NCBI RefSeq assembly: GCF_003568845.1 | Contig: NZ_CP030127.1 | Span: 1,067,501 to 1,131,500 of the forward strand | Source of the DNA: Indioceanicola profundi | Lineage (GTDB): Bacteria; Pseudomonadota; Alphaproteobacteria; Azospirillales; Azospirillaceae | DNA length: 64,000 bases | Direction of reading: 5' to 3' | Part shown: positions 1-64,000 of the stretch, in pieces | Position numbering within the stretch: the first letter of the stretch is position 1 | Layout of the letters: each line of letters opens with the position of its first letter | Program-made: the position numbers and the translations under genes | Notes under the pieces: model-generated | What the model saw: only the letters and a program-made list of their open reading frames with translations | Database searches by the model: none | What the model was told of the DNA's origin: nothing

Positions 1-483
1 ACTCCCCTCGTCGGGGTGCTTTTCACCTTTCCCTCACGGTACTGGTTCACTATCGGTCACTGAGGAGTACTTAGGCTTGGAGGGTGGTCCCCCCATGTTC
101 AGACAGGATGTCTCGTGTCCCGCCCTACTCAAGGATCTTCTCCGGTTTACCCGTACGGGGCTATCACCCGCTCTGGCCCGACTTTCCAGACGGTTCCGGT
201 TATGTAGAGAAGACCACTGGCCTGGTCCGCGTTCGCTCGCCACTACTAGCGGAGTCTCGGTTGATGTCCTTTCCTCCGGGTACTTAGATGTTTCAGTTCC
301 CCGGGTTCGCCTCCCAAACCTATGGATTCAGCTTGGGATACCGCTTGCGCGGTGGGTTGCCCCATTCGGAAATCCACGGATCATAGCCTGCTCGCGGCTC
401 CCCATGGCTTATCGCAGCGTGCAACGTCCTTCATCGCCTCTCAGTGCCAAGGCATCCACCAGATGCCCTTATTACGCTTGATC
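1..483 (-). rRNA. rrl: 23S ribosomal RNA, 5' portion (truncated by window edge)
   Basis: The reverse complement of this stretch reads as the conserved 5' domain of 23S rRNA, including the segment equivalent to AAGGGCATCTGGTGGATGCC close to the 5' end. The mature 5' end is placed near 483 by analogy with other bacteria and is good to a few bases only. The rest of the gene lies left of the window. It is the last visible gene of the minus-strand rRNA operon, after tRNA-Ile and tRNA-Ala. Open frames across it are not genes. Confidence 0.95.
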
Positions 484-751
484 CTCTCATGATGCCCCAC
501 GCGCAGGGGAAACCCCACACGCAAGCGCACCTGAAAGTGCAGTTCCCTGGAGATCCAAACCGGCCTTCCCAGGCCAGCGGACCTCCCTCGGTCACACTTG
601 CATTTACCTTCTTCACAATGTCCCAAGAACCGGAGGCCGGTGCCTCCAATGCCCAGGGCCGGCGCCATGCGCCATGCCCACGGGCAATCTGCTGTCTTCT
701 CATCGGATCACAAGGGGGCCGGGCTCTCCCCGCCCCTCGACACCAAGAACC

Positions 752-827
752 TGGTGGAGGCGGACGGGATCGAACCGACGACCTCATGCTTGCAAAGCAC
801 GCGCTCTCCCAACTGAGCTACGCCCCC
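752..827 (-). tRNA. tRNA-Ala (anticodon UGC)
   Basis: The reverse complement folds as a tRNA: a 7-bp acceptor stem (GGGGGCG with CGCCTCC), T8-A9, a D arm beginning GCTC, an anticodon loop reading TTTGCAA with anticodon TGC, a T arm with GGTTCGATCC, and an encoded CCA end. It lies in the 16S-23S spacer, the usual place in alphaproteobacteria. Confidence 0.97.
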
Positions 828-832
828 GGGTA

Positions 833-909
833 TGGTGGGCCAGGCAAGATTTGAACTTGCGACCTCACGCTTATCAAGCGCGCGCTCTAACCAGCTGAGC
901 TACTAGCCC
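833..909 (-). tRNA. tRNA-Ile (anticodon GAU)
   Basis: The reverse complement folds as a tRNA: acceptor GGGCTAG with CTGGCCC, D arm GCTC..GAGC, anticodon loop with GAT, T-loop GTTCAAATC, and an encoded CCA. It is 5 bp from tRNA-Ala, and the pair forms the standard Ile-Ala spacer cassette of an rRNA operon. Confidence 0.97.
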
Positions 910-1092
910 GAAGCTTCCGAGCCCCTGGGTCGGAGGCTTCGGCCCCGGACCCCGATCCGGGGCCCAGAGCCACAAGCCCGACTGCCGGGGGCAGGTTGCT
1001 CATGATCCGTTGAGAAGGGATGCGCCGGCGGCGGCCCCTTACCTGGAAACCCAGGGCCTGAACATCTCAGGCGGGGCGGCGGATGAGCCGGT

Positions 1093-2586
<1,494 letters not shown>

Positions 2587-3393
2587 AGCGGATATCAGCC
2601 AAAGCCGACATCCTCATCGACGGAGCACCTCAACCGGTGCAAATCCTACCCGAATTGTCTCCTGAAGCACCCGCCCCGATGTCTCCATCAGAACAGGTCA
2701 GAGCATTCTTGGCGTGATGCACAAGCTATAAGGCACTCCAAACACCAGCTCCCGCCGGCACCCAGAGACCGCCGCCTGCGCATCCCTTCTCAAAACCATA
2801 TGCAGTTGTTCAAGACCCGCTGCGGCCCGAAAGCCGCCAACACCCCGCGCCGCCCGCCTCGCGGCTGGCCGGCAAACCTCGTCAGAGGCTGGGGCGAAAC
2901 CTGTATCTGGCCCCCGTCCGAGCCTTGGTCAAGACCGCGTCGCCGCCGTCCCGTCCCGCTCGCCGGGGCCGCGGTATCTACTCCCGTCCGGGCCGCGGTG
3001 CAAGGCCTTTTTCCAAGGCCCGCTCCGCTTTCCCTCTCCGGGCCGGCCGCGCCGTCCATAAGGACGGGACCGTCTTCGACACCACGCCGCCGCCAGACCC
3101 AACCCGCAGCACCGCCTCTCGGCAGCGCCGCCCGGTCCGTCCCGCGGCGGAGCGGCTATGTAGGGGGTTACACCGCACCGGTCAATGGGTTTTTTCTGCA
3201 CAAGGCGGAAATTAGCCTCAGGCCAGGCCTGATGCCAGCTGGACTCCGCCCGCCAAGCTGCCGCACGTGGAGAGGCGGCCCCTCCCCCACGGCAACAGGC
3301 GTTTCCCTCAGATCGAACACAGCCACTTAGTTCTCTAATTCGAGTGAATATCGAAGAAGGCGGCTGTCTGGAAATCGAGACTGCCGTTGTCCG
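2587..3393. other. rRNA leader and intergenic region without genes
   Basis: No credible gene is seen. The stretch holds the rRNA leader and the proposed promoter. Beyond that, just downstream of the multicopper oxidase stop at 3394, there is a weak imperfect stem (GGCAGTCT/AGACAGCC, near 3361-3385) that could help end that operon. The open frames over the very GC-rich 2800-3200 part lack ribosome-binding sites and family similarity. Confidence 0.6.
3157..3185 (-). promoter_or_regulatory. probable rRNA operon promoter
   Basis: On the minus strand there is a TTGACC -35 box (3180-3185), a 17-bp spacer and a TACATA -10-like box (3157-3162). An A-rich tract (AGAAAAAACCC) lies directly upstream of the -35, like an UP element. 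It would start a leader of about 560 nt before 16S. The -10 match is imperfect, so this is an inference from position and spacing. Confidence 0.5.
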
Positions 3394-4461
3394 TTACCTC
3401 GCCACATTGACCTTGGTGAGAACCTGTCCTCCGCTGTGCGGCTGGTTGGTCACCCAGTGCAGGAAATCCGCCCGCACCGTATAGGAGGTGCTCGGCGTCA
3501 GGTCGGCGCCGCGGACGATGATTCCGCGCCGTTGCGCCGTGGTGAGAATGATGGACTCCCCGGCCTCGATAACCTTCGGCTGGGAATAGTCGCCCTGCGC
3601 TGGATTCCATCGCAGTGGGCGTCCGTCTGCTTCCGCGATGTAGCACCGGAACGGAAAAGTCACCTTCAGCGTGCTGTAGGATGCATTCAACACTCGCAGC
3701 AGCACATTCTTGTTCCGGGCGACATGGATGGACGTAACGGCGTTGGTCATGGTCTGGTTATGCGGCACGCCGCTGCACAGGAAGTATTTCGGCTCGAACC
3801 GGTCCAGCCCCACATCCTCGCCGCAGATGCCGGCCGAGTGGTCGAGAGTGTGCCAGCGCGGATCGACATCGTCATAAACCCAGATCGCCTCGGCCGCATA
3901 GGCCAGGTCGCGCGGCTCCAGCGGAAACAGGTTATCCGCTCCACGATGGGCATAGAGCCTGCCGGGACCGTTGGGCGGATCGACGATCAGCATGCCGTAC
4001 ATGCCCATCTCGAAGTGCAGCACCGTGTTCTTGTGGCAGTGATAGAAGTAGGTGCCGGCCTGCGAGGCATACCATTGGTAGGTATAATCGCTTTTGACCT
4101 CGAAGGAGGTGTGGCCGACCCCGTCATTCATCGGCGTCGGCTCGATCCCGTGCCAGTGGATCGTGTGGGTGTTCTTCGCCGGCTTCAGCTCGCAATGAAC
4201 CACGCTGCCCTGGTTCACCCGGATGATCTTGGATGGCCAGATCCGGTCGCCGCCGCTTTCGTTGGGGTCCTTGAACCCCCAGAACGGAAGCACTTTTCCG
4301 TCCGCCATCGTGACGCTGAAATCAGCGACCTGCCGGTGGAACCTCACGGTCGGCGTCAGCCTGTCGGGCGTGGAGGGGCTGGCCTCGTAAACGCGGCAGC
4401 CGAACTCGTCGAATGCGCCCGGATCCACCGGAGGGCGCGCAACAATGATCTCATCGGACAT
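3394..4461 (-). CDS. multicopper oxidase-like protein, subunit with type-1 copper ligands
   Basis: 355 residues with two cupredoxin-like halves. The N-terminal half carries HWHG (His102, His104) and a His-Cys-His with downstream ligands: H141-C142-H143, then His149 and Met154. That is the layout of a type-1 copper site next to trinuclear-centre histidines. The C-terminal half (about 215-355) keeps the fold signature (VLLRVLNAS, ADGRPL) but no ligand clusters. There is no signal peptide, although multicopper oxidases normally act outside the cytoplasm. A good Shine-Dalgarno (AGAGGAG) precedes the ATG, and the upstream oxidase gene ends 22 bp before. The likely activity is oxidation of an organic or metal substrate coupled to O2; the substrate is unknown. 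The protein is shorter than the usual three-domain enzymes (450-600 residues). Confidence 0.8.
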   Translation of the reverse strand: MSDEIIVARPPVDPGAFDEFGCRVYEASPSTPDRLTPTVRFHRQVADFSVTMADGKVLPFWGFKDPNESGGDRIWPSKIIRVNQGSVVHCELKPAKNTHTIHWHGIEPTPMNDGVGHTSFEVKSDYTYQWYASQAGTYFYHCHKNTVLHFEMGMYGMLIVDPPNGPGRLYAHRGADNLFPLEPRDLAYAAEAIWVYDDVDPRWHTLDHSAGICGEDVGLDRFEPKYFLCSGVPHNQTMTNAVTSIHVARNKNVLLRVLNASYSTLKVTFPFRCYIAEADGRPLRWNPAQGDYSQPKVIEAGESIILTTAQRRGIIVRGADLTPSTSYTVRADFLHWVTNQPHSGGQVLTKVNVAR

Positions 4462-4483
4462 GATGCTTCTCCTCTTCTGGATG

Positions 4484-5638
4484 TCAGGCGCTCTCGATGA
4501 CCCAGTCGCAGACGAGCCCCATGGGATAGGAGCCGCCGCCGGAGGTCTGGGAGATCTCGTTGTGGCAGTGCATCGGATAGGCGAGCGGGAACCGCTCCTG
4601 CGTCATCGGCCATTTCGCAGCCGGAATATCCGGCGGCTTGCGGAAGGGAAGCAGGTAGTCGCCGATGCTGCCCGGCGGCATGGTCCAGGTGTCGATCTCC
4701 ATCACATTGGAGAGCGGAACGGAGGGCCCCTCCTTGGCATAGTTGGAAGCGACTTCGAAAACATGGTTGCCGTGGATGTGGGGGGAGTGCCAGGCAAGGC
4801 CGGCATTGGCGCAGCGAAGCAGCAACGGGTCGCCGATCACCCCGGTCGGCACGCAGTCGGGGTCGTGCACGGCATCGTAGCCGCTGTGGCCGTTCATGGT
4901 GAAATAGCGGGGCCGGAAGTCGTTCATGAAGTCCGAGGCGGAGAAATCCTCGCCCGCCCGTGCCCGGGCGCACCAGCGCTCATCCACCTGGTTGAAGACC
5001 CAGACCTTCTCGCGGGCCGCCCCGTGCCGCCAGCGCTTGCCGGGGAACGGGTTCTGCGCCAGCCGGCCGAACAGCGCGTCCACCGCGCTCCCGGGCGGCG
5101 CGTCCGCGGCCGCGTAGGGCATGGGCTTGCCGTTGCTGGTGGCGTTCTCCGCCCCGTCGACCACGATGATGCCGTGCAGGCCGAGAACCCGGTTCACCGG
5201 CGTCTTCTCCGGGTCCACATACATGAAGGTCCCGGATCGCGAGGCCGTCAGGGTGACCTCGCCCCGCTCCCCCGGCGGGATTAGCCCCATGGACGGACCC
5301 ATGCCCAGGATCTGGAAATCATGGGCGCGGCTGCTGTTGTTGAGCACCCGGAAACGGACATTCAGGCCGGGTTTGATCCGGATCACCGGGCCCGGCACGG
5401 TCGGCTGCTCATCCTTCAGGGAAAAGGCGTACATGAACACCTGTTTCCCGTCGATCAACTCCAGCAGAACATCGTGAATCTCAAGGACAACTGTCCGGTC
5501 GTGGTCCGGTTCTTCACCGATCTCGTCATCGCTCGCCAGCGCGCCGGCGCCGAGCGAAGTCATCATTGCGCCACTGAAAAGACCCGTCTTGACGAAGGTG
5601 CGCCTCCTGACCGGGGTGGCGAGAATGGCTTGTTTCAT
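4484..5638 (-). CDS. multicopper oxidase-like protein, Tat-exported subunit with HxxHxH and HCH motifs
   Basis: 384 residues from the ATG at 5638, chosen because AAGGAG lies 7 bp upstream; an open extension to 5710 has no such support. The N-terminus (VRRRTFVKTGLFSG) is a Tat-type signal. The first cupredoxin domain (about 45-165) has lost the expected HxHG ligands (it reads SSRAHDFQ). The last domain has HSPHIHGNH (about 284-292) and MHCHNEISQ (His-Cys-His about 357-359), but lacks the His and Met that should follow to complete a type-1 site. It therefore holds half of a trinuclear copper centre, and the next gene (3394-4461) holds the complementary half. The two are 22 bp apart and probably co-translated. 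Function inferred: one subunit of a heteromeric copper oxidase. Confidence 0.8.
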   Translation of the reverse strand: MKQAILATPVRRRTFVKTGLFSGAMMTSLGAGALASDDEIGEEPDHDRTVVLEIHDVLLELIDGKQVFMYAFSLKDEQPTVPGPVIRIKPGLNVRFRVLNNSSRAHDFQILGMGPSMGLIPPGERGEVTLTASRSGTFMYVDPEKTPVNRVLGLHGIIVVDGAENATSNGKPMPYAAADAPPGSAVDALFGRLAQNPFPGKRWRHGAAREKVWVFNQVDERWCARARAGEDFSASDFMNDFRPRYFTMNGHSGYDAVHDPDCVPTGVIGDPLLLRCANAGLAWHSPHIHGNHVFEVASNYAKEGPSVPLSNVMEIDTWTMPPGSIGDYLLPFRKPPDIPAAKWPMTQERFPLAYPMHCHNEISQTSGGGSYPMGLVCDWVIESA

Positions 5639-5734
5639 CGACGTCTCCTTCTCCATGCCCGCGCGAGCGGAATCAGGGGAGAAGGGGCAGTTACAGGCCG
5701 CCCCTTCCACGGTTGGGCAGGGTGATGCCGCCCG

Positions 5735-6736
5735 TCAGCGCACATCCACGCTGGTGATCTTGGAATTGAAGCCGCCGTTGAGCTGCGCCCTGAGCTGTGT
5801 CGGGCAGCCGGTCGTCGGATTGCCTCTCCGGTCCCGGGGCGGCGCAATGCGGACGTCGAAATCGTAGAGACCGAACTGACCGACATCGGCCACGGACGTG
5901 ATGGTGCCGTAATCCACGGCCGGAACGGCGGGCAGGCCCAGTTCAGCGTTCGCCGCCCGGCCCGGGGCGAAAATCCTGATGGTTTGGCCATTGGCCATAT
6001 AGGTGCCGCCGCGCACCTCCAGCTCGATCTCATTGGCGGCGCGGACACGGCATTGCGCGCGCAGGATGCTCACCTGGGGATTGGCGGCGTTGGCGATCTC
6101 GCCGCCGGTCACCTCCATCAGGAAGGCATAGAAGGTGCCGTCCTTGTAATAGCCCTCTGCGGAGACGGCCGAGCCCAGCGGGATCGTTCCCGGCCTGATA
6201 CGGAACCCGTAATCATTCATCAGCGGCAATCCGGGCAGCCGCTCATCGTAATAGGCTAGACCCGCGGGAATGGAAGGGCCTTCGGATACCGACGGCAGCA
6301 GGACGACTTTAGTGCCCTCGACCCTGAATTCGCCCCGCCCCGGCCGGTTTTGGGTAAGCGTCCCGAGCAGGACATTCTCCTGAACTTCAACCCAGACATC
6401 GTCGGCGATCACGGTGCCGTTGACGTGCTGTCCGATAATGACAGCGGAGCCATTCTCGAACCCGCCGAAACCTTTATTCCCGTTGATGTCCTCATCAGAC
6501 GTCAGCAGGTTCAGCATGCCAGTGAGGTCGGCCGTGGGCGTCGTGATCGGCGTCGTCCTCTCAATGATGACCGTCGTGCCCACCACTTTCATGGTGGCCC
6601 GGATGCAAGCGCCGGCCTGCTCCTCGGCGCAAGCGAGATGCTCGACCGGCCCTTCAAGCTCCACCTCCTGGGCAAGCGCCGCCCCGGACAAGGTCAGGAG
6701 CACCGCCAGCAGGGGTGATGACCTGGAAATAAGCAT
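5735..6736 (-). CDS. secreted protein of unknown family, paralogue of the product of 15775-16815
   Basis: 333 residues with a Sec signal peptide (LLAVLLTLSGAALAQ) and no membrane segment after it. It is built of small beta-rich, OB-like stretches (VELEGPVEHL; ENVLLGTLTQ; LGSAVSAEGYYKDGTFYAFLMEV). Three cysteines in the mature part recur in the paralogue (VSILRAQCRVR; TTGCPTQLRA). It starts the operon that continues with the two copper oxidase genes, 96 bp upstream of the first. Both it and that gene share an almost identical ribosome-binding region (AGAAGGAGACGT). A role linked to the oxidases (substrate, partner or chaperone) is guessed from position only. I do not recognise a named family. 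Confidence 0.75.
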   Translation of the reverse strand: MLISRSSPLLAVLLTLSGAALAQEVELEGPVEHLACAEEQAGACIRATMKVVGTTVIIERTTPITTPTADLTGMLNLLTSDEDINGNKGFGGFENGSAVIIGQHVNGTVIADDVWVEVQENVLLGTLTQNRPGRGEFRVEGTKVVLLPSVSEGPSIPAGLAYYDERLPGLPLMNDYGFRIRPGTIPLGSAVSAEGYYKDGTFYAFLMEVTGGEIANAANPQVSILRAQCRVRAANEIELEVRGGTYMANGQTIRIFAPGRAANAELGLPAVPAVDYGTITSVADVGQFGLYDFDVRIAPPRDRRGNPTTGCPTQLRAQLNGGFNSKITSVDVR

Positions 6737-7524
6737 GTCACGTCTCCTTCTTTCCCGTTTTGAGAATTCGCCCCTGTTGTCCTGGGCTGAATGAATCGTT
6801 CTCTCCGGCTACGACGCTTTCCAAAGCATAGCGCTCACTTCTGTAAGTAACCGCCATGTTAACTTCATGAAATGCACAGCCGAGCAGGCCATTCGAGGAT
6901 CGTTCCTGGCCGTCCCGACCTAGAGCAGACGATCCCGCCTGCGATTATTTCTGCAATCCGGTGGTGTTAATCCATTTTGCCAGGGAATGCGGGTTGGGCT
7001 GTGATCATGAGCAACCCATGATGCATGTGGCGGTCAGGGGATGCTCGCGGCGGCAATGCCTTTCCCGGCCTGACGACCCTGAAGACCTTTGCGCGAAAAC
7101 CGCCAGGGGTTGCGCCCGGTCAGAAGGCCTGTCGCCTTACTGCGGGGGCACATAACAGCAGAATCCGTGCTGATAGCGATCCCACCGTGAGCTGCATGTG
7201 CGTCACGATCAGCGGAACGAGCGCCGGATTCCGTCGCACCTGCACAATCCTTGCGCGCGCACCAACCCACTTGCCGGTGATCAAAGTCGGACAGGCGGAA
7301 TTTAGGAAGCCGACAGGACCCTTTCCCGCCCCACCCTGCCTCTATATCACCCTCCTACTTACCCCATTTTTGCCCTTGATCCTTTTTGGTCACAGCCGAT
7401 GCCCCAGGTTTGAACGCTGCGTTAAAGAGCGAAGCCGATTCTGTAATCCTTTCGATATGAGTAGGTGCCGACCAGCCACAACCACCCGGTGTGGGGTCTA
7501 CACCACCGATACAGGATGGGCACG
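6737..7524. other. intergenic region between divergent transcription units
   Basis: About 790 bp between the minus-strand oxidase operon and the plus-strand glucanase. It should hold both promoters. No open frame has a ribosome-binding site or recognisable product. The part at 7340-7470 is locally AT-richer, as expected upstream of the glucanase. I cannot name a specific operator. Confidence 0.5.
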
Positions 7525-10500
7525 ATGAGCGACCGGATCGACATGTCGAACTACACGTTGGTTTTTGGTGAAGAGTTCGACAGCTTGCGCCTGCTCGGCC
7601 AAAGCGATGGCTTCTGGAAGACTTCCGGATATTGGGATGAGCGGACGCTCTCGGGGAATGCCGAGCAGCAGTTCTATGTTGATCCGAGTTATAAGAACCT
7701 TGGCCTGAACCCGTTCAGTGTCGAGGATGGTGTCCTGACGATCCGGGCTGAAGAGGCGTCGAGCGAGATAAAGCCGCAGATCGGGAATATGAACTACACG
7801 TCGGGCATGATCACGTCCGAGCGGTCCTTTTCCATGCAGTACGGCTATTTTGAAATCCGAGCCCAGATGCCGGAGGGCAAAGGCCTTTGGCCCGCCTTCT
7901 GGCTGCTGACCGTGGATGGGGAATGGCCGCCGGAACTGGATGTGGTGGAGGTTCTCGGCCACGAACCGGACAAGCTCTACGGCACCTCCCACTATATCGG
8001 CGCCGATGGCAAGAAGGTCGAAGATTATGCTGTGCGAAGCAAGGGCCTGTTCGACAGCTCGGACGGGTTCCACACCTATGGCATGGATTGGCAAGAAGAC
8101 AAGGTCGTCTGGTACTACGACGGCATCAAAGTCGGCGAGACAGCCAATCACATCTTCGATCAGGCCGTCTATATGATCGCCAATCTGGCCGTCGGCGGTT
8201 ACTGGCCCGGAAGTCCCGATGCCTCGACCCAGTTCCCGGCCGAGATGAAGATCGACTATATCCGCGCTTACCAGAGGGCCGTTGACCATGCCGTGGTCGG
8301 CGTGCCCGACGACTGGGCCCCGATGGGCCTTGAGGCGTTCACCCCGCTGACCCGCGACGGCGCGAAAACCACCTGGTCGTGGAAATACAATCTGACGAGT
8401 ACCGATACCAATGTCGCCTTGTCCGGCGACTGGGCGCGCTACGTCAACGGCAATGACAGCAACAACTTCCTTATCGGTTCTGATGCGCCTTACAACGAGA
8501 TCCTGGGCGGCAAGGGCAATGACACATTGCTTGGCGGCAAGGGCACGGATGTCTTCATCATCCGCGACGGCGACGGCAACGATACCATCCTGGACCTGTC
8601 CAACAGTGTCGGGAACACCGACAAGATCCAACTGGAAGGCTTCCACTTCACCCATTTCGACGATGTGAAGCCCTGGCTGAGCCAGGTCGGATCGGACGTG
8701 ATCCTGCGGCTGGACATCGACCAAGCCTTGCTGCTGAAGAACACGACCATCGACAAGCTCAGCCCGGAGATGTTCATCTTCGCCAAGTCGGTGGCGGCTC
8801 CGGCCAATGCCCCGATCATCTCCCAGCCGGCCCCCGCCCCTCAACCGGCACCCGATCCCGTGCCCGAGCCGGAAGCGCTGCCGGAGCCGGAGCCGTTACC
8901 CGAAGAGCCAGCCCCCGCGCCTGCCCCCGCCCCGTCGCCGTCCCAGCCACAGCCGGGAAGCGGTTCGACCCTGGCCCACATCGGCGTCGGCACGATTGAA
9001 GCGGAAAAGCTGACTTTGAGCGGAGGCTACAAGGCCGAGGCGAACAAGGAAGCGTCCAGCGGGGCACAGATCAAGGTCGTCGGCAGCGGTGACGCGTCCG
9101 GCACCTTCACTGGCGAGGCCGGCACCTACAAGATGACCCTCCGCTATATGGACGAGTTCGACGGCGTCTCCACCTGGACGGTCAAGGTCAATGGGCAGGC
9201 CGTGAATTCGTGGACTGGGACCGCCACCAGCAGCGATATGTTCCTGACCCGCAGCTTCGACATCGCGCTGAACACTGGAGATGTCATCACCATCTCCGGC
9301 GCCCAAGGCGGGTGGGAACATTCCCGGGTCGACTGGCTGAAGGTCGAGAAGGCCGCCGTTGCCACGCCTGCTCCGGCTCCGGCTCCGGCTCCAGCCCCCG
9401 CTCCGGTTCCTGCCCCGACCACGCCGCAGCCCGACACAGGCCCGACCATTGCGAAGATCGGAGTCGGCACGACGGAAGCCGAGAAGCTGACCTTGAGCGG
9501 CGGCTACAAGGCGGAAGCGAACAAGGAGGCATCCAGCGGCGCCCAGATCAAGGTGGTCGGAACCGGAGAAGCGTCCGGCTGCTTCAGCGGCGAAGCCGGC
9601 AAGTACAAGATGACGGTGCGCTATGTGGACGAGTTCGACGGCGTCGCTACCTGGACGGTGAAGGTCAACGGCACTGCCGTCACCTCCTGGACCGGCACCG
9701 GCGCGGGAACAGCCGATGTCTTCGCAGACCGCAGTTTCGAGCTGGACCTCAAGGCCGGCGACAAGATCACCATCGTCGGCGCGCAGGGGGATTGGGAGCA
9801 TGCCCGGGTCGACTGGCTGAAGGTCGAGAAGGTGGCTGCCCCTGCTCCTGCTCCTGCTCCTGCTCCTGTCCCTGCGCCGACGCCGGTTGGTCCGGGCATC
9901 GGCATCGGCATTACCGAGGCCGAGAAGCTGAGCCTGAGCGGCGGCTACAAGGTGGAGACGGAGAGCAAGGCTTCTGGAGGGTCACAGATCAAGGTCGTCG
10001 GCAGCGGCGAGGCTTCAGGCAGCTTCACCGGCGAGGCTGGCAAGTACAAGATGAGCATCGGCTATGTCGACGAGTTCGACGGCGTTTCCAGCTTCGCGGT
10101 GAAGGTCAACGGACAGGTCGTCAACTCCTGGACCGGAAGCAGCGCCGACGGCGTCGACCGCACCGAAATCCGCAGCTTTGAGCTGGATCTGAAGCCCGGC
10201 GACAAGATCACCATTGCCGGCGCCCAGGGCGAGTGGGAGCATGCCCGGGTCGACTGGCTGAAGCTGGAAAAGCAGATCGTGATCGATGGCCCGACCATCG
10301 GCGTCGGCCTCACCCAGGCGGACACTCTCAGCCTCAAGGGATACGTGAAGGAGCAGCACAGCGCCGCCGACGATGGAACGCTGATCATGGTCCGGGGCAG
10401 CGGAACGGCTCTGGGCACCTTCAACGGCACGGACGGCCATTACAATTTGGATGTCGGCTATCTGAACGAGAACGACGGGGCGGCGAACTGGCAGGTGCTG

Positions 10501-10782
10501 GTCAATGGCCAATCGGTAGGGTCATGGAAGGGGATCGGCGGCAATGGCGGCATCGAGACCCGTAGCTTCGAGCTGGATCTGAAGTTCGGGGACAAGATCA
10601 CGCTCGCCGGCACCCAGGATGTCGGGGAATATGCGCGCATCGACTGGCTGAAGCTTACGGGCGCTCCGACGATGGCCGTCACGGAGGCATCCCCCCTCGT
10701 CCAGGACCCGTATGCCTCTACCCACCAGCTCCACCTTATAGGCGTTTCCTCCGCCGGTCCGATGGAAATGGTCAGCTACTGA
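7525..10782 (+). CDS. GH16-family beta-glucanase with RTX motif and four repeated carbohydrate-binding-like domains
   Basis: 1085 residues from the ATG at 7525 (AGGA 8 bp upstream; in-frame alternatives at 7516 and a GTG at 7465). Residues about 10-255 are a GH16 catalytic domain with PPELDVVEVLG, where E137 and E142 are the nucleophile and acid/base around D139. One glycine-rich calcium-binding segment follows (GGKGNDTLLGGKGTDVF, about 325-345). Next come Pro/Ala linkers separating four copies of a domain of about 115 residues (pattern IGVG.TEAEKL.LSGGYK...GEAG.YKM...DEFDGV...W.KVNGQ...W.GT...D.I.I.GAQG.WEH.RVDWLK). The fourth copy diverges. There is no N-terminal signal, as in ExsH/ExoK-type depolymerases that leave by a type I system. 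It probably cuts a beta-glucan or exopolysaccharide outside the cell. Confidence 0.9.
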   Translation: MSDRIDMSNYTLVFGEEFDSLRLLGQSDGFWKTSGYWDERTLSGNAEQQFYVDPSYKNLGLNPFSVEDGVLTIRAEEASSEIKPQIGNMNYTSGMITSERSFSMQYGYFEIRAQMPEGKGLWPAFWLLTVDGEWPPELDVVEVLGHEPDKLYGTSHYIGADGKKVEDYAVRSKGLFDSSDGFHTYGMDWQEDKVVWYYDGIKVGETANHIFDQAVYMIANLAVGGYWPGSPDASTQFPAEMKIDYIRAYQRAVDHAVVGVPDDWAPMGLEAFTPLTRDGAKTTWSWKYNLTSTDTNVALSGDWARYVNGNDSNNFLIGSDAPYNEILGGKGNDTLLGGKGTDVFIIRDGDGNDTILDLSNSVGNTDKIQLEGFHFTHFDDVKPWLSQVGSDVILRLDIDQALLLKNTTIDKLSPEMFIFAKSVAAPANAPIISQPAPAPQPAPDPVPEPEALPEPEPLPEEPAPAPAPAPSPSQPQPGSGSTLAHIGVGTIEAEKLTLSGGYKAEANKEASSGAQIKVVGSGDASGTFTGEAGTYKMTLRYMDEFDGVSTWTVKVNGQAVNSWTGTATSSDMFLTRSFDIALNTGDVITISGAQGGWEHSRVDWLKVEKAAVATPAPAPAPAPAPAPVPAPTTPQPDTGPTIAKIGVGTTEAEKLTLSGGYKAEANKEASSGAQIKVVGTGEASGCFSGEAGKYKMTVRYVDEFDGVATWTVKVNGTAVTSWTGTGAGTADVFADRSFELDLKAGDKITIVGAQGDWEHARVDWLKVEKVAAPAPAPAPAPVPAPTPVGPGIGIGITEAEKLSLSGGYKVETESKASGGSQIKVVGSGEASGSFTGEAGKYKMSIGYVDEFDGVSSFAVKVNGQVVNSWTGSSADGVDRTEIRSFELDLKPGDKITIAGAQGEWEHARVDWLKLEKQIVIDGPTIGVGLTQADTLSLKGYVKEQHSAADDGTLIMVRGSGTALGTFNGTDGHYNLDVGYLNENDGAANWQVLVNGQSVGSWKGIGGNGGIETRSFELDLKFGDKITLAGTQDVGEYARIDWLKLTGAPTMAVTEASPLVQDPYASTHQLHLIGVSSAGPMEMVSY

Positions 10783-10791
10783 CGCGCGGAA

Positions 10792-10826
10792 GGGGACGGC
10801 GATCCGCGGATCGCCGTCCCCCTTTT
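10792..10826. terminator. intrinsic terminator between convergent genes
   Basis: A perfect 14-bp stem (GGGGACGGCGATCC with GGATCGCCGTCCCC, 2-nt loop) is followed by CCTTTTC on the plus strand. It lies directly after the glucanase stop and can also serve the opposing stress operon. Confidence 0.9.
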
Positions 10827-10837
10827 CTATTGCTGGA

Positions 10838-11752
10838 TCAGCGATCGGTGCGGCGGCCGGTGGTGCCGCGATTGTCGTCGACCTCGACCTCGGTGTGGCG
10901 AACACTGTCGGAAACAGTCTGTGCCCGTTCCTCGACATCCTTGCGGATAACAAGCTCCTCCTTCACGCGGGCCTGCTTGCTCACCACAGCCTCCTCATCC
11001 GTCTCCGTCACCTCCACGGTGCGCTCGCGGAAGGCATCGGCCGGAATGTCGGCGGAGGCGCCGGTGACCGCGCGACGTTCCACCGTGATGGTTTCGTCAC
11101 GCAGTCGCACCTGCTCCTCGATCGGCGTCTCGACAATATAGCTGCGCACGCGAACGCTGCCCTGTTCGACGGCGCGCTTGCCGACCGAGACATCCTCTTC
11201 GACGATGGGGATGTGCTCCTCATTGCCCGTGGCGGTGCCGGCCGAGGTGCGGTCCGTATCGCGCAGGGACGCCGCCGCCCGGCTCAGGCCGGAGCCGTAA
11301 CGGCTGCGCTCTTCCGTGGCGCGGGTGGCGTCATACTCTTCCGAGCTGGCGTCATAGCCGGACCAGCCGCTCTCCCGATAGGACCGCAGCCGGTCGTCGA
11401 TATCCACCGGACCATGGCGCTGAACGATCTCGATCGCCGTGTCGCAATGGTTGCTGCTGACATGGCCGACCAGCAGCACCCCGCCGCGGCGCAGTCCCTC
11501 GGCATAGGCTTCCGCATCGGCCTGGGGAACGCCCAGGCGGGTCAGCGTGCCGACGCGCTTGCCCGGGCTGTCATAGTCGTGCCCGAAGCTGCTGAACACG
11601 CCGCGGTCATTCCCGAAGTCGGCGGCGGACTGGGCATGCGCCCCGCCCATCACCTGGAAGGACCGCCGGAGCCCTGCGGAATCGAGTTCGCTCAGGACCT
11701 GGTTCGCCGTGGTCACGTCGTCGTAAAGCGCAACAATGGTCTTGTCGCTCAT
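10838..11752 (-). CDS. YsnF/DUF2382-type stress protein with N-terminal DUF1269-like region
   Basis: 304 residues. Residues 1-110 resemble the general-stress GsiB/YflT-type domain (TIVALYDD.T.A..VLSELDSAGL, then VGTLTRLGVPQADAEAYAEGLRRGGVLLVGHV). Residues about 180-290 are a DUF2382 (YsnF/AvaK) domain of alternating charged beta strands (IPIVEEDVSVGKRAVEQGSVRVRS). The middle (about 120-175) is low-complexity and charged. No signal peptide or membrane segment. It is the last gene of a three-gene operon, 4 bp after the gene at 11757-12155. Family members are induced in general stress; the molecular activity is not known. Confidence 0.8.
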   Translation of the reverse strand: MSDKTIVALYDDVTTANQVLSELDSAGLRRSFQVMGGAHAQSAADFGNDRGVFSSFGHDYDSPGKRVGTLTRLGVPQADAEAYAEGLRRGGVLLVGHVSSNHCDTAIEIVQRHGPVDIDDRLRSYRESGWSGYDASSEEYDATRATEERSRYGSGLSRAAASLRDTDRTSAGTATGNEEHIPIVEEDVSVGKRAVEQGSVRVRSYIVETPIEEQVRLRDETITVERRAVTGASADIPADAFRERTVEVTETDEEAVVSKQARVKEELVIRKDVEERAQTVSDSVRHTEVEVDDNRGTTGRRTDR

Positions 11753-11756
11753 GGGG

Positions 11757-12155
11757 TCACTCCTCGCTTGGTTGGTCGCTGCGCTCCAGCATCCCGTCGC
11801 GGGTCACGCTGGCCTCTTCGGTGCGCAGAGTTGCCGAAATCTGTTCGGTGCGGCGGCTGACCCGCCGCGTGATGTGGACTTCTTCTTTGAGGATCAGCCG
11901 CTTGGTGACGACCAGCTCCTCCTCGAGCACAGGCACGATCAGGACATCGCCGTCCTGGCGGACCTCGGGGGCAGTTTCGACCACCCGGCCCACGGGAACC
12001 CGGACGATGTCGACCGTCGTGCTGTCCAGTTCCTGCTCGACGGTCTGCTCCCGGGCATGCACATGGGTCTCGACGCGGACAGTCGAGGTTTCCACGGCCT
12101 TCTTCCCGACGGAGAGTACTTCCTCGTGCAGGGGAATAGTCCGACGGGAGTCCAT
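11757..12155 (-). CDS. short YsnF/DUF2382 stress protein
   Basis: 132 residues that are almost entirely one DUF2382 domain (IPLHEEVLSVGKKAVETSTVRVETHV...VLEEELVVTKRLILKEEVHITRRVSRR). It matches the C-terminal domain of the next gene, so the operon holds a single-domain and a two-domain version side by side. It lies 13 bp downstream of the small membrane protein gene and 4 bp upstream of the larger paralogue, so the three are very likely one transcript. Predicted cytoplasmic. Confidence 0.8.
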   Translation of the reverse strand: MDSRRTIPLHEEVLSVGKKAVETSTVRVETHVHAREQTVEQELDSTTVDIVRVPVGRVVETAPEVRQDGDVLIVPVLEEELVVTKRLILKEEVHITRRVSRRTEQISATLRTEEASVTRDGMLERSDQPSEE

Positions 12156-12168
12156 GCGTTTGCTCCCG

Positions 12169-12336
12169 TCAGAATACGAGCAGGGCGACGATGACGGCCA
12201 GGATGATGAGACCGATGACCCACCACAGGGTCTTGCTGCCGCCCGTCTCCGTCCGCTCGACCTTCACATCCGTTTTCGGGGCCGTACTGGTGCCGTCGGT
12301 GTCATAGACACCCACCTTCCTCGGCTGATCCGCCAT
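12169..12336 (-). CDS. small single-pass membrane protein (55 residues), first gene of the stress operon
   Basis: 55 residues: a polar N-terminus (MADQPRKVGVYDTDG) and one C-terminal transmembrane helix (TLWWVIGLIILAVIVALLVF, about 36-55). The start at 12336 is preceded by GGAG at good spacing; an upstream extension to 12498 runs through the probable promoter and is rejected. It leads the DUF2382 operon. No family recognised. Confidence 0.7.
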   Translation of the reverse strand: MADQPRKVGVYDTDGTSTAPKTDVKVERTETGGSKTLWWVIGLIILAVIVALLVF

Positions 12337-12560
12337 GTCGGGCGCTCCTTCTAAGCAATTGAAGGCCCAGCAACAGGAATAGCAAGCGCCTGTTACTGTG
12401 ACTTTACTGAGATTTGGTAGTATGAGCATCAGCGTCCGGTTGAACATTACATGACGCTTATATGAAGCTGCCTCTGCTGTCGGCGTCATCCGCCACATGG
12501 GACTGAAACGGCCCTGAGGCTGCCCTGTTGGAATTGCTCCAAACAGCAGAGGAAACGATC
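12337..12560. promoter_or_regulatory. divergent promoter region
   Basis: 224 bp between the minus-strand stress operon and the plus-strand DUF533 gene. It is AT-richer than its surroundings around 12400-12470. It must hold both promoters, but I could not find a clear EcfG-type GGAAC...GTT pair or a clear sigma-70 pair. Confidence 0.35.
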
Positions 12561-13340
12561 ATGGCGGATCTGACAGGTATCCTGGGCACCATGCTGGCCA
12601 CCGGAATGGCGGGTCGAAGCCGCCGCGGGCAGGCCTTCTCGGCGTCCCCCTTCGGGATGGGCGGAGCCGGCGGCATGAGAATGGGCGGCGGCGCCATGGG
12701 CATGCAGGGCGGCGGCATGGATTTCAAGAAGGTGGCCGGGCTCGGCGCCCTGGGTTATCTGGCCTACAAGGCCTATCAGGATCGGCAGCAGAACAACCCC
12801 GGTCAGGGCGGCAGCGGTGCAGCCGGTTCCGGCGGCGGTCTCCTGGGCGGCATCTTCGGCGGGGGCTCGTCCGGGGCTACCAGCCAGCCGGGCGGCGCAG
12901 CCGGCGGAAGCGGCTCCCTGGGGGAGCGGTTGTCGGGCATGCTCCGCCCGCAGCAGCCGGACGCGCCCGATGCGTCCGCCATGCCTGACGTCCAGATGGA
13001 GGATCAGAAGGCCCTGCTGCTGATCCGCGCCATGATCGCCGCCGCGAATGCCGATGGCGAGATCACCCAGGAGGAGCGGCAGCGCATCGTCTCCAAGCTG
13101 GACGAAGCCGGCGCCGGGCCGGATGAACGCCGGGTCGTGGAGCATGAGCTGCGCAACCCGATCTCCACCGATGCCCTTGTCCGCGCCGCGCGGGAGGAGG
13201 ACATGGCCGAGCAGGTTTATCTGGCCTCGGCCCTGTCCATGAATCCCGACAGCGATGCGGAGCGGTCTTACCTGCAGTACCTCGCGGCGCGCCTGAACCT
13301 GTCGCCGCAGCAGGTGCAGGCGCTACAGCAGGTCGCCTGA
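12561..13340 (+). CDS. DUF533 family protein (YebE-like, TerB fold)
   Basis: 259 residues from the ATG at 12561, with GAGGAAA upstream; a TTG 33 bp earlier is less likely. The N-terminus has a Gly/Met-rich stretch (FGMGGAGGMRMGGGAMGMQ) and a hydrophobic segment (VAGLGALGYLAYKAY), followed by a Gly/Ser-rich linker. The C-terminal 110 residues form the DUF533/TerB-like helical domain (LLLIRAMIAAANADGEITQEER; YLASALSMNPDSDAERSYLQYLAARLNLS). The family is inner-membrane associated and its function is unknown. It stands alone on the plus strand, divergent from the stress operon. Confidence 0.85.
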   Translation: MADLTGILGTMLATGMAGRSRRGQAFSASPFGMGGAGGMRMGGGAMGMQGGGMDFKKVAGLGALGYLAYKAYQDRQQNNPGQGGSGAAGSGGGLLGGIFGGGSSGATSQPGGAAGGSGSLGERLSGMLRPQQPDAPDASAMPDVQMEDQKALLLIRAMIAAANADGEITQEERQRIVSKLDEAGAGPDERRVVEHELRNPISTDALVRAAREEDMAEQVYLASALSMNPDSDAERSYLQYLAARLNLSPQQVQALQQVA

Positions 13341-13465
13341 CGCAATAGGCGGAGCCGCGCCCGCCCGACACGGGACCTGCGGCTCTTCCGGGATCGGGGC
13401 GGCCAAACAGCCGCCTCGGCACCGCCTCCGGATCGCCATTGCGCAGCAGGGCGCCGGTATGCTGT

Positions 13466-14242
13466 ATGCCGCCGATGCTTACCGATCCGTACTTCTACGC
13501 GGCGGCCATCCCCGCGGTCATCATCCTCGGGCTCGCCAAGGGCGGCTTCGCCGGCATCGGCATTCTGGCGCTGCCCTTGATGGCGCTGGTGGCGCCGCCG
13601 GTCCAGGCGGCCTCGGTCCTTCTGCCGATCCTCATCGTCCAGGACGTCGTCAGCGTATGGGCGTTCCGTCGGAGTTGGGATGGAAGCCTGCTCGCACTTC
13701 TACTGCCCAGTGCCGCGGGGGGAATCGCCGCCGGCTTCGCTCTGGCGGCCTATGTCTCTTCCGCCGGGATTGAGCTTGCGGTCGGCGCGACCTCGATCGC
13801 CTTCGCCCTCCAGCGGCTCTGGAAGGAGCGTGGAGCGACCGTTGTTCCGCCTGCGGCTGCTGCCCCCTGGACCGGCGTCTTCTGGGGCGGTCTGGCGGGC
13901 TTCACCAGCCAGATCGCGCATGCCGGCGGTCCGCCCTTCCAGATCTATGTGCTGCCGAAACGGCTGCCCCGCGACACCTTCATCGGAACGAGCGCCATCT
14001 TCTTCGCCGTGGTGAACTGGCTGAAGGTGCCGGCCTACGTGGCGCTGGGACAATTGACGGAGCAGAACCTGACGACCTCGGCGGTGCTGGTTCCGATTGC
14101 GATCGCATCCACCTGGGCCGGCGTGGTGCTGGTGCGCCGCTTCCCGGCGGAGCGGTTCTATACGGTTATCTATGTGCTGCTGGTCTTCGTCGGCGCGAAG
14201 CTGGCATGGGATGGTATCTCCGGCTTTGCCGGAGCATCGTAA
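13466..14242 (+). CDS. TauE/SafE family membrane permease
   Basis: About 258 residues with seven to eight predicted transmembrane helices and the internal two-fold pattern of this family (YAAAIPAVIILGLAKGGFAGIGILALPLMALV in the first half; FTSQIAHAGGPPFQIYVLPKRL in the second). Members move sulfite, organosulfonates or other small anions across the inner membrane; the substrate here cannot be told. The start is uncertain: ATGs at 13466 and 13475 are both possible and neither has a strong Shine-Dalgarno. Confidence 0.88.
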   Translation: MPPMLTDPYFYAAAIPAVIILGLAKGGFAGIGILALPLMALVAPPVQAASVLLPILIVQDVVSVWAFRRSWDGSLLALLLPSAAGGIAAGFALAAYVSSAGIELAVGATSIAFALQRLWKERGATVVPPAAAAPWTGVFWGGLAGFTSQIAHAGGPPFQIYVLPKRLPRDTFIGTSAIFFAVVNWLKVPAYVALGQLTEQNLTTSAVLVPIAIASTWAGVVLVRRFPAERFYTVIYVLLVFVGAKLAWDGISGFAGAS

Positions 14243-14301
14243 GCCGGGGCCGGGTTCCGGTTCCGGCCGTTGTCTCTCCTAGGAACCGATGGGGAGCGGG
14301 C

Positions 14302-14769
14302 ATGCTGTACAACAAGGAGTTGGACGCGCTGATCGCGAAGGGGCGGCAGACCGGGAGCCTGAGCCTGGAGCAGCTCGCAGCTCGGCTACCGGTGGAGCAG
14401 ATGGACATGCTCGCCCTGGCCCGGATCATCGAGCATCTGGAGGCGGCGGGAGTCGAGGTCGATATCGACCCGGACCTGTCCCGGCCCCGGCGCGATGCCC
14501 CACCGCCGCAGCCTGTCGCCGACCTTCTACCCGATACAGCCCCGCCGCCGCCTCCGCCGGAAAGGCGGCCCGATGCCGCCGAAGACGGGCCGGCTCCGCA
14601 GGGTTACAGCACCGCACCGCCGACGCAGGACAGGACAGACGGATCGGTGCGGACCGGCTCCTCCCGCACATGGCTGCTGTGGCTCGCCGCCGCGCTTCTG
14701 CTCGTGCTGTTGGCTGCTATCTTCTGGACAGGTGATGCTGCCGCCATGCCTCACTGGCTGGTAAGGTAA
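14302..14769 (+). CDS. membrane-anchored protein with stand-alone sigma-70 region 1.1 domain
   Basis: 155 residues from the ATG at 14302 (GGGAG upstream). Residues about 4-52 match sigma-70 region 1.1, the acidic N-terminal domain of primary sigma factors (KELDALIAKGRQTGSLSLEQ...IIEHLEAAGVEVDID). No regions 2-4 follow. Instead there is a long Pro-rich linker (about 60-120) and one C-terminal transmembrane helix (WLLWLAAALLLVLLAAIFW). In RpoD this domain occupies the polymerase DNA channel before promoter binding; attached to the membrane it could bind polymerase or sigma, but that is inference. It lies 59 bp after the permease gene and may be co-transcribed. Confidence 0.75.
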   Translation: MLYNKELDALIAKGRQTGSLSLEQLAARLPVEQMDMLALARIIEHLEAAGVEVDIDPDLSRPRRDAPPPQPVADLLPDTAPPPPPPERRPDAAEDGPAPQGYSTAPPTQDRTDGSVRTGSSRTWLLWLAAALLLVLLAAIFWTGDAAAMPHWLVR

Positions 14770-14860
14770 GCATCCGGACCAATGTTCAGGGCATCCGCCG
14801 GCCGCGCGGCAAACGCCAGCGGCCGGATTGCCGGAGCCATTTCTTCCAGCGGCGGGGTTC

Positions 14861-15613
14861 ATGCGGGTTCTAAGACGTCTGCTGTTCAGCATCGTTCTAC
14901 TGCTGCTGTTCCTCATCTCCGGTCCGACATGGATGATCGCGACCGGTCAGGCAGCCTTGGAAGCGGACCACCGCACCGCAAGCTGGGACAGAAGCAATCT
15001 GGCTCCGCCGCCGGAGGAAACGCCGGAAGCCGTGGTCCAGGTCTATGCGGCGCGAGCGTTCGAATGGCGCGGCGCATTCTCCGTCCATAGCTGGATCGCG
15101 GCAAAACCGAAGGGCGCCCACTCCTATACGCGATATGAGGTGATCGGTTTCCGGCTCTGGTCGACAGGGTCGGCCGTTGCAGTGGGGAACAGCCGACCGC
15201 CGGACGCCCAGTGGTTCGGCGCGGACCCGGAACTGATCTTCGAAGCCAGGGGCGAGAGGGCGCAGCAGATCATCGACCAGCTTGATCCGGCGGTGGCCCG
15301 CTATCCCTATCCCGACCGGTACGAAGCCTGGCCCGGCCCCAACAGCAACACCTTCATCGCCTGGATGATGGCCGAGGTCGAAGGCCTGGATGCGGTTCTG
15401 CCCTCCAACGCCGTCGGCAAGGGATGGCATGACGGATGGTGGCGTTCTGAAAAGGTCCGGACGGCTACCGGCGACGGCTGGATCGCCTCAGGCCCCTTCG
15501 GCCTTGTGGGGCTGACCACGCTTCCAGGCCGCTTCGAGGTCAGCATCCTCGGCATGTCATTCGGATACTCAGCCGGCGGCATTATCCTGCCGGGCATCGG
15601 CGTTCTTCGCTGA
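14861..15613 (+). CDS. DUF3750 family protein
   Basis: 250 residues from the ATG at 14861. An N-terminal membrane helix (LLFSIVLLLLFLISGPTWMI) is followed by a periplasmic-type domain with the family features VHSWIAAKPKGAHSYTRYEV, YEAWPGPNSNTFIAWM and the glycine-rich C-terminus FGYSAGGIILPGIG. The conserved PGPNSNT motif recalls papain-like or NlpC-type folds, but the family is uncharacterised. It is 91 bp downstream of the sigma-1.1 gene and reads in the same direction. Confidence 0.85.
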   Translation: MRVLRRLLFSIVLLLLFLISGPTWMIATGQAALEADHRTASWDRSNLAPPPEETPEAVVQVYAARAFEWRGAFSVHSWIAAKPKGAHSYTRYEVIGFRLWSTGSAVAVGNSRPPDAQWFGADPELIFEARGERAQQIIDQLDPAVARYPYPDRYEAWPGPNSNTFIAWMMAEVEGLDAVLPSNAVGKGWHDGWWRSEKVRTATGDGWIASGPFGLVGLTTLPGRFEVSILGMSFGYSAGGIILPGIGVLR

Positions 15614-15707
15614 CAGCACTTGGACACTGCTGCAACCCGCATTCATTCGGGCGGCAAAACCGTGAGCTACAGTCGGTACGATGCATCAGGGGTATCTAGC
15701 GAACAGA

Positions 15708-15733
15708 ATGGGGCTGCCTCATGGCAGCCCCAT
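15708..15733. terminator. hairpin between convergent genes
   Basis: A perfect inverted repeat (ATGGGGCTGCC, TCAT loop, GGCAGCCCCAT) between the DUF3750 stop and the minus-strand secreted-protein stop. There is no strong U tract, so the efficiency is unknown. Confidence 0.6.
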
Positions 15734-15774
15734 GCCATTGGTCAATGTTGTTTCCTGGCCGGCGGCAAAGCAAA

Positions 15775-16815
15775 TTAGTCGATGCGGAGATCCACATCAG
15801 CAGTCGCCGTTGCGTCAGTGACTGGCGTCCCGCTGTTCAACAGCGTCGCGGTGACCTTCGTCGGGCAGCCCCGGCGACCAGTCGGCGTCCCCTTGAAAGA
15901 GTAGCTGTACAGATAATACATTGCGTTCTCGCCATCAATCGTCAGGGCCGCACTGGGTGGCGTAGTTCCAGTCGCAGTGCTGTACCAAACGCCACCTTCA
16001 GCAGAAGTCAGCCGCACCCGGTGGGTATTGCCGAGCCCATTTTCAGCTGCTCCATGCGCAGCGCCGCTAACGGACAGTTCAATATTAGTATTTGAACGTT
16101 GTCGGCATTGAACTCTCAGAACGCTGACTTCTTTCTTGGTAGCGTTGGCCAATTTACCCGCATCGACTTCAATAAGAAAAGCCCTCATGACGCCGTCATC
16201 ATCCATGTATCCCTCAACGGACGTCAGTGCACCGATAGGCAGATCTTCTTCGACCTTGAAACCATACTCATTTTGTATCGGGAGGCCGGGGTATCGGGAA
16301 TCATATTCGTATTTGTCAGATTCATCCTTGCCAAGTGGAATCACCGGCATGTTCCCCACATACAAATTCGCCTTTGGGTTTTCGCTTGGCGCGTGAGTTA
16401 CACCACCCAACAAAACATTCTCATGATAATCTGTGAAGAACGTTTCAGCGGTTATCTTTGCTGACTCGTCGGCAGAATAGGTTTGCGTTCCCGTCACGAT
16501 CGCCGTGCCTCCAAGGAAGCCGACGGGACCTCCTGAGGGATACTGAGTTGCTTTAATACCAGGCAAGTTATCGCTGATGGCGAAAAAAACTGATGCCGGC
16601 ATTGAGGCCGTAGGAGTCTGCACCGGAAGGTTACTTGGCACGAAAACAGTCGAGCCCATGACCTTCACATTGTATCCGCCATCCACTTTGTTTATACTGA
16701 CCATCTCCCCCTCAAGCTCAACAGTTACTGGCGGAATCAACTGTTGAGCAGACGATGCTGAGGCAAGCAAAAGTACCACTGCGGCCGGAAGCAGAGAGGT
16801 GAGCTTCTTAGACAT
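15775..16815 (-). CDS. secreted protein of unknown family, paralogue of the product of 5735-6736
   Basis: 346 residues with a Sec signal peptide (LLPAAVVLLLASASSAQ). It aligns along its whole length with the protein at 5735-6736: VELEGEM; HENVLLGGVTHAP; YDSRYPGLPIQNEYGF; IGALTSVEGY; MRAFLIEVDAGKLANA; EVSVLRVQCRQR; and the C-terminal Cys in RRGCPTKVTAT. Its codon usage is less GC-biased than that of its neighbours, and the gene is visibly AT-richer (for example 16100-16450), which suggests separate or recent acquisition. GGAGAAAG precedes the ATG. No oxidase gene is next to this copy. Function unknown. Confidence 0.75.
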   Translation of the reverse strand: MSKKLTSLLPAAVVLLLASASSAQQLIPPVTVELEGEMVSINKVDGGYNVKVMGSTVFVPSNLPVQTPTASMPASVFFAISDNLPGIKATQYPSGGPVGFLGGTAIVTGTQTYSADESAKITAETFFTDYHENVLLGGVTHAPSENPKANLYVGNMPVIPLGKDESDKYEYDSRYPGLPIQNEYGFKVEEDLPIGALTSVEGYMDDDGVMRAFLIEVDAGKLANATKKEVSVLRVQCRQRSNTNIELSVSGAAHGAAENGLGNTHRVRLTSAEGGVWYSTATGTTPPSAALTIDGENAMYYLYSYSFKGTPTGRRGCPTKVTATLLNSGTPVTDATATADVDLRID

Positions 16816-16882
16816 CTACTTTCTCCATTCTGGATTCTAGACATTGCTTGTGTCAGGAGAGCAAGCAATCGTTCTGCTGGAT

Positions 16883-17212
16883 CTATTTTGACGATAGCCG
16901 GAGCGTGACAGTGTCCGGACATGCCGACGGCGAGACTGCACGGTCGATAGTGCGGCCGGTCCGGGCCTGAAGGACCCGCTTGTTCTTCAGCTTGACCCTG
17001 TCGGCCTTCCGAAGGCGTGGCGGCAGTTCCGCCCGCTTCTTGAGTTGACCCGGCGCCTGGGCGGAAGCGCCCGGCGCCAGTGTGGCGCAGCCGCGGTATT
17101 CCTTCGGCGCGGCGGATCGTTGGGTCGTCTCGTAACGCTGGGTCTGTGCCGCGGCGGGCACGGCCCAGCTTACGGCAAGACATGCCAGGATCATCAAAGT
17201 GGCCTGTCTCAT
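16883..17212 (-). CDS. small exported basic protein, hypothetical
   Basis: 109 residues. It has a signal peptide (LMILACLAVSWAVPAAAQ) and then a short mature part rich in Lys/Arg (RAELPPRLRKADRVKLKNKRVLQARTG) with two cysteines (RGCATL; SACPDT). No family recognised. It lies 67 bp upstream of the secreted-protein gene on the same strand and could share its transcript. An ATG preceded by AGGA-like purines supports the start. Confidence 0.55.
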   Translation of the reverse strand: MRQATLMILACLAVSWAVPAAAQTQRYETTQRSAAPKEYRGCATLAPGASAQAPGQLKKRAELPPRLRKADRVKLKNKRVLQARTGRTIDRAVSPSACPDTVTLRLSSK

Positions 17213-17649
17213 CCTGAGCTCCTTCCAGGCGGTTTCGCGGATGTGAGTGGCTGGTCCGCTGCTACATGGACGAGGAATCTGGCCGATTACTTTTGAAGCG
17301 CGCAGGGGCTAGCTATTCTGTGCCGGGCAGAGCACCGGCTTTGACTATTCCCGTCCCAGAAGCATGAGCTTCTGAAGAAAAGGATTCGCCTTTTCCCTGG
17401 CATGCGCGCTGTAATTTCGTGGATTTATTATGGGCCGCCGGAGCCTCGGAAATCTCACCGCGACAGTTCCGGGAGAGCCGAAGGGAAGCCGGAGCTGCCC
17501 CGTTTCCATTTTCTCCTTCTGCGCATAGAGTGGCTGACGCCGGTGGCGGCGGATCATCGACTTGTCTGCCAAGGATGCCGCCTCTGCGGCAGGTCCCTGG
17601 ACAGGTCCAGGAAGCCGTTCGCCTCTCCCTTCCAGCAGGAGTTCGCGCC
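17213..17649. other. intergenic region between divergent genes
   Basis: Holds the promoters of the small exported protein (minus) and pirin (plus). Two small inverted repeats are visible: AGAAGC/GCTTCT near 17358-17373 and GAAAAGG/CCTTTTC near 17378-17396. The in-frame extension of pirin upstream to 17419 has no ribosome-binding site or similarity and is not coding. Confidence 0.45.
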
Positions 17650-18570
17650 ATGACGCTAAGGTCCACCGACATCTCGGGTGTCGATCTCGTCATTCTTCCG
17701 CCGGTCCGTGACCTTGGTGACGGCTTTTCGGTACGCCGCGCCCTTCCTTCCGCCCATCGCCGCATGGTCGGACCCTTCATCTTCTTCGACCAGATGGGTC
17801 CTGCCGTCTTTTCCGACGGCGACGGGCTGGACGTGCGGCCGCATCCGCATATCGGTCTGGCCACAGTGACCTATCTGCTGGAGGGGGAAATATTCCATCG
17901 GGACAGCGTCGGCAGCATCCAGCCGATCCGGCCCGGCGAGGTCAACTGGATGACCGCGGGCTCCGGCATCGTCCATTCCGAGCGAACCGGTCCCGATGCC
18001 CGTGCGAATGGCGGGCCGCTATTCGGGTTGCAGACCTGGGTCGCCCTGCCGACCGCGCATGAAGAGACAGCGCCGGCTTTCGCCCACCATAAGGCTGCGG
18101 AGATTCCCTTTACCGAAGCCGACGGAGTGCGGCTGACGCTGATCGCGGGCACACTGGACGGGCTCCGCTCGCCCGTGCGGACCTTCTCCGACATGGTCTA
18201 TGCCGATATCATTCTGGCCGACGAGGCCCGGTACCAGGTGCGTCCGGAACATGTCGAGCGCGCCGTCTATGTTGTCGAAGGAAATGTGGAAGTGGCAGGC
18301 CAGGCCGGCGGGTTTACGACCGGCGAGCTCGTCATCCTGAAGCCGGAGGCCGAGATCGTGCTGAAGGCAAAGGGCGGCGCGCGGATCATGCTCGTGGGCG
18401 GAGAGCCATTTCCCGAGAAGCGTCACATCTACTGGAACTTCGTCTCAAGCTCCCTCGAACGGATCGAGCAGGCGAAGCGCGACTGGCGTGATCGGAATTT
18501 CCCGCCGGTGCCGGAGGAGGACGAGTTCATTCCGCTGCCGGAGGAACCCAAACCGGTCCGCTATCCCTGA
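17650..18570 (+). CDS. pirin family protein
   Basis: 306 residues with two cupin barrels. The N-terminal barrel has the metal-binding pattern of pirins (VRPHPHIGLATVTYLLEGE and GSGIVHSER: His-x-His, then Glu and His). The C-terminal barrel (about 180-290) ends with EPFPEKRHIYWNFVSSS, typical of the family. Pirins are non-heme iron or nickel proteins reported as quercetinases or redox-sensing co-regulators; the role here is not determined by context. The start at 17650 was chosen because conserved sequence begins immediately after it. Confidence 0.9.
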   Translation: MTLRSTDISGVDLVILPPVRDLGDGFSVRRALPSAHRRMVGPFIFFDQMGPAVFSDGDGLDVRPHPHIGLATVTYLLEGEIFHRDSVGSIQPIRPGEVNWMTAGSGIVHSERTGPDARANGGPLFGLQTWVALPTAHEETAPAFAHHKAAEIPFTEADGVRLTLIAGTLDGLRSPVRTFSDMVYADIILADEARYQVRPEHVERAVYVVEGNVEVAGQAGGFTTGELVILKPEAEIVLKAKGGARIMLVGGEPFPEKRHIYWNFVSSSLERIEQAKRDWRDRNFPPVPEEDEFIPLPEEPKPVRYP

Positions 18571-18822
18571 CCGCACGCGGCCGGCGGCGCCGTTCCGCAT
18601 AAAGATAATCAGACCTTGGTATGGTCATGACATCCCGAGTCTATATGACAGGCAACCTCAGGATGGTTGAGGGCGACTGCGGGAGCCTTGACACTTCAGG
18701 AAGTCAGCGCCGCGTTCCAACGGCTCCGCGCGTCGGACGGCATGACGCAACACCAGCGTTCCCGAGTTGCCGGATCGCGCGGCGACCGGAGCGTCGCCCG
18801 TCCCACTCCAAGATCAGAGCGC

Positions 18823-19830
18823 ATGGCCATGCAATTGTCGTTTCCATCCATCCCTGCCCCGTTCTTCGGCATGGTCCTCGGTCTTGGCGGATTGAGCAGC
18901 GGCTGGCGCTTGGCGACCCGCGTCTGGGGCGCCCCGGCGCTGATCGCGGAAATCCTGGCCATCGCCGCCGGACTGATCTGGGGGTTGTGGATACTGTTCT
19001 TTGCCTGGAAGTGGGTGGATGACCGGGAGTCCGCGCTGACCGAGTTCCGGCATCCGATCCAGTCCTTCTTCATTGTCCTGGCCCCTGTCGCGACCATGGT
19101 TGCCGGCATCGCCCTGGCCCCGGATCTGCCGCGGCTGGCGCTGGTCATGATCCTGGCCGGCGGCGCCGGGCAGTTGGCCTTCAGCGCCTGGGCGACGGGA
19201 AGCCTCTGGCGCGGCAATCGGGACATGGAGAGCATAACGCCCGCTCTCTACCTGCCGACGGTTGGCGGCAGCTTCGTTGCCGCGAATGCCTGCGGGATGT
19301 ACGGCTATCCCGATGCAGGCCTGCTCTATTTCGGAGCCGGGTTCCTGTCCTGGATCGTGCTGGAATCCGTAATCCTGCAGCGGCTTCTGACGCATTCCCT
19401 GCCCGTGGCATTGCGCGCCACCATGGGCGTCCATCTAGCCCCGCCTGCCGTTGGCTGCGTCGCTTATCTGGGCGTGACGCAGGGGGCGCCGGACCACCTC
19501 GCCCAGTTCCTCTTTGGCTATGCCATGTTGCAGGCCCTGGCGCTGATGCGGATCATTCCATGGCTGCGCGAGCAGGTCTTTTCACCCGCGGCCTGGGCCT
19601 ACACCTTCGGCGTGTCCGCCCTGCCGGCTGCCGCCCTGCGCTTTGTCGAGCGCGGTCAGTCGGGCCCCATTTCGCACCTCGCTCTTCCCATTTTCGTCGC
19701 CGCCAATCTGATCATCGGCTGGATCGCCGTGCGTACATTGATCCTTGCCGTCAACGGCAAGCTGCTGCCCGGGAGGGCCGCCCCGCCCCAGGCCGCGCCG
19801 GCATCGGAACTGGCCCTCGGGTCGGATTGA
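18823..19830 (+). CDS. TehA/SLAC1 family transporter (tellurite-resistance/dicarboxylate transporter type)
   Basis: 335 residues with about ten transmembrane helices and the family signatures FFGMVLGLGGLSSGWR near the N-terminus, TLPTVGG-like ALYLPTVGGSFVA in the middle, and FLFGYAMLQALALMRIIPW towards the C-terminus. These proteins are anion channels or transporters (TehA, SLAC1). The cargo here is unknown. The ATG at 18823 begins the conserved region; the open frame reaches back to 18667 with no support. Confidence 0.85.
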   Translation: MAMQLSFPSIPAPFFGMVLGLGGLSSGWRLATRVWGAPALIAEILAIAAGLIWGLWILFFAWKWVDDRESALTEFRHPIQSFFIVLAPVATMVAGIALAPDLPRLALVMILAGGAGQLAFSAWATGSLWRGNRDMESITPALYLPTVGGSFVAANACGMYGYPDAGLLYFGAGFLSWIVLESVILQRLLTHSLPVALRATMGVHLAPPAVGCVAYLGVTQGAPDHLAQFLFGYAMLQALALMRIIPWLREQVFSPAAWAYTFGVSALPAAALRFVERGQSGPISHLALPIFVAANLIIGWIAVRTLILAVNGKLLPGRAAPPQAAPASELALGSD

Positions 19831-19854
19831 TCGGCTTCGGGCTTCCAAACGGGA

Positions 19855-19885
19855 GACCGGCTGGCGTTCTGGACGCCAGCCGGTC
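19855..19885. terminator. hairpin terminator between convergent genes
   Basis: A perfect 12-bp stem (GACCGGCTGGCG / CGCCAGCCGGTC, 7-nt loop) between the TehA-family stop and the hydrolase stop. No long T run follows, so it may act in both directions or with Rho. Confidence 0.7.
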
Positions 19886-19914
19886 ACGATCACCTCCGCC
19901 GGCCGGAGCGTCCG

Positions 19915-20697
19915 TTACTCCGCCGCCAAATCCGTCCTGCCCCGGGCCGCGCCGGTGAGCCGTGCAACCGCGGTATTCGTCGTCCAGAGCGCATTTGCCA
20001 GCCAGCGGAAGTTGGTCAGCGCCGCGAGATAGCCGTCCCCTTCCGGAACCTTGCTGGCCGCGGTGGCGTCCCGTACCACCGCGACTTCGAACCCGTGCTC
20101 GACGAAGTCGCGCAAATGGGATTCGACGCAGAAATTGGCCGCCATGCCGGCCAGGATGACTTGATCGACCTTCTTCTTGCGGAGCTGGAAGAGCACGTCG
20201 TTGGTCTGTGGTCCGGCGATCTTATGGGGCGAGCAGACAATGGTCCGGCCGTCCTGGATCAGATCCTTGTATTCCGGCATCCAGTCCGCGCCCGAATTGG
20301 CGAAGCCCTCCAGCGACAGGGGATCGCGCCGGTCGAACATCCGAAGCTTGTGCATCAGGGCCTCGCCTGGAGCGGCAAAGTCCCAGTCATGGTCGTGGGG
20401 ATAGTAGTAGTGCGGGGATATCACCACCGGTATCTCCACCTGCTTCGCAGCCTGGAAGAGCCGCAGCAGGTTCGCCACCGTATTATGCTCGGTTATGCTC
20501 TCGCCGAATGCTCCCCAGCTTGCGCCGGCCGGGCTCAGGAAGTCGATCTGCGGATCGGTGACCACCAGGGCCGTTCGGGACAGATCGAGCGTCATGTCGA
20601 GCTGCGGCAGCACCGGATTCGCGGGATCGGCATAGGGATCGGTCCTGACCAGCAGCTGACCGGGATGATCGGTGGAAGCGTCGGAAGGCTTTGACAT
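19915..20697 (-). CDS. isochorismatase-family cysteine hydrolase
   Basis: 260 residues from the ATG at 20697, preceded by AGAGGAG. The catalytic triad pattern of the family is present: Asp in LVVTDPQIDFLS, a Lys in SPHKIAGPQTNDVLF, and Cys in GMAANFCVESHLRDFVEHG. Such enzymes hydrolyse amides or vinyl ethers (isochorismate, nicotinamide, biuret, N-carbamoyl compounds); the exact substrate cannot be told. An in-frame extension to 20772 is not supported. It is followed by the convergent terminator at 19855-19885. Confidence 0.87.
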   Translation of the reverse strand: MSKPSDASTDHPGQLLVRTDPYADPANPVLPQLDMTLDLSRTALVVTDPQIDFLSPAGASWGAFGESITEHNTVANLLRLFQAAKQVEIPVVISPHYYYPHDHDWDFAAPGEALMHKLRMFDRRDPLSLEGFANSGADWMPEYKDLIQDGRTIVCSPHKIAGPQTNDVLFQLRKKKVDQVILAGMAANFCVESHLRDFVEHGFEVAVVRDATAASKVPEGDGYLAALTNFRWLANALWTTNTAVARLTGAARGRTDLAAE

Positions 20698-20857
20698 CGG
20701 AGCTCCTCTTGAGTGACTGGGCCCGCCGCGCGGGCGGGGCAGCAGGGGGGAATGGGCGTGCCTCGTGGGCACCGGTGTGGCGGCGGTTTCCCCAAGACGG
20801 GGTGCGCGCAGGGCCTATCGGGCCTGCTTCTGGCGGGACCGCGTGCGGCCCCAGGCG

Positions 20858-21655
20858 TCATGCTTCGACGTGTTCGGGCTGCATCATCTTGCGCAACTTC
20901 GCCAATGCCGCGGTTTCGATCTGCCGCACGCGCTCCCCGGAAATGCCGAGCTCCCGCCCGATCTCCGCCAAGCGCTTGGGCTGTTCGGTCAGATGGCGGG
21001 CCGCAATGATGCGGTGCTCACGGGGGTTCAGCGCGGCAAGCGCTGCCCACAGTCCCGTCTCCTCCCGCCGCTCCTGCCGTCGGCGAACCAGCATTTCTTC
21101 CGGGCTCTCACCCTCGTCGGCCAGCAGGTCCGCCATGGTGCCGGAGCCCTCTTCGGAAAGCGGCGCGTGGATTGACATGTCCCTGGGCAGCAGGATCTGC
21201 GCCTCGACGGCACTGCCGGCCTGGAAGAATGCACGCAGATGTCGGGCGGACATGCTTGGCCGGACGATGGAGGAGTTTCTGTAAACGGCATCCCTGACGG
21301 CCGACTTGACCCACCACGCCGCATAGGTGGCGAAGCGGGCCCCGGCATCGGGTCGGTACCGTTCAATGGCCCGCGACAGGCCGAGCACACCCTCCTGGAC
21401 GAGATCCTCGTAGCCATGCCGCTGCCGGCGATAACGCGCCGCGATGGCGATCACCAGCCTCAGGTGGGAAACCAGCAGCGCGTCAAGGGCGCGCTTGTCC
21501 CTGCCCTTCTGCCAGCGGGCGATCAGGGCCTCCTCTTCCGCCTGGGTAAGCAGTGGCGCGACCTCAGCACTGACCGTGAGACGAAGGCCGGTGCGGCCGG
21601 TCGGCCGGATATTGTCGTCAGGTCCGGAAGCGGGCCGCATGGCATCCATCTCCAT
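20858..21655 (-). CDS. RpoH-type (sigma-32-like) RNA polymerase sigma factor
   Basis: About 265 residues. Region 1.2/2 (LTQAEEEALIARWQKGRDKRALDALLVSHLRLVIAIAARYRR), region 2 core (YEDLVQEGVLGLSRAIERY; FATYAAWWVKSAVRDAVYRNSSIV) and region 4 with a helix-turn-helix (RLAEIGRELGISGERVRQIETAAL) are all present. The recognition parts are more like RpoH than RpoD. It is shorter and more divergent than the usual alphaproteobacterial RpoH (about 290-300 residues) and may be a second, specialised copy. The start is uncertain: ATGs at 21655, 21649 and 21640; the one at 21640 has GGAG at the best spacing. It lies upstream of the hydrolase gene, separated by 160 bp. Confidence 0.85.
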   Translation of the reverse strand: MEMDAMRPASGPDDNIRPTGRTGLRLTVSAEVAPLLTQAEEEALIARWQKGRDKRALDALLVSHLRLVIAIAARYRRQRHGYEDLVQEGVLGLSRAIERYRPDAGARFATYAAWWVKSAVRDAVYRNSSIVRPSMSARHLRAFFQAGSAVEAQILLPRDMSIHAPLSEEGSGTMADLLADEGESPEEMLVRRRQERREETGLWAALAALNPREHRIIAARHLTEQPKRLAEIGRELGISGERVRQIETAALAKLRKMMQPEHVEA

Positions 21656-22345
21656 TGTCGGGAGAGAAGACCGGGCTGATGGAAACCGTGATTCCCACCA
21701 GCCCGCAAGGATATCCCCAGGATTGCGGAGAAGCGGCCCTGGGGAGGGCGGGCCTTCGTCCTGGAGAGGTGGGTGCCGGGCGTGGGGCGGGGAGCCGCCC
21801 CCCAGCTGCGTGATAAGGGACGATAACCATACCCGGCAGGACGGAAACCTAATCACCGGCGCCGCGCCGTACTTGTCCCGGAATGCTGTTTTGGGACGTC
21901 CCTGCAGGAAATTCCGGTAGATCGCCGCGGCGGCCATTGCCGCCTGCGGAGTTGCCCGGCAGCGCCAAGACAGGGCGGTGGGCTGACTAATCGGCGCCCT
22001 GCGCAACAAAGCGCACTTGTGACGGAAGGTGCAGCCTTTACCTCAAGTCCGCCCGGTGGAGAGAGCAGACGGTTCGTACGGACCGGACGTGTCGCAGCCG
22101 ATGAGCCGCAAGGCGCGGCATCCCTGCCGGGCCATCGTGGCGGCGACCAAGTCGGCGGGTCCGCGCCGCTCCTCCAGAGCCGGCAAGGTTCCCCGCCAGG
22201 GGCATGTCTTAAAATGACGCATATACGTCATTTCCGCCATTCGACCGCGCGCTTATGAATCGACCATCGCGCTTCGCTCTGGAAGCCGAACCCTATCGGG
22301 GCCGGCGACCAAAGCCTTCGAACAACTTTGAAACCGGGGCAGAAA
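21656..22345. other. intergenic region with a TetR-type palindrome
   Basis: About 690 bp between the divergent sigma-factor and SDR genes, with no credible coding sequence. Its notable content is the inverted repeat at 22212-22233, listed separately. The promoters of both flanking genes should be here. Confidence 0.5.
22212..22233. promoter_or_regulatory. 22-bp inverted repeat, probable TetR-family operator
   Basis: Perfect 8-bp arms AAATGACG and CGTCATTT around CATATA, 113 bp upstream of the SDR start. TetR-family dimers bind such palindromes. A TetR gene lies 3.7 kb away (26037-26621), and its own upstream region contains the shorter related palindrome ATGAGCGTCAT at 26660-26670. Confidence 0.5.
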
Positions 22346-23107
22346 ATGCAACTCACAGGCAATACAATCCTCATCACCGGCGGCGGTTCAGGAATCGGGC
22401 GCGGCCTTGCAGAGGCTTTCCATCGTCTCGGCAACAAGGTCATCATTGCGGGACGCCGCCGCAGCCATCTGGAAGCGGTCGCAACGGCCAATCCGGGAAT
22501 TGAACTCCTTGAACTCGACATCACCGATCCGCACAGCATTGCCCAGGCCGCTGCTGCGCTGATCCGGGACTACCCGTCCCTGAACGTTCTCATCAACAAT
22601 GCCGGAATCATGCCTTTCGACGATGCCGGCGGCGTGATGGACGACGCGCAGGCGCAGAAACTCGTCGCGACGAACCTTCTCGGTCCGATCCGCCTCACCT
22701 CCGCCCTGATCGAGCACCTGAAAAGGCAGGAGCGCGCGACCATCATTCACAACACGTCGGTGCTGGCCTACCTGCCGCTCGCCAATACTGCGCTTTATTC
22801 CGCGACCAAGGCGGCGCTGCATTCCTATGCCATGTCGCAGCGCTTCATGCTCCGCAACACGTCGGTATCCGTGCAGGAGATCGCGCCGCCCTGGGTCGAC
22901 ACGGATCTGATCCATAAGAGCGGCGATCCGCGCGCCATGCCGCTGGACGACTTTATCAGCGAGACCATGCGGGCCCTGGCGACCGACGCCGAGGAGGTGC
23001 TGGTGGAACGGGTCATACCGCTCCGCGATAACCCGGGGGCCGGAGAGCATGCCCTCTTCAAGCTCTTCAACGAATCCGTCGTCGAGAACCCGATCCCGGT
23101 GGCTTGA
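22346..23107 (+). CDS. short-chain dehydrogenase/reductase (DltE-like)
   Basis: 253 residues from the ATG at 22346; a TTG 18 bp earlier is possible. The Rossmann motif TGGGSGIG (about 11-18), the NNAG motif, a catalytic Ser in NTSVLAYLPLAN, and YSATK (Tyr-x3-Lys) mark a classical NAD(P)-dependent SDR. The C-terminus is long and DltE/YciK-like. Substrate unknown. It lies downstream of the palindrome at 22212-22233 and upstream of the Mo-hydroxylase genes, with a terminator in between. Confidence 0.88.
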   Translation: MQLTGNTILITGGGSGIGRGLAEAFHRLGNKVIIAGRRRSHLEAVATANPGIELLELDITDPHSIAQAAAALIRDYPSLNVLINNAGIMPFDDAGGVMDDAQAQKLVATNLLGPIRLTSALIEHLKRQERATIIHNTSVLAYLPLANTALYSATKAALHSYAMSQRFMLRNTSVSVQEIAPPWVDTDLIHKSGDPRAMPLDDFISETMRALATDAEEVLVERVIPLRDNPGAGEHALFKLFNESVVENPIPVA

Positions 23108-23158
23108 GGCAGACACAGGCACGGCCGGATGAGACGTCCCGATACCGGCCAGGATAAG

Positions 23159-23184
23159 GCGACCTATGCCAAGGCATAGGTCGC
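23159..23184. terminator. intrinsic hairpin after the SDR gene
   Basis: A perfect 12-bp stem GCGACCTATGCC / GGCATAGGTCGC with an AA loop, 52 bp after the SDR stop. There is no U tract. It separates the SDR from the hydroxylase genes. Confidence 0.6.
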
Positions 23185-23272
23185 ATCAACCTGCATATGG
23201 TCCTGCCCTGCCGCCGATAATGGCAGGCTTCCACTTGGACCAGGCATCCTGATTTCCGAAAAAGGGGGCACC

Positions 23273-23719
23273 ATGCTCGAACTCAAAGTGAATGGCGAGG
23301 TTCGGCGCGTATCCGTGGAGGAGGACACGCCATTGCTGTGGGTCCTGCGGGACACGTTGGGCATGACCGGAACCAAGTATGGCTGCGGCATTGCCCAGTG
23401 CGGCGCCTGCACGGTGCTGGTCGATGGCGTTGCCACGCGGTCCTGCCAGATGCCCGTGGATAGTGTCGTGGGCGCGGAGATCACCACCATTGAGGCGGTC
23501 GAGCAGGACGATGTCGGCCGCAAGGTGGTCGATGCCTGGGTTTCCAACCAGGTGCCCCAGTGCGGGTACTGCCAGTCCGGTCAGGTCATGGCCGCCACCG
23601 CCCTGCTGAAGGAAAACCCGACGCCCACGGATGCGGACATCCAGTCCGCCATGACCAACCTGTGCCGGTGCGGCACCTACAACAAGATCGCTGCCGCCGT
23701 CCGGCTGGCCGCCGGCTGA
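23273..23719 (+). CDS. (2Fe-2S) small subunit of isoquinoline 1-oxidoreductase-type molybdenum hydroxylase
   Basis: 148 residues. The plant-type [2Fe-2S] cluster is coordinated by YGCGIAQCGACTVLVDG plus Cys in TRSCQM. The second cluster is held by QCGYCQSGQVM and LCRCGTYNKI. This is the standard small subunit of the xanthine-oxidase superfamily (IorA-like). It would pass electrons from the Mo-pterin subunit encoded 10 bp downstream. A clear ribosome-binding site precedes the ATG. Confidence 0.93.
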   Translation: MLELKVNGEVRRVSVEEDTPLLWVLRDTLGMTGTKYGCGIAQCGACTVLVDGVATRSCQMPVDSVVGAEITTIEAVEQDDVGRKVVDAWVSNQVPQCGYCQSGQVMAATALLKENPTPTDADIQSAMTNLCRCGTYNKIAAAVRLAAG

Positions 23720-23729
23720 GGAGGATGCC

Positions 23730-25973
23730 ATGAACCGCTTCTTGCAAGCCCCCTTCCCCGGCTCCACGCCCGCCGCCCCCGATCACACCATCACGAACCT
23801 GTCCCGCCGCGGCTTCCTCGGCGCCAGCGCAGGCGCGCTGCTGCTCAGCGCCATGCTCCCGGTCGGCGGAGCAGCGGCGCAGGCGAAAGCTGCATCACCC
23901 AAGCCTGGAACCCGTGTTCCGGCCTTCCTGGAAATCCGGCCCGACGGCACGGTCAAGCTCTTCAGCCCCTTCGTCGAGGGCGGTCAGGGCATCAATACGG
24001 CCCTGGCCCAGATCGTGGGTGAGGAGCTGGATGTGGACCCCGCCCGTTTCGACGTGGAGTGCGCCCCGCCCGGACCGGACTATGCGCTCGTGAACGGGAT
24101 GCGCATGACGGGCGGCAGCTTCTCCGTACGGTCCAGCTACGACACCATGCGCCGGCTCGGGGCCACGGCGCGCGACATGCTGATCCGCGCCGCCGCCGCC
24201 CAGCTCAAGGTCAAGGAGAGCCAGCTCTCCACCGAGAACGGGCGCATCCTGCACAAGGCTTCCGGCCGCTCCCTCGGCTACGGGGACGTAGCGGACAAGG
24301 CCCTCCGCCTGGAACCGCGGGCGAATGTGCCCCTGCGGGACCCGACCACGTTCCGCTATATCCGCCATCCGGTGGCCCGGCTGGATGTGCACGCCAAATC
24401 CACCGGGCGCGCCGAGTTCGCCATCGACCAGAAGGTTGAGGGCATGCTCTACGCCGCCGTCCAGCACGCGCCGCATGAGGGCACCCAGCCCACCGGTTTC
24501 GAGAACGAGGCTGAGGTGAAGGCCATGCCGGGCGTGCATTCGGTGCACAAGCTGCCGGGCGCAGTGGCGGTGTGCGCCGATAGCTGGTGGCGTGCCCGCA
24601 AGGCGGTCGAGGCGCTGAAAGCCGCGTGGACCCGGCCGGAGCCTGACGGGATAAAAAGCATCTCCGCCACCTTCTCCTCCAAGGGCATGCTCGCCGCCCT
24701 GAAATCCTCAACCGAAGCCGGGATCGTGGCGGAGCAGGCCGGCGATACCGCTGCCGCCTTCGCCTCCGCCGACCGGATCATCGAGGCGGAGTACGACGCG
24801 CCCTATCTCGCCCATGCCCAGCTGGAACCGCCCTCCGCCCTGGCGCGGTTCAACAACGACGGCACCCTGGACCTCTGGCTTCCGAACCAGGCGCCGGAGT
24901 TGTTCCAGGGCGTCGCAGCCCAGACGGCCGGGCTGGAACCGGACCGGGTGCGCATCCATTCGCCGATGCTCGGCGGGTTCTTCGGGCGGCATTTCATCTA
25001 TGGGGCAGGCAACCCCTTCCCGCAGGCGATTCTGCTGGCCAAAGCCACCGGCCAGCCGGTGAAGGTGCTTTGGTCGCGGGAGGAGGAGTTTGCGTCGGAT
25101 GCGTTGCGGCCGCTGAGCTTTACGCGCTTCCGCGCCGCCATCGGCAAGGACGGTTTTCCGACGGCGATCGAAGCCCGCATCGTGGGCGAAGGGCCGATCG
25201 GCCGCTGGTTCGGGGCCGTGTTCAAGAGCCCGGTCGACAGCTCCGCCGTGGAGGGGATCGTCGAGAAGCCCTATGCTATTGCGAACCGGAAGATGGAGTT
25301 CGTGAAAGTCGTTCATCCCGTGAACATCGCCTTCTGGCGGTCGGTCGGGCATTCCATGAACGACTTCTTCTACGAAGGCTTCCTGGATGAGGTGGCGGCG
25401 GCTGGCGGCCAGGATCCTTATGCCTTGCGCCTGAAGCTTCTCAAGGACAAGCCCCGGCATACGACCCTGTTGAAGGCAGTGGCGGAGCTGTCCGGCGGCT
25501 GGAAGCGCGGCCCCTATGAGGAGGCCGGGGAAAAGCGGGCGCGTGGCGTTTCCATGGCCTCTCCCTTCGGTTCCGAAACGGCCACCATCGCCGAGGTATC
25601 GGTCGCGGACGGACAGGTGAGGGTGCACAATCTCTGGATCGCCATCGATCCTGGCAGCATCGTCAACCCGGCCATCGTCAAGGCGCAGGTGGAATCGGCC
25701 GCCGCCCTGGGCCTGTCCTCTGCGCTGTTCGAGCAGGTCGTCTATGAGAACGGCGTCCGGCAGCAGCACAACTACGACACCTATCCGATCCTGTCGCGCG
25801 AGCACATGCCGACGGTGCATGTGCGCATCGTGGAGAGCGGAGCCCCCATGGGCGGCATCGGGGAGCCGGGCCTTCCGGGCGTTCCCCCCGCCGTGGCAAA
25901 CGCCGTCGCGGCCCTTACCGGCCGACATGTCCGGAGCCTGCCCATGGCAAACGCAAAGCTCCTTGCAAGCTGA
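23730..25973 (+). CDS. molybdopterin-binding large subunit of isoquinoline 1-oxidoreductase-type hydroxylase
   Basis: 747 residues. The N-terminus carries a Tat signal (LSRRGFLGASAGALLLSAMLPVGG), so the dimer is exported folded, with its small partner riding along. The body shows the aldehyde-oxidase/xanthine-dehydrogenase Mo-domain, with FGRHF in PMLGGFFGRHFIYGAG and the GGIGEPGLPGVPPAVANAV segment near the C-terminus that binds the cofactor and provides the conserved Glu. It is IorB-like: hydroxylation of an N-heterocycle or oxidation of an aldehyde, electrons leaving through the FeS subunit. No FAD subunit or cytochrome partner is next to it. It is 10 bp after the small subunit and clearly in the same operon. 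Confidence 0.92.
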   Translation: MNRFLQAPFPGSTPAAPDHTITNLSRRGFLGASAGALLLSAMLPVGGAAAQAKAASPKPGTRVPAFLEIRPDGTVKLFSPFVEGGQGINTALAQIVGEELDVDPARFDVECAPPGPDYALVNGMRMTGGSFSVRSSYDTMRRLGATARDMLIRAAAAQLKVKESQLSTENGRILHKASGRSLGYGDVADKALRLEPRANVPLRDPTTFRYIRHPVARLDVHAKSTGRAEFAIDQKVEGMLYAAVQHAPHEGTQPTGFENEAEVKAMPGVHSVHKLPGAVAVCADSWWRARKAVEALKAAWTRPEPDGIKSISATFSSKGMLAALKSSTEAGIVAEQAGDTAAAFASADRIIEAEYDAPYLAHAQLEPPSALARFNNDGTLDLWLPNQAPELFQGVAAQTAGLEPDRVRIHSPMLGGFFGRHFIYGAGNPFPQAILLAKATGQPVKVLWSREEEFASDALRPLSFTRFRAAIGKDGFPTAIEARIVGEGPIGRWFGAVFKSPVDSSAVEGIVEKPYAIANRKMEFVKVVHPVNIAFWRSVGHSMNDFFYEGFLDEVAAAGGQDPYALRLKLLKDKPRHTTLLKAVAELSGGWKRGPYEEAGEKRARGVSMASPFGSETATIAEVSVADGQVRVHNLWIAIDPGSIVNPAIVKAQVESAAALGLSSALFEQVVYENGVRQQHNYDTYPILSREHMPTVHVRIVESGAPMGGIGEPGLPGVPPAVANAVAALTGRHVRSLPMANAKLLAS

Positions 25974-25980
25974 GCAGAAG

Positions 25981-26009
25981 GCAGGCTTTCTCGTCGCGGG
26001 GAAGCCTGC
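25981..26009. terminator. hairpin between convergent genes
   Basis: An 8-bp stem GCAGGCTT / AAGCCTGC with a 13-nt loop between the Mo-hydroxylase stop and the TetR stop. Confidence 0.45.
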
Positions 26010-26036
26010 AGTCCCATTCCAGACTGCGGCGGCCGG

Positions 26037-26621
26037 TCAGGCTGGCCCGTCGCGCTCAAGGATCGATGCGCGCGCCGCTGCCAGGATTTTATCGGACAGT
26101 TCGGAATCGCCGACAGCGCGCGACAGAAGAAGTGAGCCGAACAGGGTGGACAGGGTGGCGAGCGCCCTGTCCCGCCCACGATCATCGGGTTGGTCGGCAA
26201 TAGTTCGGGATATGACGTCGATCAAGGGCTCTAGCCCGTTGGCGAAGGCCTGCTTCAAGTCCGCATTCCCGCTGCGCGCCACGTCGGCCGCCAGCGCCGC
26301 ATAGATGCAGCCGGACCCTGGCCGGTCGCGGTGCTGCGGCGACAGGTAGAAGGCAACCAGATTGGCCAGCGGCTCCTCCCCTCCCGCAGCGGCGACGGAA
26401 TTCCAGGTCGCTGCCGTGCCGGTCAGGGCCGTCTCGCAAGCTTCCACCGCCAGATCGTCCTTCGATCGGAATTGCTTGTAAAAGCCGCCATGCGTCATGC
26501 CTGCGGCCTTCATCAGGTCGGCAACGCCGATCCCGTCGAAGCCGCGCTCACGGAACAAGCGGCTCGCCGTGTCGACGATGCGCTTACGGTTCTCTGTTGC
26601 CTGCTCCCTGCTGACTCTCAC
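26037..26621 (-). CDS. TetR/AcrR family transcriptional regulator
   Basis: About 194 residues from a GTG at 26621, chosen because AGGAG lies 9 bp upstream; an earlier GTG at 26651 gives ten more residues. The N-terminal helix-turn-helix is typical (RKRIVDTASRLFRERGFDGIGVADLMKAAGMTHGGFYKQFRSKDDL). The C-terminal ligand domain is of the AcrR_C/TetR_C_16-like type. It is transcribed away from the thiolase remnant and MFS gene. The palindrome ATGAGCGTCAT at 26660-26670 suggests autoregulation. Confidence 0.88.
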   Translation of the reverse strand: MRVSREQATENRKRIVDTASRLFRERGFDGIGVADLMKAAGMTHGGFYKQFRSKDDLAVEACETALTGTAATWNSVAAAGGEEPLANLVAFYLSPQHRDRPGSGCIYAALAADVARSGNADLKQAFANGLEPLIDVISRTIADQPDDRGRDRALATLSTLFGSLLLSRAVGDSELSDKILAAARASILERDGPA

Positions 26622-26659
26622 GCCGCACCTCTCCTGGAAGACCGTTGACACGATATATA

Positions 26660-26670
26660 ATGAGCGTCAT
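26660..26670. promoter_or_regulatory. short palindrome in the TetR promoter region
   Basis: ATGA-GCG-TCAT sits between the TetR gene and the rightward genes, next to an AT-rich TATATAAT stretch (26654-26661). It resembles half of the larger palindrome at 22212-22233 (…CGTCAT). A candidate operator, by inference. Confidence 0.35.
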
Positions 26671-26774
26671 CTATGAACAACTATGATTACGATCATCATC
26701 TAAAATCCGGCATCCCATTCCGTCCGACCATGCACCCGACCAAGGCGTGCCGGGTACAACAAGCAGGAGCAGAC

Positions 26775-27080
26775 ATGTCCTCTGTAGATCCCGTCGTCAG
26801 TGTCGCCGTCCGCACGCCTCATGGGCGGTTCCAGGGCGAGTTGGCTGCCATAAGCGCTTCATCGCCTGGTGCGAGCGTCATCCGTGCGGCGCTTGAGCGG
26901 GCCGCTCGGCCGCCGGGCCGCATCGACGAGGTTTTCATGGGCTGCGTGCTGCCCGCCGGACAAGCCTCTGCCCGCCGGGCCATGCGCGTAGCGGGCCTGC
27001 TGGACGAGGTCGGGGCAACTAATGTCGACAAGGTCTGCGGCTCAGGAATGAAGGCCGTCATGATCGAGTGGCCGGTCTGA
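26775..27080 (+). pseudogene. acetyl-CoA acetyltransferase (thiolase), N-terminal fragment
   Basis: 101 residues from an ATG preceded by AGGAG. The sequence is the start of a thiolase: VSVAVRTPHGRFQGEL, then DEVFMGCVLPAGQASARRAMRVAGL, up to the nucleophile region KVCGSGMKAVM. It then breaks off into IEWPV and stop. Normal thiolases are about 390 residues, so roughly the last three quarters (including the second Cys and the catalytic His) are missing. The downstream MFS gene begins within a few bases of the stop, so the rest was probably lost by deletion. The fragment cannot be catalytically active. Confidence 0.8.
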
Positions 27081-27091
27081 GGAGCATGGGA

Positions 27092-28390
27092 ATGCTCTCC
27101 TCCTCCCTTGCCGGCTCGCTCCAACGCCGGGGCGTGCATTACGGCTGGATCGTCGTCGCTGTCACCTTTCTCACCATGCTGGTGACAGCCGGCGCGGTTG
27201 GCGCGCCGGGCGTCTTCATCGTCCCGCTCCAGCGCGAGTTCGGGTGGGATACGGGCGAGATTTCCTCGGCCCTGGCGATCCGGCTGGCGCTCTTCGGTCT
27301 GCTGGGTCCGTTCGCGGCGGCCTTCATGAACCGGTTCGGCGTCCGGCGCATGGTGCTGATCGCCCTTGGCATCGTCACGACCGGCCTGCTTGCCTCCCTC
27401 GGGATGAGCAAAATCTGGCATCTGGTTCTTCTCTGGGGCGTCGTCGTCGGCATCGGAACCGGCCTGACCGCGATGGTGCTGGGCGCCACGGTCGCGACCC
27501 GCTGGTTCTCGGAACGGCGAGGCCTCGTGGTCGGCCTTCTATCGGCCAGCTCCGCCACCGGGCAGCTCGTCTTCCTGCCGCTGCTGGCGACCTTGACCGA
27601 GCGGTTCGGCTGGCGGATGTCGCTCGGCCTCACCTGCGGCGGGCTTCTGCTCGCCGTGGCCGCCGTGCTATTGCTGATGCGGGACCGTCCGGCGGAACTC
27701 GGCCTGCCGCCCTACGGCGATAAGGACGTGGCCCCGGCTCCTGCCACGCCCGGCGGGTTGGGGGAACTGATAGTCGCACCCCTCCGCATCCTGGCGGAAG
27801 CGGCGCGTACCGGCACTTTCTGGGTCCTGTTCGGCACATTCTTTATCTGCGGGGCCAGCACCAACGGGCTGATCCAGACCCATTTCATCGCCCTATGCGG
27901 CGATTACAGCATGGCGGCCGTAGGCGCCGCCGGCATTCTGGCCATGATGGGATTGTTCGACCTGTTCGGGACCGTGGGCTCGGGATGGCTCTCCGACCGG
28001 TACGACAACAGGTGGCTGCTGTTCTGGTATTATGGTCTCAGGGGACTCTCTCTTCTTTATCTGCCCTTTTCCGACTTCACCTTCTACGGCCTGTCGCTCT
28101 TTGCTGTGTTCTATGGGCTTGACTGGCTCGCCACGGTTCCTCCCACGGTCAGGCTCGTGGCGGACCGTTTCGGGCGGGAGCGCGCCAATGTGGTCTTCGG
28201 CTGGATATTCGCCGGGCATCAGCTCGGCGCGGCGGCGGCGGCTTTTGGGGCCGGGCTGACCCGCAGCGCCTATTCAACTTACCTGCCCGCCTTCTTCGCG
28301 GCGGGGGTGCTCTGCCTCATTGCTGCCGCCCTGGCGCTCACCATCGGCAAGTCCGGCGCGCATCCGGAACCATCGCCCGCGTCCGCCTGA
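27092..28390 (+). CDS. MFS transporter (monocarboxylate/oxalate-formate type)
   Basis: 432 residues and 12 predicted transmembrane helices. It opens with the typical HYGWIVVAVTFLTMLV and has loop motifs FMNRFGVRRMVLI and GWLSDRYDNRW between helices 2-3 and 8-9. The family moves organic acids or similar small molecules by proton symport. The ATG at 27092 has GGAG 7 bp upstream; ATG 27086 and GTG 27068 are alternatives. It starts 11 bp after the thiolase fragment stop. Confidence 0.88.
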   Translation: MLSSSLAGSLQRRGVHYGWIVVAVTFLTMLVTAGAVGAPGVFIVPLQREFGWDTGEISSALAIRLALFGLLGPFAAAFMNRFGVRRMVLIALGIVTTGLLASLGMSKIWHLVLLWGVVVGIGTGLTAMVLGATVATRWFSERRGLVVGLLSASSATGQLVFLPLLATLTERFGWRMSLGLTCGGLLLAVAAVLLLMRDRPAELGLPPYGDKDVAPAPATPGGLGELIVAPLRILAEAARTGTFWVLFGTFFICGASTNGLIQTHFIALCGDYSMAAVGAAGILAMMGLFDLFGTVGSGWLSDRYDNRWLLFWYYGLRGLSLLYLPFSDFTFYGLSLFAVFYGLDWLATVPPTVRLVADRFGRERANVVFGWIFAGHQLGAAAAAFGAGLTRSAYSTYLPAFFAAGVLCLIAAALALTIGKSGAHPEPSPASA

Positions 28391-28417
28391 GCAACATTCC
28401 AGAAGAGGCTGGCCCAT

Positions 28418-29362
28418 TCAGGAGACGAGTTCCTCCCTTGCATTCCGGCGGATCGCCTGGGGCGGCTGGCCGAACGCCCTCAGGAAGGCGCGGCGCATGC
28501 GGTCCCGGTCGGCGAACCCCGTCTGGTCGGCGATTTCGTCCAGGGAGTGCCGGCCCTGTTCCAGCATCAGCCGTGCCGCCTCGATACGCAGCTGCTCGAT
28601 CGCCTTGGCCGGCGACTGCCCCGTCTCCGCCTGGAAGGCGCGGCTGAACTGCCTGGGGCTGAGGTGGGCGACCTCGGCCAGCCTGCCGACCGACAGAACG
28701 GAGTGTAGATTCCGCTTGGCATAGTCCAGCGCGGTCTGGATGCGGTCAGATTTGGGTTGGAGCTCCAGCAATGCCGAGAACTGCGACTGACCGCCTCCGC
28801 GTCGGTGATAGATGACCAGCGCCCTTGCAACCCTGCGGGCCACCTCGGCCCCCAGATCGCTTTCGATCATGGCCAGCGACAGATCGATGCCGGCCGTCAT
28901 CCCAGCGGACGTCCAGACCGGCCCGTCATTGATGAAAATACGGTCCTCGTCGACCTTGATCTCTGGAAAGCGGGACTTCAGGTCGCGCGCGAAGAACCAA
29001 TGCGTCGTCGCCCGCCGCCCGTTCAGCAGGCCGGCCTCGGCAAGTACGAAGGCGCCCGTGCAGAAGGCGGCAATGCGGCGGCAGCGGCCTGCCTCCCGCT
29101 GTAGAAATGCGATCAGGTCCGCGGGCGGTGTCGCGACCGCCGTTTCTCCCCCGACGATCAGGGTCTCGTAGCCGGTGTTGACGAGGCCGGTCGTCTCTAC
29201 CGTCACCCCCACCGACGTACGGACGGCCCCGCCCTTCTCCGACAAGACAGACACTTCATAGATCTGGGCCCGGGCGACCAGGTTCGCCACTTCGAAGGCG
29301 GAAATGGCGGCGAAGGTCATCACCGAATAGCCGGGACACACGATGAAGCCGATGCGGTGCAC
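28418..29362 (-). CDS. GlxA-type transcriptional regulator (DJ-1/PfpI domain + AraC HTH)
   Basis: 314 residues. The N-terminal half (1-170) is a DJ-1/PfpI-like domain with Cys in RIAAFCTGAFVLAEAGLLNGRRATTHW. The C-terminal 100 residues are an AraC/XylS double helix-turn-helix (LSVGRLAEVAHLSPRQFSRAFQAETGQSPAKAIEQLRIEAAR...IADQTGFADRDRMRRAFLRAFGQPP). It is convergent with the MFS gene (28-bp gap). Such regulators often sense small nitrogen compounds; the target here is unknown. Confidence 0.92.
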   Translation of the reverse strand: MHRIGFIVCPGYSVMTFAAISAFEVANLVARAQIYEVSVLSEKGGAVRTSVGVTVETTGLVNTGYETLIVGGETAVATPPADLIAFLQREAGRCRRIAAFCTGAFVLAEAGLLNGRRATTHWFFARDLKSRFPEIKVDEDRIFINDGPVWTSAGMTAGIDLSLAMIESDLGAEVARRVARALVIYHRRGGGQSQFSALLELQPKSDRIQTALDYAKRNLHSVLSVGRLAEVAHLSPRQFSRAFQAETGQSPAKAIEQLRIEAARLMLEQGRHSLDEIADQTGFADRDRMRRAFLRAFGQPPQAIRRNAREELVS

Positions 29363-29761
29363 GAGAAATCCTCACGCGGTGTCCTGTTCTGCCGAATTTA
29401 TGACAATCCGGCCATCGCCGGGCAAGCCGAAACTCCGCTCATTGTCCCGTGTGGCCGGCAGTGCGGGACGCTCCGGGCTCGACATGCCCGCCCGTGTCCG
29501 AAAACATCGGATAAATGACCTGTAGGTCCTGCCGCCGCCCCGTTACTCTTCCCACAGCAGGTATCCAGGTCGCAATCCGCCTAAAAGCGACCGGTTCCGC
29601 AAGTACTAGGGAGAAGATCATGCCTGTCGTCAGGTCCAGCGCAGGGGGTTCGCGTGCCTCTGCTGAGGCGGACATGCCGTTCTTCCGGGGTCACCTGGGC
29701 CAGCCCTGCGCGCCATCTTCCTTGCGGCTTGTGGATTGAGCGCCGAACGGTGGAACGCCGC
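29363..29761. other. intergenic region between divergent regulator and kinase genes
   Basis: About 400 bp with no supported gene; it should contain both promoters. The in-frame upstream extension of the kinase gene to 29654 lacks conserved sequence. Confidence 0.45.
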
Positions 29762-31384
29762 ATGCCCACCCTGGCGCCGGATCGAGCATACGAAGCAACA
29801 GACATGATCCGCACCCTCTGCAATCGATCCGGCATGCACCGGCCCAGGACTTGGCACCGGGTATTGGCGTTTGGGCTGGCGGCGGGAGTTTTCAGCATCG
29901 ACACCTTCACGGAGATCGAGGGTGCGATCGCGGTTCTCTACGTGCTGATCCTGCTGCTGGCCGCCCCGGCCCTGAGCCGTCCGGGCCTGCTGCGCCTGGG
30001 CGGCGCCTGCGCCGCACTGGCCCTGCTGTCCTACTTCCTGGCCCACCGCCTGGGCGAGGATGCCGACGCCGTCCTGCGCTGCCTGGTCTCGCTCGCCGCC
30101 ATCCTGATCACCACCGGCCTGCTCCTGCGCAACCAAGCCGCCCGCGACCTCCTGATCCAGGCCAACGCCGCCCTGCACCGGAACGAGCGGCGCTACCGCC
30201 TCTTGTTCGAGCAGGCCCATTTCGCCCTGCTGGAGCGGGACTACACCCGCGTGCATGCCGAACTCGCCAGACTGCGCGCCGAGGGCGTGACCAGCCTGGC
30301 CGAGCATGCCCGCGCCCGCCCCGGCTTCGCCCGCCGGCTGATCGCCATGGTGGAGACCCGCAACGTCAACGACGCCGCGGTGCAGCTCCTGGGCGCCGCC
30401 TCGCGGGCCGACGTGCTCGGCTCCACCGAGCGCTTCCTGCCGGCCGACCATCCGGCCATGCTCCAGGTGCTCGAAGCCCTGTTCGCGGGCGAAAGCCACT
30501 ATGAGGGCAGGACGCGCGTGCGCACCGCCGACGGGCGGGAGATCAGCGTGATCCTGGGCATCGGCTTTCCCGAGGACGAGGTCGGGCTGGACCAGGTGGT
30601 GGTGGGCATGGTCGACATCACCCGCCAGGAGCAGACCCAGGAGGCGCTGCTGGCGGCCCAGGCGGAACTGGCGCGGGCGGCGCGGGTGGCCACGGTGGGG
30701 GCGCTGTCCGCCTCCATCGCGCATGAGCTGAACCAGCCGCTGGGCGCGCTGGTGATGAATGCGCAGACCTGCCTGCGCTGGCTGCGGCGCGACCCGCCCG
30801 ACATCGCCGCCGCGGTGCAGGCGGCCGAGCGCACGGTGCGGGACGGCAAGCGGGCGGGCGAAATCGTGCAGCGCACGCGCGGCCAGCTGGTGCGGGGCGG
30901 GCAGGCGGAGGAGCTGCTCAGCCTGGGCGAGCTGGCCGAGGAGGCGCTGTTGCTGCTGGAGCGCGAGCTGGGAGCGCAGCAGATCCGGGTCACCCTGGCC
31001 TTTCCGCCCGATCTGCCGCTGGTCCGGGGCAGCCGGGTGGAGATGCAGCAGGTGCTGCTGAACCTGATGGGCAACGGGGTGCAGGCGATGGGCCGGACCG
31101 ATCCGGCCCGGCGCGAGCTGATGCTGACCGCGGACCGGCCGGAGGCGGGGCAGGTGCGCGTGTCGGTGCGCGACCAGGGCACGGGCATCGCGCCGGAGAA
31201 CCTGGCCCGGCTCTTCGATCCCTTCTTCACCACCCGCAGCGAGGGCATGGGCATGGGGCTGGCGATCTGCCGCGCCGCCGTCGAGGCCCGCGGCGGACGC
31301 CTCTGCGCACGCAACCACCATGACGGCGGCGCCATTTTCGAATTCACTCTCCCAGCAGCTGAGGCGGACGTGGAGGCCCTCTGA
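29762..31384 (+). CDS. sensor histidine kinase (PAS-like, HisKA + HATPase_c), orphan
   Basis: About 540 residues (start uncertain; ATG 29804 also possible). Three to four N-terminal membrane helices (about 30-125), then a PAS-like domain (YRLLFEQAHFALLERD...VVGMVDITRQEQ), the H-box SASIAHELNQPLGALVMNAQ (His about 321), the N-box QQVLLNLMGNGVQAM, and G boxes RDQGTGIAPENLARLFDPFFTTRSEGMGMGLAI. The H-box type resembles FixL/DctB-like kinases. No response regulator gene is adjacent, so the partner must be elsewhere. GC content is very high from 30000 onward. Confidence 0.88.
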   Translation: MPTLAPDRAYEATDMIRTLCNRSGMHRPRTWHRVLAFGLAAGVFSIDTFTEIEGAIAVLYVLILLLAAPALSRPGLLRLGGACAALALLSYFLAHRLGEDADAVLRCLVSLAAILITTGLLLRNQAARDLLIQANAALHRNERRYRLLFEQAHFALLERDYTRVHAELARLRAEGVTSLAEHARARPGFARRLIAMVETRNVNDAAVQLLGAASRADVLGSTERFLPADHPAMLQVLEALFAGESHYEGRTRVRTADGREISVILGIGFPEDEVGLDQVVVGMVDITRQEQTQEALLAAQAELARAARVATVGALSASIAHELNQPLGALVMNAQTCLRWLRRDPPDIAAAVQAAERTVRDGKRAGEIVQRTRGQLVRGGQAEELLSLGELAEEALLLLERELGAQQIRVTLAFPPDLPLVRGSRVEMQQVLLNLMGNGVQAMGRTDPARRELMLTADRPEAGQVRVSVRDQGTGIAPENLARLFDPFFTTRSEGMGMGLAICRAAVEARGGRLCARNHHDGGAIFEFTLPAAEADVEAL

Positions 31385-31414
31385 GCCGGGAACTGCGCAG
31401 CCGCAGGCCAGCTC

Positions 31415-32278
31415 TCAGCGGGTGATACGGCCCAGCGCGATCTTGGCGCGGCTGGTCTCGGCAAGCAGCGAACCGGGCTCCACCGGCATGTCGGCCGGGC
31501 GCAGCGCCGTCGGATAGGCCTTGGACAGCAACTCGAGCGCCGCCGTGACCTGTTCGGCGCTTTCTGGATCGGTCTTAGCCAGTTGCGGCCGGATCGCGAC
31601 GAACCGGTCCCGCGCCGCCAGCAAGAGCCCGTAGCCGTCCATATAAGGCTCCAACGCGTCGGTGCGCGTCGCGGCGAGATACTGCAGGGCCGCGCGGTCG
31701 ATCATGTCGGCCAGGACGGAGGCCTCGACGGCGAGTGGCGTAGCTGCACCGTCCGGGGCCTTTCCGGCCGCCTTATGCAGAATGCCCAGCACCTTGTCGG
31801 CGGCGGCGGTCACCTCCTCCACCGGCCTTCCAGCCAGGGCGAGTTCGGATGCCCTGGACATCTCATCCAGGAAGGCCGGCACGCCCCGAGCCTGGAACAC
31901 CGGCTCGAGATCCACATAAATTTCCCCGATGGGGTGCGCGAACATCTCCCCCGCTGCCTGCATCTCCCCCTCCCTGTAGGCATCGCGGCCGGCATAGTAG
32001 TGGGCGGCGATGACGTCCAGGGCGGTCAGGAAGGCGACGGGGTCCTTGGCGGCGTCGCTGGCGCTGACTCCGCCCTCCCCACCTTCACCTCCTTCGCCCC
32101 CCTCTCCTCCTTCACCGCCCTGGGCGACCTGGACCGGGTGCTGCGGCTGGGCGGCCTGCGGAAGACCGAAGCGGGCATCATCGTCTGTCCGCGGAATGTC
32201 CGCCGCAGCGGCAGCACCGCCGACCAGAAGCGAAGCGCCGACGCCGAGCCAGAGGCGGGTACGGATCTGCATGGACAT
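31415..32278 (-). CDS. exported protein with Gly-Gly-Glu repeat, unknown function
   Basis: 287 residues with a signal peptide (LWLGVGASLLVGGAAAAAD). A tandem GGE repeat occupies residues 54-70, and a helical domain follows (FLTALDVIAAHYYAGRDAYREGEMQAAGEMFAHPIGEIYVDLEPVF). The helical domain has conserved-looking His and Glu residues (AAHYYAG, MFAHPIGEIY) that could bind metal, reminiscent of imelysin/EfeO-like proteins, but I cannot assign it. The repeat at DNA level (about 32070-32120) is a 6-bp-unit tract prone to length change. No clear operon partner. Confidence 0.6.
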   Translation of the reverse strand: MSMQIRTRLWLGVGASLLVGGAAAAADIPRTDDDARFGLPQAAQPQHPVQVAQGGEGGEGGEGGEGGEGGVSASDAAKDPVAFLTALDVIAAHYYAGRDAYREGEMQAAGEMFAHPIGEIYVDLEPVFQARGVPAFLDEMSRASELALAGRPVEEVTAAADKVLGILHKAAGKAPDGAATPLAVEASVLADMIDRAALQYLAATRTDALEPYMDGYGLLLAARDRFVAIRPQLAKTDPESAEQVTAALELLSKAYPTALRPADMPVEPGSLLAETSRAKIALGRITR

Positions 32279-32557
32279 ACTCCTCAGCCGGAAAGGACCG
32301 GGGCGACCGTGCCACGGGCCGCGAGCCGCTGCAAGTCAGTCGCATTCGCCCGGCATCGCTCCAAATGGAGCATGACGCCTGGGAACCGGACTTAGAGCAC
32401 GTAACAAAACCACTGTTGGGCGGTTGGACCAGGGTCGGATCGGGCTCAACAGAGCAGAGGACTTCAGCTCTGACCAGACACACGCTGGAGAGCAAGTCAC
32501 ATTAGATCCACTCTGCTCGGATTATTGCACCCAAGATTACCCTTGGCCATGATCTCA

Positions 32558-32881
32558 TTAGGTTTCTGAAAGAGCCTCGCTCTCGAGTACTGGCTTAGAC
32601 CACTCCATGAAAACTTCAAGAATTTCCATGAGGTTCGAAACTCCACCCGCGCCTATGAATTTGTCGTCCCTGACATCACACATGATCCAGTCGTCCTCAG
32701 TGCGGAGTCTATCGACACTCGGCATCGATCTATCTGCCAATATAGTCTCGTACAAATCTATTTTGACTATCCATCCTGGATTATCTATCGTCCTGATTGT
32801 AACTCCGTAAGTGTGCTCCCAGTCTCCATCACACTGGGAGCTAAAGAAATTTAGAAGCCACTGCAATGGATCGCTTTTCAT
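32558..32881 (-). CDS. Imm53-type immunity protein, orphan
   Basis: 107 residues from the ATG at 32881. The sequence has the Imm53 features: LQWLLNFFSSQCDGDWEHTYG, then VTIRTIDNPGWIVKIDLYETIL and a C-terminal helix (LMEILEVFMEWSKPVL). Imm53 proteins protect against toxins delivered by polymorphic or contact-dependent systems. No toxin gene is recognisable in the window. Base composition is clearly AT-richer than the flanks, and two transposase remnants lie immediately upstream, both signs of horizontal arrival. Confidence 0.8.
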   Translation of the reverse strand: MKSDPLQWLLNFFSSQCDGDWEHTYGVTIRTIDNPGWIVKIDLYETILADRSMPSVDRLRTEDDWIMCDVRDDKFIGAGGVSNLMEILEVFMEWSKPVLESEALSET

Positions 32882-32929
32882 CGAGCATCTCTTATCGGCA
32901 TGTTTCTCCGGCAGCATCCTTACACACGT

Positions 32930-33028
32930 TTAGAGCGCCAAACAGAGCCATCTTTGGACGAAGCGCCAGCAGATGAGGCTGGCGGCGAGGCGGCGGTAGC
33001 GGCTGAATCAGGCAAGCGTTCGCTCCAC
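32930..33028 (-). pseudogene. IS5-group transposase, C-terminal remnant A
   Basis: The minus strand reads VERTLA-stop-FSRYRRLAASLIC...VQRWLCLAL-stop, the usual end of IS5-family transposases with the Trp of the VERTLAW motif replaced by a TGA stop. Nothing of the rest of the element is present. It begins at the same TCTAAGTGGA sequence as remnant B. Confidence 0.75.
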
Positions 33029-33037
33029 TTAGAACCC

Positions 33038-33175
33038 TCAACATAACCGGTTCATCTGTCTGAAGGTGATGAGCGCGGCGGCGAGGGTTGTGAGGGCTTT
33101 GTGGATGTCGAGGCGACGCTCGTACCGGATGGTGAGGCGTCGGAAACCGTTGAACCAGGCCAGTGTTCTTTCCAC
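33038..33175 (-). pseudogene. IS5-group transposase, C-terminal remnant B
   Basis: The minus strand reads VERTLAWFNGFRRLTIRYE...ALITFRQMNRLC-stop (46 codons including stop), the C-terminus of a different IS5-group (IS427/IS1031-like) transposase. It abuts the last codons of the M50-HlyD gene. The two remnants lie head to tail, 9 bp apart, and are cut at the same point of the protein. Confidence 0.8.
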
Positions 33176-35338
33176 TTAGAGGCCGCTTTCCCTGATCAGC
33201 ACGCCGACCGCAATCCGCCAGAGGCGTGCGGCGATGCTTTCCCGCTCGCCGGAGATCAGGAGCCGGCCCCGCACGGCACGCATCGGCAACTCCTGGTCCG
33301 GCAAGGGCGAAAGGCGGACCCGGTAGACCGCATGGTCCGGAACCAACGTTCCGTCGGACAGGCTGCGGACACCGACCCCGCCCCCATGGATGGAGGCGAG
33401 CGGCGCCAGATCGAGGCTGGCCGCCGCCGTGTCCGCCAGCAGGTCGAGCCGCAGTCGTGCCGGCGGGATATCGGGGTCCTCCGGAATGAACCTGGCTTCG
33501 GCGCCGGGAGAGATGCGGGCGTGATCCTCCTCGGCGATGAAGCCTTCTACTCGCCGCGCGGTGTCATCGACCAGCAGCATAAGGGGCTCGCCCGCCGGAA
33601 CCCAGGCGCCGGGCTTCAGCCCCTCCTCCATCTCGGCGATCCGGCCGGCGAAGGGACTGCGGATGGTGAGCTCCTCCTGCTCTGCCAGCAGGCTGTCCAG
33701 ATTGGCGCTTTCCTGCTGGAGCTGCTGCCGCGCCACGATATTGCGCTGGGCCAGGGTGAGCCGGGTCGTCTGGCCGGACACCTGGGCCCGCAGGCTGGCT
33801 ACTTTTCCCTGTGTGTCCACGATGCGCCATTCAAGGTCGGGCGAGGCGAGCCGGGCCACGACGGCGTCCGCATCCACCCGGTCCCCTTCCCTGACCGCCA
33901 GTTCCGTCACCCTGGCCGGCGCCGGGGCGTAGAGCGTGGCCTGGGCTGCCGGCTGGACCAGCGCGGGGGCGGCCACCTGTGTGCGCCAGGGCACGAACAG
34001 TCCCGCCAGGGCCAACGCGCCGGCCGCGAAAGTCACCGCGGTACGGCGGTTGAGGCGCAGGTCGCCGCGCCGTCCCGCCCAGCTCTTCAACTCCGTCACG
34101 ACAGGTCTCAGGATGAACCACCAGATTTCAACAGCGAACAGGAAAAGCCCCAGCAGCTTGAAGAACATGTGATAGACGAGCAGGGCGATGCCGAGGAACA
34201 GGAACAGACGATAAACCCAGGTGCCCACGGCATAGAGGATCAGCCTGCGCCGCCGCCCGTCCGGCATCAGTTCCGGCGGCGGATCGCCGAAGCCGAAAAG
34301 CGCCTCCCGGATGCGCCAGCGGGCAAGCGCGAAGGACCGCTCCTGCAGGTTCGGCACGTCCCACAGGTCGGACAGCAGCATATAGCCGTCGAACCGCATG
34401 AAGGGATTCAGGTTGACGGCCAGGGTCAGCAGCCAGGTGCTGGTCGCCATCACGAAGGCGGCGCTGCGCAACGGGCCGTCCGGCAGGAAGCTCCAGACCA
34501 GGGTTGCCGCCGCGGCCAGCGACAGCTCGGCCGCCATCCCCGCCACGCCGATCGCCAGGCGCTGCCGACGGGAGCGGAGCTTCCACGCATCCGTCGTGTC
34601 GGTGTAGAGGACGGGCCAGAGCACCATGAAAGCCACGCCCATGGTCGGGACCTTGCAGCCGAACCGCTTGGCCGTCAGCCCGTGGCCCAACTCATGGGCA
34701 AGTTTGGAAAGCAGCAATACGGCCCCAATGGTCAGCGCGCCCTCCGGGGTGAAGAGATAGGGCAGGCTGTGCAGGAACTGGTCCCACTGCCGGGCGACCA
34801 GATGGAGGCCCAGCGCCGCGGCAGCCAGCACAGCCAATAGGAACCAGCGGCTGAACAGCCATTCGGCATGGGGCAGCAGCCGGGCCAGGGCGCGGTCGGG
34901 GCGCACCAGCGGCAGCCGGATGAAAAGGTAATTCTTCAACAGCCACATGGCGGGCGACAGCCGCCGGGCCCGCGCCTGCTCCAGAAGCGTCCTGGTCCGC
35001 GCCTCACCGGTCAGCCGCACCAGATTGCCGTGGAGGAGGAACTGGGCGAACCGCTCCACATCCTTGGCCTGGGGCTTCAGCGGCGTCTGCGCCGCCACCG
35101 CCGCTGCAATCGTCTGCGGCGTGCCGAGCGCCCAGCGCTGGAGCATCTCCATCTCCAGCCAACCGATCCGGAAGAAACGGTTTGCGGCCGGGTCGTGAAG
35201 GGTCCAGGTCGGCCCGCCATCGGCATTGGCCGGACCGGGGATCAGCTCCAGATCGTCGCGCAGGGGCGGAAGACGTGCCTGCCCCACGCCGGCCGCTCCC
35301 GCAGCCGCCGAAGGCTCCACGCTCAGAGCGCCAGCCAT
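33176..35338 (-). CDS. M50-type membrane metalloprotease fused to HlyD adaptor domain (export cassette)
   Basis: 720 residues. Residues about 30-115 resemble a PqqD-like winged helix. Residues 130-410 are a multi-pass membrane domain of the site-2-protease (M50) type with HELGHG (215-220) as zinc site and NPFMRFDGY (311-319) as the second conserved motif. A further helix (about 434-450) leads into a periplasmic HlyD-like part with barrel-sandwich hybrid (YAPAPARVTELAVREGDRVDADAVVARL) and a coiled coil (about 505-560). It ends the operon of the giant surface protein, overlapping the GAF-HlyD gene by 16 bp. Probable roles are export energising or gating, or processing of the exported protein; neither is proven. 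Remnant B of an IS follows directly after its stop. Confidence 0.88.
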   Translation of the reverse strand: MAGALSVEPSAAAGAAGVGQARLPPLRDDLELIPGPANADGGPTWTLHDPAANRFFRIGWLEMEMLQRWALGTPQTIAAAVAAQTPLKPQAKDVERFAQFLLHGNLVRLTGEARTRTLLEQARARRLSPAMWLLKNYLFIRLPLVRPDRALARLLPHAEWLFSRWFLLAVLAAAALGLHLVARQWDQFLHSLPYLFTPEGALTIGAVLLLSKLAHELGHGLTAKRFGCKVPTMGVAFMVLWPVLYTDTTDAWKLRSRRQRLAIGVAGMAAELSLAAAATLVWSFLPDGPLRSAAFVMATSTWLLTLAVNLNPFMRFDGYMLLSDLWDVPNLQERSFALARWRIREALFGFGDPPPELMPDGRRRRLILYAVGTWVYRLFLFLGIALLVYHMFFKLLGLFLFAVEIWWFILRPVVTELKSWAGRRGDLRLNRRTAVTFAAGALALAGLFVPWRTQVAAPALVQPAAQATLYAPAPARVTELAVREGDRVDADAVVARLASPDLEWRIVDTQGKVASLRAQVSGQTTRLTLAQRNIVARQQLQQESANLDSLLAEQEELTIRSPFAGRIAEMEEGLKPGAWVPAGEPLMLLVDDTARRVEGFIAEEDHARISPGAEARFIPEDPDIPPARLRLDLLADTAAASLDLAPLASIHGGGVGVRSLSDGTLVPDHAVYRVRLSPLPDQELPMRAVRGRLLISGERESIAARLWRIAVGVLIRESGL

Positions 35339-36663
35339 TGCCGCACCGTCGCGAAGGGCCGCCGGAACAGGAAGCGGGCCAGCGGGACGCGGTCGCCATA
35401 GACCTTGGCGGTTCCCTTCAGACCGATACGGGGACGCGCCTCCGCCGACGCGAACACGGCCTTCATCCTGTAAGCCAGCGTGCCGTCAGGCCGCGCCGTC
35501 GCCCGGAAGGCCACGCTGTCCAGCACGGCATCGACCGGACGCTCCGGCGCCGTGTTCAGGAAGAACAGCACCTCCGCGCCCGGCTCGAAGCCGATCGCGT
35601 CGCCGACTGGAAGGTGAATGTCGAGACGCACCGCCGCAGGATCGGCCAGCAGCATGATGCGCTCCCCGACGGCGACCGGCCGGCCCAGCCATTCATTGGC
35701 ATCGTCAAACACGGCGATGCCGTCATGGGCCGCGCGGATCTCCGTCCGGCCGAGCAGGTCCTCCAGATAGGACAGCTCCGCCACCTGCTGCTCCAGGCGG
35801 CCCTGGAGCGCCACCAAGCTGGCCTTGACCTCCGGATCATAGACGGCCTGCTGCACGGCGGACCGGTATTCGGCTTCCGCCACGTCGCGGGCGCGCCGCG
35901 CGATCTCCACCCGGCTGCGCAGACGGGTCTGGTCCAGCACCAGCAGCAGGTCGCCCTTGCGCACCTGAGCGTTCGGCTGAACCACCACCCGCTCCACCAC
36001 ACCCTCGAAGGGGGAGCGGACAAGGGTCGGGTCGCTCGGAGTCACCTCCGCCGGGGCGAGCACGGATTGCCGAACCGGCATCACCATGAGCAGGGCCAGG
36101 GCGGCCGCCGCACCCAGCCAGACCAAGCGGGTCCGGCGGGCAGGCCAGATGCTGCGCCTCTTGTGGCGGAAGCGGTCGAGGGCATGGCCATAGGCCTCGC
36201 CCAGATAGGTGAAGATATGCTGATCGAAGCTGGACCAGGCTTCCGGCCGGGACAGCAGCAGCACGCCCAGCAGTTCCCCCCCGGGTCCCGGCAGCGGAAC
36301 CCACAGGAGCTGGGCGGGCAGATGGTCGGTCCAGTCCCGCGCCGTTTCGGCATCCACATCCGCAGCCGTGACCACGCGGATGTCCCTGCCCGCTGGCTGT
36401 CCGGCCAGCCGGGCGGCCAGCCCGGTCAGCCACGCGGCGAAGGGTCCGTCGCGGTCGGGCACGGCAAGCCCGGAGATGGCGGCGATGCGCCCCCGCAGCG
36501 GACCCGGCTGCCAGAGCGCCGCCTGGGCGTAGGCGACCAGCGCATGGGTCTCGTTCACGATAGCGAAGCCCAGCTCCTCCGCCGTTTCGGCCCGCCGTGC
36601 CCGCTGCTCCAGCTGCAGCAGCGTCGTCATGCGCAGCAGCTGGCGGTTCATGCCGTCGTTCAT
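35323..36663 (-). CDS. GAF-domain HlyD family adaptor (export cassette)
   Basis: 446 residues. Residues 1-165 form a cytoplasmic GAF-like domain (TAEELGFAIVNETHALVAYAQAALW...LLWVPLPGPGGELLGVLLLSRPEAWSSFD). A single transmembrane helix spans about 180-196. The periplasmic HlyD part follows, with a lipoyl-like half-motif (LVRSPFEGVVERVVVQPNAQVRKGDLLLVLD), a coiled coil (245-300) and a beta barrel. The GAF domain could sense a ligand and control export. It is 16 bp downstream of the HlyD gene and overlaps the M50-HlyD gene, so translation is coupled. Confidence 0.87.
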   Translation of the reverse strand: MNDGMNRQLLRMTTLLQLEQRARRAETAEELGFAIVNETHALVAYAQAALWQPGPLRGRIAAISGLAVPDRDGPFAAWLTGLAARLAGQPAGRDIRVVTAADVDAETARDWTDHLPAQLLWVPLPGPGGELLGVLLLSRPEAWSSFDQHIFTYLGEAYGHALDRFRHKRRSIWPARRTRLVWLGAAAALALLMVMPVRQSVLAPAEVTPSDPTLVRSPFEGVVERVVVQPNAQVRKGDLLLVLDQTRLRSRVEIARRARDVAEAEYRSAVQQAVYDPEVKASLVALQGRLEQQVAELSYLEDLLGRTEIRAAHDGIAVFDDANEWLGRPVAVGERIMLLADPAAVRLDIHLPVGDAIGFEPGAEVLFFLNTAPERPVDAVLDSVAFRATARPDGTLAYRMKAVFASAEARPRIGLKGTAKVYGDRVPLARFLFRRPFATVRQWLAL

Positions 36664-36679
36664 GGGGCTGGTACCCGGT

Positions 36680-37492
36680 TCATGGTGCCTGCGGCGGCGC
36701 TTCGGCCATGGCGGGGTCCAGCAGGGCCCGCCCGCTCATCCCCGCCATCAGCTCCGGATGGTCGCCGGCAATCTCGCCATAGACGCGGATGGATTGGCTG
36801 ACCGGGTCGACGCGGCCCGACAGGCGGGCGATGCGGGCGGGGTACAGCTTCCCCGTTTCCTCCAGCTCGACGCGGAACGCGGTGCCGGGCTGGACGCGGG
36901 CGATCCAGCGCGACGGCACGATCATTTCGACCTCCAGCTCACGGTCGTTGAGGATTTCGACAAGCGGCTCCCCTTCCGCCACGAACTGGTAGCGCTTGGC
37001 CAACACGCCGGAAACACGCCCGCCGAAGGGCGCGCGCAATACGCAGCGCTGGACCATCAGGTCCATATAGGCCAGCTCCGACTCCGCCTGCGCCAGCTCC
37101 GCCGCCGCCACATCCACGTCCAGCAGACCGATGGAACGCAGGCGGTTCAGCTCCACCTTCGTTTCATGCACCCGCTGCAGCTTGTCGCGGGTCGCCCGGA
37201 TCTGATCCAGCCGGGTCCGGTTCAGGGCGCAGTCGATGACGGCGAGGATATCGCCCTTCTCGAACCTCTCCCCGTCCCGCAACGGCAGCTCGGCAAGCTT
37301 GCCGGCGATCTCGCTGGACAGCACGGTGCTCTGGCGCGGGCTCAACTGCGCCCGTATCTCCGGCCCGATGGCGGAAAGCGTCGTCTCGGCCCGGCCCGTG
37401 CCGGTTCCGGCCGGGAGCAGCGCGGCGGCGAGAACCAAGCCTGAAAGGACCGAGCGGGCGGAGAAACGGATGAGGGAACCGGGCACATGCAT
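36680..37492 (-). CDS. HlyD/RND-type periplasmic adaptor (export cassette)
   Basis: 270 residues with a signal peptide (VLSGLVLAAALLPAGTGTGRAE) and a compact adaptor domain: biotinyl-lipoyl half (VLSSEIAGKLAELPLRDGERFEKGDILAVIDC), hairpin, second half (LRAPFGGRVSGVLAKRYQFVAEGEPLVEI) and beta barrel. It is shorter than usual HlyD proteins and resembles the efflux-pump adaptor class. The start at 37492 begins the signal peptide. An AAGGAGG lies about 20 bp upstream of it, an unusually long spacing, so the start is not certain. It is 52 bp downstream of the TolC-like gene. Confidence 0.85.
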   Translation of the reverse strand: MHVPGSLIRFSARSVLSGLVLAAALLPAGTGTGRAETTLSAIGPEIRAQLSPRQSTVLSSEIAGKLAELPLRDGERFEKGDILAVIDCALNRTRLDQIRATRDKLQRVHETKVELNRLRSIGLLDVDVAAAELAQAESELAYMDLMVQRCVLRAPFGGRVSGVLAKRYQFVAEGEPLVEILNDRELEVEMIVPSRWIARVQPGTAFRVELEETGKLYPARIARLSGRVDPVSQSIRVYGEIAGDHPELMAGMSGRALLDPAMAEAPPQAP

Positions 37493-37544
37493 GATCGAAA
37501 CGGCCGCGCAGGGCCCTCCTTGACGTTCGGTCGCCGGCGGGTGC

Positions 37545-39143
37545 TTACCCGCCCAACGAAACTTCCATGGCGGGACCGGCAGTGGCAGGCTCCTCGACTT
37601 CCACGGCCGGCACGGGTACCTCCGGTAGGGTGCCGTCGCGCCAGGCGCTGTTGACCTGCCGAAGCACGGCCGCGATGGAGTCCACATCCGTGCTCTCCAC
37701 CGCATCCGGCAGCGGGTCCAGACCCAGCGACGCGAAGATGTTGCCGAATGCGATCTGCACCTCGGCGAAGCTGCGGTCCCGCTGAAGCTGGGCGGAAATG
37801 GACTGAACCGACCGGCGGATGCGGTCCATCACGCCTTCCGTGTCGGCGGAGGCGGCATTGGACACCTGTTCGAAGATGCGCCGCTCCACATCGTTCAGCT
37901 CAGCCGCCTGGCGGTACTGCTCCAGCGCCTGCTGATACTGGGCATAGGCGATGTTCACCTGGGTAATGACGGCGATGGAGAGCGCCATCTGGCGCGTTTC
38001 CGCCACGCTGATCTGGGCCTTCGCCAAGTCGATGGCGCGCGGCATGGACAGCAGGTTCACCAGATTGTAGCTGACCCGGACACCCGCATCGGCCCAGTAA
38101 TTGTGAACCAGGAACCGGTTGGCGTCGGCGTTCAGGGAGGCGACCAGATTGACGCCGGGAAGCAGACGCAGCTTCGCCTTGCGCACCTCGTCGGCGCCGA
38201 TGCGGAGCTGATAATCCTCCTCCCGCAGCTCGGGACGATGGGTCAGCGCCACCATTTCCAGCCGTTCCATGTCGACCTTGAACTCGGGCGGTTCGACCTG
38301 GGCCTCGTCCGGCATCACCAGCGTGAAGGACGTTCCCGGCGCCACATTCATCAGGGAGGCGAGCCGGGCCTTGGAGGTGATCACGTCCGACCGTAGCGCG
38401 CGGAGCTGGCGCACCACCTCGAGCAGAGCCTTCTGGTATTCCAGCGCCTGAAGCGGCGCGCCCACACGTGACCGCTCGATCTCGCGGGCTTGGTTCACGG
38501 CCTCCTCGGCGTCGGCCAGCACGGGCTCGATGAGGGACAGCAGCCGCTCACCTGTGGCGGCCTGCCAGAAGGCGCTGCGGATTTCCTGCACCACATTGTT
38601 GACGACACGCCGCCGGCGTTCCTGGGCGATCATCACCCGGTCGGCCTGCTGCTTGGCTTGGTAGTAGCTGAGGCCGAAATCCAGGATGTTCCAGCTAAAC
38701 TGCAGGCTGGCGGTCTTCTGCTCCTTCTCGCTGGAGGTGGAGGGCTCGAGCGACTGCCGGCCGGAGAGGATGGAGTAGCTGGAGGAGGCCAGCGTGTTGG
38801 AGCGGACCATGTAACCGGCATCCGCCGCCAGCCGCGGCAGCATGTCGGTTTCCGTCAGGTCCAGCTGGGCGGTCTGGAGCGCCTGCTCCATCAGAGCCAG
38901 CCGCTGATCGAGATTGTACTTGAGGCCGCGGGCGATGGCCTCATACAGGGTGACCGGACCGTCCAGCGGCTCCTGCCCGTCGAACAGCATGTCGCGGATC
39001 AGGAAGGCCCGCGCGGCCTGCTCCTCGGGCGTCACCGGTTCCGGACGGACGGAACAGGCCGATGTCAACAGAACACCTGCCAAGGCGATGGCGACCTTGG
39101 AGACCGATGGCGGAAAACGGCGGGAACGGAGAGCGGAAATCAT
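37545..39143 (-). CDS. TolC-like outer membrane factor lipoprotein (export cassette)
   Basis: 532 residues with a lipoprotein signal (VAIALAGVLLTSACS, lipobox Cys30). Two repeats of the outer-membrane-efflux fold follow (LQFSWNILDFGLSYYQAKQQADRV...; RVSYNLVNLLSMPRAIDLAKAQISVAETRQMALSIAVITQVNIAYAQY), with long alpha-helical coiled regions. It would provide the outer-membrane tunnel for the giant surface protein encoded 59 bp upstream. A Pro/Glu-rich tail ends the protein. It belongs to the TolC/CusC group and is placed in this cassette by operon structure. Confidence 0.9.
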   Translation of the reverse strand: MISALRSRRFPPSVSKVAIALAGVLLTSACSVRPEPVTPEEQAARAFLIRDMLFDGQEPLDGPVTLYEAIARGLKYNLDQRLALMEQALQTAQLDLTETDMLPRLAADAGYMVRSNTLASSSYSILSGRQSLEPSTSSEKEQKTASLQFSWNILDFGLSYYQAKQQADRVMIAQERRRRVVNNVVQEIRSAFWQAATGERLLSLIEPVLADAEEAVNQAREIERSRVGAPLQALEYQKALLEVVRQLRALRSDVITSKARLASLMNVAPGTSFTLVMPDEAQVEPPEFKVDMERLEMVALTHRPELREEDYQLRIGADEVRKAKLRLLPGVNLVASLNADANRFLVHNYWADAGVRVSYNLVNLLSMPRAIDLAKAQISVAETRQMALSIAVITQVNIAYAQYQQALEQYRQAAELNDVERRIFEQVSNAASADTEGVMDRIRRSVQSISAQLQRDRSFAEVQIAFGNIFASLGLDPLPDAVESTDVDSIAAVLRQVNSAWRDGTLPEVPVPAVEVEEPATAGPAMEVSLGG

Positions 39144-40799
39144 ACCAGACCCTGACCCTTGAGCGCTGCGACGGTAGTCGTCGGATGGTTAAGAAAGTGC
39201 GGTCATGCCGCCCGGTCGGATGGCACGTCATCGCCATCGGAATCCGGCGGCTGGATGCCCGCAAGGCTGTCGAGAAGAGCACGCGCCTCGGCGAACATGC
39301 CGGCCAGCCCGGCCCCGCGGAGCTGCGCCGAGAAGGTTGGCTTGCCGGACGCATCCCCGCGAACCGCACCATCGTCCAGCAGGCCGAGTTCGGCCGCGGC
39401 CCGGATCGCCTGATCGTCCGTGCCGAGCGATGCATCCCGCTCGGGCGGCGGAGCACCATCGGCTGGAACGTCATCGGCCGGAGCCTCCGTGGCAGGCGGC
39501 TCTCCGCCCGCCGGCGCTTCAGGCGCGGGCGCCTGTTCCGGCTGCGGGACGCTCCGCCCCGTCTGGACGTCGACGCCCTTTCCGACCGTGACGCGGAAGG
39601 ATGCGGTCGCGGAATTGCCGGCTGCGTCGCGGGCGGTGACCGCGATTTCCAGCGTCCCCTCCGCTCCCTCCGGCGGCGTGCCGGTGAAGGTGCGGGAGCT
39701 TGGATCGAAGCTCAGCCAGTCTGGCAGCGGCTCGCCATTGGCCTGACGGGCCTCGAACTGCAGCCGTTCTTCCGGATTGGTGTGCCGAAAGACGTTCGCC
39801 GGCACCTGGAACGACTTGCTGCTGTTCGTTTCGGCCACCTGATCGCTGACCGAGCCGGCAATGAACAATGTGACATTCCGGTCGGCCATGACGCCGCCGG
39901 CCCCGCCCACGATGGACCCGGTCAGACCGCCGGAGCCATTGGACGGAGGCATGAGGATACCGCCGCCCGGACCGTCGCCCCCATTGCCGCTGGTCGGAGG
40001 CGTGATCGGCGGATTGGTGATGAGCGGCGGCTGGACCGGCGGCGGAGGCGGCACGGTGATGACCGGCGGAGGCGGCGGTGGGGGCGGCGGTGCCGGAGGC
40101 TGGATCGGGGCAGGCACGTCGTTGATGCTGATGGTCAGCGGCACGCGGGCCGTTGCACCGGCCTGGTCGCGACCGATGACCACGATGGACAGTATGCCAT
40201 CCGCCCCGTCCGGCGGCGTGCCGGTCAGGGTAAGGGTCGCTGGATCGAAGCTAAGCCAGGCCGGCAGAGGGCTGCCGTCGGCCAACTGCACCAGGAATGT
40301 GATGGTGTCGCCCTGGTCGATGTCCGCGAACAGCCCGGTCGGCAGCGTGACTGTCAGCGGCGCCCCTTCGTTACCGGTCAGCGACGGCAGGCTGCCGGTC
40401 GCGGTCGGGGCATCGTTGACCGGGCGCACGGTCAAAGGCACGTTCGCCACATCGGTCAGCGGCCCGCCGGTCCCGGTGTTGCCGAGATCGTTCGCCCGCA
40501 CCGACAGGGCGGCCGGCCCGTTATAATCGGCCGGCGGAGTCCAGCTCAGCCCGGCCAGCGCAGCATTCAGCGCGCCGACGGTCCCGCGTAGGGTGATCGC
40601 ACCGCTGCCATTCGCACCGCCCACGATGCTGACGCCCGCGGGCAGGACAATGTCCAGACGGCCCAGCTCGACGGAAAGGGCCAATTCCATCTGCCCGCCG
40701 CCCACATCGATGTCGGAAATGCGGATCGCCGCATCGCCGGTGAAGGCGAGGACGCCGTCCTCATCCACCGCCGGGTTCGACGGAAGGGTCAGGACCGGC

Positions 40800-43300
40800 G
40801 CATCGTTGACGGGCACGACCATGATGCTGGTCAGGACGGTTCCCGTGGCAGCGCCGGCTCCGGCAGCATCGGCGTCCGTTATCTCCACCGTCAGGCCGCG
40901 CGTGCTGCTGAGCGCGGTCGGATGGTCGGAGGTGGAGGCGAAGGTGACGCTGCGCAGCACCTCCTGGTACTGGGCGAGCGTCGCCGTGCCGGTCAGGGTC
41001 AGCGTGCCGGTCGCGGCGTCATAGGCCACCCCGATCCCGTGATTGCCGACCGCGCCCAGCACATCGCCGGTGGTCAGGCCGGAGTCGAGGATGACCCGTG
41101 CGCCGCTGATCCAGGTGTCGTCCGGGTCGGCGAGGGTGAGCTGGGCGAGAACCGGCACCGCGGCCCCATTCTCCCTGTAGGTTGCCGATGCGCCAGGATC
41201 GATGACCGGCGCATCGGCAAGGGCCGTGATCCGCCCGGCGATGAGTGCCGAAGCGGTGCCGGCGCCAGCCAGGTCGGAGTTGGCATCGCTGACCCGGATG
41301 ACGAAGTCGCGGCCGGTGCGGCTGCCGCCCTGGGTCGGGTCCGCGCTGGCGCTGGCATAGGTGACCGAGCGAAGAACCGACTGGTACTCCGCAACCGTGG
41401 CCCTGCCGGACAGGGTCAGTGCGCCGGTCACGGCATTGTAGGCGACCGAGATGTTGGCCGTGCCGCTGGCCGCCAGCAGGTCCCCGGCGGTGAAGTTCGC
41501 ACCGATCGTGACGGTGGCGCCGGACAGGTGCGTGTCGTCAATGTCCGCGAGGGTCAGCCCGCCATCCAGCACCACGGCCGTTCCATCTTCAACGTACCGG
41601 ACCACGGTCGTGGTCGTGCCGATGACCGGGTTGTCGGTCTGCGGGGTGACAGCGATGGTGCGGCTGGCGCTGCCTATACCGGCGCCGGCCCCGTCGGAGT
41701 TGGCGTCCGTTACGGTGAAGCTGATGCTGCGCGCCGTTGCCGTGGCGTCGGCGGTGGGATCGTCACCGGTATTGGAGAAGGTGACCTGCCGCAACAGCGC
41801 CTGATACTCGGCCAGCGTCGCCGTGCCGGTCAGGGTGAGCGTACCGGTCGCGGCATCGAAGCTGGCGGTAATGCCGGCGGGCGTGGCGACGGACAGGACA
41901 TCCCCCACCGCCCGGCCGCTGTCGATCCGCACGACGGCCCCGCTGATCCGGGTATCGTCGACATCGGCCAGGATAAGCCCGGCGTCGATGATCGCGGCTG
42001 CTCCATTCTCTGTCCAGGCGGCGTTGCCGGCGCTGACGGTGACAGTGGGAACGTCCGTGACAGCAGTGATCCGCACATCACGGGTTGCCGCCGCGCTGGT
42101 CAGCGCGCCGACGCCGTCGGCATTGCCGTCCGTCACCTGGAAGCTGACGGTGCGGGCCGGAGCCGTCCCGTTCACCGTCGGGTCCGCGCTCACAGAGCTG
42201 TAGGTCACGCTGCGGAGGACCGCCTCGTACTGGGCGCGGGTGGCGGTGCCGGTCAGGGTGAGCGTGCCGGTGGCGGCGTCGTAGTTTCCGGTGATGCCGT
42301 TTCCATCCGTGAAGCCCAGTATGTCGCCCGGCCTGAACCCGCCTGTGATCCGGACCACGGCCCCGGTCATGCTGGTATCGTCGCGATCTGCGAGCGACAG
42401 GCCGGGGTCGATGGCTATGCCGGCCGCATCCTCCGTATAGGCTGCCTCCCCTACGCTTGCGGTAAGGATCGGCGTGTCGTTGACGGGGACCACCCGCACC
42501 GTGCTGGCGACTTGGTTGCTGACGGCATTAGCAGCGCCGCCGTCATCGACCTGGACGATGACCGTCCGGTCGGCCGTGACAGGGTTTTCCGAGGTGTTGG
42601 CATAGGTCACCGCCCGTAGCGCAGCCTGCCACTGTGCAAGGGTTGCCGTGCCGCCGGCCGAGCTCAGGGACAGGACGCCGGTGGCAGCGTTGTAGCTGGC
42701 CTGGATGTTCCCGTAGGTCGCCGCATCGATGTTGCCGAAGGACAGTACATCCTGCCCCGGCTGGAAGTTGCCGGTGACAGCGACCGTGGCGCTGGTCAGC
42801 GTCGTGCTGTCGAGGTCGGAGACGGTGATCCCGCCATTCACCACCACCGGGGTCGGAGCGGCATTGTTGCTTTCGGTGAAGGTTACGATGTTGCCGCCGC
42901 CGCCAAGGACCGGAGAGTCATTGGTGGCGACCACCTGAACCGTGCGGGTGGCGATCAGGGAAAGGTTATCCTGCGCCCTCCCGTCATCCGCCTGGAAGCT
43001 GATGGTGCGGTCGCCGGTCGTCGGCGTGTGGGAGCTGTTGGAGTAGGTGACCGCCCGTAGCGCCGCCTGCCATTGGGCCAGCGTGGCCGTATCCCCAGCG
43101 GAAGTCAGGGTCATGATGCCCGTCACGGCATCGTAGGAGGCCTGGATGTTGCCGAACGCGTCGGCATCCGTGTTGGCGAAGGCCAGAATATCCTGGCCGG
43201 CCTGGAAACCGCCGGTGATGGCGACCGTGGCAGCCCGCAGGGTCGCGTTGTCGACATCCGTTACAGTCAGATCCTCGGCAACCGCCACCGGGGTGGAAGC
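40800..43300 (-). repeat. six tandem ~420-bp repeats inside the giant surface-protein gene
   Basis: A recognisable core (plus strand GCCGTGCCGGTCAGGGT...) recurs near 40984, 41401, 41821, 42243, 42645 and 43085, about every 400-440 bp. Each unit encodes about 140 residues with a TGTLTLTGTATLA(E/Q)Y-like strand. Units are similar but not identical. Boundaries are approximate. Confidence 0.65.
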
Positions 43301-46300
43301 GCCGACACCCTCCGTAAACACGGTCGGACCGGCGCCGACCGTCACCACTGGCCGGTCGTTGACGCCGTTGATGGTGATGGTCAACGTGGAGGTCTGCTCA
43401 TCCCCCGCCGTGCCATCGGACAGGCGGTAGGTGAAAATCTCCGTCAGGGTCTGGCCGGGAGCCAGCGCCTGCACCGCTGCATTGCCATTGTCGAGGGCGT
43501 AGCTGTAGCTCCCGTCGCTGTTCACTGTCAGCGTGCCGTAGCTTCCCGCCGCCTGTGTGCCTGTGCCGACAGCAGCGAAAGTACCTCCAGCACCAGCCTG
43601 GATGCCGCTGACGGACAGAGCCCCGCCATTGGATGGCTCGTCCACATCCGTGTCGGCGGGTGCGTCGGTGATCAGGTTGCCGCTGGGGGTACCGGCGGCC
43701 CCATCCTCGTTCACGCTGCCGGTATTGGGCTTGGCAACAGGAGCATCCTCGGCACTGGCGACCATGACCGCCAGGGTACGGACCGTCTGGGCTGGCGCGG
43801 CCGCGCCATCCCTGCTGATAGCAGTGACTGTCAGATTGATCGGCTGCCCGCCATTGTCGCGGACGCTGTTCCAGTCCTGCGGGGACTGCAAGGTCAGGTT
43901 CGCAAGATCGGCTGTGCTCAGCGTGCCGGTGGCCCCGCCCGTCAGCGGCACCTCGACGCCGTTGTTGCGCAGCACCCAACCGGCCGGAATGCCGGAGATG
44001 ACGATCCCCAGAGTCTCATCCGCGCCCAGCGTGTCCGTCTCCCCGACCGTGATGGTGAGCGGGATGGGCTGGTCCTCGGTCCCGTTGGCGGGGCTGGCGG
44101 TCAGCGTGGGCGCATCGGACACGCGGGTGATGGTGATCACGGCTGCGGTCGTGTCGGTTGTGCCCTGGGCCGTCGAACCGGAGCCACCGTTCCGGCCGTC
44201 GTCAACCGTGGCGGTCAGAACGACAGTGCCGCTGTCATCGGCGGCTGCGGCATAGACCAGACTGGCCAGGGCGGCATCGATCTGAGCCTTCGTCCCGGTC
44301 AGCACCAGCGTGGCCGTGCCGTTCCCGGTGAAGCCCGCCCCGCCCGCGTGCGTTCCCGTGCCTGCCGAGCCTGCGACGGACAAGCTGCCCGACGCATCCG
44401 ACCTGCCGGTCATGTCCGCCGCATTGGGAGCGACGGTAAGCGTCACGGTGAAGCTGTCCGTGGCGCTGGCATAGGTCAGGTCTGCCAGATCGGCGATGGT
44501 GATGCGGCCAGCGGCCGTGCCGTCGAACGCCAGCGTGCCATCCTCCGCCAGAGTAGCGGCAGCGGGGCCGGTGATGGCAGGCGCATCGTTGGTGGGCATG
44601 ACGGTGATCGCGACCGTGTCGCTGTCCGTTCTGGCCCCATCTGTCCCGGCATTCCCCAGGTCGGTGGTGGTGACAGTCAGCGCGTCGGGACCGTTGTAGT
44701 CGGCCAGGGCACGGTAGGTGAGCCCGTCCGCCAGCAAGGCATTGATGCTTGCCTGACTGCCCGTCAGCACGATGGTGCCGGTCCCGACACCGTCAATGTC
44801 GACGCCATCCAGCGTGCCGATCGTCAGCGCGCCCTTCCCGACCGAGAGGGTGACCCGGATGTCCGCCCCGCCCGCATCCGCATCGGCCACCGAGATGGCA
44901 TTTCCGTTGGCGGCGGAGAGGACCAGATCCGCGTCCTCATCCACTGTCTGGGCGGCGGGCACCGAATTGATCGGGGCGTCGTTGGCCGCGGTGATCGTGA
45001 TGGAACCGGTAAGTGTGGTTTCCAGCGGATTGGCGCCGCCGGCATTCCCGCCGGCCTGTGCATTCCCGCCCTCGCCGGCATTCAGCCCGTCCGTCAGCGT
45101 AACGGTGAAACCGCGGGTACCCGCGGGCGGAGTGTCGGAGGTGTTCTGGAAACGGATGGCCTGGAGCAGCCCATCCACCTCGGCGCGGGTCGTGTCCGCA
45201 TCCAGCGTGATGACAAGCTCCGCCCCGTTCGCCCCGCCGGTTACGGCCACGCCTGCCGGCAGCACGCCACCGGTCAGCGCTGCCGCGTCCACGGTAAGCT
45301 GGTCGGAAGCCAGGGTCCCGGCGATGGCGACGGTGATCCGCCCCTCGCCGAACACGGCCGGGTCGAGGATCGCGCTTCCGCCCGTCCGGGTCGTGGTGAG
45401 ATCGATGTCGTCCACGGCGGAGGTGAGAACCAGCTTCTGCGGCGCGGTGCCGACGCCTGTCGCACCGCTCTCCGCCACCGTTCCGGTGAAGGCGGATGCA
45501 CCGGTCCCGAAGGACGGGGCGTCGTTGCGCGCCGCCACCTGGAAGGTGATGCTGTCCGTGTCGCTCAACGCCCCCGGCGCGCCGGTATTGCCATTGTCGT
45601 TGGTCGTGATGGTGATGCTGTCGGTACCGGTGAAATTCGCATTGCCGCGATAGGTTACGCTGGCCAGCAACGCCTGCAGGTTCGCCAGCGTGCCGGTCAC
45701 GGTCACCGTGCCGTCGGCCACACCGTCGCCTGCATCAAAGTCGACGGCGGCTCGGCTGTCCGAATCGCCCAGGGTCAGCACGCCGTTTCCGGCCGAAAGG
45801 GTGAGGGTCAGCTTGCCGTTCGCCGTCTCGGTCACATCCACATCGGCAATGTTGAAGCGGTTGGCGCCGCTGAAGGTGAAATCCGTATCTTCCACGATGC
45901 CGGTGAGCGTGCCCGGAACGGTATTCACGGGCGCGTCGTTGGCGGGGACGATGTTGGCGGACAGGGTCAGGCTGTTGGCACTGAACTGGTCGTTGTTGCC
46001 GAGGTTGCGGTCGCCGTCGGTGGTGACGCCGTCATCCGTGTTCGTATCCGCATCGGAACTGGTCCTGTCCCACAGCTTCAGGGTCAGCGTGGCGCCCGGA
46101 TCGCCATTGGCATTCGCCGCCGGGGCGAAGCGGATGCGGTCGGTCGGTTGCAGCAGAAGGGCGCTGTCGGCAGACACTCCCGCGATATCGGTCCAGGTGG
46201 AGCCGCCATCGGTGGAGACCTGCCATACGCCGTTGGCGTTGGCGACCGCACCGGTGACAGCAAGCCCCAGGCCGTCGGTGGGCGTTCCGATGCCGCCAGC

Positions 46301-46928
46301 GCGGTTATCGACGTCGCTGGCATTGCCGCCCAGGGCGGCGATCAGGCTGGCCACCGTTTCCCCAGCATTGGCGTAAGCGCCGACGCCGTTCCATTCCGGC
46401 GTACTGCGCGCCGGGAGCGTAGCGCCGCCGGTCAGAACCGGGGCATCGTTCTCCACCGTCACCAGGATCGTGTTCGTGAAAAGGGCTGTCGCGGTCTGGG
46501 TCGTTACGCTCTCCGCCAGCCCGTTGCGCACATCGATGGCGACGGCGCGGACGGCGTCAACGCCGCCTGCCGGATCATGGCTGTCGTTGACATAAGCGAT
46601 CTGGCGGACCAGCGCCTGTACCGCGGCCGGGGTCGCATTTCCGTTCAGGGCGACCTGCAGCGGGGTCCCGGCATCCGTGCCGCCGGACGCCGTGCCGATC
46701 AGCACCGCACTCCCGGCGCCCGCCCCGTCGGCGTCGTACCAGACCTCCGTTCCGTTGCGGACCTCGATCCAGTTGCTGCCGGCCGTACCGTCGCCAATGA
46801 CGGTGAGCCGGTCGCCGGCGCTGCCGTTGGCGGTGAAGCGGGCCGTGACCTGTCCGCCGCCGAAGGGAATATTGTCGTTGTCGGTGATGGTGACGCCCGC
46901 ATCGTCGAACAGCTTCACCGGCTCGGCA

Positions 46929-46936
46929 TTCTCGAA
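46929..46936. repeat. 8-bp target-site duplication, left copy (TTCTCGAA)
   Basis: Identical to 48852-48859 on the other side of the element. Eight bp is the duplication length known for the IS1595 family. Confidence 0.92.
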
Positions 46937-46961
46937 AAGGCTTATCCCGTTCCTTCCGGTG
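46937..46961 (+). repeat. left terminal inverted repeat of the IS1595-family element
   Basis: Begins AAGGCTTATCCCGTTCC and continues TTCCGGTG. It matches the reverse complement of 48827-48851 with one mismatch at position 18 (T/G). Confidence 0.92.
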
Positions 46962-47032
46962 CCCACCATCCCTAGTCGGATGACCTCGGCAGGCTGATTG
47001 ACTCTCCGCGCCGGGAATTGCAGGCTTTGGCT

Positions 47033-47974
47033 ATGCCAGCCCGTTGGAACAGCACGAACCGGCCGCCATCGCTCCAATCCTTCAAGGACCGGTTCCCGGA
47101 TGACGACGCTTGCGCCGCCTATCTGGAGCAGCGCCGCTGGCCTGATGGCTTCATCTGCCCGGAGTGCGCCTCCGTTTGCGGGTGGAAGCTCCAGACCAAG
47201 CGATGGACCTGGGAATGCCGAGATTGCGGGCAGCAAACTTCCGTGACGGCCGGAACCTTCATGCACGGCACCAAGGTGCCGCTGCGCACATGGTTTCTGG
47301 CGGCACACCTGATGGCGACGCACTCGAACGGGATGTCCGCCCTCCAGCTACAGGCAAAGCTGGATCTCGGCTCCTATAAGACGGCCTGGCTGCTGCTGCA
47401 CAAGCTGCGCCGGGCCATGATCGATCCTGACCGCACGATGTTGTCCGGCGATGTCGAGGTCGATGAGACGACACTGCCCTTCCGCACGCTCGACGACCCC
47501 ATCGGCGGCGGCCAGGGCCGGAGCCCCATCGGCAAGATCGCCGTCGTCGGTGCTGTCGAACTGGAGGCGGGCAACAAGCCCGGCCGCATCAGGCTGAAGG
47601 TCATCCCGGACTATCGAGGCGAGACCTTGAAAGGCTTCATTCAAGACCACATCGAGGGCGGTAGCCACATCTGGACCGATGACAACAAGAGCTACTACGG
47701 GCTGAACGGCTTCGATCACACGCCGCGCGTCATCGGCAAGATGGCTGCACACATCATCATGCCGTGGATTCATCGCGTCTTCTCGAACCTGAAACGCTGG
47801 GGTATCGGCGTCTTCCATGGCTTCCGGCGGAAGTATCTGGACGCCTATCTGAACGAGTTCGTGTTTCGCTGGAACCGGCGTCACAGCTACCGCTCGGCCT
47901 TCGAGCGACTGATTGGGATTGGCGTGGCGGTTGGACCAGCGACCTACGACGACATCAGGGCCAGAGTGGCTTGA
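47033..47974 (+). CDS. IS1595 family transposase
   Basis: 313 residues from the ATG at 47033. The N-terminus is a zinc ribbon (CPECASVCGW...WECRDCGQQTSVTAGT: two Cys pairs), then a linker helix (WFLAAHLMATHSNGMSALQLQAKLDLGSYKTAWLLLHKLR). The ISXO2-like catalytic domain follows, with acidic residues in GDVEVDETTLP, IWTDDNKSYYGL and, towards the end, the YLNEFVFRWNRRHSYRSAFERL motif. Length and order are those of intact family members; no frameshift is visible. It runs opposite to the host gene and to the cargo genes, ending 1 bp from the toxin stop. Confidence 0.95.
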   Translation: MPARWNSTNRPPSLQSFKDRFPDDDACAAYLEQRRWPDGFICPECASVCGWKLQTKRWTWECRDCGQQTSVTAGTFMHGTKVPLRTWFLAAHLMATHSNGMSALQLQAKLDLGSYKTAWLLLHKLRRAMIDPDRTMLSGDVEVDETTLPFRTLDDPIGGGQGRSPIGKIAVVGAVELEAGNKPGRIRLKVIPDYRGETLKGFIQDHIEGGSHIWTDDNKSYYGLNGFDHTPRVIGKMAAHIIMPWIHRVFSNLKRWGIGVFHGFRRKYLDAYLNEFVFRWNRRHSYRSAFERLIGIGVAVGPATYDDIRARVA

Positions 47975-47975
47975 G

Positions 47976-48482
47976 CTAGAACATGCCAGATGGACCCGAC
48001 GGACCACTATCCTCATCTCGTTGAGAGCGTGAGGGGCGACGTGCCATTCCCGGTACATCAGGCCCGAGCTTGATGATAAGTTCCGGGCGTTTTGCCAATT
48101 CCATCAGCGTGTTCTCTACGAGCGTATGAAACTTCAGCGACGCCGTGTGAACGATACCCTTGTCCGGGTTCTTCAAACGAGGGAAGAACCCGTTGTTCAC
48201 GGGAATGAAAGCAACTCGCCGCGCGTCCATGACGAACCCCTTCTGGTTCATCTTCGCGGCCAATGCGGGATCGACGGGGATTACGCCGAGAGGAAGCCGC
48301 ACACCAGGTTCCCATTTGGTGGTCGTCGTGTAGAGAGACATGACCGTTAAGTGGGCGTTGCCGTCGATCCGCCGGATGTCGGCCACATATCCAACATGCT
48401 CATCGGGTCCCGGCCGAAGGGGTTCTTCAGAGTAGGGGAACTGACACCAGACGAATTGACGAGGCTCAAAGGGCGGCTGCAT
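47976..48482 (-). CDS. PemK/MazF-like toxin, IS cargo
   Basis: 168 residues. The N-terminal strand pattern (PRQFVWCQFPYSEEPLRPGPDEHVGYVADI) fits PemK/MazF-type endoribonuclease toxins, as does its position after a ribbon-helix-helix gene. The rest (FVMDARRVAFIPVNNGFFPRL...GIVHTASLKFHTLVENTLMEL) is less typical and longer than MazF (about 110 residues). Its ATG overlaps the antitoxin stop by one base (TGATG), so translation is coupled. If functional it would cut RNA and arrest growth when the antitoxin is lost. The toxin assignment is a family-level judgement from pattern and operon layout. Confidence 0.6.
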   Translation of the reverse strand: MQPPFEPRQFVWCQFPYSEEPLRPGPDEHVGYVADIRRIDGNAHLTVMSLYTTTTKWEPGVRLPLGVIPVDPALAAKMNQKGFVMDARRVAFIPVNNGFFPRLKNPDKGIVHTASLKFHTLVENTLMELAKRPELIIKLGPDVPGMARRPSRSQRDEDSGPSGPSGMF

Positions 48483-48751
48483 CAGTAGCCGCCAGCATCG
48501 AGCACCGCATGGAAGATCGCGTCACGGCGCTGACGTTCTTCTTCGGTCTCGCCCGGCAATGGAACAGCAACGGCCCGGCGGATGTCGGGCGGCGCGATAA
48601 CTTCGATTGAAGGCTCATCGGGTCGCATCTGAAGGTCTTTCCGCATGAGCGTTTCTACGTAATTCGTGAGGCTGCGGTTATCGTGCGTTGCCTTGTTGCG
48701 GGCCGCACTCAACACGCTGGGATCAAGCCGCATGGTGACTGACTGACGCAT
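48482..48751 (-). CDS. ribbon-helix-helix antitoxin, IS cargo
   Basis: 89 residues from the ATG at 48751, with GGAGG 6 bp upstream. The N-terminus is a CopG/Arc-like ribbon-helix-helix (MRQSVTMRLDPSVLSAARNKATHDNRSLTNYVETLMRKDL). The acidic C-terminus (PGETEEERQRRDAIFHAVLDAGGY) is the likely toxin-binding tail. Promoter-proximal to the toxin, as in most type II pairs, so it probably represses the operon. An upstream extension to 48790 is not supported. Confidence 0.75.
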   Translation of the reverse strand: MRQSVTMRLDPSVLSAARNKATHDNRSLTNYVETLMRKDLQMRPDEPSIEVIAPPDIRRAVAVPLPGETEEERQRRDAIFHAVLDAGGY

Positions 48752-48802
48752 GGAACACCTCCGTGTTGGCGTAACCCAATGTATGTACAATGCAATCGAA
48801 TG

Positions 48803-51800
48803 TCAAGCGATTCTATGGGTTGGGTTCACCGGACGGAACGGGATAAGCCTTTTCTCGAAATAATCGGCCCGGCTCAGGGTCGGCGGAGCGCCGGTGCGGA
48901 TGGGCTCGTTCACCGGGATGATGGCGACGCTGGTTTGCGCCGCCATAGACCGGGCGGCCCCGCTGCCCTGGGCGGCGCTGGTGCTGCCGGCTGCATCGTT
49001 CACCGTCAGCCGGATCGACACCGGCCCGACACTGACGCCGTTCACATTCTCGTTGGTGTTGCGGTAGGTGACCGACTGCGCGACCAGACTTGCGGTGGCC
49101 TGGGTCACCGCTGCCGTACCGGCAAAGGTAATCTGCAACCGCCCAGCGGTGCCGGTGTCGATGGTGCCGATCTGTGGGTCGTCGGCGCTGCTGGCCGTGC
49201 CGTTGGACAGCCGCAGGATCGAACCGTCGGCATAGATGGTACCGGGCTCCGTGGCGCTGCCGCTGAAGCCGAACACATCCTCGCCATTGGCGCCGGACGA
49301 GCGTTCGAAGGTCAGGCGGACGCCGCGGTAGTCGTTCGGGCCGCCCGACGCCGTGCCCAGGTCCGGGTCGCCGATCTGGACATTGGCATCCAGCACGATG
49401 GCAGGGCCGTCCTCCGTATAGGCCGGGGCGGTCGGGCCGAAATCCTGGATTACGGGCGTGTCGTTGTTGGCGTTGACGGTGACCTGGATGGTCTCCGCCT
49501 GGGTGCTGCCGCCGGCGATGTTGTCATCCAGGGTGAGCGAAAGAGTCCGGGTGGCGGTCGGCCGGTCGGAGCTGTTGGCGTAGGTCAACGCCTCCATCAC
49601 GTCCGCGACGCGGTCCTGGGTAGCACTTGCATTGAAGGTGACGACGAAGTCCGTCCCGTTTCCGCCTGTTGCAGCGCCGACCTGGACCCAGGCGCTACCG
49701 TCATGGACATGCACTGAGCCGTCGCCATTGCGCAGGAATACCTGGCCCAGGCTGCCCGTGCCGGGTAGCTCGGCGCCGGAGGGCAGCGACACCACATCCT
49801 GACCAGCGATCAGGCCGGAGACGGTCAGCGTGGCCCCGCTCAGTATGGAAGTATCCTTGTCCGTGATGACCATACTGCCGTCGCTGATCAGCGGCTGGGC
49901 CTCGGTGTTGACGGTATTCTCCTCGAAGGTCACGTCCGCCTCGGCGGACAGGCGAGGCTTGTCGTTGACCGCCACCAGCGTGATCGTGGATTGCGGGCGG
50001 TTGCTGTCCGCGGCGCCTGTCGTATCGGTGTTGCTTGTACCGGCATCAGTCACCTGGACCTGAACCGTCCGGGGCTGGACCGTCGGGCTGTCCGATTCAT
50101 TGGCATAGGTGATGCCCCGGAGCAGCGCCTGCACATCCGTGAGGGCGTAGACCGCCCCTGTCAGCGGCGTGATTGTGATGGTGGATGAGGTGGCGGTCGT
50201 ATTCACATCCACCGTGAAAGAGCCCACCGTCAATGTGCTGGTTCCAGGGGCCAGCGTCACCCTGGTCCCGCCGATGGTCAGCACCTCGTCCCCTTCGTCG
50301 GCAAGGCCGTCGATGGTGAGGACCAGCTGGGTGAGGTTTGTATTGTCCCGATCGCTGATCACCGCATTGGCGGCGATGGCTACCGGGATGCCGGCAGTAT
50401 TCGCGCCTTCCGTAAAGGTCACGGCTTCATTGACGGCCGGGTTCGCGTCGGTGTTGTCCAGATCCACGACCGGTGCATCGTTGACAGCAGCGACAATCAC
50501 CGTCGCGACCGCCACCGGGCTGCTGGTCAGTGAATTGTTGCCGCCATTTCCCGTCGCATCGTTGCTGCCGGCATCGCGGACCGCCACGCTGAAGGTCCGG
50601 TCGGCGGCCGTGCTGGGCGTGTCGCTGGCGTTGCGGTAGGCGATGCCCTGGAGCAGCGCTTCGAACTGCGCCTTGGTGGCAGTCCCGCCGCCCTGCACAG
50701 TGACGATGATGGTGGGCGCCGTCCCCGGATTCGTCAGCGCGATGGTAAAGGTCGCGCCGCCAACGGTGATCGTCGCGCTCTTGCTTGAGCCCAGCGCGAA
50801 GTCGGTCCCGCCGATGGTCAGGATCTCGGCATTCCCGTCGGCGATGTTGGCCGCGGTGATCGTCAGCCGGCTCAGCTTGGCGCTGTCCGCGTCTGTCAGG
50901 GTGCCGGGACCGAAGGGCTGGACGGCTGTGGCGCCGGTATCCGCCCCCTGCTGCTCGGAGAAGGTGACCGTGCGGTCGATGCCGGACGTGCCGCTACCGT
51001 TCAAATCCACCGCCGGCGCATCGTCGGCGCCGTTGATGGTGATGGTCAGTGTAGCGGCTGCCTCGTCTCCCGCAGTCCCGTCGGAGAGCTGATAAGTGAA
51101 CACATCCGCCAGGCTCTGCCCGGCACGCAAGCCCTGCACGGCGGGAAGGCTGTTGTTCAGCGTATAGGTATAGGTTCCGTCATTGGCGACGTGCAGCGTT
51201 CCATAGTTTCCGTCAATACTGTATCCGCCGCCCGGCACCACGGTAAAGCCGCTGGAGCCGGTCCCGGTGCGGATGCCGATGATGCTGAGCGTGTGGCCTG
51301 GGCCGGAGCCGCCTGCACTGTCGACATCATGGTCGGCTGTAGCATCGGTGATCAGGTTGCCGGTGCTGGTGGTCGTGCCGTCTTCCGTGACGCTGCCGGT
51401 ATTGGGGTTGGCGACCGGCGCATCCTCCGTCGGGCTCACCGTCACCTGGAAGGTGCGGGTGACCTGAAGATCGGCCAGGGTCGGACCGGCATAGTCGATG
51501 TCGCCGGGATTCTCCGCGGCGTCATTCGTGTCGCCGATCAGGCTGCGCGGACGCTCGCCCGAATTGCCACCGTCATTGACGACCAGCGTAACGGTCAGGG
51601 TACCGTTCCAATCGGCCGCGGTCGCCGGGCCGGCGCCGTCCGGATCGGGCAGTCGGATGGTGAGCGCGTTCAGCCGGCTGGTCAGCTCAGCCGCCGTGGC
51701 CCCGGTAATGGTAAGGCTGCTCCCGTTCAGCTCCCCGAGCGTGCCTCCGGCCCCACCCACGGCGGTGATCGTTCCATGGGAAAGGGTGACGGTGACGCTC

Positions 51801-54800
51801 AGCAGGCCGGTCAGCGCATCGACGTCGCCGATGACGATGTTCCAGTTGGACGTGTCCAGCGTGACCGTTCCCCCGGCCTCAGGCACCGTCAGTCCCGGAA
51901 TCGCCGTGTTGGCGGTCGGCGCATCATTCTCACGAACCACGTCCACGGTCATCGCCCCCGTGACCGCGGTGCCGCCTGGCTCCTTGACCGACAGGGTCAG
52001 GGTGCGCGTCGCGTCGGGATGCTGGGAGTCGGTCTGGATGGTGAGGCTTTCCACCACCCGCTCGATCATGGCGAGGCTGGCCGTGCCGTTGAAGGTGACG
52101 GTGAAGTCCGCTCCCGCCGTGCCGCCCGCAGCCGTGCCGATGGTCAGCCATCCGGTGCCGTTGTGATACTGGATATTGTTCCCGTCGCGCTGCACCGCGC
52201 CCGATCCGGCCGTAACGGCCGCAGGGAGCAGGACCGAGATGTTGTCCTGCGCCGCGATCCCGGTCACCCTCAGAACCGTGCCGTCATAGCTTCCGCTGTC
52301 GATGTCGGTGAGCTTAATATTGCTGTCCAGCAGCACCGGGCCTGCGTTCAGGTCGTTCTCATAGAACTGAACCGATCCGGCCAGGTCCGAGATGGTCGGC
52401 TGGTCGTTCGCCGGCGCGACCGTGATGGTGCTGGTGGTGACAATGCTGGTCAGCTGCCCGGCGCCGCCGGCATCGTTGCTGCCGGCGTCCGTAACTTCGA
52501 CCTTGATGGTTCGGTCCCCGGCCGTGGGATTATCGCTTTCGTGCAGATACTGGATGCCCTGCAGTAAGGTCTGGAAATCGGTCTTCGTCCGCGTGGCTTC
52601 ATTGTCAGGCGTTATGGTGAAGATGCCGGTTCCTGGATCGTAGCTGACCAGGAAACTGCCGATATCCACGTTGCTGCGGGCCTCATTCAGCGCGAACCTG
52701 ATGCCGCCGATCAGCAGGAATTCGGCACCCTCGTTGACGGCTCCGGCCACCGTCAGGGTCATGCCGACCAGATTGCTGTTATCCGCATCCGTGATGGTTG
52801 CGGTGTTCGTGGTGATGTTGACGGCCGTATGCGTCGCGTTCACCGGTTCGTTCCAGGTGAAGCTGTGCCCAGTGCCGCCACCGCTGCCGTTCAGATCGGT
52901 TTCTGGCCGGTCGTTGGTTGGCTCGATGGTGATGCTGCCGGCGAGTTGCGCCGTGAGCGCGCCGGGACCGCCGGCATTCACACCGCCGCCGCGCGTGTTG
53001 TTGCCGTCGCTGAGCGTGACCGTGTAGGCCCGCGTACCTGAAGGCGGCGTGTCCGTGGTATGCTGGTACCGGATGGCCTCCAGGATCGCCTTCACCTGGT
53101 CCAGCGTCACCGTGTTTGCCAAGGTGATCGTCAGGGTAGTTCCGTTCGTACCGCCGCTGGCGACCCCGGCCATTCCGGCCAGCATTCCGCCGGCAACGGT
53201 CAGCATGTCGCCGGTGCTGCCGCCTGTCAGGGTTACGGTGATGCTGCCGCCGCCGAACTGCGTGGAATCACCTGACAGGCCGCCGGTGGTCCCCAGGTCG
53301 ATATCCGTCACCGACACGTCCGACAGCAGTTGATGCGCTGTCGGTGTCCCTTCACCAGTGGTGCCGCTTTCCGTCAGTGTTCCGGTATAGACCGTGCCGC
53401 CCAGGACCGGTGCGTCGTTCCGCGGCGTGACGTTGAAGGTCAGGGTATTGGGGGCGGTGTCGTAAGCCCCGCCATTATCCTGGACCGAGAAGGTCAGGGA
53501 CGTATAGCCCGTCCCATTGGCGTCCTGGGCCGGGCGGAAGCGCAGACTGGCGATCTGCGCCTTTGTGAGCGTCTGCCCGGCAGTAACCAGCGTATCGGTG
53601 CCGCTGTCATAGGTATCGGACGCCCCGCCCCCTTCCAGCCACAGCGTGCCGCCGACCGGGAGCGTGTCGATCTGCACGCCGCCCAGCGTGTCAGCAACAT
53701 CCGGGTCGGTGAAGCCGAAATCAGCTTCGACAAAGCTGTAGGCCGTATCCTCGTCGATGGTGCGGGTGGCGTCGGCCCCAGACGGAGGGTCGTTGGACTG
53801 GACAATGCTGATGGAGCCGGTCAGCGCCGTGGAAGAGAGGCTGCCGCCAGTACCTGCGTTGGTGCTGTCTCCCCGCGTGTTGCTGCCGTCCTGCAGCACG
53901 ACGGAATAGGCGCGCGCCCCGGCCGGCGGGTTGTCGGTGGTGTGCTGGAACTGGATGGATTCCAGGATCGCCTTCACCTGATCCAGCGTCGCGGTATTGG
54001 CGAGGTTGATGGTGAGGGCAGCGCCGTTCGTGCCGCCGGTCGCAGCTCCGCTCATCCCGGCCAACGTCCCGCCTGCAACGGTCAGCATGTCGCCGGCGAC
54101 GCCGCCCGTCAGGGTGATGATGATCCTGCCACCGCCGAAGCGGTTCGGGTCCGCCGACAGGGCGGGCGTGGTGGAGAGGTCGATGTCGGCGACGGTAACG
54201 TTGCTCAGCAGGCGTTGGGGAGCGGTACCGACGCCAACCACCGAACTTTCATTGAGCGAGCCGTTGAACGCCGTTCCATCCAGCGCCGGCACATCGTTGA
54301 GCGCAGTGACGTTGATGGTCATTGTACTGGGAGCGGCGCTGAACGCATTCTGACCATCCCGGACTGAGAAGGTCAGGCTGGCGTAGCCGGTGCCGCTTTC
54401 ATTCAGGGCGGCTTGGTACCGCAACTTCCCCAGATCCGCCTGAAGTATGACATCGTTGGCGTTAACTGAGACATCGGTGCCGCCAAAGCCCTCAATCCCG
54501 TCATTCTCGATCCACAACCTGCCCTTGGTCGGCACGGTATCGAAGCGGATTGCCGAGCGGGCATCGCCAGCATCCTCATCCGAGAACGGGAAGTCGCCAG
54601 CGGTCAGGCTAAGAACCGTATCCTCGTTCACCGTCTTGGTGAAATTGCTGGATGTCGGCGTGTCGTTGGTGCCGGTGATGGTGACGACCACGTCGGCCGA
54701 GGCGGCTTTGGCACCGCCGGAGCCCTGGTCCGCGGCGCCGTTGCCATTCTGGTCGGAGAAGGTGAAGCGGATCGTCGCGTCGACCGTGGCGCCGGCCCCC

Positions 54801-57800
54801 AGCGCATCCATCACTGTCGCGAAGCGCACCGCCCGCATGACTTCCGCGATGCTGGCCTGGGTGGCCGCATTGTTGAAGGTGACAACAAGCTGCCCATTGC
54901 TGATCGTCACCGTGCCCACTGTCACGGAGGAGACAACCACGTTCGATCCGTCCATCGAAACGGCCGGATTGCCGCCGAGATCGAACCGGTCGGTGGTCAC
55001 CACGCCGTCCCTGCGGGCGACGGTCAGCGTTGTCTTGTCGAAGCCGAGATTCTCGGTCAGCAGCTCCCGCTCCGCCGTCAGGACGGCGGTATTGCTGAGC
55101 TGGACCCAGTCGCTGATGGCATCGTTGCCGATGCCTTCCGTCACGCCCGTAACGGTGTCGGGCACGGAAATGACGGGCGCGTCGTTGACCGGGCTGACGG
55201 TGATGGTGGCCTGCGCCTCGACGGAGCTATAGGGGGAAGTGCCGCCGGTCGCCAGACCCGACAGCGGAACTGTTGTGCGGGCATCGGAGTCAGCAATATT
55301 GCTCTGATCCCAGGCACGGAACTGGAAGCCGCCGGTGGTGCTGCCGTGGTAATCCTCGGCCGGCATGAAGCGGACACGGTCATCATGGGCCAGCAGGAGG
55401 CCATCGGTGCCATTGACCTTGCCGGACAGGTCGGCCCAGGCTGACCCGTCCCAGTATTGCCATTTGCCGTTGGTATCGGTCACGGATGTGACCAGAATGC
55501 CGATATTGGTGTTGTCCGGGTCGGAAGCGGTTCCGCTGCTGTAGCCTAAGATTTCTGTGACAGTGCGGCCGGTGTTGGGCCCGCTGGCGATATCTTCCGC
55601 AATCGAAGGCAGAATCCGGGTCTGGTTCCCCAGCGTGGGGGCGTCGTTCTCACCCTCCAGCGTGATGACGCCGGTGATCGGCGTAGCGCTCCGCGCGCCG
55701 CCGGCGCCGACATTGCCGCGATCATTCAGCGTGACGGTATAGGTGCGCTCGGCGTCAGTGCCCTTTACTGTCGGGTCGTCACCAGTATTATCGAAACGGA
55801 TCGCATTCAGGACCGCCCGAACCTGGGCCGCGGTCGTGGCGCCGGTGAAATCGATGACCAGCGCAACGCCGTTGCCGCCGCTGGAAGTAAAACCGGAGAA
55901 TCCGCCCGTGACGCTGCCGTCGATCATCAGAAGGTCGCCCGGTCGGTACTGGTCGAGCGTCACCGTGATGCGGAAGCCGTTGAAGTCGGTGACGTCCACA
56001 TCCGAGATGTCGGCGTCATTGGCAATGTCGACCAGCGCGACCGGTGTTCCGGAGCTTTCCTGGAAAGTCGGGTTGGTGTCGGCTTGATCGGCGTTGGTGA
56101 TGACCGGCGCATCGTTAAGCGGCCTTACTGTAATCACCAGCGTGTCTGTCGCGGTCTGATCCCCGGTTCCGCCCGTATTCGGCGTATTCAGCGTCTCGTT
56201 CTGCACTTCATCCAGCAGAACGGCGCTCGGATCGGTGCCGTTCCGGCCAAGGTCGTTGACGGTGACCGTCAGGTTGACGGTACCGCTGACGTTGTTGCCG
56301 GCGAAGAAAGTCACGCCGCTGGCATGGGCCAGGGTGGCATTGATCTGGGCGACGGTGCCCGTCAGAATGACAGTGCCCGTGTTATTGCCTGCCACGGCAG
56401 TGACGCCGCCCGGCACCCCGGCATTCACCGTCAGGATTCCGGACGGAACCTGCAGCCGAACCTCGATCTGGTCGTCACCGGCGTCAATGTCGGAGACCTT
56501 CAGCCCGGTCAAGACAAGCGTCGCGTCCTCATCCACCACATAGCTCTTGGGGCGGGTCAGCACCGGGCTGTCATTGACCGGCTTTACGTCGATCGCGACC
56601 GTTCCGGCGGCCGGGGCATTGGACGTGCCATCGGACAGGCTGACGGAGAAGCCGTCGGTTGTCGTTTCGCTGCCGGAATGGATATAGACAATGCGCCCGG
56701 CCAGCACGTCCGCCATGCTGAAAACCGACCCTGTGCCCAGCGGAATGCGGCTTGTTCCATCGACCAGCAGCAGACGGCCATTGGACACGGCGCCCGTGAT
56801 CCGGAACTGGATCAGCTCCGCATCGCCGGTCAGCGACGTATCGTCGGGATTGTAGGTCTCCGGATCAGTGCCCAGCAGGTGCTCCTGGGTCAGGATTACC
56901 TGCTGTCCTTCATACACCACGGCCTCACCGGTGGAGATGTCCGGGGCCTCGTTGGCCGGCGTAATGCGTAGGTTGACGGTAGCGTCGCTGCTCTCCAGCG
57001 TGGTGGCCCCGGTTTCCTTTACCTTGAAGGTGAAGCTGGCAGCGAAGACTTCTTTCCCGGAATGGGTGAAGCGGACAAGTCCGGCCTCGCGTTGCGCGTC
57101 GGTGAAGGTGTCCCCGACCGTAAGCTCCTCGCCTGAATCCTGCTGATTATTTCCATTCTCGTCGAGCCAGAGTGTGCCCGCATCGGCCGCAGGCAGAGTC
57201 CGAATCTCATAGACAAGGTTCTCGACAGGCGTGTCGCTGTCGCTGGCGGAAATGCCGGTGAGGATGATGGTGCCACCCTCGTTCAGACTCACCGTTGCGC
57301 CATTGGCGTTGGGGGCATCATTGACGTTGGTGACATCGATGCTCACCGTCAGCGGGGCGCTGTGCATCTCCTTCCCGGCATTCTCGCCGCTGGTGAAGGT
57401 GGCGCCGTCGGCCAGGACCACAGTAAATTTGTCGGTCGGCGCGCTCGGCTCGCTGCCTGCGGCGTGGAAATAGGCCACCCTGTTGGCGCGCACGTCATTG
57501 GCGGAGAACCGGCCCCCCTCGGCCACGCCCGTCCAGTTGGCGCCGTCCCAGACCCGGATTTCGCCGCCATTCGGCGCGTCGGTCAGGATATAGATGAGCT
57601 GGTCGAAGGTGGTGCCGGCATCCACATCCGTGGCGCCGACAGCTCCTCCAGCTCCAAGCACATCGATCGTCAGTAGCACAGCGCTGGCCGTCGGCGTGGT
57701 CACATTGGGCGCCTGCAGGGAGCCGGGCGGCGTGGAGCTGTCGGTGGTGCTGTCCTGTTCCAGCACATGGATCGTGCCGATGGTCGTCGTCAGCACCGGC

Positions 57801-60800
57801 ACATCGTTCACCGGAGTGACGACGATGCTGAAGGTCTGGTCCTTCGTGACATTGCCGCTTCCGTCGGCAACGCGGAATACGAAACTCGCCGAAGTTACCT
57901 CCGACCCGTCATGGCCGACCGTCAGGCGGTTGGCGTCGATCTCGGCTTGGGTAAAGGTGGCGTTCGCTCCGAGCGCCACCCCGTCCCGGTAGAGGACGGC
58001 CCCGTTGGTCGGCGTGGACACCAGCGTATAGGTCACATCCGATGCCGCGGTGCCAACGTCGCTGGCGCGCAGGTAGGTGCTGGAGATTGTGTTGGCTGCG
58101 TCGGTCCGAAGCGATCCCTCGGCAATGATGAGCTGACGGTTCGTGTTGACCACGGGCTGCGCGCTGCCATGGCTGACGCCACCGTCGCCGCCCGTCTGCT
58201 CGGAGCTGACCAGGGTGATGGGAAGCTGCTGCGGAAGCGAGGTACTGGTGCCGTCAGTGACGGTGAAGCTGCCGCCATAAGTGCCGGCGTCATCATTGCC
58301 GCCGGTGTGGACGAACTGTACCTGGGATGCTGCGCCGGAGGGACCGTCCGCGGTCAGTTGCGCCAGCGTAAAGCTGGCCTGCGCAACCCAGGCGCTGCCG
58401 TTCCAGACCTGCAGTTCTGCATTGGGCACGGGTTCGGTAAGGGTGAAGACCACATTCCCGGCAGGCGTGTCCGGATCGCTGTAGTTCAGCAGCGCATTGG
58501 TCAGGAAATAGGTGCTGTTCACCGGCATGATCAGCCGGCCGACACCGGTGGTCACCGGCTCGCCATTGGGCTCCACAGTGATGTTGAAGGTACCGGTGCT
58601 GGCCCCGCCGTCGCCGTCCCGCAGCGTGTAATCGAAACTGTCGTCTGTGCCGTCGTCGCCCTCATGTCGGTATTGCAGCAGACCGATATCGATATCCGCC
58701 TGACTGAAGGTCGCGCCGATCCCGATCTGCACACCGTTCAGGAACAGCCCGCCATGTTGGGGCAGGCTTCGCAGCGTATAGACCGCCTTCGTCGGCTGGC
58801 TGTCCGGATCGGCAATGCCGAGATGGACATTCGCGGCGTCATTGAAGGTGCGCTGCCCCCCTTGGTCGACAATGAAGCCAGCCGCCGTTCCGGGTTGCAG
58901 CGGCAGGTCGTTCACCTGTGCGATGCTGATCGCGACGGTTCTGGTGTCCGTGCTGCCCCGTCCGTCGTCCACCGTCACGTTAAAGCTGGTGGCGGTTCCG
59001 GCTGGCGGTTCATCCGCGGTGCTGAACTGCACGAAGCGGAGCTGCAGGGCGGTGGCTTCCGCTCCGCTGAATGCGGTCGCATCCGCCAGCTTGGTCCAGG
59101 TATTTCCATCCAGGCTGTATTCCAGCCAGCCATAGCTTTCATCGGTGAGCACGTCGATGGTGACGGTCCGGATGCCGGCAGCGGCATCGGCGTCGCTGAT
59201 GCCCAGCGCGATTGGCGTGAACTGCGCGCTGTTCGTGACGCCCGGAACGTATTCCGTGACCGACACGCCGGTTGTCGTCAGGGAGATGGGGGCGTTGACC
59301 TCCGTCAGATTGACGGCCAGCGTGCCAGCCGTCTCCCCGCCGGCGCCATCACGCACCGAAAGTCCGATCGCGAACGAGCTATCCGCCGTCAGGTCTGCGC
59401 CCGTATATTGGACGGAGACGCGGCCTGCTTGCACATCCGCCTGGGTGAAGCTCTGCCCCACGCTGAGGGTAACGGTCACCCCGGAGATTTTGGACAGGAC
59501 CTGCATGCCGGCCGGAATGGATGTCAGCGTATAAACCAATGCGCCGGCGGGATTGTCCACATCGACGGCGGACAAGTGCCCGGCGGTGAGGGTGATGCCG
59601 CCGGCCGCTGCCGTCTCGGGAGCCGTCACCGTGCTGGCGGTCAGCGTCGGCGCGTCGTTGAGTGCGGTGATGGACAGAACGGCATTGCCGCTATCCGCCG
59701 ACAATGCGGTTTCCCCGCCGCTGGGGATCAGGGCGGAGGCGGCGACTGCCGTGCCGGACACTGCCCCACTCGTTCCGGCCGAACCGTCCCAGGCCCGGAA
59801 CGTCAGGATCGCTTCACCGGCCTGGTTGGCAGCGGGGACGAACCGAAGCTTGTCATTGGCCGCCAGCAGAAAGACCTGATCACCGACGATAGCGGGTAGG
59901 TCGGTCCATGTCGTGGAACCAGCAGCCTGATATTGCCATGCGCCAGCCATGCCGCCCGTGCCGCTGATGGCGACGCCCAGCATGTCGCCGGCATCGATAT
60001 CGCGCACCTGATCATTGGTCAGGTCGATCCCGAGAAGGCTGCCGGCGGTAAAGCCGGTGTTGGCTGAATCCTCCGGGTCCTCGGTGATCGCGCCGAGCTG
60101 CTTGGTATAGCCGGGCGTCAGCAGTTCCGGTGAGTCGTTGGTGTTGGCGACGGCGATGCTGGCCGTGCGCTCATCGGTGCCGAAGGCGGTGCTTCCGCCG
60201 GTCGCGCTGGCATCCAGGGTATCTCCGTCCGCTTGCCCCGTCTGCGGCCCGTCCCAAGCGCGGAAGCTGAAGGTGGCGTCGCCGCTGAAGTCGGGGTCGG
60301 CCGGCACGAAACGGATGCGGTTATCGCTGTCGCCGAGCAGGGCCAGTGCTGTCGCAGCCGTCCGCGGGCCGATATTGCTCCAGGTCGCGCCGCCGTCCAG
60401 CGAATACTCCCAGGTGCCTTGGCTTCCATCCGTGCCGGTAATAATGATGCCCAGCGAACCGGCCGGCGTTCCGTCCGGATCACTGATCCCGGCACCCGCC
60501 AGCAGATTGCTGACCAGAGTCCCCGTGCTGTTCAGAACACCCTCGTTGATGCCAGCCAATGCCGCATTGCCGGTGCTGACCGGCGCATCGTTGACGGGGG
60601 TGACGGCGATGGTGCGGGCAGCGCTGACATCCGGCTGCTGAGCGCCGTTATCGCTGTAGGAGACCGTGAAGGTGACGGTCCGGCTGTCGCCGGGTGCGTT
60701 GCCTGTGTTCTGGAAGGTGACGCCGCGCAGTACGTCGCGCAGCTGATCGAAAGTGACATCCGAACCGATGGTGAAGCGCAGGCGGGTCGCACTGTCCTGC

Positions 60801-62395
60801 GTGACCGTAATTCCCGCAGGCAGCCCGCCGGGTGCGGTCAGCCTGTCACTGGCGACAGTGCCCGCCGTGATCTCCACCACTGCGCTTGTCGGCCTGTCGT
60901 CGCTGTCCGCCCCGCTGAAAGTCAGAGCGGGGTCGATGGCAATCGCTTCCTGTCCTTCCGTAAAGGAAAGCGGCGTGCCCGCGGTTGCCAAGGTCACAGG
61001 CGCCAGCAGATCCTGGAAGCCGGCGGCGGTGCGGTCGGTCAGCACGGCTGCCGCCTCCACCGCCCCGATGGTGTGCTCCAACGTCCAGTCGCCGCCCAGC
61101 GCCGCTGCACCCGTGCTATTGCTCGACGCGGCCAAGTCGGCGCCGGTCAGTGCCGCCAGCCGGGCAATGAATGACTGCCCGTCCGGTCCTGCGGCAACAT
61201 CGCAGCCATAGAGCAGGATGTCCGCATCCGCTCCAAGGCTGCTCCCAATCGCCGCCAGCAGGTCGGACCGGGCTTCCAGCCCGGCCAGATCCGTAGCCTC
61301 GCCGCCCAGCAGCAGGCGACCGTCCGCGCCGTGGCTGAGGATATGAAGGGCGTCGATCCCGGTCCGGCCGGACAGCGTCTCGGCGATCTGCGCGATGCCA
61401 TCCTGCTCCGGCGCCAGCAGAACGACTTCCACGCCGTCGCCAAGGCCGGCGACCAATTGCTCCCACCCGGCGATGCCGGTGCTGACGAAGACCACCTCCG
61501 TCCGGCCGGACTGCGCGCCTTCTGTTCTGTCGAGGATCAAGGCGGCCGCATCGGCCACGGGCACGCCCTGCACCGCCTTGTCGGACACGCTCGACAGCAC
61601 GTCCTCACCCGGCCCGGACGCCAGAAGTTCCACCGACGCCACGGCCGGACGCCGCACCGGCTCCGCGGAGGCTGCCAATGGAACGAAGTCGGTTGCCGCC
61701 CGCTCCAGAATGGACGATGGTGCCCCACCCGCAACGGCGTCGCTTTGCGCCGCCGGCGGCTGGAGGACGATTCGGGCTCCGGTGAGGTTCCGCAGCTCAT
61801 CGGCCATATATTGCGAAGCAGCTCCGTCCGCACCATGCACGATGATCGCCGGCGTTGCGGCAAAGGCGTCGCTCCAACCGGCGACCTGTTGGGCGGATGC
61901 CGTAATCTGGGCGGGACCGATCAGGCTGCCAGCCAGCTCCGGCCCCTCATCCTCCCCGTTCAGGATCAGATGCACCTGCTCCACGCCCTGCGCGCCAGCA
62001 AGCACCTCCGTGATCCGGGCCAGCGGGTCTCGCCCAGGCTCCAGCCCGATTACTGTTGCGCCCGCCGGCATTCCGGCGAGCATATCCAGGCGGCCGACAT
62101 CATTGGCGGAGGCGAAAACGAGCACCGGTCCCGCGGACTGACCGATTGTTGGCGCATTGTCGTAGGTCGGCGTCGGGTCCGGCTGGGGCGCTGCGCTTTC
62201 AACTTCGGGGGGAGCCGCCTGGGCCGACGCAGCCTGATCCACCAGCCCGACGACGGACGCCACTGCCGCGGCATCGAACATGACCCGTGGTTCGAGCGGG
62301 ATCATGGCGGAATGGAGCGACTCTATTCTTGGCTTGGAGGTCCCCGCATGCGCTCCGGCTTTCTTTCCCGACCGCCCACGACCCTTGAACGCCAT
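48803..62395 (-). CDS. giant cadherin/Ig-like repeat surface protein, 5' part (4530 codons; truncated by IS)
   Basis: Starts MAFKGRGRSGKKAG and has the LEPRVMFDAA motif (residues about 34-43) found at the head of large exported repeat proteins. Two DUF4347 domains follow: a degenerate one at about 75-215, and a canonical one at about 295-465 with ALHILSHGADGRLLLGG and ILLYGCDVAAGPDGQSFIARLAALTG. About 4000 residues of cadherin/VCBS-like repeats come next, many with the joint VNDAPV and Ca-type DxD/DxNDN motifs. The genuine sequence stops at codons for YFE at the duplication; the last 16 residues (KRLIPFRPVNPTHRIA) come from the IS. The intact protein would be 7089 residues. No Sec signal, fitting type I-like export through the cassette at 33176-39143. 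As it stands, the product lacks the C-terminal region. Confidence 0.9.
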   Translation of the reverse strand: MAFKGRGRSGKKAGAHAGTSKPRIESLHSAMIPLEPRVMFDAAAVASVVGLVDQAASAQAAPPEVESAAPQPDPTPTYDNAPTIGQSAGPVLVFASANDVGRLDMLAGMPAGATVIGLEPGRDPLARITEVLAGAQGVEQVHLILNGEDEGPELAGSLIGPAQITASAQQVAGWSDAFAATPAIIVHGADGAASQYMADELRNLTGARIVLQPPAAQSDAVAGGAPSSILERAATDFVPLAASAEPVRRPAVASVELLASGPGEDVLSSVSDKAVQGVPVADAAALILDRTEGAQSGRTEVVFVSTGIAGWEQLVAGLGDGVEVVLLAPEQDGIAQIAETLSGRTGIDALHILSHGADGRLLLGGEATDLAGLEARSDLLAAIGSSLGADADILLYGCDVAAGPDGQSFIARLAALTGADLAASSNSTGAAALGGDWTLEHTIGAVEAAAVLTDRTAAGFQDLLAPVTLATAGTPLSFTEGQEAIAIDPALTFSGADSDDRPTSAVVEITAGTVASDRLTAPGGLPAGITVTQDSATRLRFTIGSDVTFDQLRDVLRGVTFQNTGNAPGDSRTVTFTVSYSDNGAQQPDVSAARTIAVTPVNDAPVSTGNAALAGINEGVLNSTGTLVSNLLAGAGISDPDGTPAGSLGIIITGTDGSQGTWEYSLDGGATWSNIGPRTAATALALLGDSDNRIRFVPADPDFSGDATFSFRAWDGPQTGQADGDTLDASATGGSTAFGTDERTASIAVANTNDSPELLTPGYTKQLGAITEDPEDSANTGFTAGSLLGIDLTNDQVRDIDAGDMLGVAISGTGGMAGAWQYQAAGSTTWTDLPAIVGDQVFLLAANDKLRFVPAANQAGEAILTFRAWDGSAGTSGAVSGTAVAASALIPSGGETALSADSGNAVLSITALNDAPTLTASTVTAPETAAAGGITLTAGHLSAVDVDNPAGALVYTLTSIPAGMQVLSKISGVTVTLSVGQSFTQADVQAGRVSVQYTGADLTADSSFAIGLSVRDGAGGETAGTLAVNLTEVNAPISLTTTGVSVTEYVPGVTNSAQFTPIALGISDADAAAGIRTVTIDVLTDESYGWLEYSLDGNTWTKLADATAFSGAEATALQLRFVQFSTADEPPAGTATSFNVTVDDGRGSTDTRTVAISIAQVNDLPLQPGTAAGFIVDQGGQRTFNDAANVHLGIADPDSQPTKAVYTLRSLPQHGGLFLNGVQIGIGATFSQADIDIGLLQYRHEGDDGTDDSFDYTLRDGDGGASTGTFNITVEPNGEPVTTGVGRLIMPVNSTYFLTNALLNYSDPDTPAGNVVFTLTEPVPNAELQVWNGSAWVAQASFTLAQLTADGPSGAASQVQFVHTGGNDDAGTYGGSFTVTDGTSTSLPQQLPITLVSSEQTGGDGGVSHGSAQPVVNTNRQLIIAEGSLRTDAANTISSTYLRASDVGTAASDVTYTLVSTPTNGAVLYRDGVALGANATFTQAEIDANRLTVGHDGSEVTSASFVFRVADGSGNVTKDQTFSIVVTPVNDVPVLTTTIGTIHVLEQDSTTDSSTPPGSLQAPNVTTPTASAVLLTIDVLGAGGAVGATDVDAGTTFDQLIYILTDAPNGGEIRVWDGANWTGVAEGGRFSANDVRANRVAYFHAAGSEPSAPTDKFTVVLADGATFTSGENAGKEMHSAPLTVSIDVTNVNDAPNANGATVSLNEGGTIILTGISASDSDTPVENLVYEIRTLPAADAGTLWLDENGNNQQDSGEELTVGDTFTDAQREAGLVRFTHSGKEVFAASFTFKVKETGATTLESSDATVNLRITPANEAPDISTGEAVVYEGQQVILTQEHLLGTDPETYNPDDTSLTGDAELIQFRITGAVSNGRLLLVDGTSRIPLGTGSVFSMADVLAGRIVYIHSGSETTTDGFSVSLSDGTSNAPAAGTVAIDVKPVNDSPVLTRPKSYVVDEDATLVLTGLKVSDIDAGDDQIEVRLQVPSGILTVNAGVPGGVTAVAGNNTGTVILTGTVAQINATLAHASGVTFFAGNNVSGTVNLTVTVNDLGRNGTDPSAVLLDEVQNETLNTPNTGGTGDQTATDTLVITVRPLNDAPVITNADQADTNPTFQESSGTPVALVDIANDADISDVDVTDFNGFRITVTLDQYRPGDLLMIDGSVTGGFSGFTSSGGNGVALVIDFTGATTAAQVRAVLNAIRFDNTGDDPTVKGTDAERTYTVTLNDRGNVGAGGARSATPITGVITLEGENDAPTLGNQTRILPSIAEDIASGPNTGRTVTEILGYSSGTASDPDNTNIGILVTSVTDTNGKWQYWDGSAWADLSGKVNGTDGLLLAHDDRVRFMPAEDYHGSTTGGFQFRAWDQSNIADSDARTTVPLSGLATGGTSPYSSVEAQATITVSPVNDAPVISVPDTVTGVTEGIGNDAISDWVQLSNTAVLTAERELLTENLGFDKTTLTVARRDGVVTTDRFDLGGNPAVSMDGSNVVVSSVTVGTVTISNGQLVVTFNNAATQASIAEVMRAVRFATVMDALGAGATVDATIRFTFSDQNGNGAADQGSGGAKAASADVVVTITGTNDTPTSSNFTKTVNEDTVLSLTAGDFPFSDEDAGDARSAIRFDTVPTKGRLWIENDGIEGFGGTDVSVNANDVILQADLGKLRYQAALNESGTGYASLTFSVRDGQNAFSAAPSTMTINVTALNDVPALDGTAFNGSLNESSVVGVGTAPQRLLSNVTVADIDLSTTPALSADPNRFGGGRIIITLTGGVAGDMLTVAGGTLAGMSGAATGGTNGAALTINLANTATLDQVKAILESIQFQHTTDNPPAGARAYSVVLQDGSNTRGDSTNAGTGGSLSSTALTGSISIVQSNDPPSGADATRTIDEDTAYSFVEADFGFTDPDVADTLGGVQIDTLPVGGTLWLEGGGASDTYDSGTDTLVTAGQTLTKAQIASLRFRPAQDANGTGYTSLTFSVQDNGGAYDTAPNTLTFNVTPRNDAPVLGGTVYTGTLTESGTTGEGTPTAHQLLSDVSVTDIDLGTTGGLSGDSTQFGGGSITVTLTGGSTGDMLTVAGGMLAGMAGVASGGTNGTTLTITLANTVTLDQVKAILEAIRYQHTTDTPPSGTRAYTVTLSDGNNTRGGGVNAGGPGALTAQLAGSITIEPTNDRPETDLNGSGGGTGHSFTWNEPVNATHTAVNITTNTATITDADNSNLVGMTLTVAGAVNEGAEFLLIGGIRFALNEARSNVDIGSFLVSYDPGTGIFTITPDNEATRTKTDFQTLLQGIQYLHESDNPTAGDRTIKVEVTDAGSNDAGGAGQLTSIVTTSTITVAPANDQPTISDLAGSVQFYENDLNAGPVLLDSNIKLTDIDSGSYDGTVLRVTGIAAQDNISVLLPAAVTAGSGAVQRDGNNIQYHNGTGWLTIGTAAGGTAGADFTVTFNGTASLAMIERVVESLTIQTDSQHPDATRTLTLSVKEPGGTAVTGAMTVDVVRENDAPTANTAIPGLTVPEAGGTVTLDTSNWNIVIGDVDALTGLLSVTVTLSHGTITAVGGAGGTLGELNGSSLTITGATAAELTSRLNALTIRLPDPDGAGPATAADWNGTLTVTLVVNDGGNSGERPRSLIGDTNDAAENPGDIDYAGPTLADLQVTRTFQVTVSPTEDAPVANPNTGSVTEDGTTTSTGNLITDATADHDVDSAGGSGPGHTLSIIGIRTGTGSSGFTVVPGGGYSIDGNYGTLHVANDGTYTYTLNNSLPAVQGLRAGQSLADVFTYQLSDGTAGDEAAATLTITINGADDAPAVDLNGSGTSGIDRTVTFSEQQGADTGATAVQPFGPGTLTDADSAKLSRLTITAANIADGNAEILTIGGTDFALGSSKSATITVGGATFTIALTNPGTAPTIIVTVQGGGTATKAQFEALLQGIAYRNASDTPSTAADRTFSVAVRDAGSNDATGNGGNNSLTSSPVAVATVIVAAVNDAPVVDLDNTDANPAVNEAVTFTEGANTAGIPVAIAANAVISDRDNTNLTQLVLTIDGLADEGDEVLTIGGTRVTLAPGTSTLTVGSFTVDVNTTATSSTITITPLTGAVYALTDVQALLRGITYANESDSPTVQPRTVQVQVTDAGTSNTDTTGAADSNRPQSTITLVAVNDKPRLSAEADVTFEENTVNTEAQPLISDGSMVITDKDTSILSGATLTVSGLIAGQDVVSLPSGAELPGTGSLGQVFLRNGDGSVHVHDGSAWVQVGAATGGNGTDFVVTFNASATQDRVADVMEALTYANSSDRPTATRTLSLTLDDNIAGGSTQAETIQVTVNANNDTPVIQDFGPTAPAYTEDGPAIVLDANVQIGDPDLGTASGGPNDYRGVRLTFERSSGANGEDVFGFSGSATEPGTIYADGSILRLSNGTASSADDPQIGTIDTGTAGRLQITFAGTAAVTQATASLVAQSVTYRNTNENVNGVSVGPVSIRLTVNDAAGSTSAAQGSGAARSMAAQTSVAIIPVNEPIRTGAPPTLSRADYFEKRLIPFRPVNPTHRIA
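48827..48851 (-). repeat. right terminal inverted repeat of the IS1595-family element
   Basis: Reverse complement reads AAGGCTTATCCCGTTCC then GTCCGGTG, pairing with 46937-46961 (24 of 25 positions). Confidence 0.92.
48852..48859. repeat. 8-bp target-site duplication, right copy (TTCTCGAA)
   Basis: Identical to 46929-46936 at the other end of the element. Confidence 0.92.
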
Positions 62396-62943
62396 GATGA
62401 CCCCGAAATCGCTGGATTTGCTCAGATCGGAAGGCAGTTTCGGCTGTTGGATGCAATCTGGCCGTCAGGTGCCTCTTTCGATATGCTTAACTATATCATC
62501 GTGGGAGGTACCTAGCTAGCGTATAAAATTTTATGGAATTATTTCGGAGATCGTCGTTTGGTGTTTCTACCCGCCCGGTTTGAAGGCTCGGGCATTCGGG
62601 CGCGCCCCGCCCTTTGGCTTTTGTCCACGGAAAAAGCACATACTCGGCGTCCTAGTCGGAGGTATCTGCGCGCTGCCCTAGGGCCGGTATGTCAGCTGGA
62701 ATGTATCCTCCTGCTGATCTGTCGCAGTGGCAGCCAGCGGCACTGCTGCGCAATCTAGTTGCGACTGTTAACCGTTTTTTGCAATCCAGTTACAATATGA
62801 CGTTTGATGTCCGGCCATGTCGGGCGCTTAATCGATTTCGGGACGAGAGTGGAAACCCGCCTCTCCTGGCAGGTCTCTTTCACCTGCTTTGCTTCACCCT
62901 GGTGCGGAGTGGAGCTGCTTGGCTCCTCCGCGAGGACCAGACC
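62396..62943. other. divergent promoter region of the giant gene and the UrcA gene
   Basis: About 550 bp with no credible gene. The part at 62480-62560 is strikingly AT-rich for this genome and contains a perfect 12-bp palindrome ATAAAATTTTAT (62523-62534), 128 bp upstream of the giant-gene start. That is a plausible control site for the surface-protein operon. No defined -35/-10 pair could be chosen with confidence. Confidence 0.45.
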
Positions 62944-63372
62944 ATGACGATTCATGCAAACCAGTCCCGCCCGCCGCATGCGACCTGGCGAGCAATCGGT
63001 GCATGCGCGACAGTGGTTCTCCTGCTGGTACAAAGCAATGCCGCGATGTCCAAGCCGATGCGCGAGGTCATAATCATCGCGGATCAGGAATATGAGAATG
63101 CGGAAGGCTTCCGCCGGACTGTCCGTTTCAAGGACCTCGACCTTAACTCGCCTGACGGTATCCGCATGCTGAACAGGCGCGTTTGGGCAACCGCGCGCAG
63201 CGGCTGCAACCGTCTCTATCGGTCCGAAGGCACGATGAGTTCTTTCCATGAGCGTAATGCCTGTACCCGCATCGCCGTTGCGGACGCGAAGCCGCAGATC
63301 GAGCGGGTGACCCGGCTCGCCATGGCTGGGGACCCTGCTTCCACCCAGGTCGCTGTTGTCGGCAGCAGGTGA
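62944..63372 (+). CDS. UrcA family exported protein
   Basis: 142 residues from the ATG at 62944, with GAGGA 8 bp upstream. A signal-like hydrophobic segment (AIGACATVVLLLVQSNAAMS) is followed by the UrcA core: VRFKDLDLNSPDGIRMLNRRVWATARSGC, a second Cys in ERNACTRIAVADA, and IERVTRLA. UrcA proteins are small periplasmic proteins of alphaproteobacteria with no known activity. It is transcribed away from the giant surface-protein gene. Confidence 0.85.
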   Translation: MTIHANQSRPPHATWRAIGACATVVLLLVQSNAAMSKPMREVIIIADQEYENAEGFRRTVRFKDLDLNSPDGIRMLNRRVWATARSGCNRLYRSEGTMSSFHERNACTRIAVADAKPQIERVTRLAMAGDPASTQVAVVGSR

Positions 63373-63737
63373 TGCCCGGCTTTTCACGCCGTGAGCTGGA
63401 TTGCACGGAATGCGGGCCGTGTCTCTAAATCAGGCGCAACGGGGGCTCCCTGACCGAGGCGAGCCCCCTAGACCGGTCGTTCCACTTTCGTAACAACTGA
63501 AACCCGGCGATTGCCGGACGTACATACGGCGAAAACATAAGGCGTGCATGGTCCTCTGAAGCGCGACGTGAGCCGTCGCCGGAGGAGACATACGCTGCCG
63601 CGGAAAGCCATGGGTTCGGCCCCGCTCCCGGCGCCAGTTCCCGACGTCCGCTCCTGTCCGCCAGTCCGGGGGCGCTGCAACCCCCGCCGGACACTTTGAG
63701 ACGACCGGATAGAACCCAGTTCCCAGGAGGAACCCCC
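63373..63737. other. intergenic leader region upstream of homocysteine S-methyltransferase
   Basis: 365 bp without a gene. It contains a perfect 8-bp stem GGGGGCTC / GAGCCCCC (63441-63448 with 63461-63468), which may end the UrcA transcript or form part of a leader RNA. A second GC-rich stem-loop lies near 63660-63687 (TCCGG..CCGGA). I looked for SAM, SAH and B12 riboswitch cores and found none that convinces. Confidence 0.45.
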
Positions 63738-64000
63738 ATGGCGAAGTACAGGAGCCGGCTTCCCCAGCTCGGCGACAAGCTTTTCCTTACGGATGCGGGC
63801 ATCGAGACCACGCTGATCTTTCACGAGGGCTTTGATCTTCCCTACTTTGCAGCCTTCGACCTGCTCAACACCGGGCAGGGTCGCGAAGCGCTGCAGCGCT
63901 ACTTCAGACAGCATGCTGGAATTGCGGTGCGGAACGGAGCCGGCTTTATCCTGGAAAGCGCGACTTGGCGGGCCAGCCCGGACTGGGGCCTCAAGCTTGG
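63738..64000 (+). CDS. homocysteine S-methyltransferase family protein, 5' part (cut by window end)
   Basis: The first 87 codons are visible, from an ATG preceded by AGGAGG. They read MAKYRSRLPQLG, then FLTDAGIETTLIFHEGFDLP, FAAFDLL and RQHAGIAVRNGAGFILESATWRASPDWG. The opening GG-less TDAGIETTL and the ESATWRA.PDWG motif are those of homocysteine S-methyltransferase/betaine-homocysteine-type enzymes, which transfer a methyl group to homocysteine. The three zinc-binding Cys lie later in the protein, beyond the window. The frame is open to the end. Confidence 0.85.
   Translation, partial: MAKYRSRLPQLGDKLFLTDAGIETTLIFHEGFDLPYFAAFDLLNTGQGREALQRYFRQHAGIAVRNGAGFILESATWRASPDWGLKL

Follow-up and report, generated by a model that had tools for sequence, protein, structure and literature searches.

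Organization of the locus

The window analyzed here is a stretch of 64,000 nucleotides from Indioceanicola profundi (C2:1067501-1131500, C2 being contig NZ_CP030127.1), and its features are numbered from its first position. On the minus strand, a giant gene is followed by four genes in the order outer-membrane factor, RND-type adaptor, GAF-HlyD and M50-HlyD, and these four form a cassette at 33176-39143. The TolC-type outer-membrane factor (37545..39143, minus strand; Pfam OEP, 4.6e-31) has a lipoprotein-like start. The adjoining soluble RND-type periplasmic adaptor starts like a signal peptide (36680..37492, minus strand; TIGR01730, 101.1 bits at a cut-off of 94.9); its open reading frame covers 36680-37705, and the probable start at 37492 was judged from the hydrophobic N-terminus. 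GAF-HlyD (35323..36663, minus strand; 446 aa) and M50-HlyD (33176..35338, minus strand; 720 aa) complete the cassette. HlyD_3 was matched in Pfam by the RND-type adaptor (7.1e-18), GAF-HlyD (2.6e-12) and M50-HlyD (4.5e-14). Of these three adaptors, the first is soluble, the second is anchored through one helix to a GAF domain, and the third is joined to a probable PqqD-like domain and an M50 membrane protease. The first-pass annotation had reported these four genes together with the motifs HELGHG and NPFMRFDGY, all of which were recovered by open reading frame and Pfam analysis. No RND or MFS pump gene was found between the four cassette genes of the window.

The fusion of a GAF domain to an HlyD adaptor, also part of that annotation, was weak by sequence (E 9e-4, below the Pfam cut-off), and PF01590 matched 11 of the 43 members of the GAF-HlyD alignment, the window protein among them; a PDB profile search for the GAF domain gave two weak nucleoporin matches only. 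The domain was clear, however, in the AF2 model (mean pLDDT 95.5), in which residues 4-171 align with the GAF domain of PtsP (VIA-align; Z 16.5, rmsd 2.6 Å, 148 residues), followed by one transmembrane helix and a MacA-like adaptor at residues 198-425 (Z 16.9). Among the sister-clade HlyD partners, all five that were scanned contained a GAF domain (best E 1.6e-15). The model-based comparison confirmed that GAF-HlyD carries a GAF fold, with a putative role in ligand binding.

The giant upstream of the cassette is one gene that is split in this strain by an IS1595-type element. Its C-terminal part (39203..46936, minus strand) contains He_PIG and cadherin-like repeats, and its N-terminal part (48803..62395, minus strand), a 4530-aa open reading frame whose last codons fall inside the insertion, contains the leader described below, a DUF4347 domain and further cadherin-like repeats. 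The insertion (46937..48851; Pfam DDE_Tnp_IS1595, 5.7e-32) is bounded by terminal repeats (26/30) and an 8-bp direct repeat, and encodes the transposase (47018-47974, plus strand) and two passenger genes (47976-48482 and 48482-48790, both minus strand). Both parts of the giant, scanned with Pfam and NCBIfam, matched cadherin-like, He_PIG, VCBS, tandem-95, DUF4347 and weak other families, and no RTX family. The DUF4347 domain (61004..61495, minus strand; Pfam 1.4e-66 for the whole protein) has a His-Gly and a Cys in a caspase-like pattern, conserved in 21/23 (H), 23/23 (G) and 23/23 (C) sequences; from this HG...C pattern we tentatively take the domain to be caspase-like (clan CD). A PDB profile search returned five de novo TIM barrels via a short stretch, two weak others and a 'DUF4347 domain-containing protein' (9qpe_G, E 4.1e-4).

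Leader and C-terminal motif of the giant proteins

Residues 34-43 of the N-terminal giant part read LEPRVMFDAA (62267..62296, minus strand), and a leader of the form LExR-(M/L)-F-D-(A/G) is common to many giants. It was present in 14 of the 19 adjacent giants with an open reading frame start inside the locus, compared to 9 of 1358 other open reading frames. As judged by reading, the five misses were C-terminal pieces (L043, L119 and the window) or wrong-frame open reading frames (L045, L110), and the true giant of L045 carries the variant leader LEPRVVYDA. The leader is nevertheless an imperfect mark. The pattern found no match in the 4161-aa DUF4347 giant of a sister-clade locus (L180). RTX repeats have been described in a LEPR-XLL giant from Vibrio (PMC10868602). 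In the second giant of the I. profundi genome (4312 aa), the sole LExR pattern lies at residue 284 of the open reading frame, and the C-terminal motif is absent; an ordinary MFP-RND operon adjoins this giant.

The leader might represent an unusual Sec signal, in which case the giants would pass SecYEG into the periplasm and leave through the cassette and TolC, and the M50 protease would clear the leftover leader. M50 proteases classically clear membrane-embedded remnants, and the leader has a basic region before it and a mildly hydrophobic stretch of Ala/Val after it. Hydrophobic maxima of 24 leaders, which were picked by pattern and hence give no rate, were compared with ten control N-termini of outer-membrane factors and adaptors. 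Two leaders came near signal-peptide hydrophobicity (window, 2.03; L058, 2.12), but all 24 remained below 2.14, the lowest value of nine of the ten controls; the tenth, an adaptor from L041 (1.31), has no hydrophobic core. By sequence, the LExR leader is unlike a Sec signal. Chains this long, with thousands of residues and numerous beta domains, would presumably fold once they were in the periplasm. We regard the Sec route as quite unlikely.

A second conserved element, KPTFSAQL in the window (39320..39343, minus strand), starts 46 residues before the C-terminal end. As the motif was defined after the C-termini had been inspected, the following counts are not an independent test: the strict form occurred in 22/37 giants compared to 106/7400 shuffles and 8/838 internal pieces, and, after removal of near-duplicates, in 18/31 distinct giants compared to 7/868 internal pieces. 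A relaxed form was found in 23/31 distinct giants and 22/868 internal pieces, and was absent in 8/31. L045, L058, L065 and L110 were excluded from these counts as wrong-frame or reversed open reading frames.

Domain structure of M50-HlyD

M50-HlyD comprises a probable PqqD-like N-terminal domain, about seven transmembrane segments as estimated by hydropathy, which hold the M50 site (Peptidase_M50, 1.3e-9 in Pfam), and a C-terminal periplasmic adaptor at approximately residues 450-700, which in the AF2 model (mean pLDDT 86.0) aligns with MacA (Z 17.0). The zinc-binding motif HELGH (residues 215-219; 34682..34696, minus strand) and the second half of the site, NLNPFMRFDGY (residues 309-319; 34382..34414, minus strand), are strongly conserved, as H215, E216 and H219 and also N309, P312, D317, G318 and Y319 were identical in all 40 M50-HlyD sequences of alignment A3, and PF02163 was matched by 40/40. 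M50-HlyD thus shows the HExxH and downstream NPxxR(F)DG(Y) of peptidase family M50 in a multi-pass protein. A profile-profile match indicated that the N-terminal domain is probably PqqD-like (residues 45-107; 35018..35206, minus strand), with an hhalign E of 2e-5, 77% probability and 61/67 columns, whereas six control alignments gave E 0.096-0.66. Pfam PqqD matched a sister-clade homologue at E 0.008, below cut-off; the result list of a PDB search with the whole model was filled by the adaptor domain and hence uninformative on the PqqD fold. In NCBIfam, the M50 part scored highest with daptide_HExxH (NF041824; 160.4 bits, E 6.8e-47), which did not reach the cut-off of 300, followed by LiaK/YydH (29.9 bits), and the adaptor part matched NHLM_micro_HlyD at 39.8 bits. 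The same genome encodes a second M50-HlyD (52% identical) at C2:1175122-1177281.

Conservation of the cassette

The locus survey covered the best 80 of at least 579 confirmed relatives, 45 of the 80 loci having at least 8 kb of upstream and at least 5 kb of downstream sequence. Neighboring genes were detected with HMMs built from seven members; the HMM used for ABC proteins was based on eight such proteins encoded by the I. profundi genome. Within these 80, GAF-HlyD lay directly upstream of M50-HlyD in 72/74 loci for which 1.5 kb or more of upstream sequence was available, and in the two misses (L058, L059) the gene is present, overlapping in a long stop-to-stop frame. The four-gene order was found in 56/66 loci with enough upstream sequence; four of the other ten (L058, L061, L074, L076) hold the outer-membrane factor and adaptor elsewhere in the locus, and in the remaining six the outer-membrane factor, the adaptor or both were not found. 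An open reading frame of at least 900 aa lay beside the cassette in 52/61 loci of the same set. The M50-HlyD gene of Azospirillum sp. B510 is solitary within 15 kb. In the sister clade (12 loci, sampled from 22 matches weaker than 1e-70), an HlyD partner was directly upstream of M50-HlyD in 12/12. On plasmids, for which 8 of 75 matching records were opened, the order was kept in seven, and the opened cassettes come from three proteobacterial classes; on plasmids, too, the cassette occurs next to its cargo. Of 5426 complete E. coli genomes, 24 carried the M50-HlyD gene, and strain H6 has all five genes together. By record titles, the matches listed range over Alpha-, Beta-, Gamma- and Zetaproteobacteria, Nitrospirota and others. 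The cassette is widespread.

Across 398 genomes, M50-HlyD co-occurred with DUF4347 (phi 0.78), in line with the first-pass annotation, which had suggested a link of the cassette to DUF4347 giants; in this and the other genome surveys, part of the candidates were scored (2 or up to 8 per genome). Twenty-two of the 92 DUF4347 genomes had no strong M50-HlyD, four of these having a weak one. DUF4347 was rejected as an obligatory mark of the cargo, as one genome (G082) encodes a leader-bearing giant, yet has no DUF4347 match. Because the M50 part resembles peptide-maturation proteases by the daptide_HExxH and LiaK/YydH scores, and the adaptor part NHLM_micro_HlyD, the machine might export a small processed peptide in place of the giant. 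Neighbor clustering took genes of at least 70 aa, so that a precursor peptide could escape it; the large open reading frames beside the cassette and the co-occurrence with DUF4347 speak against this reading, which we consider highly improbable.

Among the 30 largest and most recurrent neighbor clusters, viewed by one example sequence each, no RND or MFS pump was recognized, and ABC ATPases formed one mixed cluster from 10 loci. An RND pump was rejected as the motor: in this genome it lies beside the second giant, and it was not recognized among the recurrent neighbors. One 30-locus cluster of 571-aa open reading frames was judged by eye to consist of antisense frames.

Distribution of ABC exporters

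As the first-pass annotation had stated, the window contains no ABC ATPase; the genome has 62 PF00005 matches (E <= 0.001), all of them outside the window, the nearest being at C2:1140664. That annotation had named a linked ABC exporter in all homologous loci as the finding that would speak against it, and such linkage was not the rule. The 80 loci contained 17 ABC open reading frames compared to 16.5 domains expected as background, and classification of all 17 identified a single type I exporter, a true HlyB type in L087 (Serratia) on the other strand from the cassette and with its own HlyD. The others were ABC-F, nitrate/taurine/phosphonate-like, PtuA-like, PQQ-ABC, tungstate-like, YbbA/LolD-like, urea or branched-chain amino acid, sugar and oligopeptide ABC proteins. 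No ABC protein was detected in the 12 sister-clade loci or in the shown flanks of the seven plasmid cassettes with conserved order. We therefore rejected the explanation that a linked ABC exporter was overlooked, given the window without PF00005 and related loci at background.

Alternatively, an unlinked ABC exporter, of type I or else another type, may move the giant, with the cassette providing adaptors, channel and a protease for retention or release. Help in trans is possible because this genome has a PrtD-type exporter with an HlyD-like neighbor, 1.09 Mb away on the same contig, and two cassette genomes (G082, G400) hold other ABC exporters with MsbA-like scores. PMC7730722 describes unlinked type I genes for Legionella. 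Eleven of 14 cassette genomes searched whole had a type I exporter over cut-off, and an LssB-type exporter was found in 40 of 78 genomes with strong M50-HlyD. The co-occurrence of M50-HlyD with LssB was weak, however (phi 0.18), as was that of the LapB/LssB-type exporter with DUF4347 (phi 0.20; 398 genomes), and the opened plasmid cassettes, from three proteobacterial classes, have no exporter in their flanks. Three of the 14 genomes gave nothing over cut-off with the LssB, PrtD and HlyB models, of which only G082 and G400 were counted as free of these three type I families, because the third (G016) encodes two type I-like proteins that stay below cut-off; these absences are not absolute, as at most 41 or 51 candidates were scored per genome. 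G082 is one contig, 100% complete, and G400 is a Nitrospira chromosome (MAG). In rescoring for LssB and PrtD, 72/93 and 90/93 candidates were covered in G082 and all in G400; the HlyB model was scored once, and the HlyB types seen score above 500 bits on LssB. Among the HlyB-like proteins of G082, the top score (1390.7 bits) belongs to a cyanophycin-associated ABC protein, and the giant of this genome (4385 aa) carries the leader and a C-terminal motif. Taken together, we consider transport by an unlinked ABC exporter unlikely.

A putative export machine for giant surface proteins

With a probability of roughly 0.6, the cassette encodes a dedicated, TolC-dependent machine that exports giant surface proteins bearing the leader and works without an ABC (type I) exporter of its own. 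More tentatively, and with less than even confidence, we propose that a mixed ring of the three adaptors threads the giants through TolC, from the cytoplasm to the surface, with PqqD-M50-HlyD as inner-membrane gate and processing enzyme, GAF-HlyD as switch and no nucleotide-driven transporter, which would make this a separate class of secretion system in Gram-negative bacteria. The PqqD-like domain may recognize the LExR leader in the way that related domains recognize the leader peptides of RiPPs, and the M50 unit would serve as the inner-membrane station that receives the leader, probably with a putative cut at or near it. The three adaptors could share the six adaptor sites of the TolC trimer as a mixed ring, and the GAF domain may sense a small molecule or partner and thereby open the route. 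The C-terminal motif might engage the machine or hold the protein at the outer membrane. Candidate drives across the inner membrane are the proton motive force, folding of the cargo outside, or a general translocase. The interpretation given by the first-pass annotation thus stood with regard to the missing linked exporter and the DUF4347 link, whereas replacement of the exporter, cutting of the cargo and ligand control stay putative.

According to PMC8277102, known TolC-dependent machines rest on an energised ABC, RND or MFS inner-membrane transporter. A PMC literature search found no description of the cassette. If true, our reading implies a new export route for very large proteins of bacteria and assigns a machine to many giant adhesin-like genes; leader, C-terminal motif and invariant zinc site all make the system directly testable.

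Like type I secretion (HlyB-HlyD-TolC; LapB-LapC-LapE), the cassette has a TolC-family channel, HlyD-type adaptors and a giant repeat protein as neighbor, and the giants have no clear Sec signal and, in many cases, a conserved C-terminal motif. Unlike it, the cassette has no ABC permease/ATPase and three adaptors in place of one, with fusions to GAF and M50, and many of its cargo proteins are also conserved N-terminally (LExR), with no RTX matched in this giant. The adaptor folds of GAF-HlyD and M50-HlyD match MacA of MacAB-TolC, which with AcrAB-TolC and EmrAB-TolC represents the tripartite pumps; in contrast to these, no RND or MFS pump was recognized in the 30 most recurrent neighbor clusters of the cassette and ABC proteins are at background. 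With the daptide and epipeptide (YydH/LiaK) proteases M50-HlyD shares the M50 core, but it scores below the daptide cut-off, has a probable PqqD-like and an adaptor fusion and neighbors a giant, not a peptide. The LapG-type protease of retention systems is a periplasmic cysteine protease. As in LapA/LapG/LapD, the export locus pairs a giant surface protein with a protease, but the one encoded here is an M50 zinc enzyme of the membrane that is fused to an adaptor.

Identification of the export cassette

The window (C2:1067501-1131500, C2 being contig NZ_CP030127.1) belongs to a genome of 5.37 Mb in four contigs. The first-pass annotation had described genes for TolC, HlyD, GAF-HlyD and M50-HlyD below the giant repeat gene, and these were found as claimed by Pfam and NCBIfam searches: a TolC-type outer-membrane factor (OEP; 37545-39143), a soluble RND-type adaptor (HlyD; ORF 36680-37705, probable start at 37492), GAF-HlyD (HlyD; 35323-36663), whose GAF domain was identified from an AlphaFold2 model, and M50-HlyD (HlyD and M50; 33176-35338). 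All four genes are located on the minus strand downstream of the giant gene and are closely spaced, those of GAF-HlyD and M50-HlyD overlapping. The absence of an ABC ATPase from the window was also confirmed, as none of the 62 matches to the ABC ATPase domain PF00005 in the genome falls inside. The closest named relatives of M50-HlyD among the matches listed include Skermanella, Azospirillum, Niveispirillum and Microvirga. An Imm53 immunity-like protein is encoded immediately downstream of M50-HlyD (32558-32917, E 3.9e-32).

The giant gene is split by an IS1595-type insertion of 1915 bp (46937-48851) with two passenger genes, one of them with a weak DUF6364 match, terminal repeats matching at 26 of 30 positions and an intact 8-bp direct repeat. 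Because the insertion lies inside the giant gene, we read the ORFs of 4530 and 2706 aa as two parts of one gene.

Distribution and gene order

A scan for M50-HlyD in one genome per species yielded at least 592 pattern matches and at least 579 confirmed relatives, the best 80 of which were kept as loci; neighboring genes were detected with HMMs built from seven cassettes. Within these best 80, 74 loci extend 1.5 kb or more upstream; GAF-HlyD immediately precedes M50-HlyD in 72 of them, and in the remaining two it was also present there, but overlapping. The order OEP, adaptor, GAF-HlyD, M50-HlyD occurred in 56/66 loci with at least 5 kb, and an ORF of at least 900 aa adjoined the cassette in 52/61 loci with at least 6 kb. 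Among 75 plasmid records with an M50-HlyD match, eight were examined, and seven displayed the cassette order (Niveispirillum, Azospirillum, Magnetospirillum, Burkholderia, Kosakonia, Citrobacter and E. coli; in the Citrobacter plasmid GAF-HlyD is annotated as two pieces). In Azospirillum sp. B510, M50-HlyD stands alone within 15 kb, and a giant with a leader occurs some 10 kb away. In cassette-bearing relatives in Azospirillum brasilense, the annotation divides the giant into two neighboring genes. Among 5426 complete E. coli genomes, 24 carried the M50-HlyD gene, 22 of them 80% or more of it, and 21 of its 25 places were on plasmids.

Clustering of neighboring genes of at least 70 aa revealed no further recognizable export component in the 30 largest clusters; those that recurred comprised ABC proteins of mixed kinds (10 loci), phage-tail-collar proteins (6 loci) and a family present in 17 loci. 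The one scanned example of the 17-locus family (L139:14113-15486) is a histidine kinase, which suggests two-component control. The phage-tail-collar ('tail fiber') proteins adjoin cassettes or giants in L042, L045, L046 and L137 (Pfam Collar in L137) and are possible surface partners.

Linked and unlinked ABC exporters

A route without an ABC exporter had been proposed, against which an exporter regularly linked to homologous loci would speak; a single type I exporter was found in the best 80 of at least 579 relatives. In total, 17 ABC ORFs were detected in 12 of the 80 loci, compared to the 16.5 domains that the density of the window's genome would predict, and classification of all 17 left only that in L087 (Serratia marcescens), which is on the opposite strand and has its own HlyD. 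A sister clade of divergent homologs was sampled with 12 of the 22 M50-HlyD matches weaker than 1e-70. An HlyD protein of 600-670 aa was encoded directly upstream of M50-HlyD in 12/12, GAF was present in all five of these partners scanned, and ABC proteins occurred in none of the 12 loci.

An exporter encoded elsewhere could serve the cassette. Three type I exporter families (LssB, PrtD and HlyB) were searched for in 14 whole cassette-bearing genomes. Eleven had at least one match over the cut-off, and three had none. One of the three, G016, was not counted as exporter-free since type I families were the best for two of its proteins (571.7 and 492.4 bits). The other two yielded no type I exporter over the cut-off, also when more candidates were scored for LssB and PrtD: G082, a single contig with 100% completeness, and G400, the Nitrospira chromosome of a MAG. 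The best HlyB-like protein of G082 is a cyanophycin-associated ABC protein (1390.7 bits), and its cassette follows a giant of 4385 aa. However, of the 78 genomes with a strong M50-HlyD match, 40 also encode an LssB exporter, and the window's genome encodes one PrtD exporter (C2:12146-13768, 772.9 bits), both of which count against an exporter-free reading.

Features of the probable cargo

Many giants adjacent to cassettes share a leader. A start of the type LExRx(M/L)F was present in 14/19 adjacent giants with the ORF start inside the locus, compared to 9/1358 other ORFs, and the five without it resemble C-terminal fragments or wrong-frame ORFs. In 24 ORFs picked by the leader pattern, the distance between the probable start and the leader is 14 to 69 residues. 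The most hydrophobic 12-residue stretch (Kyte-Doolittle) had a median of 1.41 and stayed below 2.14 in 24/24, compared to 2.14-2.67 in nine of ten OEP and adaptor N-termini; the highest values, in the window's giant (2.03) and L058 (2.12), come near these controls. A giant of the sister clade (L180) had no leader match. Close to the C-terminus, a motif (K/R/S)x(A/G/P/S/T)(L/F/I)xxQ(L/F/I/V/M) starts 21-46 residues before the end; its strict form occurred in 18/31 distinct giants and 7/868 internal pieces.

In many giants the leader is followed by DUF4347, in which His, Gly and Cys are conserved in 21, 23 and 23 of 23 sequences. In the window's giant the domain lies at 61004-61495, and its alignment with homologs (A6) displays conserved His-Gly and Tyr-Gly-Cys. 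We take this pattern to be that of caspase-like (clan CD) peptidases, and the giants may thus carry an N-terminal autoprotease. The PDB chain 9qpe_G carries the DUF4347 family name. The co-occurrence of the cassette with DUF4347 giants, which the first-pass annotation had put forward for a survey, held for M50-HlyD and DUF4347: among 398 genomes, 78 had a strong M50-HlyD match, 92 had DUF4347 and 70 had both (phi 0.78), compared to a phi of 0.20 for LssB and DUF4347. DUF4347 is neither required for the cassette, as G082 demonstrates, nor exclusive to it, as 22 DUF4347 genomes lack a strong M50-HlyD match.

The window's genome encodes a second giant (4312 aa; C2 ~674-687 kb) that matches DUF4347 twice and has an OEP of its own. 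This giant displays the leader pattern at residue 284 only and lacks the C-terminal motif. Giant and OEP adjoin an ordinary MFP-RND operon (C2 ~668-687 kb; L165, L166). A second, matching trio of adaptor, GAF-HlyD and M50-HlyD is located at C2 1175 kb, some 0.5 Mb from this giant and with no adjoining OEP, indicating that trio and giant-OEP are separable.

The fusion proteins and a proposed export route

GAF-HlyD was modeled with AlphaFold2 on 43 sequences (mean pLDDT 95.5). In the model, residues 4-171 adopt a GAF fold (3ci6_A: Z 16.5, rmsd 2.6 Å over 148 residues) and residues 198-425 a MacA-like adaptor (Z 16.9, rmsd 4.3 Å, 224 residues). The M50-HlyD model (40 sequences, mean pLDDT 86.0) predicts a MacA-like adaptor at residues ~450-700 (Z 17.0, rmsd 4.8 Å, 219 residues), preceded, by our reading, by about seven hydrophobic helices, which would make the N-terminus cytoplasmic and the adaptor periplasmic. 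A beta-beta-beta-alpha-alpha-alpha order is predicted for the N-terminal domain, which aligned with PqqD over 61/67 columns (E 2e-5, probability 77%), compared to E 0.096 to 0.66 for six other alignments used as control; Pfam PqqD matched one sister-clade homolog below the cut-off (E 0.008). H215, E216, H219, N309, P312, D317, G318, Y319 and D324 are invariant in 40/40 sequences, and the nearest named family of the M50 core is the daptide protease (6.8e-47, below its cut-off).

A TolC trimer offers six adaptor places, which would be filled by the three adaptors of the cassette, two of each per channel. PqqD-like domains bind RiPP leaders, and by analogy that of M50-HlyD may bind the LExR leader, which the M50 core would receive and probably cleave, the GAF domain potentially acting as a gate. 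Such a route resembles type I secretion in its channel and adaptors but lacks the defining feature, the ABC exporter.

Searches of open-licence full texts of published papers in PMC yielded no description for these genes, LEPR-XLL, DUF4347 or M50 with HlyD, and the searched part of a type I and tripartite review mentions neither GAF nor metalloprotease nor M50 peptidase (PMC8277102). Sections of earlier studies report giants with type I genes (PMC7730722), a giant adhesin with a complete type I locus (PMC9430717), a Vibrio LEPR-XLL giant with RTX (PMC10868602), HlyD in RiPP loci (PMC8939145) and a DUF4347 protein that ranks with the most up-regulated ones of stationary-phase Burkholderia thailandensis (PMC12322963).

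On plasmid pMSR-1 of Magnetospirillum gryphiswaldense (L044:6502-7980), a 492-aa ELWxxDGT-repeat protein that ends in a variant C-terminal motif occupies the place of the giant, and possibly represents a small natural model cargo.
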